From Henricia sp. BOLD:AAB3569 (lineage: Eukaryota > Echinodermata > Asteroidea > Spinulosida > Echinasteridae), in NCBI GenBank assembly GCA_037783545.1, contig JBBELK010000490.1, positions 372,001-436,000 on the forward strand: a stretch of 64,000 nucleotides of DNA, in the 5' to 3' direction. The position numbers and the translations under genes are program-made. Shown one piece after another: positions 1-64,000 of this stretch. The notes beneath the pieces are model-generated. The model saw nothing but the letters and a program-made list of their open reading frames with translations, ran no database searches and was not told the origin of the DNA. The first letter of the stretch is position 1, and every line of letters begins with the position of its first letter.

Positions 1-1105
1 AGGCTGGACTACACGTGGACCGAGTCAGCAGGTCGGTGCTTAGCCTTGTCCAAGGCCGTCCCCAGTTTTTTTTTTTTGCTGTACGAGAGAATATTGGGTC
101 TAGCCAGAGACGTGGAGAAAATGTTCTCCACGTTTCTGGTCTAGCGCATGCAAACTGCACACGGCATCAAAACGAGCCACTGTGAAATAACGACTTCCGT
201 AGTAAACCCGTACGGCAACACACTGGCTGCGTACATACTGCGTACTAGCTGCGTACGGCCTGGCCTAGCTCGAAAGACAGCCTTGTGGAGTCTGCACTTC
301 CGGGTTTAATGTTTGTCTTTATTTTGTCGGCCAGTTTTGGCCGAAAATGGGCGAGCTTTGGATATGCGGGTATGAATATTTAACATTTGTCTTTAGCCAA
401 TCAAGAACTTCATGAGTACCACGTATGACGCGATGTATGCATTATGCATATAATGGCGTCATGCATGTTACGAGAACCGTGGCATGATCGATGGACGAAA
501 ACAACAAATATTCTCGGGTTCGTAGCATTTATTGTGCTTGTCTGTTTACGTATTTGATTACACTTCTGGTGGACGACGGTCGCAGTATGACAGCTTTCCT
601 GAATGATTTGTGAGAGCTCTTAATACTGCCTTCGATGAACAAACTGGGGATCGCAGATCATAGCGTTTTTCAAACATAACCTTCCGTGCGTCGACCAATG
701 AAATATCAGCTCACGCTGGGTTGGTTTCCCTATATTACTGTAATGGTTTCGCTGGCTGAATGCAGAACCATCAAGGCGATGTTAGGACCGTACCGATACA
801 TGTACGTTCGTGTGTGCCTGGTCGTACCGCGGCGCGTTGTGAGCCAATGCCGCAACAGATTCCGTAGCTTGTAAGCGCTTTGTTTAGTTTTATCTTTAGC
901 GGGTCGTCTAGAAGACAAGCCCAACGCCTTGATCAAGGCTAGTCGGTGCTATGATGTGGCTCTTCATATAAAAATGTCAGTACATGTTTTCAAGCTCAAA
1001 ATGCGGTTAGAAACAATTCATTTGTAACGTGGCTTTTGCAAAAATGTGTGGCTTATTAAACATGTATAATTAATGCTATTATGACGTCATTCTAATTATA
1101 CTAAT
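1..1105. other. No gene recognised
   Basis: I see no long open frame, splice-bounded exon or known protein motif here. The stretch holds a T tract near 67-77, a compact hairpin at 100-144 (listed separately), and an AT-rich area near 420-470 with TGACG-type words. It is best read as intergenic or intronic DNA. Confidence 0.6.
100..144. repeat. Compact 20-bp-stem hairpin
   Basis: The left arm runs from CTAGCCAGAGACGTGGAGAA and the right arm reads TTCTCCACGTTTCTGGTCTAG, with a four-base AATG loop. The arms pair over about 20 bp with one or two mismatches. No flanking target repeat was found, so it may be the end of a decayed foldback element or a chance structure. Confidence 0.6.
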
Positions 1106-1109
1106 TTTA

Positions 1110-1310
1110 TAAGAAACCACGGGTGCCAGATCTCGTATAAGCCTCGGCTTTTTATTTGGCATCTAACGTCTTCAGTTAGTGTATTTACTCTTGAACATAA
1201 CACATGTATTCTAAAACACATGTATTCCTTAAAAATTGTTATGTTAAACTAAGAAAAGTGTAATTCGAAGATGTATGAAACAATAAACTAAACTAAACTA
1301 AACTAAACAT
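1110..1310 (+). mobile_element. 3' tail of a non-LTR retrotransposon (CR1/L2-like)
   Basis: The stretch has the words I associate with the 3' ends of LINEs in marine invertebrates: a GCCTCGGCTTTTTATTTGGC box, then a sequence ending GAAGATGTATGAAACAATAA, closed by a short tandem tail of AAACT units at about 1284-1310. A simple microsatellite-like tail in place of poly-A fits CR1/L2-type elements. No reverse transcriptase coding remains, so this is a strongly 5'-truncated copy. The family assignment is from memory and is tentative. Confidence 0.45.
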
Positions 1311-1946
1311 GGAAGACACGTGAATTGCATTAAACGTGAACAGACCCTCTACTTGCACGGAACCACCATTGGCAAAACAGCGAGGCTTCCCTTGCGTGAA
1401 CAATGACTCCCTCGCGTCGTTACCATGTCGGTTGCTGTGACGTCGACTTTTGTCCATTAGTAAATATAGTGTATGCTCGGAAAGCCTCGTTTTGAATGCA
1501 ACCATGCATGCAAGTGGTGAATTGGGGCTATGTCAGTTGTTCCCAGCACAATATATTGCTATCACCCAGTATCATACTCGGGTTGATATGTTTACCGATT
1601 TATATCTTGAAATTATAAGGAATCTATTTGGGATATTTGTAGTATATCAACAAAGAGAAGATATGTCACATTCCATCAAACTCGGTGACCTTTGACCTGA
1701 CACAGCAGCAGCAGGCCGCAGCATCCAGTGCAAGTGATCCAGATCTCTACTGCAATGTGTTGAGTTACCAGAATTCGGCAGATAAGCACACGCGCTCCTG
1801 GAACAATGTCAATTTTTCCATCTGCCCACAACTGGTCAGTACAAATTCATGGAACTATAAAAGTAAAAACACCACTACTTATAACGTATAACTTCTTGGG
1901 ATAGCATGCACTTCTTGAGTTTTCTTGGGGAAAAGTAAACCGCTGT
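1311..1946. other. No gene recognised
   Basis: Short open frames only, none with a motif I recognise and none bounded by convincing splice sites. Confidence 0.55.
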
Positions 1947-2110
1947 GCCATATAGCTCAGCTGGTAAACCATCTGCCTGATGTGTCGGAGGTCTCGGGTT
2001 CGAATTCCGATGACCATATGATTTGTCTCTCATCCCATATTTGGTAACTGTTGTAACCCAATACTTTCCGCTTTCACAGTAATAAAAGGAATCTTTGCAA
2101 AACATACCAC
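1947..2110 (+). mobile_element. tRNA-headed SINE
   Basis: The head carries a good pol III A box (TAGCTCAGCTGG, about 1951-1962) and B box (GGTTCGAATTCC, about 1997-2008) at tRNA spacing. The bases flanking the T arm do not pair with the 5' end as an acceptor stem, so this is a SINE head and not a working tRNA gene. The body runs on to about 2110, ending near an AATAAAAGG word; the 3' boundary is a guess. Confidence 0.6.
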
Positions 2111-2343
2111 ACACACCAAATAAACTTGTTAAGAAAAAAAAATATTATACGTGTATTAAATGTAATCATTTTTAGAGGACCTTACACATCTTTTCTTTTG
2201 TTCTCCTTTTTCGGCTTAATGTTAAATAAAGGCTTTTTTGAAAAATTTTGCCTGCAGAGTAAACAAGATGATCGTGCAAAAAGTAATCAAACAAGCCGTT
2301 GTAGGTGCATTAAGGTACGTATCAGGACACACGATGTGCTTAA

Positions 2344-2502
2344 TAGGGCGGTTTCACGCTGTCGCGGGTTACTAAACCCTCCGTGTTTGTCCTCCAGATC
2401 GGCAAGAGAACAGTACACGTTCAGAAACGCATTGTACTCTTCCCGTTTTGGAGGACAAAAAAAGGGGATGTTTAGTGACCCGTGAATGCGTGAAATCGCC
2501 TT
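2344..2502. mobile_element. Foldback MITE, about 160 bp
   Basis: The left end AGGGCGGTTTCACGC is matched in inverted form by GCGTGAAATCGCCTT at the right end. The pairing continues inward through GGGTTACTAAACC against GTTTAGTGACCC and GTTTGTCCTCCA against TGGAGGACAAA. The arms are diverged, suggesting an old copy. No coding. Target repeats are not clear. Confidence 0.6.
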
Positions 2503-3419
2503 TCTTCAGCATCAGCTCAGTGATACAAATAATCAGAATCTTTCTCGCCTTAATTGCCTCTTGCCTCTAACACCAGGGAAATAATGTCACTGGGTCAAAC
2601 CGTGCACACTGTGCTTATTTGGAAAGACGTCCAAAATGTTTTCGTTCGTGTGACTTTTTTTACACACTAAAACGATGGATTTTAAGGTAACAGAGCCGCG
2701 GGCTTAAAACTTTCCGGGAAATATTTCCACATGCCCATAAGGAAAACTAAATTCAAACCTTGTCTATATGATAGACGTCCATATACAATTTTAATTCTCG
2801 AAACACATGACGAATCGCACCCGACGATCACGTCCGGACGTGCATTCGGGTAACTCCGGAAACTTTCGAAACGGGAGGAATAGTCGTAATCTTTTGGTCT
2901 TGGAACCTGACCAAATTTAATGTTGGAGTCATCGATACAATATACACTGGATGAAGTGTGCAATAGAAGTTGGCTATACGAGCATTGAAGCCATGCGCTG
3001 CGGCTGCCATTGTAGCCCACGAACAGTGATTTGCCTAGACTGCTCCCTGGTCCATGCCAGCGCTTGCATTCCACTTTATAACACATGTAGACCATGATGT
3101 AGACTAGTGAAGACGGTATGACCAGTCTGGGCAAGGCATTGTACCTTGTTAGGTACAATGGCGGAGGATGGCTTTTAGACGTCGTTGCTTCATCCAGTGT
3201 ATATATATTGACAGTTGGAGTTCACAATCTTCGCACTATAGTGTATACGTATTGCAAACTAACTACAGCTTCACAACTGTAAAAGTAGGACATTGCGGGT
3301 CCGAGTTTCGAACAATGTGGTTTCACCGCGAGATTCCAATTTCTTCCGTGAATGCGATATCCATCATAGATTGATTCGCCATACTCATGAGATGTTTTCT
3401 ACTGCTTTGGCAGAACGGA
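2503..3419. other. No gene recognised
   Basis: A 158-codon open stretch on the minus strand (2682-3158) has no ATG-led or motif support and looks accidental. A 17-bp word CTTCATCCAGTGTATAT occurs here on the plus strand near 3188 and inverted near 2940, perhaps a decayed foldback. Confidence 0.5.
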
Positions 3420-3716
3420 GTGTCTCAGAAGTTGTTGTTGTTGTATATTTTATGGCATCTTCGGCAACTAAGGCCCTTTATGCCATCAACTATACGGTTT
3501 TAGCTTTAACTATACTTTGTTATCAACTTGAGAAGACGAAGAAGTAGTTGCAGTTTTAGAAGTGGGAGGAAAACCCCCAGAGAATTTCCCAGGGAAAAAC
3601 CCACGCGGTCAAGTAGGGACTGCAAACCCAATCCACATACACGCCCCGGATTCGAACCCGGGACGCCAGAGGTGAAAGGCGAGGAAAGAACCGCTACGCC
3701 AACCCGACCGCCCCTA
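3420..3716 (-). mobile_element. tRNA-Glu-like SINE, minus strand
   Basis: Read on the minus strand, the element starts near 3716 with GGTTGGCGTAGCGGTT (A-box region), then an anticodon loop reading CTTTCAC and a B box GGTTCGAATCC. The TTC in the loop suggests a tRNA-Glu-like ancestor. The body ends in a GGCATAAAGGGC word and an (AAC)n tail near 3430. The same tail occurs in plus orientation at about 5441-5535, so this is a repeated family. Non-coding, transcribed by pol III if alive. Confidence 0.75.
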
Positions 3717-4063
3717 ATACTTGTACTAATTTTGTAATTAGAGACGTACGTTTACTGCCATGGTTCCATCCACAAGTACTGCTCAATTATGAGATGTTCC
3801 AAATATCAACACAGCTACATTCCTCATGACATTTTACTTTCAAACCTCTAAAAAATGCATTGAACTATGACTATTGCGCTAAGGTCGTACTGCAAATTAA
3901 AAGAAAATCCCCCGAGTCCACAGTAAAATGGTAAAAATGCCTAACACATATGCTCAGGCACCGCCCTCGCATGGTCATTATTTGCATCAATCTCAGAAAC
4001 CCCTCCCCTCTCCCACCATAGCCTCACGTGTCCTCTGTGCAATGGTTTTGTATTAATGTACTG
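3717..4063. other. No gene recognised
   Basis: Nothing recognisable in this 350-bp stretch; it lies between a SINE and a MITE. Confidence 0.5.
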
Positions 4064-4342
4064 CACCTATCAATTGTTTCCCCCACTCCTCCCCACGGGC
4101 TACCCCACCTAAGAGGTTGGGATTGTCACTTTTTGCGTGACAAAATCCCCACCCCTGGGGTAACATTTAGGTGCCAAAAATCCCCACCCTCGGGTGCAAA
4201 ACATACGCAAAAAAATTCACAGAAAATGGGTCAAATGCCCTACCCTGGGGCATGGAAAACATGACAAAACCCCTACCTAGGGGGTGGGGCAGCGCGGGGG
4301 GTGGGGGGACGGGAAGGGTGGGGGAAACAATTGATAGGTGCA
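4064..4342. mobile_element. C/G-rich foldback MITE, about 280 bp
   Basis: The left end GCACCTATCAATTGTTTCCC is repeated in exact inverted form at the right end (GGGAAACAATTGATAGGTGC). Between them lie strand-asymmetric C-rich and G-rich blocks built on CCCCACCC and GGGGTGGGG words, plus short near-repeats of the form CCCTGGGG. A related sequence occurs at 38698-38860, so it is a dispersed family. No coding. Confidence 0.75.
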
Positions 4343-4399
4343 TAATGAACCAGATGGCTTCAAGAAATACATGTACATGGACCAAAAATGTGGCAATCG

Positions 4400-4857
4400 G
4401 GCTTGGGAATCGACGTCACGACACCATTATTTACGTCATTCTCGGCCGCCATACTTCAAGGTAGTGAGTGGTTGCTATGGGAACTGGCGTGCAACCTCGT
4501 CAAGTTTAGATGCGTGCGGCGCCCGCGCGATTCCATATCACGCAAACAACGACCCAGTAGTTGAATTCAACATGTCGCGGCGCGGCGCACGCGTACTGCA
4601 CGCGTGGGAACAAAACTAGCTGAACGTATCGTTAAACTGTAGTGCAAAGTGCAAACAAATTAAACTAGTGCTTAACTAACTATGGTGGACCAAAAGTTTG
4701 GCCTACTAGGCCTTCGTCAGGGTGGTTGTTGGTCTTTGCAGTACAGTTTAAAAGTTTAACAGTGATACACAGCTGCGTACATCGCGCATGTTACTGCCCA
4801 CAAACATGGCGGAAACCACTGCATTGTGACGTTGCATGACATCACATTCCCAAGCCA
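4400..4857. mobile_element. Inverted-repeat element, about 460 bp
   Basis: GGGCTTGGGAAT at the left is matched by ATTCCCAAGCC at the right, and pairing continues through a CGTCA-rich segment and GCCGCCAT against ATGGCGG. The CRE-like TGACGT words inside lie in the arms, so they are better explained as element sequence than as a host promoter. Arms are diverged. Confidence 0.5.
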
Positions 4858-5440
4858 TATAGGCTCCGCATATTTGCATATATGCAAATCTGACTCTGGG
4901 ATCTGTGGGTCCTAACCGTAGCTGCTACGATAACACGAATCCGGTTGCTAAGGACTCCTTCCCTGCACGTCCGCCATTACTGGGGGCCATCCACTGCCAT
5001 GGACTGGGCGCTTTGTCTTGATGTTAAATCGAACAGCGCACAACGCGTACGCGTACACAGGCTTCGCAAGCAAATAAACGCGCAAAATTGTTCGAAGTGA
5101 CAACACAAAACCCACAGTTCATGGCACTGGATGTCATTGAGTAAAATAAAATATCACACTGGAAAAAAGTACCGGGTAAGTGCCTTGTGCACCTGTTTGG
5201 GAAACGGCCGGCCTTGCGGGACCTATGTGAACACTATTGTCCGAAAGATTTCCAGTGCACCTCCCACCCTTACCTCCATGCATTTACTGTATTCTCTGTT
5301 TGACATATTATTTTTCTTTTAATATTTTTGTCGCCTCAAATTTACCTCTTGCAACTTTCAGCATGATTTGTGAAGTTCCGCATGGCCAGTACACGTGACA
5401 TTACGTCACATACACCGCTGCCAATGAGACCGGGCCTTAA
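4858..5440 (+). other. Intergenic or 5' gene region; possible splice donor
   Basis: No clear coding region. A strong donor-like GTAAGTG lies at about 5176, downstream of a CpG-containing stretch (5030-5060). If the Death-domain exon downstream belongs to a spliced gene, its 5' exon could be here, but nothing fixes a start codon. Confidence 0.3.
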
Positions 5441-5535
5441 TAATGTGAATGCAGTATATCGTTCATGGCACAAAGGGCATATGGATATGCCGATACGTGC
5501 CATTCAATCTGCTACAACAACAACAACAATATCAC
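5441..5535 (+). mobile_element. SINE 3' tail, plus strand
   Basis: TGGCACAAAGGGC followed by TGCCGA and a (CAA)n run matches the tail of the SINE at 3420-3716 in opposite orientation. Only the 3' part is recognisable. Confidence 0.5.
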
Positions 5536-6202
5536 ACTGTATAGGGTTGCACCCCAGTAAATAGGGCTCCCATAGGAACCAATGCTAAATGCCCAATTTT
5601 CTAAAAATATTTAAAAATACTCACAACTCTCTCAGCTTCTCAGGACAACAACCAGAATAATCACCGAAGTCTCATCTTTTTAATTCTGTTCAATTTTATG
5701 GGGGTAATCTGTCACTTTTATTCCCTAATTTCCATTTGAAACAAAACTATCCCTACAACAGTGAAATTTGCTAATCAGACCAGCATCCATTTTGGAACAA
5801 AGGCACATACGCTACTGGGCAAAATAGGGCCACTTTTAGGAGCTACAGTGTTTAAAATGTTTATAATTGGAAGAAAAAATACCCCACATCGCGACGATAG
5901 TCATATTCTACACAAGACCACACTCGTTCAGCTCGAAACTCTCCCTAATAAAGAAGAATTTGAGGGCATACAAAATATTCATGAGCTCGGCGCACAGATC
6001 TCTTCCTATTTACTTGGGTGCACCCATAGTAGTGCCTGGTTCCTGAGCGAAGAAAGGCTGACATTTAAGTTGCAGAAAATGTGCAGAGCACGCGCACATA
6101 AAAGGAATTTTTCCGAACCTCTGCCGAACTGAAGGAAATGTTCTGTTCGGAAGTGCCATGTTCGGCAAAAACTCATTAGGTTCGTCCCTTCAGTTTTACG
6201 GG
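5536..6202. other. No gene recognised
   Basis: A 123-codon open stretch (5761-6132, plus strand) lacks an ATG start and any motif I know; it is probably chance. Near 6110-6175 there are repeated inverted CCGAAC/GTTCGG words that may form a weak secondary structure. Confidence 0.45.
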
Positions 6203-6233
6203 TCTAAACCACTCGGCCACGGTACCCCACACA
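6203..6233 (-). mobile_element. Fragment of a tRNA-headed SINE
   Basis: The word CCACTCGGCCACGGTACCCC matches, in the same orientation, the head end of the SINE at 37855-38216. Only the first 30 or so bases survive. Confidence 0.6.
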
Positions 6234-6305
6234 AAATATTTCTCAACTCGAATGATTGGTCAGAATATAAATGAGGATTTGTCTTGTTATAACCTTTGCT
6301 TTCAG

Positions 6306-6347
6306 GGTGCAGGGCCTTCCAGTGGAGATCTTTGTACCAATTGCAAA
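6306..6347 (+). CDS. Putative 14-codon internal exon upstream of the Death-domain exon
   Basis: The stretch is bounded by an acceptor (TTTGCTTTCAG) and a donor (GTAAGG) and is 42 nt long, an exact multiple of three. In the frame that joins the next exon in phase 0 it reads GAGPSSGDLCTNCK. All three frames are open, so coding support is weak; the case rests on splice signals and phase match. It would be a linker just N-terminal to the Death domain. Confidence 0.35.
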
Positions 6348-6454
6348 GTAAGGCATTTTTATAGAGCTCTTTTCTACAAAGTGTAATGTCAATATTTATT
6401 TTATTCTTGACTCGTTGGTCTTAGTTAAATTTCCAAACTACACTACCATTTGTA

Positions 6455-6750
6455 AAGGGGCGTTCACACTATCGCGAAAAATTAGCTTTGCGTGCGGCTG
6501 TGCCATTGGTTTGTACAGGAGCTGGTTTGCTGCTTCTGCGCTGCCTCTTGCAATGCGCAAAACATTTCAAGCTAGGTCAAAGCTAAAAATTGTTGAACTT
6601 TTACCGCGGTGTGTTGACCTTTCCAACGCACAGCCAATGGGTTATCAGAGAAGCCCCAAGTTACCGAAGTTGATTTTTTCATTTTGGAAAGATCAAAGAT
6701 TGGGACCAGCGTGGCAGTGTGGTTTTCCCGCGATAGTGTGAACGCCCCTT
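6455..6750. mobile_element. TA-flanked MITE, about 296 bp
   Basis: Inverted ends AAGGGGCGTTCACACTATCG and CGATAGTGTGAACGCCCCTT are exact over more than 20 bp and are flanked on both sides by TA (6453-6454 and 6751-6752). A 2-bp TA target repeat is typical of the Tc1/mariner group. There is no transposase inside, so it is non-autonomous. It lies in the presumed intron before the Death-domain exon. Confidence 0.8.
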
Positions 6751-6832
6751 TAACAAAACTTGGTTTTTCTAGATGAGTGCATGTAACATTTTTTTACACA
6801 AAACCAAACGCTGGTGACTTTCTACCATGCAG

Positions 6833-7198
6833 GAGCAAATCGAAAGAGGAATCCGTGAAATAGTGATCGGCAAAGTCAGAGCAGAGGATTTTGGGGGTTT
6901 ACCACGAGAAATCATTTATGAACTCTGCATCCATCTTGACAAAGAAGGAATCAACAACTGGATACAACTTGCCGAAAATCTCACCGGCTGTGGCCATGGT
7001 ACAATAAGCGCAGCCATCAAGTCGGAAAGACTCGGGGCAAAGGACCTGCTGAAAATCTACTTTGAGATAAGTCGAAGACACGGAAAAGACAATGCAGAGT
7101 CGGTGAGGTGTCTTGTTGAAAGGTTGCATGAAATACACAACGACAAGGCAGTACAGATTATAGGGTTGGGAAATCCGCATGCTTTTCTTTGCTCGTAA
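6833..7198 (+). CDS. Death-domain protein, 3'-terminal exon
   Basis: The exon codes for about 121 residues and ends at TAA (7196-7198). From about residue 20 it has the Death-domain pattern: an early leucine-rich helix (LPREIIYELC), the conserved W in GINNWIQLAENL, a polar linker, LLKIYFEISRRHGKDNAESV, then a last helix LVERLHEI. Death domains are about 80-90 residue six-helix bundles that form homotypic complexes in apoptosis and innate immune signalling (FADD, MyD88, IRAK, p75NTR type); which partner class this belongs to cannot be told. A good acceptor (TTTCTACCATGCAG) stands just before GAG at 6833, so I read it as the last exon of a spliced gene. The ATG at 6827 lies within the acceptor and could instead be the start of a small single-domain protein. 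The domain is complete and the frame intact. AATAAA signals follow. Confidence 0.72.
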   Translation, partial: EQIERGIREIVIGKVRAEDFGGLPREIIYELCIHLDKEGINNWIQLAENLTGCGHGTISAAIKSERLGAKDLLKIYFEISRRHGKDNAESVRCLVERLHEIHNDKAVQIIGLGNPHAFLCS

Positions 7199-7775
7199 AT
7201 GTGTCTTTGGGTTTAATCAGTTTACTTGTACTGGATCAGAACGGAACATTTTTAAAGTGTGAGTCATTGCCCAGGCAGTTCACAAAAGGTGATGTACTTT
7301 GGCTCTGAATAGATCGTATCGAATAGCCGCCATCTTGGGGGCAGTTTCTGTTTCTTGAGGACATGCATGGTTGTGAGTTGACCAATTTAAAGGACACAAA
7401 TTTGACCAAAAGATGGCAGATATTTAAGAATTGCCATATTAGATTAGTTTAAAATAAATTTGTTTCATGTTTTACGACATGACTTGTATTGTTTTTTATG
7501 GCAACTTGTAAAGAGAAATGTAACATTTTTGCTACCTAAGACCAATGATAAAGTTTAATTCTAAATGCCTTTAATGCACATGTACACGGTAATGTGTACA
7601 TGGTTCTTTCGTAAACAGTCTACTTAATGCAGTATTGCCATTTTCAGATTTTTTTAGAGCATGTAACAAAATTAATCTGTATATGGCATAAACATTATTT
7701 TGTAATGTTTTCACACATGCAACACGTGCAGCATTAATACTCAGATATGGCCAAATAAATCAAAGACAAAACACT
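7199..7775 (+). other. 3' untranslated region with two poly-A signals
   Basis: AT-rich, no open frame. AATAAA hexamers at 7453-7458 and 7754-7759 give two plausible transcript ends for the Death-domain gene. Confidence 0.5.
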
Positions 7776-8266
7776 CTATATGTTTTCCTGGTGAAAACTT
7801 GCACATTTATGCTTTATTTTGGCTAGTTTGCATGACGTCTGAAATCATTATACAGTATGTAACATTTCTTTTCCCGAAAATCCATGTATCCAGGATGCGG
7901 CAAGCCTCAGAAATTCATGTATCCATCATGTGTAGTGCTTATACGGATGTGCATGATGTATACATGCATTATGTATGTCTGTATTGCAAGCCCTCCACAG
8001 GATGCGACAATACATCCAAGTTATCAAAGTTGGATTTACTTTAAACTGGTGGGAACAATATCATTGTTTGGACTGTAATTTTTCTTACCTCGTACAAAGT
8101 ATATATATTGTCTAAATCGCCTCTCACTTTGAAAAGTGCTTGAAGGAGTGTATTTAATTTCATTCACAGAAAATTTATCCGTAATGTGTGTGTCATACGT
8201 TTCAATCGCTCCATGGAGCATATTAAATTTAAATGGACAACGCATAGCGCAGTACAGACACATTTA
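7776..8266. other. No gene recognised
   Basis: Low-complexity ATGTATCCATCATG-type words but no motif, exon or element boundary that I can support. Confidence 0.5.
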
Positions 8267-8735
8267 GGGAGCGCGTGTGGTCTAGTGGGTACGAAGCGGG
8301 ACTCCCAATCAGAGGTAGGGAGCGCGTGTGGTCTAGTGGGTACGAAGCGGGACTCCCAATCAGAGGTTGGGGTTCGAGCCCCACTTCGACCAACGTATCT
8401 GTGTCCCTGGGCAAGGCACTTAATCCCAGTTGCCTCGTCAACCCAAGCGATATATGGGAAGCTGTTAAGGGGAATGCCACAATCTAACTGCGGATAGGGT
8501 TGTGCGCCTGACCAGCAGCCACCTAGTTGGACTATCGAACAAATCCTAAATGCTGGATTTTCGTCAAGGGGGATGCTTCCTCTTTAAGAGTTTATTTGCA
8601 AAAACAGATAAGTGCCAATCAAAATTGTGCATGTACCTGGTAATTCCCTGATGGCAGCGGTAATAATGGTAACAGCGCCTTGAGCACCCTGCTGGGTGGA
8701 TATGTACGTGCGCTATACAAATATAATCATCATTA
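8267..8735 (+). mobile_element. tRNA-headed SINE with a duplicated head
   Basis: The tRNA-like head (A box GTGGTCTAGTGG) is present twice in tandem, 8267-8317 and from 8318, the two 51-bp units almost identical; only the second continues through the B box (GGTTCGAGCCC) into the body. The body has CTGGGCAAGGCACTTAATCC, and the tail ends in GTGCGCTATACAAATATAATC. The body is interrupted at 8529-8638 by one arm of an inverted repeat. Other copies of the same SINE lie at 9948-10108 and 13601-13908. tRNA-derived, pol III type; mobilised by a LINE partner if at all. Confidence 0.8.
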
Positions 8736-8960
8736 TCCGCGTTGCTTTTTCGAACTGATATTTACACATCACAAGTCACTTTTACAAATTGAATGCGTTA
8801 ATGTTGCATTTTGCTGGTTATTTTCTGAAAGGCAAGACGGAAAAACTTGAGGTACATGCACAATGTTGATTGGCACTTATCTGTTTTTGCAAATAAACTC
8901 TTACAGAGGAAGCATCCCCCTTGACGAAAATCCAGCATTTAGGATTTGTTCGATAGTCCA
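8529..8960. repeat. Inverted repeat enclosing the SINE tail
   Basis: A 110-bp arm at 8529-8638 (starting GGACTATCGAACAAATCC) returns inverted at 8851-8960, with only a few differences. The loop contains the last part of the SINE, so the two arms are either two independent insertions of one short element or an inverted duplication that captured the SINE tail. Confidence 0.75.
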
Positions 8961-9346
8961 AACATCCCTCTTGCCGACGTGGATTTTTATTATTTTTTAA
9001 TTGTCGGTTTTAAGTGGATAAATTGCAAGCAAAAGTTCGCTTTTCGAAAATGAGATTTTCGCGATTTCTAAAACGCTCATTAGGTATTCATGATATGCGC
9101 GTGACCCCGTGACGCAATCCTGAGAAAGAGAAGTCAACACAATTGTTAGCTCCATACGTTTACACGCAAAAAACTTGGAAAACCGTCTCTGTTAGATGTT
9201 GTTTTTTGAAGAATTGTGTTGGTCCAAAAAGCCAGAGATATGCCCAGTAGCTGCGTAGTTGTATGTTTTACCAGACACTTTGAAAAAAAAAGAGCAGAAG
9301 GATTTTCTTTTCTATTACCAAGAGAGAGAAAAATTAGTCGCTCATT
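8961..9346. other. No gene recognised
   Basis: T-rich to A-rich sequence without exon or element boundary that I can support. Confidence 0.5.
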
Positions 9347-9434
9347 AGGTGATCGGGCCAACAGCCCGATCACCTATTACTCTCGTACGATTTCTTTGTC
9401 TTTTTTAGGTGATCGGAAGTGATTCCGATCACCT
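9347..9434. repeat. Two tandem hairpins, 60-bp period
   Basis: Hairpin 1 (9347-9375) has stem AGGTGATCGGGC with loop CAACA; hairpin 2 (9407-9434) has stem AGGTGATCGGAA with loop GTGA. Both 12-bp stems are perfect. The two stems differ at their last two base pairs, and in each case both sides changed together (GC with GC, AA with TT). Each hairpin is followed by ATTACT, then GTACGATTTCTTTGTCTTTT. They lie directly left of P3 and may be the terminal structure of that element family. Confidence 0.75.
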
Positions 9435-9947
9435 ATTACTATTGTACGATTTCTTTGTCTTTTAGCCTTTGTTTTCGTTTTGAATTTATTTATTTTTTCC
9501 GTTTATTTCTTCTTCTTCTTCTGATTTTTTTCCCATAGACAAAGCGCATGTACTCTAGTAGCTCATGGTGCTGTTGTATGCAATTTAATGTCCAGACCTA
9601 AACTCTTCAAGAATCCACTAAATGAAGGTCCAGGAACAATATTTGGTTGGTAACACATTTCCCACTGACGGCGAAATAGCTGAAATGGCCACGCCCCTTT
9701 TTTGGGCCACGCCCTTTTTGAGCGAAGTACTACCCATCCTAGGAGGTTGCCCGACCACTCAAAATGTGCGCAATTGCCACATTATGGGAGGTCAGTAATA
9801 CATTTTCATATCCAAAAGTAAATGGTTTGTAAGATAATTGCCAAAAACCGATTTCAGCATGTTACGCACTACAATTGTATAATACATGTACCACCAAGGC
9901 CACAACATAGGTATGACACTTTATCATATTACCTTTGTACCTTTTGT

Positions 9948-10108
9948 GGGAGCGCGTGTGGTCTAGTGGGTATGAAGCGGGACTCCCAATCAGCTAGAGG
10001 TGGTGGGTTCTACCGGTAGCCCCACTATGACCAACGCGCCTGTGTCCCTGGGCTAGGCACTTAATCCCAGTTGCCTCGTCAACCCAAGCGATATTTGGGA
10101 AGCTGTTA
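9948..10108 (+). mobile_element. tRNA-headed SINE, internally deleted copy in left arm of P2
   Basis: Same head as 8267-8735 (GTGGTCTAGTGG box) and same CTGGGCTAGGCACTTAATCC body, but the sequence after GGGAAGCTGTTA jumps straight to the P2 flank. About 190 bp present in the mirror copy at 13601-13908 are missing. Confidence 0.75.
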
Positions 10109-10167
10109 TTTTGCATATTGTTCCTATTTTGGAGTATTTGGATTTCTACACTTTTTGCCTTTACTAC

Positions 10168-12030
10168 TGTCGTATGATGGGAAATTTCGTACGAGTATTC
10201 ATACGGGATCGTCACGACCAAATAAACGGAAGCCGACGCACGTAGTCCAGTCTTGGTTCGCTACTGTATACTGTTATTATTCAGTCTCACCACAAAATAC
10301 AACACAGTCTAACAGATAAACATGATGAAAAGATCCATCGAGCGGTAAACGGATCACAAACCAAGTGGACTTAAAAATAAAGTTGATCAAGTTCTAAAAG
10401 TAGACGAATCTATAAGCGGGTATTAACGCGGTTGTATAATGATGATAGCATAACGGAGTACGTATACTATACGGATACGGATCCCTGCAAAACAACATAA
10501 AATACAGGAATTAAAATAAGGCTATAACACATCTACATGTATGTGCCAGTACAGTACAGTGCAACACAATATAAACTCTGTATATATGGTCACTTCAATG
10601 GGTGAACAGTGTCTCAAATATCACAACACCACAGTGAGGTCAATGGGTCAACTGCCCTTGTTTCACTCAGGTTAAGGTCATTAAATGCCCCATTCAAACA
10701 ATGCACTAGTAGTAGGCTACACATATATTGTGTGTGCACTATATGCATACTAACACAAAACAATATGATATAATTCTTAGATGTATAAAGATATAGTTGA
10801 ACACACTTTCAATGTAGGTTTGGAAGCTTTCCTCTTAAAAAAAGGAAATGCACGATAAAAAAATAATGCACGAAGGAAATAATCTTGGTAGTAATTAAAA
10901 TGTGCTGTCACAAAACAACTCAAAAGAATGGGCTTCCACTGCTTATACACAGCAAATTCAAACAGTAGGACTGAAAACTAATCTCCTTAGATAAAACAAA
11001 ATTATGCCTGTACCTTGGTACCGGAGCTGGGGTGATTTATACTACATAGTCATCATCTCCAGGTAGCGCCAAAGCTAAACAAAAACAAGACCAAAACTAA
11101 GTGCAGTTTTGTCTTCATAATTCAATGCAGTATATAATAATCATTCCAAAGATTTGACAATGCAAGGTTCATTCATTGTATGGTTTAGATAAACTTCCAC
11201 CAAGTTCGTACTTGAAAGGTAACATCGTGCAAGCAATTCACAAGAAAGTAATTCAAAGGGATAACCTTATAAAAAATCAGAAGAACAACTAAATCCTTAT
11301 CAACATAAATCTAGAACAACAACTAGACTCAAACAAAATTCTCTCAAACGATTACTTATTGTAAATATGCATATATGCAATTCACTAAAATAAAATGGAA
11401 AGAAACTTACTTACCCAAATATGGCTCAGCTTAGTGATAATTAGCAGCATAGCGGCTTGTATACATACAGAGCGGCATGCCCCGTCAGGCCAAATACAGG
11501 CCCTTATAAAGATAATTTGGCCACACCCATAGGGTTGTGGAAGGGTCATGTGATCAATTTATTGTTCTAAGACCTGCTCTTTATTCATGAGGTGAACCCT
11601 CATTGGCTAGGAATTCAGCGATCATGTGATTTGGCCACTGGCTGATTGGTCCTAAGTTAGTAGTCATGTGACTTCGTGTTTGGTCAGCAGAATTTTGTGC
11701 TGAGTCTCAAAACAGGTCTCAGATCCTTGGACTAGCCAGATTTATTACTCGGACCCTTAAAGTTGACATAAGCTTACTAAAAATAGTTTGTCCTAGAAGG
11801 TTATCCTTGAGTCAAAGAACATAAACTTGTTTACATGTACTGGAGAGGGTAACCACAGGTCATTTACACATATATGTGACTGTGTTTGGTCAGCAGAATA
11901 TTGTGCTGAGTCTCGGAAACAGGGTAGAATTTTAAGGTGTCCTCTGACTAAAGAATGGAGGCACTATTTGTGTACACTGCATAAAATACAAGTGCATTTA
12001 TATTGAGGATGATTTTCTCACCATCCGACA
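10168..12030. mobile_element. 1.86-kb insertion in P2 with TG..CA ends; possible solo LTR
   Basis: It begins TGTCGTATG and ends CGACA, with CTAC directly repeated outside both ends (10164-10167 and 12031-12034). The other arm of P2 has the uninterrupted site with a single CTAC. TG..CA inverted ends plus a 4-bp target repeat fit a solo LTR of a Ty3-like fossil; the ends also show a 15-bp imperfect inverted repeat, so a non-autonomous DNA transposon is possible. A TATA-like CCCTTATAAAGA stands near 11512, and a GGTCAGCAGAAT..GTGCTGAG segment occurs twice (about 11681 and 11887). No coding. Confidence 0.6.
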
Positions 12031-12479
12031 CTACAGCCACAAAACGTCACATTTTATGTTCCTTTCTCTGCAAGTGCACGTTTTGGTACTCATACATGAT
12101 GTTGGGCATTTGCATGGAGGGGGCAGGTCATCGGGCCTGCACGATACTGGCATTATCACTGGTGTTATGCCAACATCCGTTGCTTCATACCCATACTGGA
12201 GTGGATCTGGTTTGGTGACTGCATGAGTTGGGGCTTGCAACCACATCTTACACTGCAGATATGCTCACTTTACATGTATACATGTGTTCTCGTAGCGTTG
12301 ATGAACAGCACAAGCTGGTTGAAGTCCAGTTCTTTCTTGGAGTTGTGGTACTGCTCCCATCGATATTTATCGAAAGTGGAACAGTCGGTCTTTTTTAATC
12401 CAGACACAGTTTTAGCATAGCTTGTTATCTGTGGTGACCGTTCTTTTACACCAAACCCTTCCAGTAGGGAAATTGGCTG

Positions 12480-13547
12480 AGAGTCTTTTCAACAGCATTC
12501 TTGCTACATGCTCCGAGTCCACAAGAATAGACACTATTGTTGATGTTTATCAAAAATCATCAATCAAGCAAATGGAACGGACACAGAGAAGTTATTCAGA
12601 ACAAATCACTATCACAGTTAGGTCTGACAATCAAAAACTCCCTGTCGATCTTGATGTGTTCTGGAGCTCAATGTTGAACAAAGTTCGGTTGCAGGAGTAT
12701 GTCTTCAAGTGGATGCTGCAGAATGTCGAGTCGGACAAGGAGATCTTCTTTGGAGGAGTATATGGGGGTGAATGCAGGAACACGACAGAATCATGTTCCA
12801 TATTAATGATGGTGTTGTGAAACACTGGGTTCAATCAGTCTTGGTTGACTCACCTGACACACATGACACAGAGTCTTTGTCAACCTCAACTTCTACTTCA
12901 ACAAAACCTGGCAACTACAAAAGCTGTACGTGAAGCTTGGTACTAACCGGAAAACAAAGACAATTGTACCAGTCCACCTGTTGGTTGATCAACTGGACAC
13001 CGGTTTGGTGTCGTGTCTCCCAGCCATTCATGCTCTCAGCGGTTGCGACAGTACCAGCAAGGTGGGTCCAAAGCTGTCTGGCCTGAAAGCATCCATGGAT
13101 ATCTCCCTACTGGAAGGGTTTGGTGTAGAAGAACTGTCACCACAGATAACAAGCAATGCTGAAAAGTTCCTTGTGTCTGGATTAAAGAAGACCGACTGTT
13201 CCACTTTTGATGAATATCGATGGGAGCAGTACCACAACTCCAAGAAAGAACTGGACGTCAACCAGCTTGTGTGCTGTTCATCAACGCTACGAGAACACAT
13301 ACATGTAAAGTGAGCATATCTGCAGTGTAAGATGTGGTTGCAAGCCCCAACTCATGCAGTCACCAAACCAGATCCACTCCAGTATGGGTATGAAGCAACG
13401 GATGTTGGCATAACACCAGTGATAATGCCAGTATCATGCAGGCCCGATGACCTGCCCCCTCCATGCAAATGCCCAACATCATGTATGAGTACCAAAACGT
13501 GCACTTGCAGAGAAAGGAACATAAAATGTGACGTTTTGTGGCTGTAG
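12480..13547 (+). pseudogene. Remnant gene in P2 with HALSGCDSTSK motif and Cys-rich tail
   Basis: Three blocks in the same direction read like parts of one protein: RIDTIVDVYQKSSIKQMERT near 12515-12575, then LPAIHALSGCDSTSKVGPK near 13018-13075, then a C-terminal Cys cluster CKCPTSCMSTKTCTC near 13463-13510. I recall this order from repetitive, unnamed proteins of cnidarians, molluscs and deuterostomes. The GCD-S-GPK part resembles the GCDY..GIGPK segment of FEN1/XPG nucleases, which suggests but does not prove a PIN/FEN-like fold. No single frame covers the whole and no start is evident, so it is a remnant. Because the right arm is mirrored in the left, the Cys-rich part is also encoded inverted at 12031-12246. 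It may be the gene of the autonomous relative of P2. Confidence 0.5.
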
Positions 13548-13600
13548 TAAAGGCAAAAGGTGTAGAAATCCAAATACTCCAAAATAGGAACAATATGCAA

Positions 13601-13908
13601 TAATAATAATAATGGTGGATTCTTATATTGCGGGGTGCTCCTGGCGCTGTTACCAATATTACCGCTGCCATCAGGGAATCACCAGAACCATTTCGCTTCA
13701 ACTAGGTGGCTGCTGGCCAGGCGCTCAATCCTAACAGCAATTAGATTGTGGCATTCCCCTTAACAGCTTCCCAAATATCGCTTGGGTTGGCGAGGCAACT
13801 GGGATTAAGTGCCCAGGGACACAGGCGCGTTGATCATATAGTGGGGCTAGAACCCACCACCTTTGATTGGGAGTCCCGCTTCATACCCACTAGACCACAC
13901 GCGCTCCC
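13601..13908 (-). mobile_element. tRNA-headed SINE, fuller copy in right arm of P2
   Basis: On the minus strand it starts GGGAGCGCGTGTGGTCTAGT at 13908 and runs through the conserved body to a GGTAACAGCGCCAGGAGC tail and an (ATT)n run at about 13601-13615. It is the mirror of the shorter copy at 9948-10108. Confidence 0.8.
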
Positions 13909-15611
13909 ACAAAAGGTACAAAGGTAATATGATAAAGTGTCATATATATGTTGTGGCCTTGGTGGTACATGTATTATACAATTGTAGTGCGTAACATGCT
14001 GAAATTGGCAATTATCTTACAAACCATTTACTTTTGGATATGAAAATGTATTACTGACCCCCCCCCCCCCCCCCCCCCCATAATGTGGCAATTGCGCACA
14101 TTTTGAGTGGTCGGGCAACCTCCTAGGATGGGTAGTACTTTGCTCAAAAAGGGCGTGGCCCAAAAAAAGGGGCGTGGCCATTTCAGCTATTTCGCCGTCA
14201 GTGGAAAATGTGTTACCAACCAAATATTGTTCCTGGACCTTCAATTACTGGATTCTTGAAGAGTTTAAGGCTGGACATTAAATTGCATACATCACCACCA
14301 TGAGTTACTCTAGTAATGGGCGTTGTCGGGGCTTCTTCAGGTTCTTCCCAAACATTGATCTTAACCAAACTTGGTGACATCAAAGACATAGTATAAGAGG
14401 TGTGCACCCAAGAATGGCTTCATTGTGACGTCATCAGTTACGTCATTATAACACTTTAAAAATGCCTTAAGAGCGGAAAATTTCCGAAATATGCATTTCG
14501 TAAAACGCTTTCCTGTATGAACCCACATGACCCAGGGTCTTTATATTTTGCATAATTATATATCAGATCATGGGCTACAATGTTCTTTGTGTACGCATTT
14601 TTATCTGACCCTTCCTTCCCGGGTCAATCGAAGGTCAAAGTTCAGCCATTTCAAAATTCACATTTGTTGTGTTTTTGTGTACTTATGAAGCAATTTTAGC
14701 TATTAAAGTACGCTTGATTTTCATAAAACTAGGTACAGGCATGGGCCCCATCACAAACTTCCACCACCATGTAGAACATCACAATGACGTCAATGATTAC
14801 GTAATTATAATTATTTAAAAATGGCAAAAAGTGGGTCAATTGAAGGCCAAAGTTCAGCCAAGTCAACATTTCCGTATATACAGGGTGGATTTTTAAAAAC
14901 GAAACCGAGATATTATTGCTAATTGTAACTAAAGTAGGGCGCGTATGAATGAACGGGAGATATCATCTGTTAGGGTTGAATCTCCTCTTTAAAATGACAC
15001 CATGATCATGTCATTATGTTTTCGGTTGACTGAGCAGTGACCAGTGTTGTGCCAGGGGCCTAGTTTTAGATTTGACCTTTCTCAATGCGAGCAAACGTCG
15101 TACAAATAAATATTTACCGAAGATGTCTATTCCGTGTGCCCTGTGTGACACGGCGTCGACCGAGACGGTGACACGGTAACTTTTAACTGTGTCTACCACA
15201 GACGTGTAATTCTACAGAAGATGGTTTAACAAAAGGACATGTGAGTAGGATACAATCTTTTATGTTATTTCAGTCTTATTTAAGATAGTCCACTCTCTAC
15301 AAGAAAGTAATTGTATGTTATTGAGGGAATGTCGTAGTTTTGCCGTGAAGCATTCATTCCAATGTTTGTTTTCTTCCTTTTAGGTTTAGTAAGGTGCAAA
15401 GCTTAATATAGGCCTGATATCATTACGTCATTGTCAGGATTTTATTAAACCATCTTAAACAAATTGTTCCTTCTTGGCCAAACTCTTTTCAATCTTAACA
15501 AATTATGTGCTTTGATTTATACCTTTGATGACTTATATATGTAGGCCTATATAAGTTTTTTTTAGCAAACATCGGATTTCCACCCCAAATGTGAACAAAA
15601 CAAACTAAAAA

Positions 15612-16543
15612 CTAGAACTCCGTCTGTTTTATGAACAGAGCGTAGGGCTTTTTCACATTTTTTAAATTCAAAACTTGAAAAACGCCTAACCAGAATACAA
15701 TGATTAACTAAATTATCTATTTTTGAACAATTTTAAATTATAAGCCAAAAACTGTTTGACTAAAATTCACCCTTTTCATTTGTTTTTAAAGCTTGGCTAT
15801 ACCTAACCATAATGCTATGAGTCCCGTGTTGTTTATTATCACTTTAAAATTATAAGCCAACGAAGATTTGACCACTAGGAAACGAGGTCAAAGGTCAAGC
15901 AATGTGCGCGTGTGCATCATCATGACGTCATCAATTAACGACATTTGCTAGTGATCGTATGTGGCGCAGGAATCACGATCATAGGTCAATCGGCTGATTT
16001 GTTATGAATGTTTGAATATGGAAAACATTAAGTTGTATGCTCCTTTAATCTGATACCTGATGATGAACAGTTTTTGAGTTGTGTCAGTTTGCCTGGGTGG
16101 GGGAGTACTGCTATACAGATCTACCACTTCGAGGTGTTTGATGAACTGTGAGATACAAAGTTATGGTGCAGGTAAAAACCTTTGATTACTTAATTAGCTC
16201 CTTGAGGAGTATCATAACATGTAGGTTCAGGATTTATACTAAGAGAGTATTGAGCCAAATTAGTACAGAAGCCTTCATCGATTGAGAACAGATTTTTTTA
16301 GATTTGAAAATATGGCAATTTTCAGTTTTTGCACTTTTAAAAACATCAATTAGGTTACTGTAAAATTAGTACTATTTGTCATAATGTCACATGCCGTTAT
16401 AAATTAAATATTTAAAAAGTTTATCCTGAAAACGTAGTTTAGAGGCAAGTTTTATTTCCCCTTGCGAATTATAAACTGTTCATTTTTACTACATCAATAC
16501 TCATCTGCTGTCTCACGATGTAGTCAGCGAAAAAGATTGTTAA
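15612..16543 (+). repeat. E1: repeat unit in the loop of P3
   Basis: It starts at the arm boundary with AGAACTCCGTCTGTT..AACAGAGCGTAGGGC, which folds as a short hairpin, followed by TTTTTCACA. About 650 bp are shared in the same direction with E2 (17989-19260), including CACGATCATAGGTCAATCGG and CTGATGATGAACA. No coding found. Confidence 0.65.
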
Positions 16544-17988
16544 TTTTTAGTTTGTTTTGTTCACATTTGGGGTGGAAATCCGATGTTTGCTCAAAAAAAC
16601 TTATATAGGCCTACATATATAAGTCATCAAAGGTATAAATCAAAGCACATAATTTGTTAAGATTGAAAAGAGTTTGGCCAAGAAGGAACAATTTCGTAAT
16701 TAGATTTGTTCAAGATGGTTTAATAAAATCCTGACAATGACGTGATGATATCAGGCCTATATTAACTTTACACCTTACTAAACCTAAAACGAAGAAACCA
16801 AACATTGGAATGAATGCTTCACGGCAAAACTACGACATTCCCTCAATAACATACAATTACTTTCTTGTAGAGAGTGGACTCTCTTAAATAAGACTGAAAT
16901 AACATAAAATATTGTATCCTACTCACACATGTCCTTTTGTTAAACCATCTTCTGTAGAATTACACGTCCGTGGTAGACACAGTTAAAAGTTACCGTGTCA
17001 CCGTCTCGGTCGACGCCGTGTCACACAGGGCACACGGAATAGACAGCTACGGTAAAGATTTATTTGTACGACGTTTGCTCGCATTGAGAACGGTCAAATC
17101 TAAAACTAGGCCCCTGGCGTAACACTGGTCACTGCTCAGTCAACCGAAAACATAATGAAATGATCATGGTGTCATTTTAAAGAGGAGATTCAACCCTAAC
17201 AGATGATATCTCCCCTTCATTCATACGCGCCCTACTTTAGTTACAATTAGCAATAATATCTCGGTTTCGTTTTTTCAAATCCACCCTGTATATACGGAAA
17301 TGTTGACTTGGCTGAACTTTGGCCTTCAATTGACCCATGAAGGAAGGGTCAGATGAAATTGAGTACATAAAGCAAATTGTAGCGCAGGATCTGATATATA
17401 ATGTCTGCTATTTATGAAGATCCTGGGTCATGTGGTTTTATAGAGGGAAACATTTTACGAAATGCATTTTTTGCTAATTTTCATTGACGTCATGGTGATG
17501 TTCTACATGGTGATGGAAGTTTCTGATGGGGCCCATGCTTGTACCTAGTTTTATGAAAATCAAGCATGGTTGAATAGCTAATATCGCTTCATAAGTACAA
17601 ACAAATACAAAAAATGTGATTTTTGAATTGGCTGAACTTTGACCTTCGATTGACCCAGGAAGGAAGGGTCAGATGAAAATGCCTACACTAAGAACATTGA
17701 AGCTCATGATCTGATATAAATGTTTGCCAAATATGAAAACCCTGGGTCATGTGGTTTGGGCAAGGGAACCATTCGGCAATTTTCCGCTTTTTAGGCATAT
17801 TTAAAGTGTTATAATGACGTAACTGATGACGTTACAATGAAGCCATTCTTGGGTGCACACCTCTTATACTATGTCTTTGATGTCACCAAGTTTGGTTAAG
17901 ATCAATGTTTGGGAACAACCTGAAAAAGCGCCGACAACTCCCATGCGCTTTGTCTATGGGAAAACAATTAGAAGAAGAAGAAGAAGAA

Positions 17989-19260
17989 ACTAGAGCTACG
18001 TCTGTTCTATGAACAGGGCGTAGGGCTTTTTCACATTGTTACATTTAAAAACCTGAATAACGCCCAACCAGAATACAATGATTAACCAAATTTTCTATCT
18101 TTGAACAATTTGAAATTATAAGCAAAAAATTGTTTGACCAATGGTTATCGAGGTCAAAGGTCACCCTTTTCATTGTTTTTGTTATCGTATATGGGAAGGA
18201 ATTAGCGGTGGGAGTTACCGTTTATTTTTCTAAACGTTTAAACGTCAATTTTAACGTTCGTGTAAACGTTTAAACGAATAGTAAACATAACAAAAAGTGA
18301 AACTTATTACCGCGCTCGCAATAAAAGGTTGTTTGACCTGGTATCATGTGCGTTCGCGCGGCACCACTGACACTTCATTGAATTGGAGCATACATGATGC
18401 AGGCAACGAAAGTTCAGCTAGGCTTTGCTGTAATTTGATACTTTCGAGAAGTCACTCAAACCCAAAGTCAGCAACCAATGAGAGAATGGAATCAATAACA
18501 GTTCCAACGCAATTACGATCGTCGGCTCCACAGTGTTTATTGCCTTGCTTTGAATTCAAAAAGATGAAACCGTAAACCAGTAAAATCGCTTCCGCCCGCG
18601 AACGCAACTGTACATCTTCGGCTTGAAACTACAAAGGTTACCGACCGTTAGGCTCATCACAGCGGTATGCTGCCTGATTCTTACGAACAAAATTGCCGCT
18701 TTAGAAATTTTAGAATTGTTTAGATCTTTGAAATAGGGAGGATCGTTTTTTGACAAGTTGGTTTCGGATATCCGTTTAGCATTTTTGTAAACGGATAGTT
18801 AAATTTTGGTCGTTTAAACGTTTACACGTCGAAGCTCTTTTTTTTTAAGGTTGTAGCTCGTATTTTATATTTCATTTATTTTATTTTATTTTATGCACCT
18901 TTAATGTGATACGTGATGACGTCATTATGACATCATCAGTTAAATACCTTTGTCAATGACCGTATAAGGCACAGGAATCACGATCATAGGTCAATCGGCT
19001 GATTTGTTATGAATGTGTGAATATGGAAAACATTAAATTGTATGCTCCTTTAATCCGATACCTGATGATGAACATTTTTTGAGTTTGCCTGGGTGGTGAA
19101 ACTACTGCTATACAGATCTACTACTTCCAGGTGTTTGATGAACTGTGAGATACCAAGTCATGGTGCAGGTAAGATTCCTTTAACTTTTGATTACTTAATT
19201 AGTTCCGTGAGGAGTAAGACGTAGGTTCAGGATTTATACTAAGAGAGTCTGGAGACAAAT
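17989..19260 (+). repeat. E2: direct copy of E1 next to P3
   Basis: Directly after the (GAA)n end of P3 the hairpin start reappears as AGAGCTACGTCTGTT..AACAGGGCGTAGGGC, and the sequence follows E1 to about 18185, then again from about 18900 to 19260. The gap holds an insertion. E1 plus the right arm of P3, followed by E2 plus degraded modules at 19690-20340, looks like a tandem direct pair of one larger repeat. Confidence 0.6.
18190..18895. mobile_element. Insertion in E2 with AAACGTTTAAACG repeats
   Basis: The segment is absent from E1. Near both ends it carries CGTTTAAACG palindromic words in inverted arrangement (about 18228-18275 and 18818-18832), a pattern of subterminal repeats seen in many DNA transposons. 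Exact ends and target repeats could not be fixed. Open frames inside (for example 18297-18575) show no motif I know. Confidence 0.4.
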
Positions 19261-21343
19261 TTCATTTATTAATAACATGTACATTATGTAAATAGTAATT
19301 GTGAGGTATCGCAAAATCGTGATGTGTAGTCTAAGTCGTAGGACTGTTAGATTTTAAATTTATACTGTTGCATTGTAAGATGTGACCGTTTTCAGTTTGA
19401 AAAGTTATCGAATGTTTAAAAATATATTACGCCGACTGTTAACGTCGTAGTGGCATATCTAGCACGATATGTGGCAAAGGGACTCCCCCTAACCCTCAAC
19501 ACATTCTTCCCGTTTGTTAACGCACCTATCCCCCCTAAAAACTGAAAGGAATTTCTTTGAATTTCGTTGGATGTTTGCGACACAATGGGGTAACAATGGT
19601 AGGTGGAGTACCCTCTGCAACATATCTTGCTGCATATGAACAGTAAGGCCGTGATAGCCCGAGGTTACAAATTGTACTAGATTTGAAGCTCATCCCTCGT
19701 TCCGTTCTCTAATTGGGCGGCATTTTGTTAAAACTGTGAATTTTAAAGGAAGAGAGGGTGACGTGAAATGCCCATACTAAAATAGTAGCCCGTAATCTGA
19801 TCTGTATTTGTGCGAAATATGAAAACCCTAGCCAAACGTGGTTTTGGCGAGTATAATTTTTGTTAACTGCATATTTTGTGCCATATTATTGGATATTTTG
19901 TTCATTTTCGAAGTTACGTAATGAGTGACGTCATGGTGATGTTTTAGCTGCTGGAACGTTGTCATGTGGCCTATGCCTGTGCCTAGTTTGTTGAAGATGA
20001 AGCGTACTTTCATGGGCTATCGGTTGGTGCATAAGTGAAAATAAAAAGCAAACATTGATAATTTTTTTGTAATTTGCTGAATTGTGACTCTGAATTGTTA
20101 GAAAGGATAGAAAGAAAAATATATGCCATGGTGCGATTCATATGTCTGCTAATTTTGAAGAATGTGGGTTGACCGGTTTTAAAAAGGAAACATTTGTTTG
20201 AAATGCATATTGTTGTCATTGTTATTAAAATCCACGTTTAGGCCTTGTCAGATTATTAAATTGACGTAATAAATGACGTCATAGCAACCTTTTACATTTT
20301 GTTGGAAGTTTGTCATGGGGCATCCCGATTGTAGGTGGGAATTCTCAGAGATGTGAGGTTGTGTTGACTTTGGAATGATTTTGATTAATAGTGACGAGTC
20401 CAAATTGTTGTTGACATTCCGCACAGCAGAAGGCTTTTAATACTTTAAAACATACATAACAAACTTTCGAAAAAATATAGTAAAGAGGTTACTTAGGGCC
20501 AAAATAAAAAGTATGTTTAGCGTAAGTTTAAGTTGTCCACAAATTGGGAGTGATTTTTTTTTGTTGGGCGAGTGGTTTTCAAGCAAAAAGAGGCATGTTT
20601 GTATTTTAAACACTCAACAAAGGGTGTGTGTCTAAGTAAAACATATCTTAGATGCGTAGGGTTAAAAGTGTTGCGCGTGGTAATGAACGTTGTTTCGTGC
20701 TGGTTAAAAAAAAAAGCTTTGACGCGCAGGGTTTTAAGTGACGTGTGTGCTACTGCTAAACATGTTTATTTTGGCCTTATAGAGTAGAGGTTATAGTTAA
20801 AAAATACAGTATAGAGGTTTCATATTGTTAGTAAACTTTTGTTACGGGTGTGTGCAGGATAACCTTTTTTTTTGGCAAACCAATTGGTGGTTATTTTGAT
20901 TTGTATGAGGAAAAGGGAAGATCAGTGATGCAAACTTTGCAATTAAACAAAGTCTAGTTTGCCACGAATTACTGACATTGGACAATAAATTTTCAAACTT
21001 AAGATTCAACTGCTTTTAAAAAATGAAATTTGAAGCTACAACCTTGTTCAAGCTAATTGGATAAAGCAGGGAACATAAGGAAAAGAATATGCCAAAAACG
21101 ATTTTAGGCTTTCTGTTACTTTATTAGGACAACAATTAAAATGTTAGTGTGTAATATGTCCGCCATGGTTGTTCTAAGTTGTTTAAACTGTTTTTTCTTG
21201 ATTTCCCATAACCGTGGACCTGCATCAATAATAAGTTTGGGGTTTGTGTTCAATATTCAGTTGACGCGTAAATAGTGGGTCTGGGAATACAAGCACTGGA
21301 CCAGTGTTGATTGATGGAAAGTTATATTTTCAGATGATAGTGA
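19261..21343. other. Degraded repeat modules, no gene
   Basis: Between about 19690 and 20340 there are two weak copies of the P3-arm module (TGACGTCATGGTGATGTT and AATGACGTCATAGC words, each followed by a GTTGGAAGTTTGTCATGG-like stretch). The rest is AT-rich and unannotated. Confidence 0.45.
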
Positions 21344-21454
21344 TTTTCCGGTGGAGGGCCATCGAAGTTAACATGTTTGTATTTCAAGGCAATCACAGAG
21401 CATATCACCGGTGAAATACAAACATGTTAACTTCGATGGCCCTCCACCAGAAAA
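21344..21454. repeat. Near-perfect 43-bp hairpin
   Basis: The left stem (21344-21386, GGTGGAGGGCCATCGAAG core) and right stem (21412-21454) match at 42 of 43 positions, around a 25-base loop. Such a stem implies a very recent inverted duplication, a small foldback element, or constraint on RNA structure. No target repeat is clear and the stem is longer than most animal microRNA precursors' paired region. Confidence 0.8.
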
Positions 21455-21884
21455 TAACTTGTTGGGTCTCTACACCAAGTTGAAGGAATGATAAATTTTG
21501 TCAAATATATTGATATAATTTTAGAAATTGTGGTTCCAGATGTGGTAGAGGCATTTCGAGAGGGTTGTGTGTTTCTGGCATTTTGCGTAAAGATCTGGCT
21601 CCATGTCACATTTTGAAGGCAGTGACAAATATTGTGAAATTTAATATCGCAGATGTGTTTCACTGGCCTGGATATCGTATTGAGAATGTGTGGTCGATCA
21701 TATAAAGTTATGGGTGCAAGTAAAGGAGTGGATCACAGTGACGAAATGTATTGATGCAGCTGTACGGTATGGAGTAACCCTGATGAAATGAAGTAATGGT
21801 GTAAAAGAATTGTTTGACCCCAAGCCAAAATCCTGAGGGTTTAAAGTATGTCCTAATAAAGTAACAGAAAGTCTGAAATACCGT
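21455..21884. other. No gene recognised
   Basis: Nothing that I can support as exon, repeat boundary or RNA gene. Confidence 0.5.
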
Positions 21885-22238
21885 GTACATCTTGTACATT
21901 ATTGTAATGCAAAGAACAAGAAATATTACCTACTGAAAAGCAGACACGAACTTCACAAAGAATCAAAATTTTAGTGACGCGTCGCAGTATGGGCGACGCC
22001 ATTTTGTCCCAATATTGGGCAAAGAATGACGTTTTTGCGTACAAGACCTTCATGCATTTGTATGGCAATACACGAAAACGTTGTCCGCAAAAACGTCATC
22101 CGTTGACCAGTATTAGGAAAAAATGGCGGCACCCAGTGCGACGCATCGCTAAAATGTTGATTCTTTGTGAAGTTCGTGTCCGCTTTTGAGTAGGTAATAT
22201 TTCTTGTTCTTTGCATTACAATAATGTACGCGATGTAC
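21885..22238. mobile_element. Foldback MITE, 354 bp
   Basis: Left arm GTACATCTTGTACATTATTG and right arm CAATAATGTACGCGATGTAC pair, and pairing extends through AATGCAAAGAACAAG, GACACGAACTTCACAAAG and GCAAAGAATGACG words almost to the centre near 22060. Arms of about 165 bp make nearly the whole element a palindrome. No coding. Confidence 0.75.
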
Positions 22239-23852
22239 TTGTTGAGCACAAGGTCTTTTGTTTCTTGGGTAGCCTTCTCCTTCTACATGATCCTGACTTT
22301 ATTGGCGTCGTGATCAAGGAGGTCGTATTCGATTTCTGGTTCGATGTCACTGTGGAAAAGAAAAGAATATGTATTACAATATTCGTGTTTGTGAATCTTT
22401 ATCCTCATTGGCTGAAATGCAGTCACCTGGGGTTCACTAATATAAGGTAGTGCCTAAAATTTGTGAATGCGTGAACTACACACATCAAAATATCCTGTGC
22501 GTGTGTGAATAATTAATGTGTGCATGTTTCCTTGACTAGTGTTCCTGACCGGGCACTATTAGTCTCAAAAAGTACTGACAATTGTTTATGTGGTCTGGAG
22601 GTTCCAAGCTAATAGTCAGGTAATGGCAATGAGATATTCAAACTAGTGTGCCGAAATGAACTGCTTTTGTTGATCTGCATATTGTTGAAGTGCTTAAAAG
22701 TTGAAAATGATGTTGTTGAAAATGTTACATGTACTATTCAAATGGGTCTGGTTGGATTGTACCTTATTAAATTTAATTGTATTTACATTTTGGCAAGGGG
22801 TGTTATAAAACATATATATATTGACATATTTTGGTTACCAGTGGATGTCTGTGTCCCTTGGGCCCGTAAGCAGCAAGAGTGTCTTTGGGAAATAGGACCC
22901 TCTTGTGGTCACGCATATTTTTTGGGGGCATATGGATGTGTACTAGTGACCTCTTTGTCAGTCCATATACATGTATAATAATAATAATATGGAAGAGAAT
23001 AAATAAATGTAGTTTTTTTAGTGGGTAATTGTCTGATGAATTATGAAGTAAATAGTGTAGTGTAAGAGCCCCGCCATTAAATTCAAACTGGCCATCAATT
23101 TATGAAGTGACATAGGTTGTTAAAATTGCACATGTTGGTAGATGTTTGTTTGCAGCAAGGTACTATAAACATAGTCTGTCTTGTAAGGAATGCATTTGTA
23201 GTTTGTGTGGTGAATGGTGGAGTACTGATCAGTCAATTTTGTTTATTGTGGGGTTTGTTTCAAAGATGTGTGTGTTTAATTTGTGCATTGTCATGGTGAA
23301 TGGGAATAATTTCCAGTGTAGTTTTCGTAATGGCTTATTATATGTAAGCTTCTAGAGTGTGTCAATGTAAATGTCGCTGTTTGTAGTAGTGCTATGTTTC
23401 TGGAAATCAGGGAGAGTGACATTGTTGTCATTTAAAAAGAAAATAGTTAGTATGATTTTGTAATGTGGTTGTTGTGATTTATAAGTTGCTCTCAGTAGAG
23501 CCCTAGTTATTGCAATAGAAGTAAATAATTATGTGCATAGAGTGTAATTAAAAACATTTACTTTGGATGGATTTGTGTGATTGTCTTTGTGGCTTCCTTG
23601 TAGGTTGCTGTGATTATTAATGGCAGCATTTGTTGTATTTCTTGTACATTAGTTACTTCTAGTGATGTCAGGAGCATCTGTGTAGACACTTTGTAGTCTT
23701 GTTGGTCCCCTTTGCGGAGGAGAATAATTTTCTCTCTGTGGAAAGAAATTATGTACAGATGTTAACCATAGTTGATGCAAAAATCATCGTGTAAATTACA
23801 GGGGTTATAGTCATGTTGGAGTTGCTGGTTCATTCGGTATGGAATGACTGGT
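22239..23852. other. No gene recognised
   Basis: T- and G-rich on the plus strand. A 110-codon ATG frame at 22646-22978 has no motif I recognise and is hydrophobic in the way chance AT-rich frames are. A (TAA)-rich run lies near 22976-22990. Confidence 0.5.
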
Positions 23853-24682
23853 GGGTCATTCCGTGTGAAATCACCTAAAATTTCAGAAAATTGGTCGGGG
23901 TCCGACTCAGATTTGGACGAAACTTTTTCTAAAAATACCTCAACCTATGTCATGAACATGTACAAAATTGTAGAGGCCAACTCCACCTCGTTGCTGAGAT
24001 ATGACCTCCAGAAAATACCTACCCTACCCACTTTTTCCCAATTGTAGCCATGCCATTGAAGTTTTTTACATTTTTGGAGGCATGTAGCTCAAAAATGCTT
24101 GAGAATTTTTACCTGAAAATTGATATACACATAGATTGGCACCCAATCTGCATGATTCTGCTATCAAAAGTACGGTACCACGTTTCCTTTTTGAGATGTC
24201 GCTCCCCGAAAACTCTAATTTTTGATTATCGTGGTAACTTTGTTTCATATTTGGCTCCCCATGGTGCCCACATGGATAGTCGGATTGACTTCATATTTTA
24301 TATGCACACACACTAGGCACATGGGTTTGCTTCATATCAAGGACAAAGCAATTCCACCCTTTTTGGGGGTGTGGTCAAGGTTTAAAAGTGGGTCCGCAAA
24401 GAAAAATGGCAAAATGAGCCTCCTCTCCTGAGGGGTGGTTCCCCCGAAAGGTCACTACCCAAGCGATTGAAACTTACATATCTTAAAATACTGTATCCAA
24501 TCTACCTTTGGTATAAAATTTGGTTTGGTATCTTTTTTCATTCAAGGTTTTTTGAATTTTTGTAAAAGGTCAATATTTTGCTCAATAACGATAGTTTTAA
24601 TTGGATTATGCATAGTATACAACCTGTTACTATTAAAAGGAGAGCAATCTAATATGTCATATTTAATACCTGTTCAATTCTA

Positions 24683-24760
24683 CAGGTTGTCGGTTCGAAT
24701 CCAGGTGGTGGCAATGTGAGTGTGCCCTTAGGCAAGACACTTTGCTATTAGTCCGGGAGC
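24683..24760 (+). mobile_element. tRNA-SINE fragment inside P1, mirrored in the other arm
   Basis: A B box (GGTTCGAATCC) followed by GTGCCCTTAGGCAAGACACT is the typical junction of tRNA head and SINE body. The inverted copy lies at about 32030-32100. It was present before P1's arms diverged. Confidence 0.55.
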
Positions 24761-26359
24761 CCAGCAGGATTTCATCATAATTTTGAGTGCAAAAGGTTTG
24801 AAGTGTGGGATTGGTAGAAGTAGCTGGGACATCTCCCAAACGGGCTTTCTTAAGTGTCCCGGGTGGTGCGTTGGGAGGGGGCAGCCCCCTAAAGTCACCC
24901 AGAAATTCGGTTTCATCATAATTGAGAGTGCAAACCCAATTTTAGTACGGATCGTAAGGCCAACCTACACTGATTGAGAATTCGTTACTTAAGAAAGATA
25001 TATTTGGTGCGTTAGCCACTTAAGAAAGCAGTTAATTAGCGCTAATTAGACGTTTAATCATAATTCTGAGTGCAAAGACAAAACGTATGTCTATGTGCAC
25101 CCTACACACGGCTGAACACAAAAATGCCACTTAAGAAAATTTATGGTGGTGCGAACCCTACTTAAGAAAGGGTCAAAGGTTAATTAGGTCAAAGGTAACC
25201 AATATTCAAAATATGAAGAGCAAATTTCAAACGTGTTTGGATTAAAAGTTTATGACAAATCAATCACTGATTAACCATTTAAGAACAAGATATGTGGTGC
25301 TAAGTCTAATTAAGAAGGCCTTCAATTAGCACTAATTACACCTTTAATCATAATTACGAGTGCATCATTGAAACAAGTGCCAATGTGTTCCTATAACCAT
25401 ACAAAAGCAAAATCACCCGCTTAAGAAAATGTTCGGTGGTGCGAACCCTGCTTAAGAACGCCTGGAAATCCTGAAGCTCACGTGTAACAGTAAGCCCCGC
25501 CCCCTGCGTCTTCCCATTCCCGCCCTGCAGCCCGGCGCACTGTATCCCGGGCGCCCTGCACTGCCCACCTCCCGGACCGCATGACCCGGCGCCATGGTCC
25601 CTGGTTCCCTCTCCCCGTCCTGATCCCCACACCAATCCCATCTCCCCCACTCCCTCCCCTAGCCGGTCATGATACCTGCAAGTTACGGATATGTGCCGTT
25701 GTCAAACACGATTGCCTAAAGCATATGCCAAATTGAAGAATAATGTCGAGGTGGTTACGATGTATAAAAGGAGGGCACCAGCGCACCCCCACCCCCCTCC
25801 CCCTCCCCCCCCCCCCCCCCCGCTGAGCTACATCAGACCGATATCACCCAACCCGACGATCTGAGTGGGCTTGTCAGGAGTTGAAGTTCCGCTTTCATGA
25901 AATCCCCAGCACCCCCCACCCCGACTAAACCAGCCTACGCGCCACTAACTGTTCGTGATTTCCGATTTGCTGATAAATAATTTGTAACCTAAGAACAGCA
26001 TATCACGTGTATTAAGTGCTTAAGGACAACTTATTTAGCCAATTTATTGGTATCAATTAGAGTAATGCCCATAAGTTCAACACTTGATTCACAAACAAGC
26101 TAATGAACCAAATTCCACAAATTAAGAAGAAATATTTCCAGTGTCGGATCCAGCCTCATTAAAATACAGGAATACGATGGATATAAGGGGGTTATTTCCG
26201 TCCGTTTTGTGTTTACTGGTTAAAGATCGGTAATATTAGCTACCTTTGGTAATGTAGTGCGAGTTTTTATGTTTGTGTTGATTTTGGTTAACCTATCCGG
26301 ACCGGAACCAAGTCAGACCACATACTGCGAGCTTCCAGCCTAGCCCTCCGACGACTCCA

Positions 26360-26956
26360 GGGCCCATGTGCATAAAAGGCTACTAGTTTAGCTGCCAACT
26401 AGTGCTTAGTAAGATTATAAATTCCCTAGTTTATACCTACGGAGTTGGCAACTAATTTGTGTTGCATAAAACCTCACTAGGCACATTGCTTACTAGTTGC
26501 ATACTAGGACAATTTGGTTTGTAACTAATTTGGGTGCTATGGCCTTGGAGAGGAGGTGATTATGTCAGATACAATAGGCTTGTAGACAAGTTTATTGTGT
26601 TTGAGCTTCGAACCACATTCCAACTGAGCATAACTCATTTCTAAGGGTCTTTGTAACATTGCATTACTGCCCAGTACTTACAAGTAATCCGTCATTGTGA
26701 AGCAAAGCTTAGGCACAAAGTTGTTTAGCTCCATGATTCTACGAGCCATGTTGTCCAAAGGCAGACTGATTAGTTGTCATCTAGTGACTTAGAGGTACCC
26801 CAGATCAACTCTAACTTTTGCCAGAATTTTAGAATGTTACTATATCTAGTTGGGTTTTATGCATCACAATTAGTAATCAACTAGGCTTAGTATTAAGCAA
26901 CTTAAGTCCTTTTTAGTTGCCAACTAGGCCTAGTAGCCTTTTATGCACATGGGCCC
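26360..26956. mobile_element. Terminal-inverted-repeat element, copy 1 of a tandem pair
   Basis: The 597-bp unit begins GGGCCCATGTGCATAAAAGG and ends with the exact inverse; the inverted ends match over 27 bp. It lies in the left arm of P1 where the right arm has none. No coding; the body is AT-rich with CTAGT words. Confidence 0.8.
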
Positions 26957-26957
26957 T

Positions 26958-27552
26958 GGGCCCATGTGCATAAAAGGCTACTAGTTTAGCTGCTAACTAG
27001 TGCTTAGTAAGATTATAAATTCCCTAGTTTATACCTACGGAGTTGGCAACTAATTTGTGTTGCATAAAACCTCACTAGGCACATTGCTTACTAGTTGCAT
27101 ACTAGGACAATTTGGTTTGTAACTGATTTGGGTGCTATGGCCTTGGAGAGGAGGTGATTATGTCAGATACAATAGGCTTGTAGACAAGTTTATTGTGTTT
27201 GAGCTTCGAACCACATTCCAACTGAGCATAACTCATTTCTAAGGGTCTTTGTAACATTGCATTACTGCCCAGTACTTACAAGTAATCCGTCATTGTGAAG
27301 CAAAGCTTAGGCACAAAGTTGTTTAGCTCCATGATTCTACGAGCCATGTTGTCCAAAGGCAGACTGATTAGTTGTCATCTAGTGACTTAGAGGTACCCCA
27401 GATCAACTCTAAACTTTTGCCAGAATTTTAGAATGTTACTATATCTAGTTGGGTTTTATGCATCACAATTAGTAATCAACTAGGCTTAGTAAGCAACTTA
27501 AGTCCATTTTAGTTGCCAACTAGGCCTAGTAGCCTTTTATGCACATGGGCCC
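26958..27552. mobile_element. Terminal-inverted-repeat element, copy 2 of a tandem pair
   Basis: The unit is 595 bp, separated from copy 1 by one T, in the same orientation, and differs from it at only about half a dozen positions. This is a recent duplication, or a second insertion exactly at the end of the first. The pair replaces a TAT seen at the matching place in the right arm of P1. Confidence 0.8.
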
Positions 27553-27892
27553 TGATCTCTAGCACCCGGTCACACCGAGCTGCCCGAATAAAAAGAGATA
27601 GCCCATGCTTCTGACACTATGCGGTCCTGCCCAAGGACTTTTACAAGATCCAAGCCCCCACCAAGTCATCTAGTAACCACGCCTAGGACCACCCGCCGGC
27701 CGTAAACAGATCAGGAAATTCCACAAAATCACTCATACCCGCGCGCCCTCCGCCCTGAGCCGGACAATAGGACTGATCTATATCCTGACGTCCGTACAAT
27801 ACCAAGCCCTGGAATTCCATAGGGAAGAGTGTGTTGAGGTATAGGGGCGTTAGGGGGCAGTCCCTTTGCCACATATCGTGCTGGGTATACCC

Positions 27893-28075
27893 AGCCAGCC
27901 TTGATTAGCCAAACCGTGGTCAACCTCAGCCTGCAGCGACCGCTCTCACGCACAGAAACCAAAGTTCTGTCTCTCGGCATGAACTTTGCCATCCCGCTTA
28001 AGACAATCCCGGTCGAGGACATCATTCAATCAACAGAACTGGCCTTACAACACTTCAGCAAGACGACTGTATATA
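27893..28075 (+). pseudogene. Penelope-like RT fragment, left arm of P1
   Basis: The frame reads through VVNLSLQRPLSRTETKVLS and LGMNFAIPLKTIPVEDII, matching the conserved stretch just upstream of the RT core in Penelope-like elements (an FNLS..L...E..LL.KGL.F..P pattern). Only about 60 residues are present; the catalytic YxDD region and the GIY-YIG nuclease are absent. It appears to have been captured by P1 and duplicated with its arms. Confidence 0.6.
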
Positions 28076-28105
28076 GATGATGATGAAAATGGCATCTTAT
28101 ATAGA

Positions 28106-28430
28106 CTAAGATTACTGCCATCTTGTCCACCCCCACCTATATACCACTCTCTCTGGAAGGACCCCACACCAGCCACAGAACGCAATATTTCCAGTCAATT
28201 GCCGACTCTCCACATGCCAGGACAAGATGGCAGTAATCTTAGTCTGCTTTGTCCATGTCTACGGGAAAGATGGGTATGGATTGGTCTTGGCGTAGGGCTT
28301 GGAGTGCTGACAGTTCTTGCCTTGAGATGTTAGGTCTGGTTTGCTTGGCTTGCTTGAGTACTTGGTGGATTTGGAGTCGGACATAATGTGTAAAGCGCCA
28401 TGAGTATCTTGCAGGATAGATATGTGCGCT
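28106..28430. other. Central loop of P1
   Basis: This is the single-copy centre of the foldback. It holds a further inner inverted repeat (GACTAAGATTACTGCCATCT at about 28107 and its inverse near 28226-28246). Its right end is a SINE/LINE-like tail, GTAAAGCGCCATGAG followed by GTGCGCTATATAAGATG. Confidence 0.65.
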
Positions 28431-28452
28431 ATATAAGATGCCATTATCATCA

Positions 28453-28635
28453 TCATCTACGGTCGTCTTGCTGAGGTGTTGTGAGGCCAGTTCTAGTTCT
28501 GTTGACTGAATGATGTCCTCGACCGAGATGGCAAAGTTCATGCCGAGGGACAGAACTTTGGTTTCTGTGCGTGAGAGCGGTCGCTGCAGGCTGAGGTTGA
28601 CCACGGTTTGGCTAATCAAGGCTGGCTGGGACCTG
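28453..28635 (-). pseudogene. Penelope-like RT fragment, right arm of P1
   Basis: This is the mirror of 27893-28075 on the minus strand. It reads VVNLSLQRPLSRTETKVLS then MNFAISVEDIIQSTELELA, slightly shorter than the left copy because about five codons are missing between NFAI and SVEDII. The two copies have therefore diverged a little since the inverted duplication. Confidence 0.6.
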
Positions 28636-30595
28636 AAGGGCTTGGTATTATACGGACGTTAGGATATAGATCAGTCCTATTGTCCGGCTCAGGGCGGACT
28701 CGGGCGCGCGGGTACAAGTGATTTTGTGAAATTTCCTGATATGTTTACGGCCGGCGGGTGGTCCAAGGCTAGTGGTTACTAGATGACTTGGTGAGGGCTT
28801 GGATCCTGGAAAAGTGGCGGATAGTGTCAGAAGCATGGGCTACCCTCTTAACCCAGGTTATCTCGGGGTTAAATTTGTCTGTTACCCGGGTTATCTCGGG
28901 GTTAAAGTGCCGTGGGAAAAGGCCACTTGTTTAGGGCAGCTCGGTGTGACCGGGTGCTAGAGATATAGAGTCGTCGGAGGGTTAGGCTGGAAGCTCGCAG
29001 TATGTGGTATGACTTGTGGTTCCGGTCCGGATAGGTTAACCAAAATCAACACAAACATACAATTTCGCAAACCATTACCAAAGGTGGCTAATATTACCAA
29101 TCTTTAACTAGTTCCTAAACACAAAACGGACGGGAATAACCCCCTGAAATCCATCGTATTCCTGTATTTTAATGAGGCTGGATCCGCCACTGGGAATAAT
29201 TCTTCCTAATTTGTGGAATTTGGTTTATTAGCTTGTTTGTGAACTTGTGTTGAACTTGTGTTGAAGTGTTGAACTTGTGAGCGCGCATTACTCTAATTGA
29301 TACCAATAAATTGGCTAAATAAGTTGACCTTACGCACTTGATATGTTGTTCTTAGGTTACAAATCATTTATCAGCAAATCGGAAATCACGAAGTTAGTGG
29401 CGCTAAGCTGGTTTGGTCGGGGTGGGGGGGGGGGGGGGGATTTTCATGAAAGCGGAACTTCAACTCCTGACAAGCCCACTCAGATCGTCGGGTTGGGTGA
29501 TATCGGTCTGATGTAGCTCAGCGGGGGAGGGGGGGGGGGGGGGGTGGGAGTGCGCTGGTGCCCTCCTTTTATACATCGTAACCACCTCGACATTATTCTT
29601 CAATTTGGCATATGCTTTAGGCAATCGTGTTTGACAACGGCACATATCCGTAACTTGCAGGTATCATGACCGGCTAGGGGAGGGAGTGGGGGAGATGGGA
29701 TTGGTGTGGGGATCAGGACGGGGAGAGGGAACCAGGGACCATGGCGCCGGGTCATGCGGTCCGGGAGGTGGGCAGTGCAGGGCGCCCGGGATACAGTGCG
29801 CCGGGCTGCAGGGCGGGAATGGGAAGACGCAGGGGGCGGGGCTTACTGTTACACGTGACCCTGAGCTTCAGGATTTCCAGGCGTTCTTAAGCAGGGTTCG
29901 CACCACCGAACATTTTCTTAAGCGGGTGATTTTGCTTTTGTATGGTTATAGGAACACATTGGCACTTGTTTCAATGATGCACTCGTAATTATGATTAAAG
30001 GTGTAATTAGTGCTAATTGAAGGCCTTCTTAATTAGACTTAGCACCACATATCTTGTTCTTAAATGGTTAATCAATGATTGATTTGTCATAAACTTTTAA
30101 TCCAAACACGTTTGAAATTTGCTCTTCGTATTTTGAATATTGGTGACCTTTGACCTAATTAACCTTTGACCCTTTCTTAAGTAGGGTTCGCACCACCATA
30201 AATTTTCTTAAGTGGCATGTTTGTGTTCAGCCGTGTGTAGGGTGCACATAGACATACGTTTTTTCTTTGCACTCAGAATTATGATTAAACGTCTAATTAG
30301 CGCTAATTAACCGCTTTCTTAAGTGGCTAACGCACCAAATATATCTTTCTTAAGTAACGAATTCTCAATCAGTGTAGGTTGGCCTTACGATCCGTGCTAA
30401 AATTGGGTTTGCACTCTCAATTATGATGAAACCGAATTTTTTGGTGACTTTAGGGGGCTGCCCCCTCCCAACGCACCACCCGGGACACTTAAGAAAGCCC
30501 GTTTGGGAGATGTCCCAGCTACTTCTACCAATCCCACACTTCAAACCTTTTGCACTCAAAATTATGATGAAATCCTGCTGGGCTCCCGGACTATA

Positions 30596-32034
30596 TGGAC
30601 TATCTGGTTTCACCGGGAGCAAATGGATACCTACATGTACATGTATGAGAGTGAAAGTGTTCTGTGTTTGATTGTTCGGCTCTCATCATGAGAGCCCAAC
30701 AGGCAACCAGGGCTGTATGCTCTCCAGTGAGCCCAGTGACCAGGGGTAATCATGTTGGCACCTTGCTTTTTTAGTAGATTTGTGTGGATACTATAATATG
30801 TTATTGGGACACGACAACTGAGTGGTGGGGTGCACTCTGTATGCGGGATGAACTCTGTATGCCTTCAAAAGTGGGCACGTGCACCCACAATAGACCGTGT
30901 AAGTTGACCTCGAGAACGAGTGGGACTCTGTGAGACTCGTTGACTTCCGGAGACCTTAGATAGAAATTATATCACGCGTGGGGACAGTTTCGTTACCATT
31001 TTGACACCGCCTCAAAATTACCGATTCTGGGTCCACTATAAAAATCCTTAAAATCTCATTTATCACCTGTACGAAATGTTGATTGAGCAAAAAGTTAATA
31101 AAATTTTAAATATTTCTGTGTCTGACAAACTGGTAACCCTACACGTAATGGAAAAACCATACCGCCATGACACCGCGTCGCTGGTAGTCTGCAACTGGTG
31201 CAAAAATTTTGCCGCAGTGTAGTTGCCGCGAATTCAGTGCATGATGGCCGTTTCCAAAAGTACTCGATTCGGATTTATACGGTCTTTGCGATTTCCGGTG
31301 AAAAATCAAAGGAGATGAAAAATCACAGGATATCGTCACAAAGTTAAAACCCCATAATGCCATTCCCGACAGGTCTCCGGAAGTATGACCTGAAACGAGA
31401 CTAACAGTCTATAGGGGGTGGGGATATTTTATGTGTCGGCACCAGAGGGCCTTATCTTTGGTCGTCTTTTAAAAAAAATTGTCTTTGTGTTTTTTTGTTA
31501 GAATGCACATGGCATACAGAGAGACCACCCTCCCCCCTGTGACCAGTCTGATGAACAATATGCACACAAAGCTCATGACATAATCAAAGCATAATCAAAA
31601 ACTCTCTCCTAGGATCTTGATGATCCTTATGAAAAATGCATCTTTCCAAGGTAAAACTTAAGGTAATGAAACATCACTTTTTACTACATGTACCCTTCCA
31701 GGTACATGTACCACTGAGACCGGGATTCTAGCCACCAACCTGTGGATTTCACCAAAATCTTGGATTCATCAGTCTGTTACAGTACACCACTCAGTTGTCG
31801 TGCCCCAATAACATATTATAGTTCGCACACAAATCTACTACATGTATAAGCAAGGTGCCCACATGATTACCCCTGGTCACTGGGCTCACTGGAGAGCATA
31901 CATGTATAGCACTGGTTGCCTGTTAGACTCTCATGATGAGAGCCCAACAATTAAACACAGAACACTTTCACTCTCATACATGTACATGTAGGTACATGTA
32001 TCCATTTGCTCCCGGTGAAGCCAGGTAGTCCACA
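30596..32034. mobile_element. 1.44-kb foldback inserted in right arm of P1
   Basis: The ends GGACTATCTGGTTTCACCGG and (inverted) GGACTACCTGGCTTCACCGG start arms of about 230-250 bp (30596-30825 and 31785-32034). The left arm of P1 has the uninterrupted sequence at 24745-24760. The loop contains another, smaller inverted pair (CTTCCGGAGACC near 30950 against GGTCTCCGGAAG near 31374). No coding. Confidence 0.7.
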
Positions 32035-32917
32035 GCAAAGCATCTTGCCCAAGGGCACACTCACATTGCCATCACCTGGATTTGAACTGACAACCTGTAG
32101 AATTAAACAGGTATTAAATATGACATATTAGACTGCTCTCATAGTAACATGTTGAACACTGTATACATGTATAATGCAATTAAAACTAGCGTTTTTGAGC
32201 AATATATTGACCTTTTACAAATATTCAAAAAACCATGAAGGAAAAAGATACCAAACCAAATTTTATACCAAAGGTAGATTGGATACAGTATTTTAAGATA
32301 TGTAAGTTTCAATCGCTTGGGTAGTGACCTATCGGGGGAACCACCCCTCAGAAGAAGAGGCTCATTTTGCCATTTTTCTTTGCGGACCCACTTTTAAACC
32401 TTGACCACACCCCCAAAAAGGGTGGAATTGCTTTGTCCTTGATGCGAAGCAAACCCATGTGCCTAATGTGTGTGCATATAAAATATGAAGTCAATCCGAC
32501 CATCCATGTGGGCACCATGGGGAGCCAAAAATGAAATAAAGTTACCACGATAATCAAAAATTTGAGTTTTCGGGGAGCGACATTTCTAAAAGGAAACGTG
32601 GTACCGTACTTTTGATAACAGAATCATGCGGATTGGATGCCAATCTATGTGTATATCAATTTTCAGGTAAAAATTCCCAAGCATTTTTGAGCTACAGGCC
32701 TCCAAAAATGTAAAAAACTTCAATGGCACGGCTACGATTGGGAAAAAGTGGGTAGGGTAGGCATTTTCTGGAGGTCATATCTCAGTAATGAGTTGGAGTT
32801 GGCCCCTAACATTTTGTACATGTTCATGACATAGGTTGAGGTATTTTTAGAAAAAGTTTTGTCCAAATCCGAGTCGGACCCCTGACAACCTCTAGGTGAT
32901 TTCACACGGAATGACCC

Positions 32918-33944
32918 TGGTTTCAGTTAACAACAGAGGAGTATTTTAATAGTGAAGGGGGATTTTGACAACACAGACCATTTTTGTAGGAAATATCCTT
33001 GTCCGGTTTCTAAATGAAATAAATAAGTTTTTGTTAAGCTAAAAAGATTGAAAAAAATAGTTGAAAACCCTATGTACAAATGTACAGTATACACTTGTAA
33101 CTGGGATGGACATTCGTGTTACATTTTAGGCTGTCCTGTTATGAATGTACATATTGGAAATTTGTACACAGGGTTCTGAGAAAGGCATGTTGTCACACTA
33201 TTTGTAACTGTTTTGGGATCAATATATCTCTTCAGAATAACTAAAACGTTTTGTTATATTTTGATATTAGGCAAAGGTATTTTGTCGGACATATGGTCTG
33301 TGTTCCCAAAATGCCACCTTTACTGCATTGTTTTAAAACAGTGTCCCTTTAATGCGTTCTCCAACTCGTGTGTACCAAGGCCCTGTTAAAACCGGTCCCA
33401 TTTTACTGTGGAAAAAGCGACAGAAATCTTGTTGCCTCGTCTTTGCAGGCATTCCAATGTAATGTGCGCACATTGCGAACACCATACATGTATATACATT
33501 GTGATACATAAGTTTGGTAATGCTGACCGTGTCCGCGTTGGCGTTTGGCTCTTATTAAAAGCATACAGGGGAATCTGCTCAATTCATGTTTGTCAGCATG
33601 CATCCCTGTTATTATTTTGTAAAACTGTGGAGTAAATAAGATCGTTGGTGGGAAATTTAGTAGGAATGGGACAGTCACAATGAACAGAATCCAATACAAT
33701 TTTGGGAAAGTATAGAAATTAATTTGTTTTGCATAACATGACCAAATTAATTAAATAGCATCAAAATGATTTTGGTGTTTGTTTGCTAGGCGGAATGGTT
33801 GCGTCACTTTGGAGATTTGCGTGGATTTCCTCAGGGAATTGTAACTTTGCTTGGCAGAGTGGAAAATCCGTGGGATTGTATACTGTGTTTCTTCGTTGAA
33901 TGCTTCAATCATGAGGTCTTCAGTTTTTTCAGTAGTCTTTGAAA
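32918..33944. other. No gene recognised
   Basis: AT-rich, no exon or repeat boundary that I can support. Confidence 0.5.
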
Positions 33945-34090
33945 AACATATGAGACAGGTTTGTAAATTTCTAAGTGATTCCTCGCAAAATCTTAAACTT
34001 TGCCACTTGTTAATTTCCCATTAAATATGCACATTCCAATGCTAGATGATTCATTTTAAAGAAAACAATTATGATCAACTTCCCAAATAT
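33945..34090 (+). repeat. Dispersed repeat module, copy 1
   Basis: It contains CATATGAGACAGG, TTGCCACTTG, TTTCCCATTAAAT and ACAATTATGATCAACTTCCC in order. The same series is seen at 36492-36789, in part at 36905-36965, and more diverged at 39243-39400. Unclassified. Confidence 0.5.
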
Positions 34091-34104
34091 AATCTTGTCA
34101 CGGT

Positions 34105-34280
34105 GACGACCCTCCTGAGTTTGTCCTCCACTGGATGGGGGCTGGGTGAGGGGGCGGGGTGGGGGGACAAGGTGGGGGCGGGGGGACAATATAGCCATGT
34201 GGGGAAACGCATATAGCTGCTAGCAGGAAAGCATCATAGCATGGGCTCTATTTGTTCACACTTCCAATCTGGAGGACAAA
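34105..34280. repeat. G-rich tract within a short inverted repeat
   Basis: TTTGTCCTCCA near 34120 is matched by TGGAGGACAAA near 34270. Between them a G-rich run at 34134-34186 has at least four tracts of four or more G, enough for a G-quadruplex on the plus strand. Confidence 0.55.
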
Positions 34281-34419
34281 CCGTGTAAATTTGGTCTGCA
34301 GGAAACACGTTTTAGCAATGAAAACATTTCAAGTGTTTGCTTGAAAACACTTTAATTATGTCATGCTCCATTGCATTCTAACCATTTCTTTCACTTTCGT
34401 TTCTCTTTTTTCTCCTCAG

Positions 34420-34494
34420 ACCCACAAATTAGCAGAGTTTCAATAAAGTACGGTACATACGATGGAATCTCTGTCGGCAAAGTATTTCTGCGAG
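34420..34494 (+). CDS. Putative short exon with strong splice sites
   Basis: A long pyrimidine tract ending TCTCCTCAG precedes the 75-nt stretch and GTAAAA follows it. One frame is open throughout (PQISRVSIKYGTYDGISVGK); alternatively an ATG at 34462 opens MESLSAKYFCE up to the donor. I do not recognise either product and cannot place the neighbouring exons with confidence. Confidence 0.3.
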
Positions 34495-36208
34495 GTAAAA
34501 TTTGTTGTAATTTATAATCTTTTCTTTAACAAAAATTCCAATGCCACAAGATAGCAGTCAATCCACCCATGATGGCACACACAAACCCAGGGCACAAACC
34601 CATGAGCATTTACTGGTATTTCCTTTTGCAGTCTCTGTACAGGGGAACAGTGACAATAATCACATAATTATTAATACAAGATCCACCTTATAACAAGCTT
34701 TTCATGCTGATATTACAAAAATCATGTTAAAACAGGGCACTTTTGCCTACAAGTGTTCAGTTCAGCTTTATGCATGAACAACTCGTACCTGCTTGAAACA
34801 GTGTAGTAGAGACCAGACCTGTGGAAAATGCTGTGTCCTTGATGTGCATTTGGATGAGCCACGGGGGAAAATGAAATTAGTAATTACAATTAAACGCTGT
34901 TTTAGACAGATTCTTACCAAATTCTCACGATTTACTATCGTATGCGATTCTTTTGCTTTTTTCTTCAGAAAATGAGGAATAAGATTGACCTCCATCTACA
35001 CGGGATTCTCATCAGTCCGTATACTTCCTGACTACTTGTGGCTTCTCCCAACAGAAGAGTGTGCAATCCTTTGTCTCCACGCTTTGGACTTCTTTTAATG
35101 TAAAATGTCCTGTTGCTGCTTCGTGTCTGGGGTTTTCATATTTGATGAATGATGGAAAATTAAAACTACACAAGACTTTTTATTTCAAATGTCCTGCAGC
35201 TAGCTGCACGACTTTGTGACTTATGTCAATTGCAACGGACAGCCACACACAAAACAGTAGTCTTTAATCAAAATGAATTATACTGTATTGAAGCCTTGCT
35301 TGACAAATTCTTGTTTGAGCATGTAATCAGCTACATGTAAGTACATGTACACTCCATGGTGTATTCACATAACATGGAGGCCTAATTGAAAGGTACAACT
35401 TCCATGCAGATGTACTATGTACGTGTAACTAGGACAGTTCTTTAATAATCATGAATGAACCTACATGTTGAAATTTTGAGCAAACTGTCCAAGGAGGGAA
35501 TTTCGTGGTGATGCTTGGCTTACTGATGTCAGGAGATTAGCTAGTGGATTTTGAAAGTTCATTTTTCTGAGCTATAAAGGTACATGTACATGTATATTCC
35601 TGCTTAAACTTAAAGAGCAGAATGAATTTGGGCCATGACGTGTCACAAGTATACCAAATCCATCACATATCGCAACGGGTTCAGCGAGTTCCGATGGATT
35701 TGGCTACTTTTGCGACACGTCACAATTCTTTGTGATATCAACCCCTGCTCCTGTATAGAAAAGCGTACATGTGAACAAAATTTGACAGTTTGAGTCCACT
35801 GGGAAGCATGCCTCCAACTACAGGAAATAAATGCTACATAACAATTGAACTCTGACCTCCAAGTTTTTGTTTATTCTTTACATGTACATGTATAGTCATC
35901 AGTGCTTGGGACAATTATTTTTTTGGAAAGACAAGTAAATTCATAAACGTGCCTGCGTTGATATAGCAACACAGCAAGCTGTATTAATAACGTCACTTCA
36001 GATTTGTACCAATTATTAGTACTATAGTAAAACAATCTGCTTATCACAAGAAAATGTTTATGCCCTATCTTTCAATCATTGCTTTCATTCCTTGGGTTTA
36101 AATACATGATTGGTAAACTTTCAAAAATGGTACCAAACGCATTACAGAACTAAAGTATGCCTTTTAAAATTTCACTCGGCCATAATTCAAAACCCTTTCA
36201 TTAAATAC
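34495..36208 (+). other. Unannotated; one Cys-rich open stretch
   Basis: At 34801-34975 an open frame after a CAG acceptor-like site reads CSRDQTCGKCCVLDVH, a spacing seen in some secreted cysteine-rich domains such as prokineticin- or colipase-fold proteins. The rest of the domain is missing, so this is weak. The remainder is AT-rich with ACATGTACATG words and shows no gene. Confidence 0.3.
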
Positions 36209-36524
36209 ATGCATGGTTTTTGTGTTGAATAAATGGTAAATAATTCATTTGCAAATTGTCAACAAAACAAAAAACTATCTGGCAATTTCTCGCACGAAGG
36301 TACCGGATCATAGCTTCAGACGTTGTGTGCAAAACATGCGAGACAGGCTGAACAAATGCATGGTTTTTGTGTTGAATAAATGGTAAATGATTTATTTGCA
36401 AATTGTCAACAACAAAATAGTTGGCAATTTCTCATAATAAGGGACCAGTACCCGAAAGAATTGAGAAGGTGATCATGGCTTCAGACCTTGTGTGCAAAAC
36501 ATATGAGACAGGCTGAACAAATGT
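36209..36524. repeat. Tandem duplication, about 150-165 bp unit
   Basis: ATGCATGGTTTTTGTGTTGA starts at 36209 and again at 36357. Both units run through GCAAATTGTCAACAA and GACAGGCTGAACAAATG, the second unit carrying a short extra segment. Confidence 0.75.
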
Positions 36525-36536
36525 GTTTTTTCCCAA

Positions 36537-36789
36537 AATCTTAAATTTTTGCCACTTGATATAGACCCCTTGCAAGGCGGCCATGACAGAGGGCAGGTTT
36601 TTATATTTAAATGTGTGACAATAGATCCATCAAGTGCATACTACTCGTGCATGATGCAATGTGACCAGGTGACTGCCTTCTGTCATGGCCGCTGTGCAAG
36701 GGGTCTATTTTTTTCCCATCAAATCTGCACATTACAATGCTAGCCGAGTCATTTTGTTTTTAAAGAAACAATTATGATCAACTTCTCAA
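36537..36789 (+). repeat. Dispersed repeat module, copy 2, split by a MITE
   Basis: TTGCCACTTG at 36549 and TTTCCCATCAAATCTGCAC at 36713 are adjacent in copy 1 but are separated here by a 142-bp MITE. The module ends in ACAATTATGATCAACTTC. Confidence 0.55.
36564..36705. mobile_element. TA-flanked MITE, 142 bp
   Basis: The ends GACCCCTTGCAAGGCGGCC and GGCCGCTGTGCAAGGGGTC are inverted repeats; pairing continues through ATGACAGA against TCTGTCAT. TA lies directly outside both ends (36562-36563, 36706-36707). An uninterrupted site is present in the repeat copy at 33945-34090. Tc1/mariner-like by target site only. Confidence 0.8.
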
Positions 36790-36904
36790 CCCTTTACCAA
36801 TGGTATTATTTTATATGAAAAAGGAAAGAATTTACAAGTCAACTTCATCTATACTAAGTTTTGTCCAAATTAAAATTTAATCGTCATTTCTTCCTGCCAA
36901 ATTT

Positions 36905-36965
36905 GTTTTTTTCTATCAGATCTGCACCTAATGACGGCTAACATTGGTTATTCAGTCATTTTGTC
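36905..36965 (+). repeat. Dispersed repeat module, partial copy 3
   Basis: TTTTTTCTATCAGATCTGCAC followed by GCTAAC and CAGTCATTTTGT corresponds to the middle of the module seen in copies 1 and 2. Confidence 0.4.
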
Positions 36966-37854
36966 AAGGAATAGTGATCGATGTCTGACTTGTAAATTCT
37001 TACTCGTTAAATCATGGAGCTATCAACAGAGGAAGGAAAACATTTATCGTTGCTGCATGGCCCAGTTTCCGGACACGGATCTACATTTTGGTTACCCAAG
37101 TCCTCAATCTCGTGTGCACAGAGTTATGGCAAATGCAGCACGAGTGCTGCAAAAACACCATAAACATTATTTTTATAAATGGAATGTTTTAAGACTATCC
37201 TAACCTACTTTTATTCCCTTCATTAATGTATTTTTGTGTAAACAGGAAAATCCCACCAAAATTAGCTTGTCGTTTTGCTATGTTATGCATTTACTGCATT
37301 ATAGATGGGTGTCGAGATATTTTTGTTCGATCGGCCGGGTGCGTTACGCGTATTGCAGGCATGTTGTACGTGCATGCAAACGACTGGATACTGAAGTGTA
37401 CATTTTGCTTTCGAGCATGCAGTTTCTGTGGGGTTGTGCGTGTTTCAATGTGCGCTGACAAGGTCGCGTATGCTGACACATGGTACGGCCACGCGACTGT
37501 ATGTACTTCACACGCGGCTTACATGTGTTTCATGTTGCTTGGCAATTTATAAATGGGTGGAGCTTACTGGATCGGTCTATTTTATTGATTTAAACTGGGT
37601 ATCTTGTGTTTGAAGGAATAAGTTGAGATGACAAAATAATGGGAAATGAGAAAGGAGATGTCTGGTTATAAAACACCAATATTTTTGAATATTATAAACA
37701 CAAAAGCTGCAAAACACGAATCGTGACTGAACAACTGAAATGGAATTGTTTTATTTGGGAGTAGTTTGCATCTGATTTTTTTGCTTTTTTTGCACATCAA
37801 TCGCGTACGTCACTCACCACTGTGTATTTATGGCTGTTAATATGTACGCACTAT
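36966..37854. other. No gene recognised
   Basis: Open stretches of 90 and 108 codons on the plus strand (36931-37203, 37226-37552) have no motif I recognise and no splice support. The second lies in a local GC-richer patch. Confidence 0.45.
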
Positions 37855-38216
37855 ATTATTATTATTATTATTATTTATTTCTGGTATTCATACCAAGGAT
37901 TCCTCAATAGTGCTCATTGCACTGTCACTCGCAAGCGTGAGGAAACCGATGAAGAATTAGAATTAGAAATGGCCAGAGACACCGGGGATGATCCCCCTTG
38001 CTCTTCACGAAAGAATGCTCTTGAATCTTTAGAGTGCGTTTCCATTACCTAACACACTGGACCAACGGCTTTACATCCCTTCCGAAGGATGGAGCAAGTG
38101 TGGTTGAGTGCCTTGCCCAAGGGCACAGGTACCGTGGGGAGGTTCGAACCTGCAACCCCAAGTTTTCACCTATGATTGCGAGTCAATGACCTAAACCGCT
38201 CGGCCACGGTACCCCA
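37855..38216 (-). mobile_element. tRNA-headed SINE, class II tRNA type
   Basis: On the minus strand it starts TGTGGGGTACCGTGGCCGAG at 38216, has an A box (TGGCCGAGCGG), an extra-long variable arm and a B box (GGTTCGAACC), so the head derives from a Leu- or Ser-type tRNA. A TGTGCCCTTGGGCAAGGCAC body follows, and an (ATT)n tail at 37855-37872 ends it. It looks full length. A head fragment of the same family is at 6203-6233. Confidence 0.8.
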
Positions 38217-38697
38217 CAAACGGGGCACTCAATGCAGTGTGTCGCTATTCGGACGACTTTCACCGGTTTAAAGACGATTGTATGAGCAGTGTTCATGTCA
38301 CATTTCCTCCATGATGTCACTATCAATTTCCATTTTTTGTTGAAAAAAAAGCAAAATGTCTTACCCCCACCCCTAGTCACTTCATTAAAACTTTGCGAAA
38401 ACAAGTTTGAATGACACATGCAGTGTTTGAATTTGTAAAAACACAAATTAGGCTAAAAATTAGTCTTCCAAAATGATGCGTTTTTGTTTTATTATTATTT
38501 TTTCTTTGGTAAGGGGATTCCAAGCAATAAAGTCAAGTTGACATGAAGCCAACAGGCATGTTTATAATCGAAACACTCAACAACAACAAACCTTTGACGC
38601 AGAGGGTTGAAAGTGATGCGTGCGTCCACGATAGTTTTTTGTTTGTGTTTTTGACTTACATGTGTAACGTGATATCAATTTTCACCAGAGAGGCATG
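38217..38697. other. No gene recognised
   Basis: AT-rich; nothing supported. Confidence 0.5.
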
Positions 38698-38860
38698 GTT
38701 AAGTACCACCCCCACCCCCAGGTCACTTTTTGAGTGACAAAATCGCAACCCCTGGGCCAACATTTGTGACAATCTCTACCTTGGAACATCTGGTCAATGC
38801 CGAGGCATGTTACCAAGTCCCCACCCCACCCTTCGGACAATGCCTGCAAGGAAGGGGTAG
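38698..38860. repeat. Relative of the C/G-rich MITE at 4064-4342
   Basis: It shares CACTTTTTGAGTGACAAAAT, CAACCCCTGGG and CCCCACCCCACCC words with 4064-4342 but the inverted ends are not obvious. A decayed or partial copy. Confidence 0.5.
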
Positions 38861-39242
38861 AATGTTGCTAAAACATTTGCATACATGTAAGAATGAAAGA
38901 AACAAAATTCTTCTTGCTTGCTATTTTGTTAATGGTTTAGAAAACTATAAATATAAGTGTACATGTACATGATAAATCTGCATAGAATATACCAAATAAT
39001 TTTCAACATAATTGCAGAATACCCTGCAATTCTTAGTCCGTGTAGCATTAGGTAGACGTGGCTTCGGAGGATTGTATTACGAAGGAAAGTTTGGTCCGAG
39101 AACGAGTCGATAAAAGCACGTGCAACATCAGTTTTGAGTTGCAGGGTATTCCGCAATTGCTTTCAAATTTTCTACATGTAGTTTTCAAATTACCACCTGC
39201 TGACAGGGCCGTGTACGGAATTGAGCAGTTGGCCATTACACA

Positions 39243-39400
39243 GTATGAGACTGGCTGAAAAAGAAATTCCAAGAGTTACATAAAAGACACCCGTCAATTT
39301 GCCACTTCTAATTTTGAGTTTTCTATCAAATCAGCATGTTCTGATGCCTGTTAAATCATTTTGAGGAATACAAGTAATGGTCAACTTATCAATTATGGGG
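39243..39400 (+). repeat. Dispersed repeat module, diverged copy 4
   Basis: TGAGACTGGCTGAA, TTGCCACTTCTAATTT, TTTCTATCAAATCAGCA and ATGGTCAACTTATCAA keep the order of words seen in copies 1 and 2, with many differences. Confidence 0.4.
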
Positions 39401-39915
39401 CTAAAAGAAACATGACAATTGTTAACTTGAGACTATCGGCAAGTTTAAGCTGACATAACATTAATAAGATCTTGACTAAGAAATAAAAAAAACAAAAAAA
39501 AAAAAACAAAAAGCTAGCAGTCTTGACATGTTTATATGTACTGGTAAATCCATGCAATGTACATTTACAGTCCTCAATGTTCCTGCCAGTTGCTTGGTTT
39601 TAAAAGCTTTTTAAAATGTGTAAACACAGGAAATTAATAAGTATTTTAGCTCAATAAAATAATTAAATGGCAACAAAATGTTGATTTATTTAGAATTTTT
39701 TTTTGACCATTGATAATTTGAGCATACAATTTTTTTCCATCACATGATTGAGCTGCATAAATCATTGTTACAATACATGTACACAAATTCACAAAATTAA
39801 AATTAATTCAGTCATTTCACAAATGTCGACTCTGCTGCCATGAAGGCATAACCATCCTGACTGCCCATGGAAGAACGCCTGAATCATTTGGATTTCCTGG
39901 AAAGCCTTGGCTGCT

Positions 39916-39935
39916 TCATTTCACATGTCGGGAAT
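39916..39935 (-). CDS. Putative last coding exon, minus strand
   Basis: An acceptor TTTCTCCGACAG lies just upstream (on the minus strand) of 39935. Joined in phase to the exon at 40333-40429 it would add DSRHVK and stop at TGA (39916-39918). AATAAA on the minus strand near 39685 could end the transcript. Very short, so confidence is low. Confidence 0.25.
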
Positions 39936-40332
39936 CTGTCGGAGAAACAAGTCATAAATAAAACAAGAGGTTACTTCACTCCTATTAATTTGAAACATTA
40001 AAGATACTTTTTTACGGTTTGAATTCCCTTTACTGGTTGCCAGGAAATTGTTGAATGTTTTTCACTTCCCTTTATAATATTTGCACGTTTTGGTGGTTTT
40101 TAAGTTTTTATGAGAAGAATAAGTGGCGACCAGTAAACGGAATTATTTCCGTTTTTATAAAATCAGTCTGCCTGCTGTATAATAGGCTCAACTTCACATC
40201 AAAACAAAAGCAAATGTCTACAGGTATGTTTACCAAAAAAAATATGTGAATATTGCTTTGTGACGTTCAAGTTGAGATTCGCACTGAAGTGAAGACTGAA
40301 GCAAGACCTAATTTGTGAGATCTAGCTTTTAC

Positions 40333-40429
40333 CTGCTTGTTGTCCTTGTGGTGCCTTTAAAAGCCATAATGTGTGTGGAGTTGACATCACGTTTGTTGAT
40401 TGTTCCTCACACTGTTGTAGACCCCATTT
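40333..40429 (-). CDS. Putative penultimate exon, minus strand
   Basis: The 97-nt stretch is bounded by an acceptor TTTTGCCAG and a donor GTAAAAGC. The frame KWGLQQCEEQSTNVMSTPHT.. is open throughout and in phase with the next exon. I do not recognise the protein. Upstream exons would lie beyond the element at 40564-46583. Confidence 0.3.
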
Positions 40430-40563
40430 CTGGCAAAACAAAAATAAATAAATAAAATGTTAGAACAAATGTCTAAGCATTAGGCCTACACTGGGAAAAT
40501 GTGTATTTGGTTTTACCACTATAACCTTCATTTGTGATGAGTAAAAAATAAATAAACATATTA

Positions 40564-41486
40564 TTATACTCGGACTCCGAAAAAGACCTTAAACAACAAA
40601 CATTGCATTTGGATTAGGCCACAGCCAAAAAGATGTTTTATTTAAAAAATGTCCTTATCTGCCGAATACCAAAAATGCAACGGGCAAACGGCCAAGAAAA
40701 AGCATACAATAAAAATGGGCACACCAGACCCAACCGGGGCATACCAAGCCCTTTATCATGGGCATACCGAGCCCGACCCGGGGCATACCAAGCCCTTTGT
40801 CATGGGCACTAGGCCCGAACCAGATTTATGTAAAAACCAACACTGGGCTTACAGGCCCAACCAAATCAAACTGAAATAAAAAACATATCCCGAATACAGT
40901 GTTGTGAATTGTTGGTGCAGTTGAGCCCCCACCGCGCTAGACATTCGGTCGGGGTGCTAGTCACATGATAACTTTCGTGCACTATGTCAACTGCACAAAA
41001 ACAGTGATAAAAGAAAGAGCATTGCGTTCGAGGCATGGAATGGGCTACTGGCGGTCTGAACTCGACCCGAAAATGCCACAGAACAACAGAGAAATTGGAG
41101 GAGAATGGGGGTGGTGGTGGGGCAAAATTGAACACAAAATTGTTGTTTATGTTGTTAAACAAACGGCTGTGACAAAGTGAAAGCTAAAGCTAAAGCCAAA
41201 GGTCGCGCGCTCGCTCCAGCTAGCCAGCAAAACAACAACGCGCATCGGCCACCTCTGATTGGACAGAAGTTATCAGCTCACTGCCCGGCCGTAACCAAAA
41301 CAAACCAGAGGGGGCGTGGATGCAGCGTTCGTTCCTAAGCCAAAGCCAATCACAAACTCGGACGGTGACCAAAAAAGGCAAAGCATGACCGACAAAAAGA
41401 TTTATGTCAAAATCAACAGCCCACGCGCGCGCGCGACCCAGATCTCGCCGAGCATAACCCCTTTTATCAACAAGTGATAAAAGGCT
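40564..41486 (+). mobile_element. Helitron-like element, internally deleted copy 1
   Basis: This copy consists of the first 516 bp (40564-41079) and the last 365 bp (41122-41486) of the element that follows it, joined by about 42 bp of other sequence. It starts TTATACTCGGACTCCG and ends in a perfect hairpin (41460-41484, stem CCTTTTATCA, loop ACAAG). Copy 2 begins at the very next base. The 365-bp end block contains inverted CCAAT boxes and a CG-rich run. No coding of a rep/helicase. Helitron or Helentron membership is inferred from the 3' hairpin and tandem arrangement only. Confidence 0.55.
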
Positions 41487-44400
41487 TTATACTCGGACTC
41501 CGAAAAAGACCTTAAACAACAAACATTGCATTTGGATTAGGCCACAGCCAAAAAGATGTTTTATTTAAAAAATGTCCTTATCTGCCGAATACCAAAAATG
41601 CAACGGGCAAACGGCCAAGAAAAAGCATACAATAAAAATGGGCACACCAGACCCAACCGGGGCATACCAAGCCCTTTATCATGGGCATACCGAGCCCGAC
41701 CCGGGGCATACCAAGCCCTTTGTCATGGGCACTAGGCCCGAACCAGATTTATGTAAAAACCAACACTGGGCTTACAGGCCCAACCAAATCAAACTGAAAT
41801 AAAAAACATATCCCGAATACAGTGTTGTGAATTGTTGGTGCAGTTGAGCCCCCACCGCGCTAGACATTCGGTCGGGGTGCTAGTCACATGATAACTTTCG
41901 TGCACTATGTCAACTGCACAAAAACAGTGATAAAAGAAAGAGCATTGCGTTCGAGGCATGGAATGGGCTACTGGCGGTCTGAACTCGACCCGAAAATGCC
42001 ACCCGCGCAAGGCGCGCCCCACAGAGAACAGACAGCCAGAGTCCACACCGACACTCCAAAAACAAAGCGGGAAATTAAAAAAAAAAACAAAGCCGTATAA
42101 GTTGGACACAAACGAACGTTGACCGAGCGGAGAAAAGCGGACGCCATCGCTGAGAAACAACGACAAATATTACCAAATGAACTAAAGGTGATGCAAGCAA
42201 AGAGCGCGAGGAGTCTTCGCGCACTGAGCTAGATTTGGCCTAACGAAAATTGTTCAGTGCTTGCGCTTCAACGCCGATTGAGAACGGGCCCCGAAGCAAA
42301 ACACCCGGGAGGACATCCGACCAGATCACAAAGGAGTTTGGAAAAGTCGACGACACGCAACGCCACAAAACTGCGATCCGTTGGCGGCGCCAACGGATCG
42401 CAGCCAACTTGGCGCAAGCAAAATTCGTTCACATCACGAACCGGGAACAAGCGTGAATGTCCTTCAACAACTCGGTCAAAATTGCCTGAAGATGGCAAAT
42501 TTCGGCACCGCCTCTGCCCTAGGGCCCTGGCCCACCGCGAATGCAAAACGGGAAAGTTGCACGTCTTTCCGATTGAGAGGAAACATTCCGTGCGAAAAAC
42601 ACAAACATCGGGCATCGGAGCCATTGTGCGCTTCCAAATTGCGATCCACAACTCCCTATCCGTACCTCCGCACGTACAACTTAAAAGACGCCCAAGGTTC
42701 GTTGGAAAACAAACGTCTCAGTTGCGGGCGCTACAGAGTACATAGAAAGGGGTGGGGGAAAACAGACCATGAATGGCAAAAATTTAACAATACAAACAAA
42801 AATAAATACCAGCTATCTTCGGGTAAAAGTAAAATGGTCCCAAGTTTGTTTGTTTAAAAGGGGGGCGGTTGGGGGTTTCAGGGTGGTGAGGGTGGAGGTG
42901 GGAGTTGGGGGCGTCGACAGAACGTTCAATGTTCGGCCAATCGTGGCAAAGAGACTGTAGGCAGTTGACTTTCCAAGCCGTTAGTTGAAGCAAAAAAGAT
43001 GATTCATGGACAATGCGGCAACTACCAAGTAGTCAAGCACGACACAAAGGGAAGGACAAGTAGGCCTACATGCGATTCTTTATTGCTAGAACGTCTGCAA
43101 ACAATATTTAATGAAATCATAAAAGACAAAAAAGTTAACGTATACTAGTACTAGGCCTACTAAATCTAAGGCAACCACATGTAGGATACCATGAAAAATT
43201 CAGTTTCCAAAACTGATAGCAGGAACGCGCTGGAGTCCAAGCCTGAATTTCCACCCGGTAGACAAATTGGTAAACAACACCGACACACAAAAACATTAAA
43301 ATGAAAAGCGCCACCAATCGTCTTTCAGAAAAATTAAAATCTCTTGATTTTAGGCGAAAAGAAATTTACTAAGTTGTAACTAATCATTAAAAAATATCCC
43401 GAGCACAAAAGCACCATTGGGTTCGAATCTCCCCCCAAAAAACAAACATCGCGTTCTCAAAGGGAAATGGCCCATGGCCCAAAACAACCACTCTCCTCGC
43501 TAGAAGCGGCCAAACCTCATGACGATGTTACAAACTTGAATGCTGCATGTGCCGCAGCAAAGCAAAAAGTACGCAGAAATGGCAAACATTTCCAACGCAG
43601 TACATAAAACGCCCTCGATCGTTTTCTGACAAACAAATGTACAAAATTCACGCGCGGAGCGCGCGACGTGATGTCACTGTCTGGTGACCTAGAAACGTCA
43701 ACGCCCCGCCCCGAAAATCTGAAGGACCAAATGTGTTTCTGACTCCGTTTCCTACGTCAGAAACTTCATTTCTTTTCAATAGCTACCTCATGTAAAGACA
43801 CCAAAAAAGGAATCGTGACACAAATCTCATTGGTGAACGTTTGGGATGGCTGCGGGCACGGAAACTCGCCAGTTAATTCATCAAACAATTTAAGTCAAAT
43901 TATTATTACATGCTTACTGATTTAAACAGCATGACAAAACATTTGCTTCACTTAGAAATTTATACAGGAACATGAACAAGGCTTTCGGTATCAGTCCATA
44001 CAGCACGCTGCTGGTCCTCGGAGGCCACGAAAAACCCCCTTTTTTTCATTTCTTTATATCTTTTTTAGGAGGAAACGTGGGTGCATCCTAGGATACCGAA
44101 AGAGGGTGCACTCCCTTTTTCCTTGCCATATACCTATTAAATTCTTAAACAGTAGAATTATTTCAAATCCACCCGGTCGTTTAGTGATGATCCAAACGAT
44201 GAGCAATGAGAGATATCGATACTGCGCAGATTCAACGTGGGCGGGGCTTAAACTTGTTCTAGTACTCAAAACAAATCCGGGTGCGAACAAGAACAACCGT
44301 GTCAATTATGCACAAACTTGTCTGAAATGAGGCCACAATCATGAAGGATTTGTTTTAAAAATCACAACCGGCACCAAAATTGTTTGTTGTTGAAAAACAA

Positions 44401-46583
44401 AAAATGTGACTGTTAATTGGACAAAAATGTGTGTTCGTTGCAAATGCAATTCAGCCTCGACTGCGATTAAGACAACGCACAAAAAAAATGTAACTCTAGG
44501 CCTATTCAACAATACTAGCCCGACTCGAAAAATTGCAAACATTGCATTATAGGCCCTAGATCACGGTAGAAAAACACAGGACTCTGAGCTAGGCCTATAG
44601 TAAGCCTAGGCCTAAATGAAAAAGTACAACAAGTGGTGGGCGGTTTCGGACTGTTCAAGAGTGGGCGGTTGGGCCGGGGAGGGGCGGGTACCGGGTACCG
44701 CAAAAAGAAATGTGAAAATGAAATGGACAGGGACAAACCAACATGACATTTTTGTCAAAAATGGGCGGGGGATTCCCTTCTGGCCGTATAAAACTAAAAG
44801 CAACGAAGAACATCATCAGGACTGCCCCTCCCGCCGAGGACGAAAACCCCATTGGATTGCGACTAGGCCTAACTACAAGCAAGTTGGCTCGAAGTTGGCG
44901 GCCAAGAATACCAAACGTTTTCCATCGGTGACCAGAATCACCGAACGGGAGAAGAACGAAAATACTTACCAAACTCGCACGCATTCAAGTTCCTGTTACA
45001 CCGTGGAAAATCATGGAACACATTTAGGCCTAGGCTACATGAAACTGGCTTGAAAATTCCTCATCTTAGCGCAAAATTATTTCAAGACAAAAATCCGTCG
45101 CGGAATTTGTTTTTGTTTTTGTTTTTGTTTTGTTTTTGTTTTTGTTTTTGTTTTGTTTTTGTTTGTTTTGTGTGTTTCTTTTAAATCAAACAATTATCAA
45201 CTGCCAAATAATAAAGACCCCAAGCATGCTAAGGCCGAGCTGAATGCTCAAAAGATAAAAACAAACGTTGAGAAATGGCCCAGCAAAGTTAGTGGTTAGG
45301 CCTACTTTCCAAAAGCGTCGAAAAATGTCATAGAGGCCTCCTAGCCTGCTTAATAAAATAGGCCCACGTTGAAGCAGAACATTCACATTGTCTATGTCCA
45401 CGCAAGTAGGCTGGAATGTTTTCCTTTCAAAATTAAACGCAGGTCATTCCGAAATCGATCCTTCATCCCCGCTCCCTCCAACTCTAAGTTTTAATGAGGG
45501 CCTAGAAGAAATCCGCTTTCTATGTTTCCGCAATCTGTATCATAGGCCTATCAATCTGTGGTGAATTACGGAGAACCAAATCATTCAAAATCAAAATGTT
45601 ACGGGTGGCCGGCTGTGGTGACCGCCAGCTATTCGTCCCGTGATAGCTTGTTCAACGTGCTCAATGCCATCATGGAATTGTCACACCATTGCCGAGAAGA
45701 ATGATGAGGTCTATTGCAAGCCGCTGATTCAGGAGAATGATGTCGCGGACTCCCCTGTTGACATTCGTGATAGGCCTAGGCTTATGTTGTTTCCCAGCCC
45801 TCGGTCCGAAACAACCGCGTCAGTGAATGTTAATGTTACGCAAGAAGTTGAGGTCCAGCTCGAGAGGCAGGTACACAGCGGTGACCACGACTATGATGGT
45901 TATTGACATGCCAATGACAAACCTGGTGCTAGTAAAATGCGAGCAGTGAAAACATTCGAAGTTGTTGTCGCATGTCAACCCGAAAACACCGCAGAGTGCT
46001 GAACAAATCCTAGGAACGACCGTGCTTGGCCCGCAACTTGGTGCATCCACAAACTCGCTGGATATATGGGTGAGATGAGCTGTTCATGCAAGGCTGGGCA
46101 AACTCGCAAAACAAACTTATGTCTATCCAAAATCGACTGCATTGAAATTCACCACGACGCATATGAAAATTTAACACAGAAAATTTTTCACAAAAGTTAA
46201 GTCCTTGCGAAATTAATCGCAAAATTGAACACAAAATTGTTGTTTATGTTGTTAAACAAACGGCTGTGACAAAGTGAAAGCTAAAGCTAAAGCCAAAGGT
46301 CGCGCGCTCGCTCCAGCTAGCCAGCAAAACAACAACGCGCATCGGCCACCTCTGATTGGACAGAAGTTATCAGCTCACTGCCCGGCCGTAACCAAAACAA
46401 ACCAGAGGGGGCGTGGATGCAGCGTTCGTTCCTAAGCCAAAGCTAATCACAAACTCGGACGGTGACCAAAAAAGGCAAAGCATGACCGACAAAAAGATTT
46501 ATGTCAAAATCAACAGCCCACGCGCGCGCGCGACCCAGATCTCGCCGAGCATAACCCCTTTTATCAACAAGTGATAAAAGGCT
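41487..46583 (+). mobile_element. Helitron-like element, 5.1-kb copy 2
   Basis: The first 516 bp and last 365 bp are almost identical to copy 1 (I saw one difference in the end block, near 46442). The 4.2-kb middle is unique here and rather CG-containing, with several open stretches of 70-160 codons, none recognised. It has no rolling-circle replicase or helicase motif that I can find, so it is non-autonomous and may carry host-derived fragments. It ends in the same CCTTTTATCA hairpin (46557-46581). A GGGCATACCAAGCCC-type short repeat lies near its start (41640-41735). Confidence 0.55.
45107..45172. repeat. (TTTTTG)n microsatellite
   Basis: Run of TTTTTG and TTTTG units within the middle of the Helitron-like copy 2. 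Confidence 0.9.
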
Positions 46584-46959
46584 GTATAAGAGATATCTCA
46601 AAAATATTATTAAAATATATATATATACCACTAATTTCCAAGTCTGTCAAGAACAGCACTGATAATTCCATGACCAGGTCTATGCTATGGTCAGCGCCAG
46701 TGTAGCCTAGGCCTGGATTAGAAATGGAATAGGCCTCGCGAACATGCACATTACTATGAAAATGGAAAGGTACGTTGAAGAAAAACAATAGACTGCATTT
46801 CCGCTGCATCGTGTATGCATTGGTTATAGCACTCTCTGGATATAAAGCTCAAATTATTTTGGTCCCTTGAAGAAAGCTATAATGAGAGTTTACTGTAACC
46901 CTAGAGCTCATTACCATGCACGGACACCCAGAATTTCCCATGTTATAACACATATATAT
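46584..46959. other. No gene recognised
   Basis: Includes a short (AT)n run near 46614-46627. Nothing else supported. Confidence 0.5.
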
Positions 46960-47486
46960 ACCATATATATACTCTCCAACAAAAGAAACTGTGCATGGTA
47001 AAAATTGCTGTATTTTTTCAAGAAGGTAGAAAATAAACACCAAATTCACAGACAATATTCTCTGACATTGTTAGAAAAAGGTTATGCACTCAAAACCTGC
47101 TCATGGCATAGTGCAGGACCTAGGCATGCCTGGGTGTTGATTTCACAATAGGGGTCCTACAGGTTGTTATGTAACAGAATTCCATAAAGTTCAGGTCTCG
47201 TTAGCAAGCCGTATAAAAGGACTACCCAAATGCCAGAAGAGCATTTTGCAAGATTGTGTCCAGTACTCAAAACGTCATGCCGCGTCTGGCCTTAGCTGAC
47301 CGTCATCAGGCCATTGAGCATGTTTGGGATGAGATGGAGCTTCGATTATGTCATTTTCCTCAGCAGCCAACAAACCTGCAACAGCTTGGTAGAGATCTCG
47401 TCCAGGTGTGGAATGACATCCCACAAGACTTTCATGCGCGTGTCATTGGCCCCATGAGGCGAAGATGCACAGCAAAGATTTTGTAA
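46960..47486 (+). mobile_element. Deleted Tc1-type transposon
   Basis: A Tc1-like end word, ACTCTCCAACAAAAGAAACTG, begins at about 46971 after an AT repeat, and 0.3 kb later a fused transposase remnant starts (47277). The matching right inverted end was not found before 47700, so the 3' boundary is the end of the frame. Confidence 0.5.
47277..47486 (+). pseudogene. Tc1 transposase, N- and C-terminus fused by internal deletion
   Basis: MPRLALADRHQAI matches the first residues typical of Tc1 transposases, and it runs directly into EHVWDEMELRLCHFPQQPTN and the conserved C-terminal NLQQL...W..IPQ....LI..MRRRC.A pattern. The DNA-binding domain and most of the DDE catalytic domain are missing, yet the frame stays open for 70 codons. 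Such deletion derivatives are common for Tc1/mariner. Confidence 0.75.
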
Positions 47487-47996
47487 GCATGTTCATGTAC
47501 TGTTATTGTGTAAAGGAAAAGAGATTATACAGTCAAACACTGATAATTAGAGCACTGTTAATACAAAGTAATGCCAAAGTCCAAAGTCTTTTGTTTTCAA
47601 GACTTATAATACAAGATTATTTCCAAGGACCTCGTATTATCAGTGTTCCATCGATATGAAGTTTGCAATTGATCACGTTCAAATGACGTCACTTCCTACA
47701 AGATGTCATGGCATCAGGATTTTCAGCGTAATTTTTGGTGACGCGCTTCGGTTGCGCCGTGTTTCCAACAAATTTCGAGCAACACGCACGCATGTTTGGA
47801 ACAATTTTCAGGGTGTGCGTGCGCGTACTTGATGGCGTTTAATACGCAGTAGCATTTTTCCGACGAAGATGGCATCTGTGAACGTGATTAATTAGTGGCC
47901 AGTTTGCATTAGAAGAGTTATGTTGCATTATGAAATTTATATATTATGCTGTAAGAAAGATGCAGAAAAATTGCGCAAACAAAATAGGCATCATAC
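47487..47996. other. No gene recognised
   Basis: No exon found that would continue the exon at 47997-48205 with the expected protein family sequence. Confidence 0.45.
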
Positions 47997-48205
47997 CGGA
48001 AATTGACATAGTACTCCATGTTGTTCAAGAACCGCTTGTCCATGGTGATAGACATCAGTGCTGAATGGGGAGCTTCTCCTGGTGTCAGGTAGTCTTCCCG
48101 GGGTTTTTCCAGTGGCTCATGCTCACACTGACCTAACCCAACAGACCCACCCAACGCCCATTCATGTTTTCCACACACATGGTGGAGTAGGCCCCTCCAT
48201 TTCTC
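47997..48205 (-). CDS. Exon of a widespread multi-copy animal protein (WR-LLHHV-KHEW family)
   Basis: The 209-nt exon is bounded on the minus strand by an acceptor (GTACCTTTCAG) and a donor (GTATGATG). It reads EKWRGLLHHVCGKHEWALGG, then CEHEPLEKPREDYLTPGEAP and HSALMSITMDKRFLNNMEYY. I recall this pattern, W..LLHHV..KHEW....C.HGPL....WL..GS.AH.AL..IV.DKRLL....Y, from many unnamed proteins of fish, cnidarians and echinoderms, some of which carry THAP or P2X7-like zinc domains and may be transposase relatives. The part expected next (an LE.FHN..LMYA.KR segment) is not in the following sequence. It could be one exon of a host gene or a transposon remnant. Confidence 0.55.
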
Positions 48206-48688
48206 CTGAAAGGTACGGGAAAATTCACTTATTAACCCTCGTAGCAGGTGATCCTTGGGACTGTTTTGAACAGTCCGTTTGTATTACGTGTACGGTATAC
48301 ACATATGTATAAGCTTGCCGTGGGTTAGCGCAGGCGCGGGCACACACCCCATAGAGGTGCAAAAACCATTTTCGTATGAACAAAAATCTGCATGATACAT
48401 CTTTAATTCGGATTTTCGAGTAGTCCCATCGAGTTGTTACTGAACTTGTCTATCGACCGTGCCTGGATGAAGAGCTTTTCTTCTTTATTCAAAAAATTTG
48501 TTTTTTCTTAATAAATTTAGCTTTGCGGTGCTTTAGAAGCCATGCCTTTGTTGGGAGAGCAAAAATATTCACGTGCGTAACTATATGATGTACGCCAGCG
48601 CAGCACGCGCTAACCCCGAAATTGCCTGTGAACCCTTACATGTTACCCCTGGTTTCCCTCTACAATGCTAACCCTGGGGTTTTGGCCG

Positions 48689-48815
48689 TTAACCCCGAGA
48701 TTGCCCTCCTTAATCCTGGTCACTGGCAGGGTTAACCAACCCCGGGGTAACAGTCTTATTTTGTCTTAACCCGGGGCGGAAAAACAGTAGTGGCCCCCGG
48801 GCATCTCGGGGTTAA
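48689..48815. mobile_element. TTAA-flanked MITE, 127 bp (piggyBac-like)
   Basis: TTAA at both ends encloses CCCCGAGATTGCCC and its inverse GGGCATCTCGGGG. TTAA target sites with CC-starting ends are typical of piggyBac. Related CTCGGGGTTAA sequence occurs at 28850-28905 in the right arm of P1. Nearby 48612-48690 holds further CCCCG/TTAA words. Confidence 0.65.
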
Positions 48816-49137
48816 GGATTGCAAGTACCTTACATCCTGATTAAATTGGCCTTTGTAAGGGCCCGATTGCAGATTTTGTTTCGGCAAGGTGGCAAAGTGA
48901 TGATGGGGGTGAAGAAGTGATGGGCATATTAGCAATGGTGCAAAGTGGATGTGGTGCAAAGTGGATGTGGGGTAAATTCACTCATACATTCCTGTATTTT
49001 TTTGCGGCATTCACTAATGACTGATGTGTCTCTGACAAATTTTGCAGTGTGTTCACTGACTTGGAATGAAATGCATAGCACATGCATTCTACTCTTTATA
49101 ACAATCCTAAATACAGTTTGCCCTTTGAGTTACATAC
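48816..49137. other. Intron-like, one weak exon candidate
   Basis: A minus-strand donor GTACTT at 48828 closes an open stretch (..QSGPYKGQFNQDV) but no good acceptor or phase match to the neighbouring exons was found. Confidence 0.3.
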
Positions 49138-51142
49138 CTGGCAGATGTCTTTTTTTCGCGGAAGGGTTCCACTCCAGACATCCCTGAGCTGTAAGGGGAC
49201 AATATATTTGGAAATACTGCATGAGCTTTGGCAAATGCTAAAAGAACGAGAGAGCTTGGCTGAAGCATACCTCATATACTTTTCTCAAATATAGTTAGAG
49301 GTCCAAGTGCTCGATAAAAGCCTACGAAACACAAATATACATCAGACAGTTTTTTTAGACAAAGACTGGACAGTTTTAAACCCTTTTTAGCTTGGCACGT
49401 GCTCATGCCCAATTCAGCGAATATGGAACATGCCCACATACAAACTACATACATGCCCCCATAAGCAAAACTGGAATAAACATGATACAATACAGACAAG
49501 ACAATACCTGTTAGTAGAGTGGGCCATTTCTCCTCCATGTTGTTGGCTCTCAAAGCCGATACACCTATCATGGGACTACAAAGAAAAAACCCATAAATTT
49601 TTAATGAACTGTTGTCAGCTATGTGTTTCAATCACTGTAGCACAATCCCACTCAATTAATTTAAATTATGCATTCACCAACCAAAAAGGTGCATAGTGCA
49701 ATGTGAACATGTAGACTTGTTAGAAAATAACCAATGATTCTTAATCTGTTTTCCTTATGTCTGCCCCAAAACAACTTCGTGCACAGACAATCAGGAGTGC
49801 AGGCCGTGGTTTAGGATGAAGTACATGTAGTTCAGGGCGAAGTGGTTTTGGGGACGGTTAACCCTTTTTTGACAGTTTTCTCAAAAGTTAGACGAAGTAC
49901 AGAGCTTATTTTTGCTTAGGTTGGTTTTTATCATGAATATCTAATAACGACACAGAGGGATAAAACTATTTGTAATGGTTTACCAATCATGTATACCGCC
50001 TTTAAGTGTTTACTGAGAAAAGGCATTATCTGATTTTCTTCAACTCATAGTCTTACCTGGGAGCTACACCGGATAGATGTGCAGGGGTGGATGTGGCAAA
50101 TTTTAGTCCTGCAGATGAACTTGGCCCTGGAATGCTTGGTGAAGAACTCCTAAATGCACAGTAAAACATGTTAGCAAAAAGTTAAACCATGCAAGATTCC
50201 AACTTTGCCTTGTCCCATGTTTTTCAGAAAGACATCGATTTGGAGGTTAGAGCCACAGTCACAAACCAGTCACAAACCTTTCTGCCCCAAAACAGAATGA
50301 GTTGACATATTATTACAGTCAGAATACCCTAAATGTTATTTTTACAATATGACAGTTCCATTTTTCAACAGCCAAATTTAAATGCCTCAGACGTGTGGCT
50401 CAACTTCCTCCTTGCCAGGGCTAAATATGCAAGTTCAGAAACAAGATCAAAATGTATTTTATTTGCCGTTACTTTCATTACTTTATACCTTGGGTAAGAC
50501 AACAAAATACATGAAACAAAAGTACTGGTTTGTAATACTACATGCATATTTGTTTAACATGCATATTTGTTTAACATGCATATTTGTTTAACATGCATAT
50601 TTGTTTAACACTGTACCTTGTACCTGTACACACACTAAATCACTGCATCATGATATAGGGCGATATAACTGATACTGATAGAAGCATACAATGTCGCAAG
50701 GCAAACTCAAGATTCGGGTGCTTCATATTTTGGCGCATGAGGGCTATTCAAGGCTACTATTTCCGGTAGAAAATATAAATGTTCACCCATGATGCGGAAG
50801 ACAGAGTTCCGCAGCCTTGGAAAGCCCCCTGCCAATGTGGAATTCGCAGGAAACAGGACAAATCGTACCCGGGACAACTTGCAGCGACCTTTGTCAGAAA
50901 TTTACCGGGACATTTTGTCGGGACATTCAGACTTTTGGCAAGAGTTTTAGTGCCACTTTTGCCGGTACTAAATTCTTATCAACGCTCCAGTTGGCAAACG
51001 GTCGAGTTCATGACTCGACGGTATTTTTTAAAGTTTATGCCACAACTCGAATTTAAGGAAAATAATTATTGGAATCGATAACTTGGACGATTTTAAAATA
51101 CCTTTTCCATTGGCATTTCCGTCGCAAATGTTGCGTTTCCAT
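49138..51142 (-). CDS. Unknown spliced gene, four phase-consistent exons, minus strand
   Basis: Exon 1: ATG at 51142-51140 to donor at 51102 (METQHLRRKCQWK). Exon 2: 50057-50149, acceptor TGCATTTAG, donor GTAAGA, a Ser/Pro-rich linker (SSSPSIPGPSSSAGLKF). Exon 3: 49508-49575, acceptor TTCTTTGTAG, donor GTATTG (MIGVSALRANNMEEKWPTLL). Exon 4: 49138-49188, acceptor CCCCTTACAG, donor GTATGT (QGCLEWNPSAKKRHLP). Lengths of 41, 93, 68 and 51 nt keep one open frame across all three junctions, which is the main evidence. Product not recognised. Direct joining of exon 4 to the exon at 47997-48205 would close the frame, so a further exon is unseen or that exon belongs elsewhere. The 5' end lies in CG-containing sequence near 51.2 kb, with a foldback and an LTR fossil just upstream. 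Confidence 0.45.
50542..50609. repeat. 17-bp minisatellite, four units
   Basis: The unit ATGCATATTTGTTTAAC is repeated four times without visible change. It lies in intron 1 of the model at 49138-51142. Confidence 0.9.
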
Positions 51143-51228
51143 GAAAATTCTGTGTTTTTGTCACGCCCGCCTCCATACAAAAGTGTGTGAAACTGCTGCC
51201 GGCCGAACAGTGTGTAAAGAAATAGGGC

Positions 51229-51786
51229 GTGCGCTAGCCCTAAAGTTAGGGCTGTAAATTGCTCGCTTTTCAAATCTGACTTATACAGTCGCAAATCACA
51301 GCCCTAAGGCAGGGTAGTACGACAATACTCAGTCTGAAACTGCTCAAATCTGACAAAGTTCTACTACAAATATCGTCCGAAGCACATCAGACCGAGCACT
51401 TTCACATACACCATTGTAATCCTGAGAGTCTAGTGTTTCATAAAATAACAGTAACGCTTACGGAATCGTCAATTTGGCCATCTACGATGTCTGGAAACAT
51501 TGGACAAATTTCGGACAATGTTCTGAGCCGCATTCCCTGGGTGACGCCAATGTTTCCAGACATCGTAGATGGCAAAATTTACGATTCCGTAAGCGTTACT
51601 GTTATTTTATGAAACACTAGACTCTCAGGACTTAAAATTGTGTATATGAAAGTGCTCGGTCTGATGTGCTTCGGACGATATTTGTAGTAGAACTTTGTCA
51701 GATTTGAGCAGTTTCAGACTGAGTATTGTCGTACTACCCTGCCTTAGGGCTGTGATTTGCGACTGTATAAGTCAGATTTGAAAAGC
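51229..51786. mobile_element. Foldback element cut by an LTR fossil
   Basis: The left arm (core from 51265, GCTTTTCAAATCTGACTTAT) and right arm (ending 51786) pair over about 250 bp almost without mismatch around a centre near 51525. The right arm stops abruptly where the LTR begins at 51787, while the left arm side continues as a short palindrome GCCCTAAAGTTAGGGC. The LTR element therefore inserted into the outer part of the right arm; the remainder should lie past the window end. Confidence 0.75.
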
Positions 51787-52098
51787 TGTAGTAGGAGCGG
51801 TATTTATCACATCAGTGGGAACACCCCTATTTATATGCGATTTGGTACCCACCCAGTCATAGCGCATGCGCACACGAGTCCTCAGTTGCCCTCTGACACA
51901 CACACTCACGCACTTTACACGATGACAAGATACCTACCGGATGAACCGAGGAACTGACCGACAACAGTGTCGTTTTCGGGAGCAGTTCAGGGTTTCTCAC
52001 CGTTAGTGATTTGCGGAGACCAAGCAAGACACCTTGACGACCCGTCGGAGTATGTCCCAGTCGAAGATAGGGTGAGCGATCGTCCAAAAAACACTACA
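51787..52098 (+). repeat. 5' LTR of the Ty3-like fossil
   Basis: 312 bp, starting TGTAGTAGGAGC and ending ACACTACA, so the ends are inverted (TGTAGT/ACTACA). It is directly followed by a TGGCGTCGTAGGCAGG primer-binding-like sequence. A TATTTAT word near 51802 could be a TATA box. The partner LTR is outside the window. Confidence 0.7.
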
Positions 52099-52099
52099 T

Positions 52100-52117
52100 T
52101 GGCGTCGTAGGCAGGAT
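52100..52117 (+). promoter_or_regulatory. Candidate tRNA primer-binding site
   Basis: TGGCGTCGTAGGCAGGAT begins one base after the LTR end. A TGG start is expected for pairing with a tRNA CCA 3' end; the tRNA was not identified. Confidence 0.5.
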
Positions 52118-53179
52118 CGCTTTTCTACGTACGGACCAAAGTTTGTGGCGTGACTGGAAACCACGAGGCCGACCACGCCGCCTGTCAACGCAACCAGCTC
52201 AGCAGTAGCCGGGTGGGTAAGGAGAATTTACCCTGTAGGGCTTGAGGACTGCGCTGCGTTTTCAACGGGTGGTTTACCTTATTGCCATATAAATATAGAT
52301 TTAGTTTTGGAAACGTGATTAGTAAATAAATTCACGTTTCAGGGGTAAGAAATTTGTTTTTAATAAGTTTTTTTTTCGCTAACGTTAGTCGTGACGTTGT
52401 GAGATTTTTGATTACGTTAATCTCGATTCCGAATAACCGTTTCTGGTGTCGCCAGCGTTAGCGGTGGTAACGTTTAGAGGAGTTCGATACCGCTTATTTC
52501 GATTCCGATATTTCGTTCCCGATTTTTCGATTCGGTTTATTCGATTCCGGTTTTAGCACGACCGTGGAGAATTTGTTTTTCCAGCAGGAAACAGCGTTTT
52601 TTTTGTTTTTTTTTCACCATTTCCCACAGGAAATAGTGATTCTCTTGGTGTGATCTCATTTTTGTTTGGTTTTTGTAACGTCAGAACCAAAGGCAGAGCT
52701 TGGTTTTGCGATATTTTCAGGTCGAGGAGTGAAAGTTTCACAGGCCGTGGAAGGAGTTTGAAGTATTTAACTCTGTATTGTTTTCTCATTTTTATAGCTT
52801 TTCTCATAAGCCTTGAGAGGTTTAACAGGCTTGTGTTTTTGCTGCTTTTAACTAGACTGGTGCTGTTCTCCGTTTTCCTTAAGTCAGGAGAAAAAGTTTG
52901 GTGCAAGAGTTTGCCCATCGCTCGGAGAGTTTGATTTTTCTTTCTTTTTTTCTGAGGAATTCTGGTTTCGCCAGTGTTCTTTGTTATACTCGCTAGTGGC
53001 AAGTTGAAATAGGAGAAAAAGAAACTAACCAGTTGTTGTTCAGTGGTTTTTTTTTTTAAAGAAAGTAGTAACACCGGAGCATAGCATAAAGATTTGCGTG
53101 TTCTTTTTTGTTGTTGTTAAGTGTCCAGAGTTGTAGTTTATAGTAAGATACAGGTTAGAAGTGTACCTGACCTGCTAAT

Positions 53180-53580
53180 ATGGGAAAGTTACCCATCAAC
53201 TACTGCTCGTACAGGGATTTGGTCACCATCGCAGGTGTTGGTGATGTTCTGGCGAACATAATCATTGAGATGCGGAGGGCGCAAGGCGACCTGACTCCAC
53301 AACACCTCACGACCCTTCCGGAGATCCAAGGCATGCAGGACATCTTGAAGCGGTTTGATTTTCGACCTTACGTGCCTTTCTCGGAGGGAGGTCAACCAGA
53401 TGATGGCGCATCTTTCATGTCTAGAACCGGAAGGTCAGCGCCGGTTCCATTTTCGGCGTACCAACAAACACCCTCATCATCGATGTTTCGAGACGCATGG
53501 AATCCACCACAGGGCCATGCTCAGCAGTATGAACAGCCGATGCCACGTTTTTCTGCGGGGCCCTATCCTTTTGACGCGTA
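53180..53580 (+). pseudogene. gag N-terminal part, Ty3-like fossil
   Basis: It opens with an ATG and carries a helix-hairpin-helix-like segment (VTIAGVGDVLANIIIEMRRA) followed by LTTLPEIQGMQDIL, an arrangement I recall from the N-termini of gag proteins in several metazoan Ty3 groups. It is interrupted by insertion of T5 at 53581. Confidence 0.6.
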
Positions 53581-54275
53581 CACTGCAAAAAAAATTTTCT
53601 TATTTTAAGAAGAAAAAAAATCTTAAAACTAGAAAATTTTCTTGGGAGTGAGCCAAGAATTTTTTTTTCCAGTTTCAAGAAAATATTTTTCTTATCTTAA
53701 GAAAATAATTTTCTTAAAATAAGAAAATATCGTAAGAAAATATTTTCTTGGGTAAGATTGATTTTCTTAAAACAAGAAAATTATTTTCTTATTTTAAGAA
53801 AACATACTAGAAAACTTTTCTTAAAAAATTTCTTAAGAAAATAATTTTCTTTAAATAAGAAAATATCGTAAGAAAATATTTCTTACTTTTAAGAAATATT
53901 TTCTTAGGTAAGATATATTTTCTTAAAACAAGAAAATTATTTTCTTATTTTAAGAAAACATACTAGAAAACTTTTCTTGAAAAATTTTCTTGGGAGTGAG
54001 ACAAGAAAGTAAGAAAATTTTAAGAAAATTTTTCTAGGAGAGCTAGAAACTTTTTCTAGCTCTTCTAGAAAAAATATCTTAATTTTCTTGGGAGTGAGAC
54101 AAGAATAAGAAAATTTTAAGAAACTTTTTCTAGCTCTTCTAGAAAAAAAATCTTAATTTTCTTGGGAGTGAGACAAGAATAAGAAAATTTTAAGAAAATT
54201 TTTCTAGGAGAGCTAGAAACTTTTTCTAGCTCTTCTAGAAAAAAAATCTTAATTTGTTTTTTTTCTAGTCAAAGC
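53581..54275. repeat. Left subterminal repeat block of T5
   Basis: Dense TTTTCTTATTTTAAGAAAA palindromes, then three tandem copies of a roughly 90-bp unit containing TTTTCTTGGGAGTGAGACAA and AGCTAGAAACTTTTTCTAGC (about 54000-54260). Confidence 0.8.
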
Positions 54276-57200
54276 AAAGGGTTAAGGTGAGCGTTTTTTC
54301 TTAAAAAAATAAAATAATTTTTTTAGAAACCTGTCTGTCACCACTATAAGGCAAGATGCGAGGAAAAGACGTGTCATTAGATGGAGTTTGAATCCCAGCT
54401 GAAGAAGGAAGGTGCATGCAATGAAAGAATACAAAATTGATTAACAGTAAAAATAATTATCTTTTACACACATCAATTTCATGTTATACACATCATATGA
54501 CAAAACCTGGATGAAAGACTCATCAGATTTCTAAAGTCATGCACTAACGTAACCCATCATCCAAAGATTTCCAATGATACAGGTTTTATTTAAATTTCTC
54601 AAAGAATTCCTCACAGAAATTTGCATTTCACTGAAAAAAAAGGAATTTGTACCTTCAAAATATGGATTTTTTCATTGATTTCAATTAAAAACATGGAATT
54701 TGCTATAATCTAACAAATGGATTACGCCGTCCCTAACAGAGCTCTACATGTAATTAAGAAATTTGATGGACGGACACATAACCAGTTTAGAATACAGGTT
54801 ACATTACGAAGGAGAGTTTGGAGGTACATGTAATTGTAAAACGCTCTTTGTTCCTAGAAAACCTTTATGTAAAATATAATGTAGACCCAAATAATTTTAT
54901 CAGCTTGGTTTACACACATGTTCAACGGTAATTTTTCATGAGTGAGGATTTTTTTCTCTTACCTCAAGCAGAGGTCTCCACTCAAGCAGATGTCGTCAGT
55001 GAATGACTTACTCGGTTGTCAATGTTGGAGCCATCATGATCAGACACGACAGATCCTGAAGTTTGAATTCCCCGCTAGAGCTTGAATGATGTCATCACCA
55101 ATATCAACAACTTAGTGATTCACTCACTGACGAAGTCTATATTTGTTTTATATACCTCATACATGCAAGGTACTGCTGATAAAAAAAGGAGTGTTTTTAC
55201 CCTGTCGAGGATAATCTACACCATACACATAAAAAGCTGCAAAAGTTGCGGAAATGCCCAATGGTATACTGCTGGTGGTGCACAGAACGGTTCCATCCAT
55301 TTTATGGCAAGGTCCACTGTGGTGAAGGGGTTTCCCTTGATGACCAGGGTAGGGGTTGGAACTATAGGCTCCTGTTCAAATGTAAGTAAACAATATAGCA
55401 AGAATCAGTTAACTGAAATATTAAATATTATATACCTCATACAATGATTCTCGTTCACCGATTGGTTAAAAGCAGATCACGCGACATGGATTAATTCAAC
55501 CTTTTCTGTGCGCAACTATTGTCTGACCTTTTGCATCAAGGTCAAAGGATAATACGTTTTAAAATACTATTCCCCAGGGCGTAGAGAATATCACGCACAT
55601 GTGCCAGTATGTGTGCGTGTGCCAGCAAGCGGGCGTTCGCATTAAGCAACCACTGCATTTTGGCTTGCTCTCGGTTAACTTAATTTTGTCAAGAAATACA
55701 TGTACCAATCATTTGACGACAAAAAAAATCAATGTATGAGGTACATGTATATAAAACAAATATTGACTGCTCTATATTTGGGTGATGGTGCAAACTATAC
55801 CGCCCCTAGGTGATCTTGACATGGCATGCCTGCTATTTTCTCTCGGCCTGCGACCTCAGGAAAATAGCAGGCATGCCATCTCAAGATCATCTTGGGACAA
55901 TAGTTTGCACCATCACCCTCATGAGCAGTCAATATTTGTATACTATTTTCAGCTTTATTTCATTTATAAATTAGGGAAGCATTGTCTGCAAGATACATGT
56001 ATGTGACAAATGGTTACCCCTTTGGCTTCCTTTGCTCCCCCATTTGTCTCAAACATCAGATTAATGTTTGTGTTTTAACAAAAGGTTTGGGGTGATGTAC
56101 TTTTATCACATGTCGTGCTGGGTATATTGAAAGGTAATTTGTTGTTCCAGTTTTCCTCAGAATAGTCTTAGATAAAACTAAAGTATTGAACAGTTAAATA
56201 ATAGTACTGAACAGTTAAATAATATATTACTGCAACCCATTCTACCACCAGCTACGATGCACTGGGAAGCACAGCCATGAGCCTTAAAATTACATTGGAC
56301 AATTAAGTTACCTTGTCAATGACATCATATAGTCAGATCCTTTTCGGCCATCAACAATGGAATGAGCAGGCAACAGGCAGTAACTGTAAGCTCTGAAACA
56401 AAATTAAACATTACATTTTAGTACCTATTTTAGCACAATATTGTCTTCTTCTCTTTGCTATTCCACTTTCTTGACCTCTCCCCTTCACATTCTTGCCCGT
56501 CTTCAAAAAGCAATGATAAACGCCCAGTGTTTTTATTTCAAAAACATATTTGCACTTTTTTTCTGAAAGTGGTGGATTTTAACCTTTGGCTGCAAGGTTG
56601 CAGTTGTATGCTTTAATGAGATTTTAAAAGTCTTGACCTTTCGATAACTTGACAATGTGTGAGTAACCTTCCAAACGCCTATCATATAAAACAAAAGCAA
56701 ATACAAAATTAATACGACGTACCTTGCTTATCGTTGCAGGTGTTTTCTAGTTAGTATATTTTTGCAGGCACTGCATAATGGTTTCTGCCTGCTTTATGAT
56801 TCCTGACCGCCATGGCGATCCCTGTCTTCTGTAGGCACTTGTAAATGTCCTTTGCGTAGCTGCACTGCAATTCTTTCAGCAGCTGCAAAGAAAATATCAA
56901 AAAGAAAACATTACTCACAGAAACTAAAAAATTAATGTGGATTGTTTACTAACATAAAAGTAACATGGCCCATTTATCACAGTTTTTATAACGACAAACA
57001 TGCATTTAAAAAAAAACTAATACTAACTAAAATTAGAGCAGGCCTAAAAAAACAACAAATAATGAAGCCTATGACCTATCCAAACATAACCGTGACAACA
57101 GGCCCAGGTACGGTAGTATTATAAAATTGACAAGTTAGTGAAGTGGTACCGGTAAATTTGTATGGCCTAGTACTAGTACTAGTATACGGCACATGTACTG

Positions 57201-57850
57201 TTACAGTAGGCCTCCCTATGTTTTTACAACTCAGTGACGAGCACTTCCCACATGTCTGCATGTCCCAGGGCCCACTGCAGTACAGCATTTTCATTTTATA
57301 ATGTACATGGTGAACAATGTCAATCAATGACAGTGTACATTTAGACCTAGCAAATCCTAGGGCCTATAGTACATGCAGACATGCATGACATGTACAATCA
57401 CAAATGTAGACCTACATGTATACGTACGTACATGTATACTAAACAACAACCTCTATACTTACTAGTCCTCTACACTATACATCATACCATGCCATATACA
57501 TGTACACGCTAGGGCTATGTACTATAGGCATAGGCCTACATGTAGTTCGCCATGCACAACTCGACCACGTCGATCGGCCGTGCATATGTGCAGACATGAA
57601 CAACTGACTGAACACAATAACTGGTTAGCAATAAACAATAAAAGTGGCAATAAAAGCCCACATGAAGATGCAAATACAACACTCACCTTTTAAAAATTAT
57701 TCTCTTGCTCGAATTTTGAAGTCTGGACGATCGTAGAAAAGTGCAAACACACGGGATCAGGCTACGTGCGTGATATGGCACTCGATGTGACACGTACACG
57801 TTGGCGGTTAATTTAGTCTGGCCCCCCGGCCGGAAAACTTAATATTTTAG
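54276..57850 (-). pseudogene. Possible spliced gene inside T5, minus strand
   Basis: Splice-bounded stretches on the minus strand: a 5' exon ending at a GTGAGTG donor (exon end 57687), 56723-56882 (closed in all frames, so untranslated or decayed), 56312-56392 (open, AYSYCLLPAHSIVDGRKGSD), 55012-55055 (open, SVVSDHDGSNIDNR), and a last acceptor at 54398 (GIQTPSNDTSFPRILPYSG). The phases of the open pieces do not join directly, so exons are missing or the gene is decayed. No domain recognised. Being bounded by T5's ends, it is either T5's own gene or one it carries. Confidence 0.35.
55756..55939. mobile_element. Foldback, 184 bp, inside T5
   Basis: ACAAATATTGACTGCTC at the left pairs with GAGCAGTCAATATTTGT at the right, and the arms continue through GGGTGATGGTGCAAACTA and GGCATGCCTGCTATTTTC almost to the centre. 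A related outer word pair (TTTTATATACCTCATACAT at about 55145 and its inverse near 55735) suggests a second, larger inverted structure. Confidence 0.75.
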
Positions 57851-58375
57851 ATTGGACTGGCGTGGCACCAGACTTGGTTTAGGCGGGAATTTCATAAAAT
57901 CACAGGAACGACAGATTGATTTCGCAATTCTGAATTCTCTAAAAATTATGCATGAATTGAGTATTTGTTTATACAAATTTGCGAAAATATCTATACATTT
58001 TACACTGCATGTGCACAAAATAATAAATTACTTACAAAATAATTTACTTACTTACCCCGTCGAATTTTGTTTTGTTTGAAGTAATTTTCACATGTTTTCA
58101 CCGTCAAAAGCTGTATGCCGTAACATGGAGCTCCATGGCCGTAATAGCCGTTTTATAAGTCGTTTCGGTACACGTTGTCGTACAGATGCACTTAATTTCT
58201 CGGGTTTTCGTTGTTATCCATTAAATATTGACTTTATTTCCATCGGTTCATTAAACGATGGTAATTTAGATATGAAACAGTCACGGTATTTTGTACTATT
58301 CATTGCAAAATAAGCTGGAAGGTGTCGTAAAACAATTTTTGAAACGAATAATTTGAGAAAAATCTAAGAAAAAAT

Positions 58376-58866
58376 CTAGAAATATTTTCTTATAAGAAAA
58401 TATTTTCTAGTTTTCCATGCAGCCAGTACATTTCAAGAAAAAAAATATTATGCCCTAGAAAAGTTCTTAGTTTCTTAAAAAAATCTTGAAACAAGAATAT
58501 TTTAAGAAAAATCTAAGAAAAAAATCAAGAAATATTTTCTTATAAGAAAATATTTTCTAGTTTTCCATGCAGCCAGTACATTTCAAGAAAAAAAATCTTA
58601 TGCCCTAGAAAAATTTTCTTAGTTTCTTAAAAAAATCTTGAAACAAGAATATTTTAAGAAAAATATAAGAAAATTTCAAGAAATATTTTCTTATTATAAA
58701 ATATTTTCTAGTTTTCCGTGCAGCCAGTACATTTCAAGAAAAAAAATCTTATGCCCTAGAAAAATTTTCTTAGTTTCTTAAAAAAATCTTGAAACAAGAA
58801 TATTTTAAGAAAAATATAAGAAAATTTCAAGAAATATTTTCTTATAAGAAAATATTTTTTGCAGTG
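58376..58866. repeat. Right subterminal tandem repeat of T5
   Basis: A unit of about 146 bp containing CTAGTTTTCCATGCAGCCAG and ATGCCCTAGAAAA is repeated a little over three times, ending at the inverted terminus. Confidence 0.85.
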
Positions 58867-59940
58867 TATCCTCCACCTTCATCAGGTGCATTTGCTCCTT
58901 TGCCTCGTGCTCAGGAGACACGGACACCTTACAGGGAGGCGCGATCGATCCCACAACGTCAGGAAAGTACATGTACGTCGCCTTGGTCCAGCAGACCTGC
59001 CGTCGCCAAGCATCCGACTCTACCCAGGTCTATTTCCTATGACGGGAGGTCAAGCTGGCAGGCTTTCTTTGCAAAGTTTACTTCCTACGCTGATGAATGT
59101 GGTTGGTCAGCGAAACAACGCAGAAACAACCTATGTTGGTGTTTGGAGGGGAAAGCGAGCGAATATTACGCCATGCTTATTGAGAGGGAGTCACATCTGG
59201 AGTACTTCGACCTCATAAGAAAGATGGAGAAGAGGTACGGGCTGAGAGATCTGCCAGAAGCAACCCAGATGCAGTTTAACTACTCCAGGCAGACGTCAGA
59301 GGAGAGTATTCTCGATTGGGCTGATCGAGTGATGACCATGGCTACGCGGGCTTTTCTGAATCTCCCCGAGGTGCATGTACAGCGGCAGGTTGTGCTGAAG
59401 TTTTGTCAGGGATGTGCCGATCGAGAAGCAGGGCAGTATGCCATCAATTCCAGGCCGGATACCATTGAGGATGCCATTGATCTGGTAAAGTGGTTCCAGC
59501 ATACGCAGAGAGCCATCTATGGAAGGCCGAGGCGGGAGGTTGTCCCGAACGTGAAGCAGATGTGTGGCCCAGAAGATGTGGAGGACATAGGGGCCGAACT
59601 CTGCAAGGTCGATGTCAACCCTCTATCATCACCTAAACAAGCTGGTACTTTGGAGCAGCGGATGACGGCTTTGGAAGGACAGATGAAATCCATCCAGGAG
59701 TCTTTGGAAAAATTGATTGTAAGGTCTCCTCGGTATTCTCGCGAGCGGTCAATGTCGCCAGGTAGAGACGCATCCCAGAGTCCTTGCTTCAAGTGTGGGA
59801 AGTTAGGCCACTTTAAGCGTGACTGTCCCAACATCAAGCAGGAAAGGTCAGTTTCCTTTGTAGACCAGTTAAACTCCAATGGGTCGGAGGAGGAGGCCGA
59901 TCTCCGTCCCGCAGAACTACAGGCCACCAACCAACAGTAG
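58867..59940 (+). pseudogene. gag C-terminal part with zinc knuckle, Ty3-like fossil
   Basis: The frame is open from the end of T5 to TAG at 59938-59940 and codes for about 355 residues. It contains a retrotransposon capsid-like region (SWQAFFAKFTSYADECGW, then LEGKASEYYAMLI and WADRVMTMATRAF), and near the C-terminus a CCHC zinc knuckle, CFKCGKLGHFKRDC (about 59787-59828), the RNA-binding motif of gag proteins. Confidence 0.8.
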
Positions 59941-60002
59941 ACCACTCAACCAACGTTCCAACGTTGTCTGATCTGGGGACCACTACCCCGGTACATTCAC
60001 CG

Positions 60003-60860
60003 TGTAGCACACATACTACATGGGGTTATCCTCTATTTATTTACTCAGCAATGAAACGCACACGGTTGTCCTTTTAAACTGTTTATTGGCTCTTATGACG
60101 TAGAAATAACAATGATGTTGACGGAAGTAGAACAAACTTGTTGACAATGATAAATGGTGGTGGCAATCAGGCAATAAAGTCTCCAGAAGGAGGATGGCGG
60201 AATACAATGAAGAAACTGGTGTCGGAACTTTGTGTGACTATTAAAGTGTGGCTTAACTGTGGGGGTTGTGGCGAGTATGTGTCGAGTTTGTGAGGTGTCG
60301 AATGTGTGTGGTTCGACTAAAATAAGAAAAGAAAAAGAAAAGGAAAATGCACTAAATATTTGCACATATCCAAATCTTCTATGGATAGTTCACCTTTAAA
60401 CTTAATTAAACCTAAAGGGAATTCTGTCATGATCCATCTTTACATCATGAACCTTTAACATGCTTATTCACGAGCATTACGGCACGTACATGCACTGTTT
60501 ACATTAACTAAACTCTATAAACAGCGCCACCATGCGCCGGGCGGTGACATGTCTCAAACACGTGAGTTTTCCGGCAATCAAAATCGCAAAAATATGCACT
60601 TTAATACTCTATAAGCTTGCTTATTTCTGACAATTAACCAAATTATATCAAATTAACTACTCACTTTGCTGAGCTGTCCAAAGGTTTGATAGAAATTAAC
60701 TAAAGATTTTGACTGTTTTGTCACACAAAAAAGAATTACATTGTTTACGATGACGTTAGCGATACGAATGAATAGCGCCCTCAAGAGAGCACAGCGCAAA
60801 TCCTAGCGCTGGCTGCGTTCGATAGACAAAACGTCGTGAAACGATGTTCTGGCGGCTACA
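60003..60860 (-). repeat. 3' LTR of the BEL/Pao fossil
   Basis: On the minus strand it starts TGTAGCCGCCAGAACATC at 60860, just after a purine-rich tract (GAGGCCGGGA), and ends GTGTGCTACA at 60003. The ends are inverted (TGTAGC/GCTACA) and the length is 858 bp. An AATAAA lies near 60087-60092. Outside the left end is CACCG, a candidate for the 5-bp target repeat; its partner is beyond the window. Confidence 0.75.
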
Positions 60861-60964
60861 TCCCGGCCTCTAATGCCTTTAGTCCGGAAGGCGGCATTAC
60901 TCCACTAGTCAAGGCCAGAACTGCAGTCTGGGTGTCAGTTATTTGAAGAAAGATCTCATCCAAT

Positions 60965-63900
60965 CTACTTGGCATGCATCTCCTCGCCCTCGAGGAGGCA
61001 GAGCTTGTCCACAGGTCTGTCGTACACTCCGGTTTGCGTCTTCACTTGTACGGATCTGACTTTGCCGTCCTTGCCTGGGTAGGTCTTAGTTACCAGACCT
61101 AGAGGCCACTGGCATCGATGTGTGTTGTCGTACTTCACAAGCACGAGATCGCCTGTACGTACATCTCGGTGCGGGTCGATCCATTTTTGCCTTTCTTGAA
61201 GCAACGGAAGGTATTCCTTCAACCAACGCTTCCAGAATACGTCAGCCATGTATTCCACCTGACGCCATCTCCGCTTGTAGATGTCTTGCTTCACGAAGTT
61301 CCCGGGAGGCAATTGAGGACCCGAGCGCAGAAGTAGAAGGTGGTTTGGCGTAAGTGGCATGGGATCATGTGGGTCGTCTGACAACTTGGTAATGGGTCTG
61401 CCGTTTATGATAGCTTCAGCGATGCACATGAACGTTGAGAGACTCTCATCGTCCAGGGTCTGCTGACTTAGTAGGGTGTTCAGGATGGAACGCACTGTCC
61501 GAATCTGGCGCTCCCATACGCCGCCAAAGTGGCTGGCAGCAGGGGGGTTGAAAATCCATTGGATCTCTTTCTGGCAGAGAAACTTGTCTATCTTGTCTTG
61601 GTTCCAATCTCGAATGGCTTGGCGTAGTTCACGCATTCCTCCCACGAGGTTTGTCCCATTGTCTGATCTGATCTCTAATGGCTTGCCTCGGCGACTGATG
61701 AAGCGTTGGAGCGCATTAATGAAGGAGTCGGTTTCCAAAGAGTGGCAAACCTCCAGGTGAACTGCTCGTGTAGTGAGGCATGTGAAGATACACCCGTACC
61801 TCTTGTGGTCACTCCTACCTCGCTTGACCAAAAATGGCCCAAAGAAATCTACACCCACCATGCTGAAGGGTGCGAAACCTGGAGTAACACGGTCCTTGGG
61901 TAGATCTGCCATTTGTTGTGTCATCGTTGGTGCTCTCTGCTTACGACATGGAATGCAAGTGTGAACGACACTCTTCACTGCTGCTCGTCCTTTGATAATC
62001 CAGTACCTCTGGCGAATCTCTGCGAGGGTACGTTCAGTCCCAGAGTGGCTTGTCATCTCATGGTAGTGTCTCACGATAAGCGTTGTCACCGGGTGTTTCA
62101 TCGGCAATATCCAAGGATGTTTGGCGTTGACAGGTAGAGTGGCATTCGCAAGGCGTCCACCGACTTGAAGAATACCGTCACTGGTCTTGGTCGGCACAAG
62201 CTTGCGGTAACCTCCAGATTTCAACAGGGTGTCGGTGAAGCTGGTTTTCTGGACGTGCTTAATGATTTCCTTCTCAGCAGCTTGTACATCTTCGACTGTC
62301 AGCTGCGGAGAGGACTTCATGTCTTTGTCGGCCTTCCTTACTCTGGAAAGTAGAAGGGTTTTGACACGGAGGATCCAGGCAACCGCTCTCTTCAAACGGT
62401 ACCAGGAAGAGAAAGCTTCCAGTAGGGTGTCCACAACATTGTGTGTGCCTTCAATTGTCTCCGCTTTATACACCTGTGTCTTTGTCTTTATCTCCAAATC
62501 ATTGGACAATGTCATCTCGTCAAAGTTAGGCTGAGGGGGCCAAGCATCTTCCTCTCGGTAAAGGAACTGTGGTCCAGGAATCCAACGGTTGCTCTCAACC
62601 AACTGAGTCGCTGTAAGGCCTCTTGAGACGTCATCTCCAACATTGGAGTCGCTGTCGATGTGTCGCCACTGCTGTGGAGTCGAGTGTTCCAAGATTCTCG
62701 CAACACGGTTTGCCACAAAGGTTTGGAACCTCTTGTCTTCGTTCCTCAGGTACTGAAGGACTATCATGCTGTCACTCCAGTAGACTGACTCTTGCAATGA
62801 TAGTGTAAGGCTGTGGCGTATCATCTCATCCAGCTTGATCGAGGTAACTGCAGCGCAGAGCTCCAAGCGTGGAATAGTAGTTGTCTTCAGGGGTGCCAAT
62901 TTTGCTTTTGCCATCAGCAGTGTGCAGTCGACAAAACCGCTGGTGTCTCGAAGTCGTAAGTAGGTCACTGCTCCATATCCCTTTTCGGAAGCATCCGAAA
63001 AATGGTGCAGTTGTGCTGAAGTGACGGTGTCAAAGGTTGACATCTTGACGCAGCGTGGTACTGACAACTTCTGAAGAAAAGGTAAATCAGCCATCCATCT
63101 GATCCATTGATCTTTGATGTCAGGGGGGATTGGATCGTCCCACCCAATCTTCATCCTGCACAGTTGCTGGAATAGTATCTTCGCTGTGAGCACGAAGGGA
63201 CTCGCAAATCCAAGTGGGTCATACACTGAGCTTACTGTACTCAGCATCCCACGACGTGTCAGGGGCTTGTCCTTCACATTCACATCGAAGGAGAAAGTGT
63301 CGGACTCTACATCCCAGAGCACTCCAAGTGCACGTTCGGCTGGCAGTATCTCGTCGTCGAAGTCCAGAGAAGGAACTTCCTTTGCTCGTTCTGTCTCAGG
63401 TATTGACCGCAGAACTTCACGCGAGTTACTGATCCACTTCGTAATACGAAAGCCTCCAAGTGACAATGCCTCACGAAGCTGTCTGGCAAGCTCTACGGCT
63501 TCCTGCTCTGTCGCAACGGACTTGAGGCAGTCATCGACGTAGAAATCTTTGTCGATTGTAGTGATGGTTTCTGCATCGAAGCAGTGCATGTTGTCTTTCG
63601 CTGTGCGCTTTAGGGCAAAGTTAGCGCAGCTTGGTGACCATACTCCACCAAACAAGTGGGATCTCATTCGGTATGTCGTTGGAGCTTCATCCATGTCGTT
63701 GTTGGTCCACCACAGGAAGCGCAAGACGTCGCGGTCAGGAGTGTTCACAAGAACCTGATTGAACATTCCTTCAATGTCCGCCATCAATGCGATAGTCTCC
63801 TGTCGGAAGCGAAGCAGAACTCCGACTAGCTTGTTCGTCAAGTCAGGACCTTGATGTACTTTGTCGTTCAACGATATGCCCTGGTACTTCGCAGCACAGT

Positions 63901-64000
63901 CAAAAACTATGCGAATCTTTCCCGGTTTGCGCGGGTGAAATACCGAATGGTGTGGCAAGTACCACACCGCTCCATCTGCTCTGTCTAGCTCACGTTGAGG
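60965..64000 (-). CDS. pol: BEL/Pao retrotransposon pol (fossil), open to the window edge
   Basis: One open frame of more than 1,000 residues on the minus strand, continuing past 64000; the true start is outside. Domains in order, counted from 63967: reverse transcriptase with YVDD (about residues 143-146), a BEL-type RNase H ([12 protein letters not shown] near 321-332, YWSDSM near 396-401), an integrase zinc-binding H2C2 ([17 protein letters not shown] near 645-690), a DDE integrase core ([28 protein letters not shown]) and a C-terminal DUF5641-type segment ([11 protein letters not shown]). This order and the RT sequence are typical of BEL/Pao. The visible part looks whole, which with intact LTR ends suggests a young copy. 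It lies in the opposite direction to the Ty3-like fossil it interrupts. Confidence 0.93.

What the first reader, a model, noticed from the sequence alone, without database searches (positions are those of the whole stretch)
23853..32917. A 9-kb foldback element with exact 4-bp target repeats
Two arms of about 3 kb each, ends GGGTCATTCC, and TGGT directly outside both ends show that the whole palindrome moved, or was fixed, as one unit. Foldbacks this large are unusual, and no transposase is visible. Arm lengths after removal of later insertions agree closely, which supports a single inverted unit over a chance clash of repeats.
Basis: partly seen in the sequence, partly recalled or inferred. 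Interest (0 to 1): 0.75.

Follow-up and report, generated by a model that had tools for sequence, protein, structure and literature searches.

The report
Two nested foldback transposons, not one
What looked like one giant 9-kb DNA palindrome is a common 3.2-kb jumping element with a second, unrelated palindromic jumping element sitting in one of its arms; it is an ordinary mobile-DNA nest, although the second family has oddly rigid internal spacing.

Summary
The coordinates, the GGGTCATTCC ends and the exact TGGT repeats are real. The 9-kb palindrome with 3-kb arms is not one unit.

FB-A (23853-24748 plus 30594-32917, 3.2 kb, ~1.1-kb arms) belongs to a family with 207 exact 21-nt ends in the genome. 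Its 4-bp target duplications match in 17 of 19 fetched copies and 10 of 10 further pairs. FB-B (24749-30593) is a second, unrelated foldback inserted in FB-A's left arm. It has 157 exact 21-nt ends and exact 3-bp duplications in 15 of 15 copies read.

Two other copies of this locus (C1245, C79) carry FB-A with the same flanks but no FB-B and a single TAT. They also carry a related foldback, FB-C, at a site empty in the window. FB-A therefore came first, FB-B later.

No transposase was found; movement in trans is inferred and the superfamilies are unresolved.

By-product: FB-B and FB-C arms share GGTGC at 117, 258 and 400, with no net indel over ~450 bp at ~51% identity. This suggests a spacing-constrained binding array, as in Galileo. 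Foldbacks are a known kind.

The parts
23849..23852 (.). left target duplication TGGT of FB-A
   Evidence: same locus, L009
23853..24748 (+). FB-A: first 896 bp of the left arm, beginning GGGTCATTCCGTGTGAAATCACC
   Evidence: 93.8-100% in one piece to 19 of 20 fetched copies; L025 matches in two pieces
24746..24748 (.). left target duplication TAT of FB-B, inside FB-A
   Evidence: a single TAT in L009/L010
24749..30593 (.). FB-B: second foldback element, 5,845 bp in this copy, ends TAGTCCGGGAGC..GCTCCCGGACTA
24749..25480 (+). outer part of the FB-B left arm, with GGTGC at 117, 258, 400, 548 and 690 bp from the end
29862..30593 (-). outer part of the FB-B right arm, 99% complementary to 24749-25480
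25481..26357 (+). inner part of the FB-B left arm
   Evidence: 24749-26357 pairs with 28968-30593 at 94.1%
26357..27554 (+). two head-to-tail copies (98.7% alike) of a ~598-bp element with GGGCCCATGTGCATAAAAGGCTACTAG ends, inserted in the FB-B left arm; absent in the FB-B copy L031; end points uncertain by a few bases
27555..28104 (+). innermost part of the FB-B left arm (27637-27810 and 27890-28104 are the stretches that pair)
28105..28428 (.). unpaired centre of FB-B
28429..28967 (-). innermost part of the FB-B right arm (28429-28630 and 28637-28815 are the stretches that pair)
30594..30596 (.). right target duplication TAT of FB-B
30594..30827 (+). FB-A: remainder of the left arm, displaced by FB-B
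30828..31784 (+). FB-A: unpaired centre
31785..32917 (-). FB-A: right arm, ending GGAATGACCC
32918..32921 (.). right target duplication TGGT of FB-A
   Evidence: same locus, L009
23826..23848 (.). a further TGGT (23826-23829) followed by 19 bp (23830-23848) that look like two FB-A tips placed tip to tip; belonging to the story is uncertain

Best explanation
The feature is a nest of two non-autonomous foldback DNA transposons. First a 3.2-kb FB-A element inserted here and duplicated TGGT (shown by its ends, its target duplication and its family). Later an FB-B element, with its own ~2.1-kb arms and TAGTCCGGGAGC ends, inserted into FB-A's left arm and duplicated TAT (shown by sister copies of the locus without FB-B). 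FB-B also holds a tandem pair of a ~598-bp element that one full-length copy, L031, lacks (shown; when it entered was not tested). No recognisable transposase was found in either, and both are most likely cut and pasted by enzymes supplied in trans that recognise the shared terminal sequences (inferred). In FB-B and its relative FB-C the arms carry GGTGC/TTAAGAA modules spaced about 142 bp, read here as repeated transposase-binding sites (inferred by analogy with Galileo).
For: Family: 97 + 110 exact 21-nt FB-A ends and 79 + 78 exact 21-nt FB-B ends, with the reversed-pattern control 0 in both. Unit: of 20 fetched places with the FB-A end, 19 have a right end in the stretch held; 14 of these 19 are 3.12-3.23 kb and five are 3.70-8.05 kb with extra unmatched stretches. 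Target duplications: FB-A 17 of 19 (14 of 16 if copies at the same locus are counted once) and 10 of 10 further pairs; FB-B 15 of 15 (11, 3 read, the window). Natural empty site for FB-B: L009 and L010 match the window at 100% up to 24748 and at 99.8-99.9% from 30594 to 33941, with a single TAT. Reverse case: FB-C sits in L009/L073 with TAT on both sides, where the window at 37500-37502 has one TAT. No transposase: 8 of 25 listed reading frames scanned against Pfam, no credible match.
Against: No empty site was found for FB-A itself: none of 22 matches to the joined flanks spans the junction. No autonomous partner was found, so mobilisation in trans is inferred; 17 of 25 listed frames, and the frames of FB-C, were not scanned against Pfam. 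Two of 19 FB-A copies (L011, L022; 3 of 4 bases agree in each) and two of 10 FB-C pairs lack matching duplications. One of 20 fetched FB-A ends (L013) has no right end in the stretch held. The four copies of the locus could be alleles or duplications (C490 holds two of them); the test of order holds either way, but heterozygosity is not shown.
Confidence: 0.94

Rival explanations
1. One 9-kb foldback with 3-kb arms that moved as a unit and was later invaded by small insertions.
For: Outer TGGT repeats are exact, and the inner arms are also inverted.
Against: None of the 20 fetched FB-A places shows the middle 5.8 kb at that position. Two sister copies of this very locus lack it with a single TAT. 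FB-B occurs elsewhere with its own ends and 3-bp duplications.
Confidence: 0.02
2. Assembly artefact: inverted contig ends or hairpin reads joined falsely.
For: Long palindromes are hard to assemble (general knowledge), and C490 holds two copies of the locus 342 kb apart, so some haplotype duplication in the assembly is possible.
Against: Exact target duplications at many unrelated places, and FB-B with TAT on both sides against sister copies with one TAT, are not what misjoining would give.
Confidence: 0.03
3. The nest can now move as one composite through the outer FB-A ends, carrying FB-B.
For: The FB-A ends are intact. The second C490 copy of the locus also has an FB-B, starting 6,866 bp after the FB-A start there instead of 896 bp.
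Against: Only one flanking context is known for the nest: both C490 copies share the same flanks, which is duplication or allelism, not transposition. The junction itself was not searched for genome-wide.
Confidence: 0.05

Closest known systems
Galileo (Drosophila, P superfamily, foldback-like)
   Same: Long terminal inverted repeats, internal tandem repeats in the arms, structural variation. Its tandem repeats hold further transposase-binding sites (PMC3688188, abstract and passages).
   Different: 7-bp flanking duplications (PMC3573991, passages) against 4 bp (FB-A) and 3 bp (FB-B/FB-C). No P-type transposase seen in the frames scanned here.
Tetris (Drosophila virilis foldback)
   Same: Non-autonomous foldback with ~220-bp tandem repeats in the arms; autonomous partner not found (PMC4079207, abstract and passages).
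   Different: 8-10 bp duplications, assigned to Mutator by its authors; here 3 and 4 bp.
Tc4 (C. elegans fold-back element)
   Same: Fold-back element with a short target duplication; the CTNAG target of Tc4 elements is named in PMC11071193 (passages). The 3-bp TNA duplication is recalled.
   Different: Only 2 of 15 FB-B duplications fit TNA; that the termini differ is recalled.
Sola (4-bp) and Zator (3-bp) superfamilies
   Same: Duplication lengths match FB-A and FB-B respectively (their lengths are recalled; the paper is not held).
   Different: Termini not compared; no transposase found. The PF07592 search gave 0 here and 0 in the 14 controls, so it is uninformative.

Membership tests
Foldback-type DNA transposon (structural class) | long inverted arms making up most of the element | tested here: met
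   FB-A ~1.1-kb arms in 3.2 kb; FB-B outer arms 24749-26357 and 28968-30593
Foldback-type DNA transposon (structural class) | fixed ends with target duplications at independent sites | tested here: met
Foldback-type DNA transposon (structural class) | repeated modules within the arms | tested here: inconclusive
   FB-B and FB-C: met, ~142 bp. FB-A: not met, best autocorrelation 0.32
Mutator-type foldback (Tetris-like) | 8-10 bp target duplication | tested here: not met
   4 bp and 3 bp; definition from PMC4079207 passages
Galileo / P superfamily | 7-bp target duplication | tested here: not met
   definition from PMC3573991 passages
Tc4 | CTNAG target with TNA duplication | tested here: not met
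   FB-B: TNA in 2 of 15
Ginger1/Ginger2 | TGTNR termini | tested here: not met
   ends are GGGTC and TAGTC; definition from PMC2836005 passages
Sola | 4-bp duplication (recalled) | tested here: met
   FB-A
Sola | Sola transposase in an autonomous partner | not tested
   no autonomous partner found; no family model used
Zator | 3-bp duplication (recalled) | tested here: met
   FB-B 15 of 15; FB-C 8 of 10
Zator | DDE_Tnp_ISAZ013-like transposase (link recalled) | tested here: inconclusive
   PF07592: 0 in this genome, also 0 of 14 controls
Same superfamily, Repbase rule for non-autonomous elements (FB-B with FB-C) | same duplication length and terminal positions 1-11 aligned with at most 1 mismatch | tested here: met
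   3 bp in both; 15 identical terminal bases; rule read in PMC4455052 passages

The most novel reading that the evidence does not exclude
FB-B and FB-C represent a foldback group whose arms are spacing-locked platforms. Modules around GGTGC with flanking TTAAGAA recur every 141-148 bp, at identical distances from the end (117, 258, 400) in two families whose sequence has otherwise drifted to about 51% identity, without net insertion or deletion. This would imply that the synaptic complex reads the arms as a fixed-register array (a multimeric transposase, or transposase plus phased nucleosomes), so that arm length in these elements is functional rather than a by-product.
Probability: 0.25. Interest if true: 0.55.

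Novelty: new member of a known kind. Interest (0 to 1): 0.3.

Why it matters
It corrects a tempting misreading: nested foldbacks can mimic one giant palindrome, and sister copies of a locus settle it. The FB-B family looks young: all 40 scored ends are identical over 132 bp, and sister loci carry reciprocal insertions. It would therefore be good material for the question of why foldbacks have long arms, and the shared 117/258/400 spacing gives a direct, testable prediction.

Tried and rejected
Single 9-kb unit: rejected. Assembly artefact: rejected on many independent target duplications.

Autonomous partner of FB-A: patterns that exclude the family's next base gave 4 places and 2 places. All six are FB-A relatives by sequence; they were compared with FB-A only and not scanned for genes. 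Autonomous partner of FB-B: end variants led to relatives. FB-C has no reading frame over 131 aa. The central 2.9 kb of a 6.6-kb relative on C9 is FB-C-like sequence plus what by eye is a minisatellite. The 9.1-kb FB-B copy on C674 is longer because of a 3.8-kb insertion with 26-bp inverted ends; its frames of 80 aa or more (longest 130 aa) were looked at by eye only. In some searches my letter codes (D, B) allowed the family base by mistake, which turned both into counts that include the family.

Collapse of FB-A to its tips: 8 places at 4 loci against 0 for the reversed pattern. The three other loci lack a target duplication (read by eye), so a general collapse process is not supported. The same test for FB-B gave 0.

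Arm homogenisation: in FB-A the 15 left arms form one clade (support 0.85), and within-copy left-right identity (95.6%) is about the same as between copies (95.4%), so none is seen. In FB-B the window copy is 99.0% within, against 96.1-97.6% to other arms over 843-880 bp and 98.2-98.5% to the 336-bp arm of L032. L032 is 99.4% within over 336 bp. L031 (97.7%) and L063 (98.0%) are no more alike within than between copies. Undecided. Of 20 fetched FB-A copies 15 were used there: L010, L019 and L024 dropped as repeats of a locus, L013 for lack of a right end, L025 as interrupted.

Literal search for GGGTCATTCC in papers: 65 papers, none of the 20 listed about transposons by title. Penelope-like reading of the frame at 28239-28658 (-): by eye and recall only; no Pfam match up to E 1 and best PDB match E 0.071. 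A 775-bp stretch present in L009 and absent at window 33941 shows no similarity to FB-A, FB-B or FB-C.

Full report
SETTING. The window is G000:C490:372001-436000, from an unnamed assembly of 740.7 Mb in 2,104 contigs, eukaryotic by its size. No Rfam family reaches its threshold in the window.

OBSERVATION. The ends and the TGGT repeats are as stated. One search lists 24 inverted pairs between 23 and 34 kb. Self-comparison gives three main blocks of pairing: 23894-24746 with 32034-32886 (93.3%), 24749-26357 with 28968-30593 (94.1%), and 30596-30827 with 31785-32032 (88.8%), besides shorter ones near the centre. The third block does not fit a single palindrome: it pairs two stretches that both lie on the right.

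FB-A. A search with the outer 128 bp gave 40 scored matches at 98-100% out of 343 candidates. Twenty places were fetched, 10 kb each. Nineteen have a right end in the stretch held; 14 of these are 3.12-3.23 kb and five are 3.70-8.05 kb. The 14 match the window as element positions 1-896 joined to 6742-9065, some with small gaps. So the unit is 3.2 kb, with arms of about 1.1 kb and a centre of about 0.96 kb. The 4-bp duplications match in 17 of 19, and in 10 of 10 pairs taken later from the listed part of a pattern search. In the whole genome 207 exact 21-nt ends were counted. Some pairs are shorter, such as 796 bp on C3, which has a matching ACTT duplication.

FB-B. The stretch 24749-30593 begins TAGTCCGGGAGC and ends with its reverse complement. 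A search with its first 132 bp gave 40 scored matches, all 100% identical, out of 224 candidates. A 21-nt pattern counts 157 ends. In the 100 places that call lists I count 38 adjacent convergent pairs, 33 of them 4.5-6.1 kb apart and the rest 0.46, 1.27, 3.22, 3.59 and 9.12 kb. Exact 3-bp duplications were seen in 11 of 11 copies fetched, in three odd-sized ones, and in the window. Of the four odd-sized copies fetched, three are internal-deletion forms (L032, L064, L065) and the longest (L063) has a 3.8-kb insert.

ORDER OF EVENTS. L009 (C1245) and L010 (C79) are copies of this same locus. They match the window at 100% on the left to 24748, and at 99.8-99.9% from 30594 to 33941, but lack FB-B and have one TAT where the window has TAT on both sides. 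A joined-flank search finds four copies of the locus: two on C490, one on C1245 and one on C79. The second C490 copy also holds FB-B ends, 5,849 bp apart. Whether these are alleles or duplications is not decided. No copy of the locus without FB-A was found: 22 matches, none across the junction. FB-A therefore came first and FB-B later. FB-B in the window also holds two head-to-tail copies of a ~598-bp element that the full-length FB-B copy L031 lacks.

FB-C. The C1245 sister locus carries a 3,224-bp relative of FB-B, flanked by TAT on both sides, where the window has one TAT at 37500-37502. The C79 copy has the same pair of ends 3,224 bp apart. Ends of this kind number 93 within 3 mismatches of a related 31-nt pattern, in several variants. 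Three-base duplications match in 8 of 10 pairs. Sister copies of one locus thus differ reciprocally by two foldback insertions, besides a 775-bp stretch unrelated to them.

MODULES. By BLAST, FB-B and FB-C are alike only over their first 53 bp (79%), apart from one 30-bp match in the interior. Yet laid side by side without gaps from the end they match at 51-52% over positions 56-450, against a mean of 26% and a maximum of 35-36% at 120 other offsets, and the match stops near 450. GGTGC stands at 117, 258 and 400 in both, with further copies at 548 and 690 in FB-B; TTAAGA stands at 272 and 414 in both. Of three further variants with the TGAGATTT end, one has GGTGCG at 117 (L066), one at 141 (L068) and one has none (L067); the two variants with the other end (L070, L071) have none in the first 160 bp. 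So the pattern is not universal. My reading is a constrained array of binding sites. In Galileo, sites within the tandem repeats of the arms bind the transposase domain, and the authors propose that they supply specificity (PMC3688188, abstract and passages).

ARMS. In a tree of 15 copies the FB-A left arms form one clade, so the arms have evolved apart since the family's founder. FB-B arms show no clear side difference. The window copy's arms are more alike (99.0%) than to any other arm compared, and L032 agrees over 336 bp, but L031 and L063 do not show this.

MECHANISM. No reading frame scanned has a transposase match (8 of 25 listed frames), and FB-C has none over 131 aa. Cut-and-paste movement in trans is inferred from fixed ends, constant duplication lengths, empty and filled sites, and internal-deletion derivatives. 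Duplication lengths argue against Mutator-type and Galileo-type foldbacks as described in the papers read in passages, and the ends against Ginger. Sola (4 bp) and Zator (3 bp) are candidates by recalled duplication lengths only.

UNEXPLAINED. Just left of FB-A stands TGGT plus 19 bp that read as two FB-A tips end to end, then TGGT and FB-A (23826-23852). The genome holds such tip pairs at 4 loci against 0 for the reversed pattern, but only this one lies between matching duplications. A near-complete deletion of an earlier FB-A at the same site is possible but not shown.

PRINT. Seven paper searches did not show these families in the listed results; most subscription papers and Repbase are not in the library, so no claim of absence from print is made.

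CHECK.

Noticed in passing
23826-23852: A further TGGT followed by 19 bp resembling two FB-A tips head to head (TCATTC..GGAATGAC), directly beside the intact FB-A; present in all four copies of the locus.
   Followed up: partly
C490:395.8-405.0 kb and 737.8-753.0 kb, C1245, C79: The locus is present four times in the assembly, twice on one contig 342 kb apart; duplication or uncollapsed haplotypes.
   Followed up: partly
L009:8726-10000 with L073; window 37500-37502: FB-C foldback present in the sister loci on C1245 and C79, empty site in the window.
   Followed up: yes
8318-18138: Cluster of further inverted repeats (for example 14832-15614 with 16541-17337 at 95.6%, 12030-12473 with 13101-13548 at 95.4%): perhaps more nested foldback or inverted elements.
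   Followed up: no
51265-51786: 522-bp palindrome (92.6%), perhaps a hairpin-type short element.
   Followed up: no
40564-46588: Direct repeats of 516 bp at 100% (40564-41079 and 41487-42002) and 370 bp at 99.5% (41122-41491 and 46219-46588).
   Followed up: no
28239-28658 (-): 139-aa open stretch near the FB-B centre that by eye and recall resembles the leader of Penelope-like reverse transcriptases; no Pfam or PDB support.
   Followed up: partly
L063:153-3996: 3.8-kb insertion with 26-bp inverted ends inside an FB-B arm on C674; frames looked at by eye only.
   Followed up: partly
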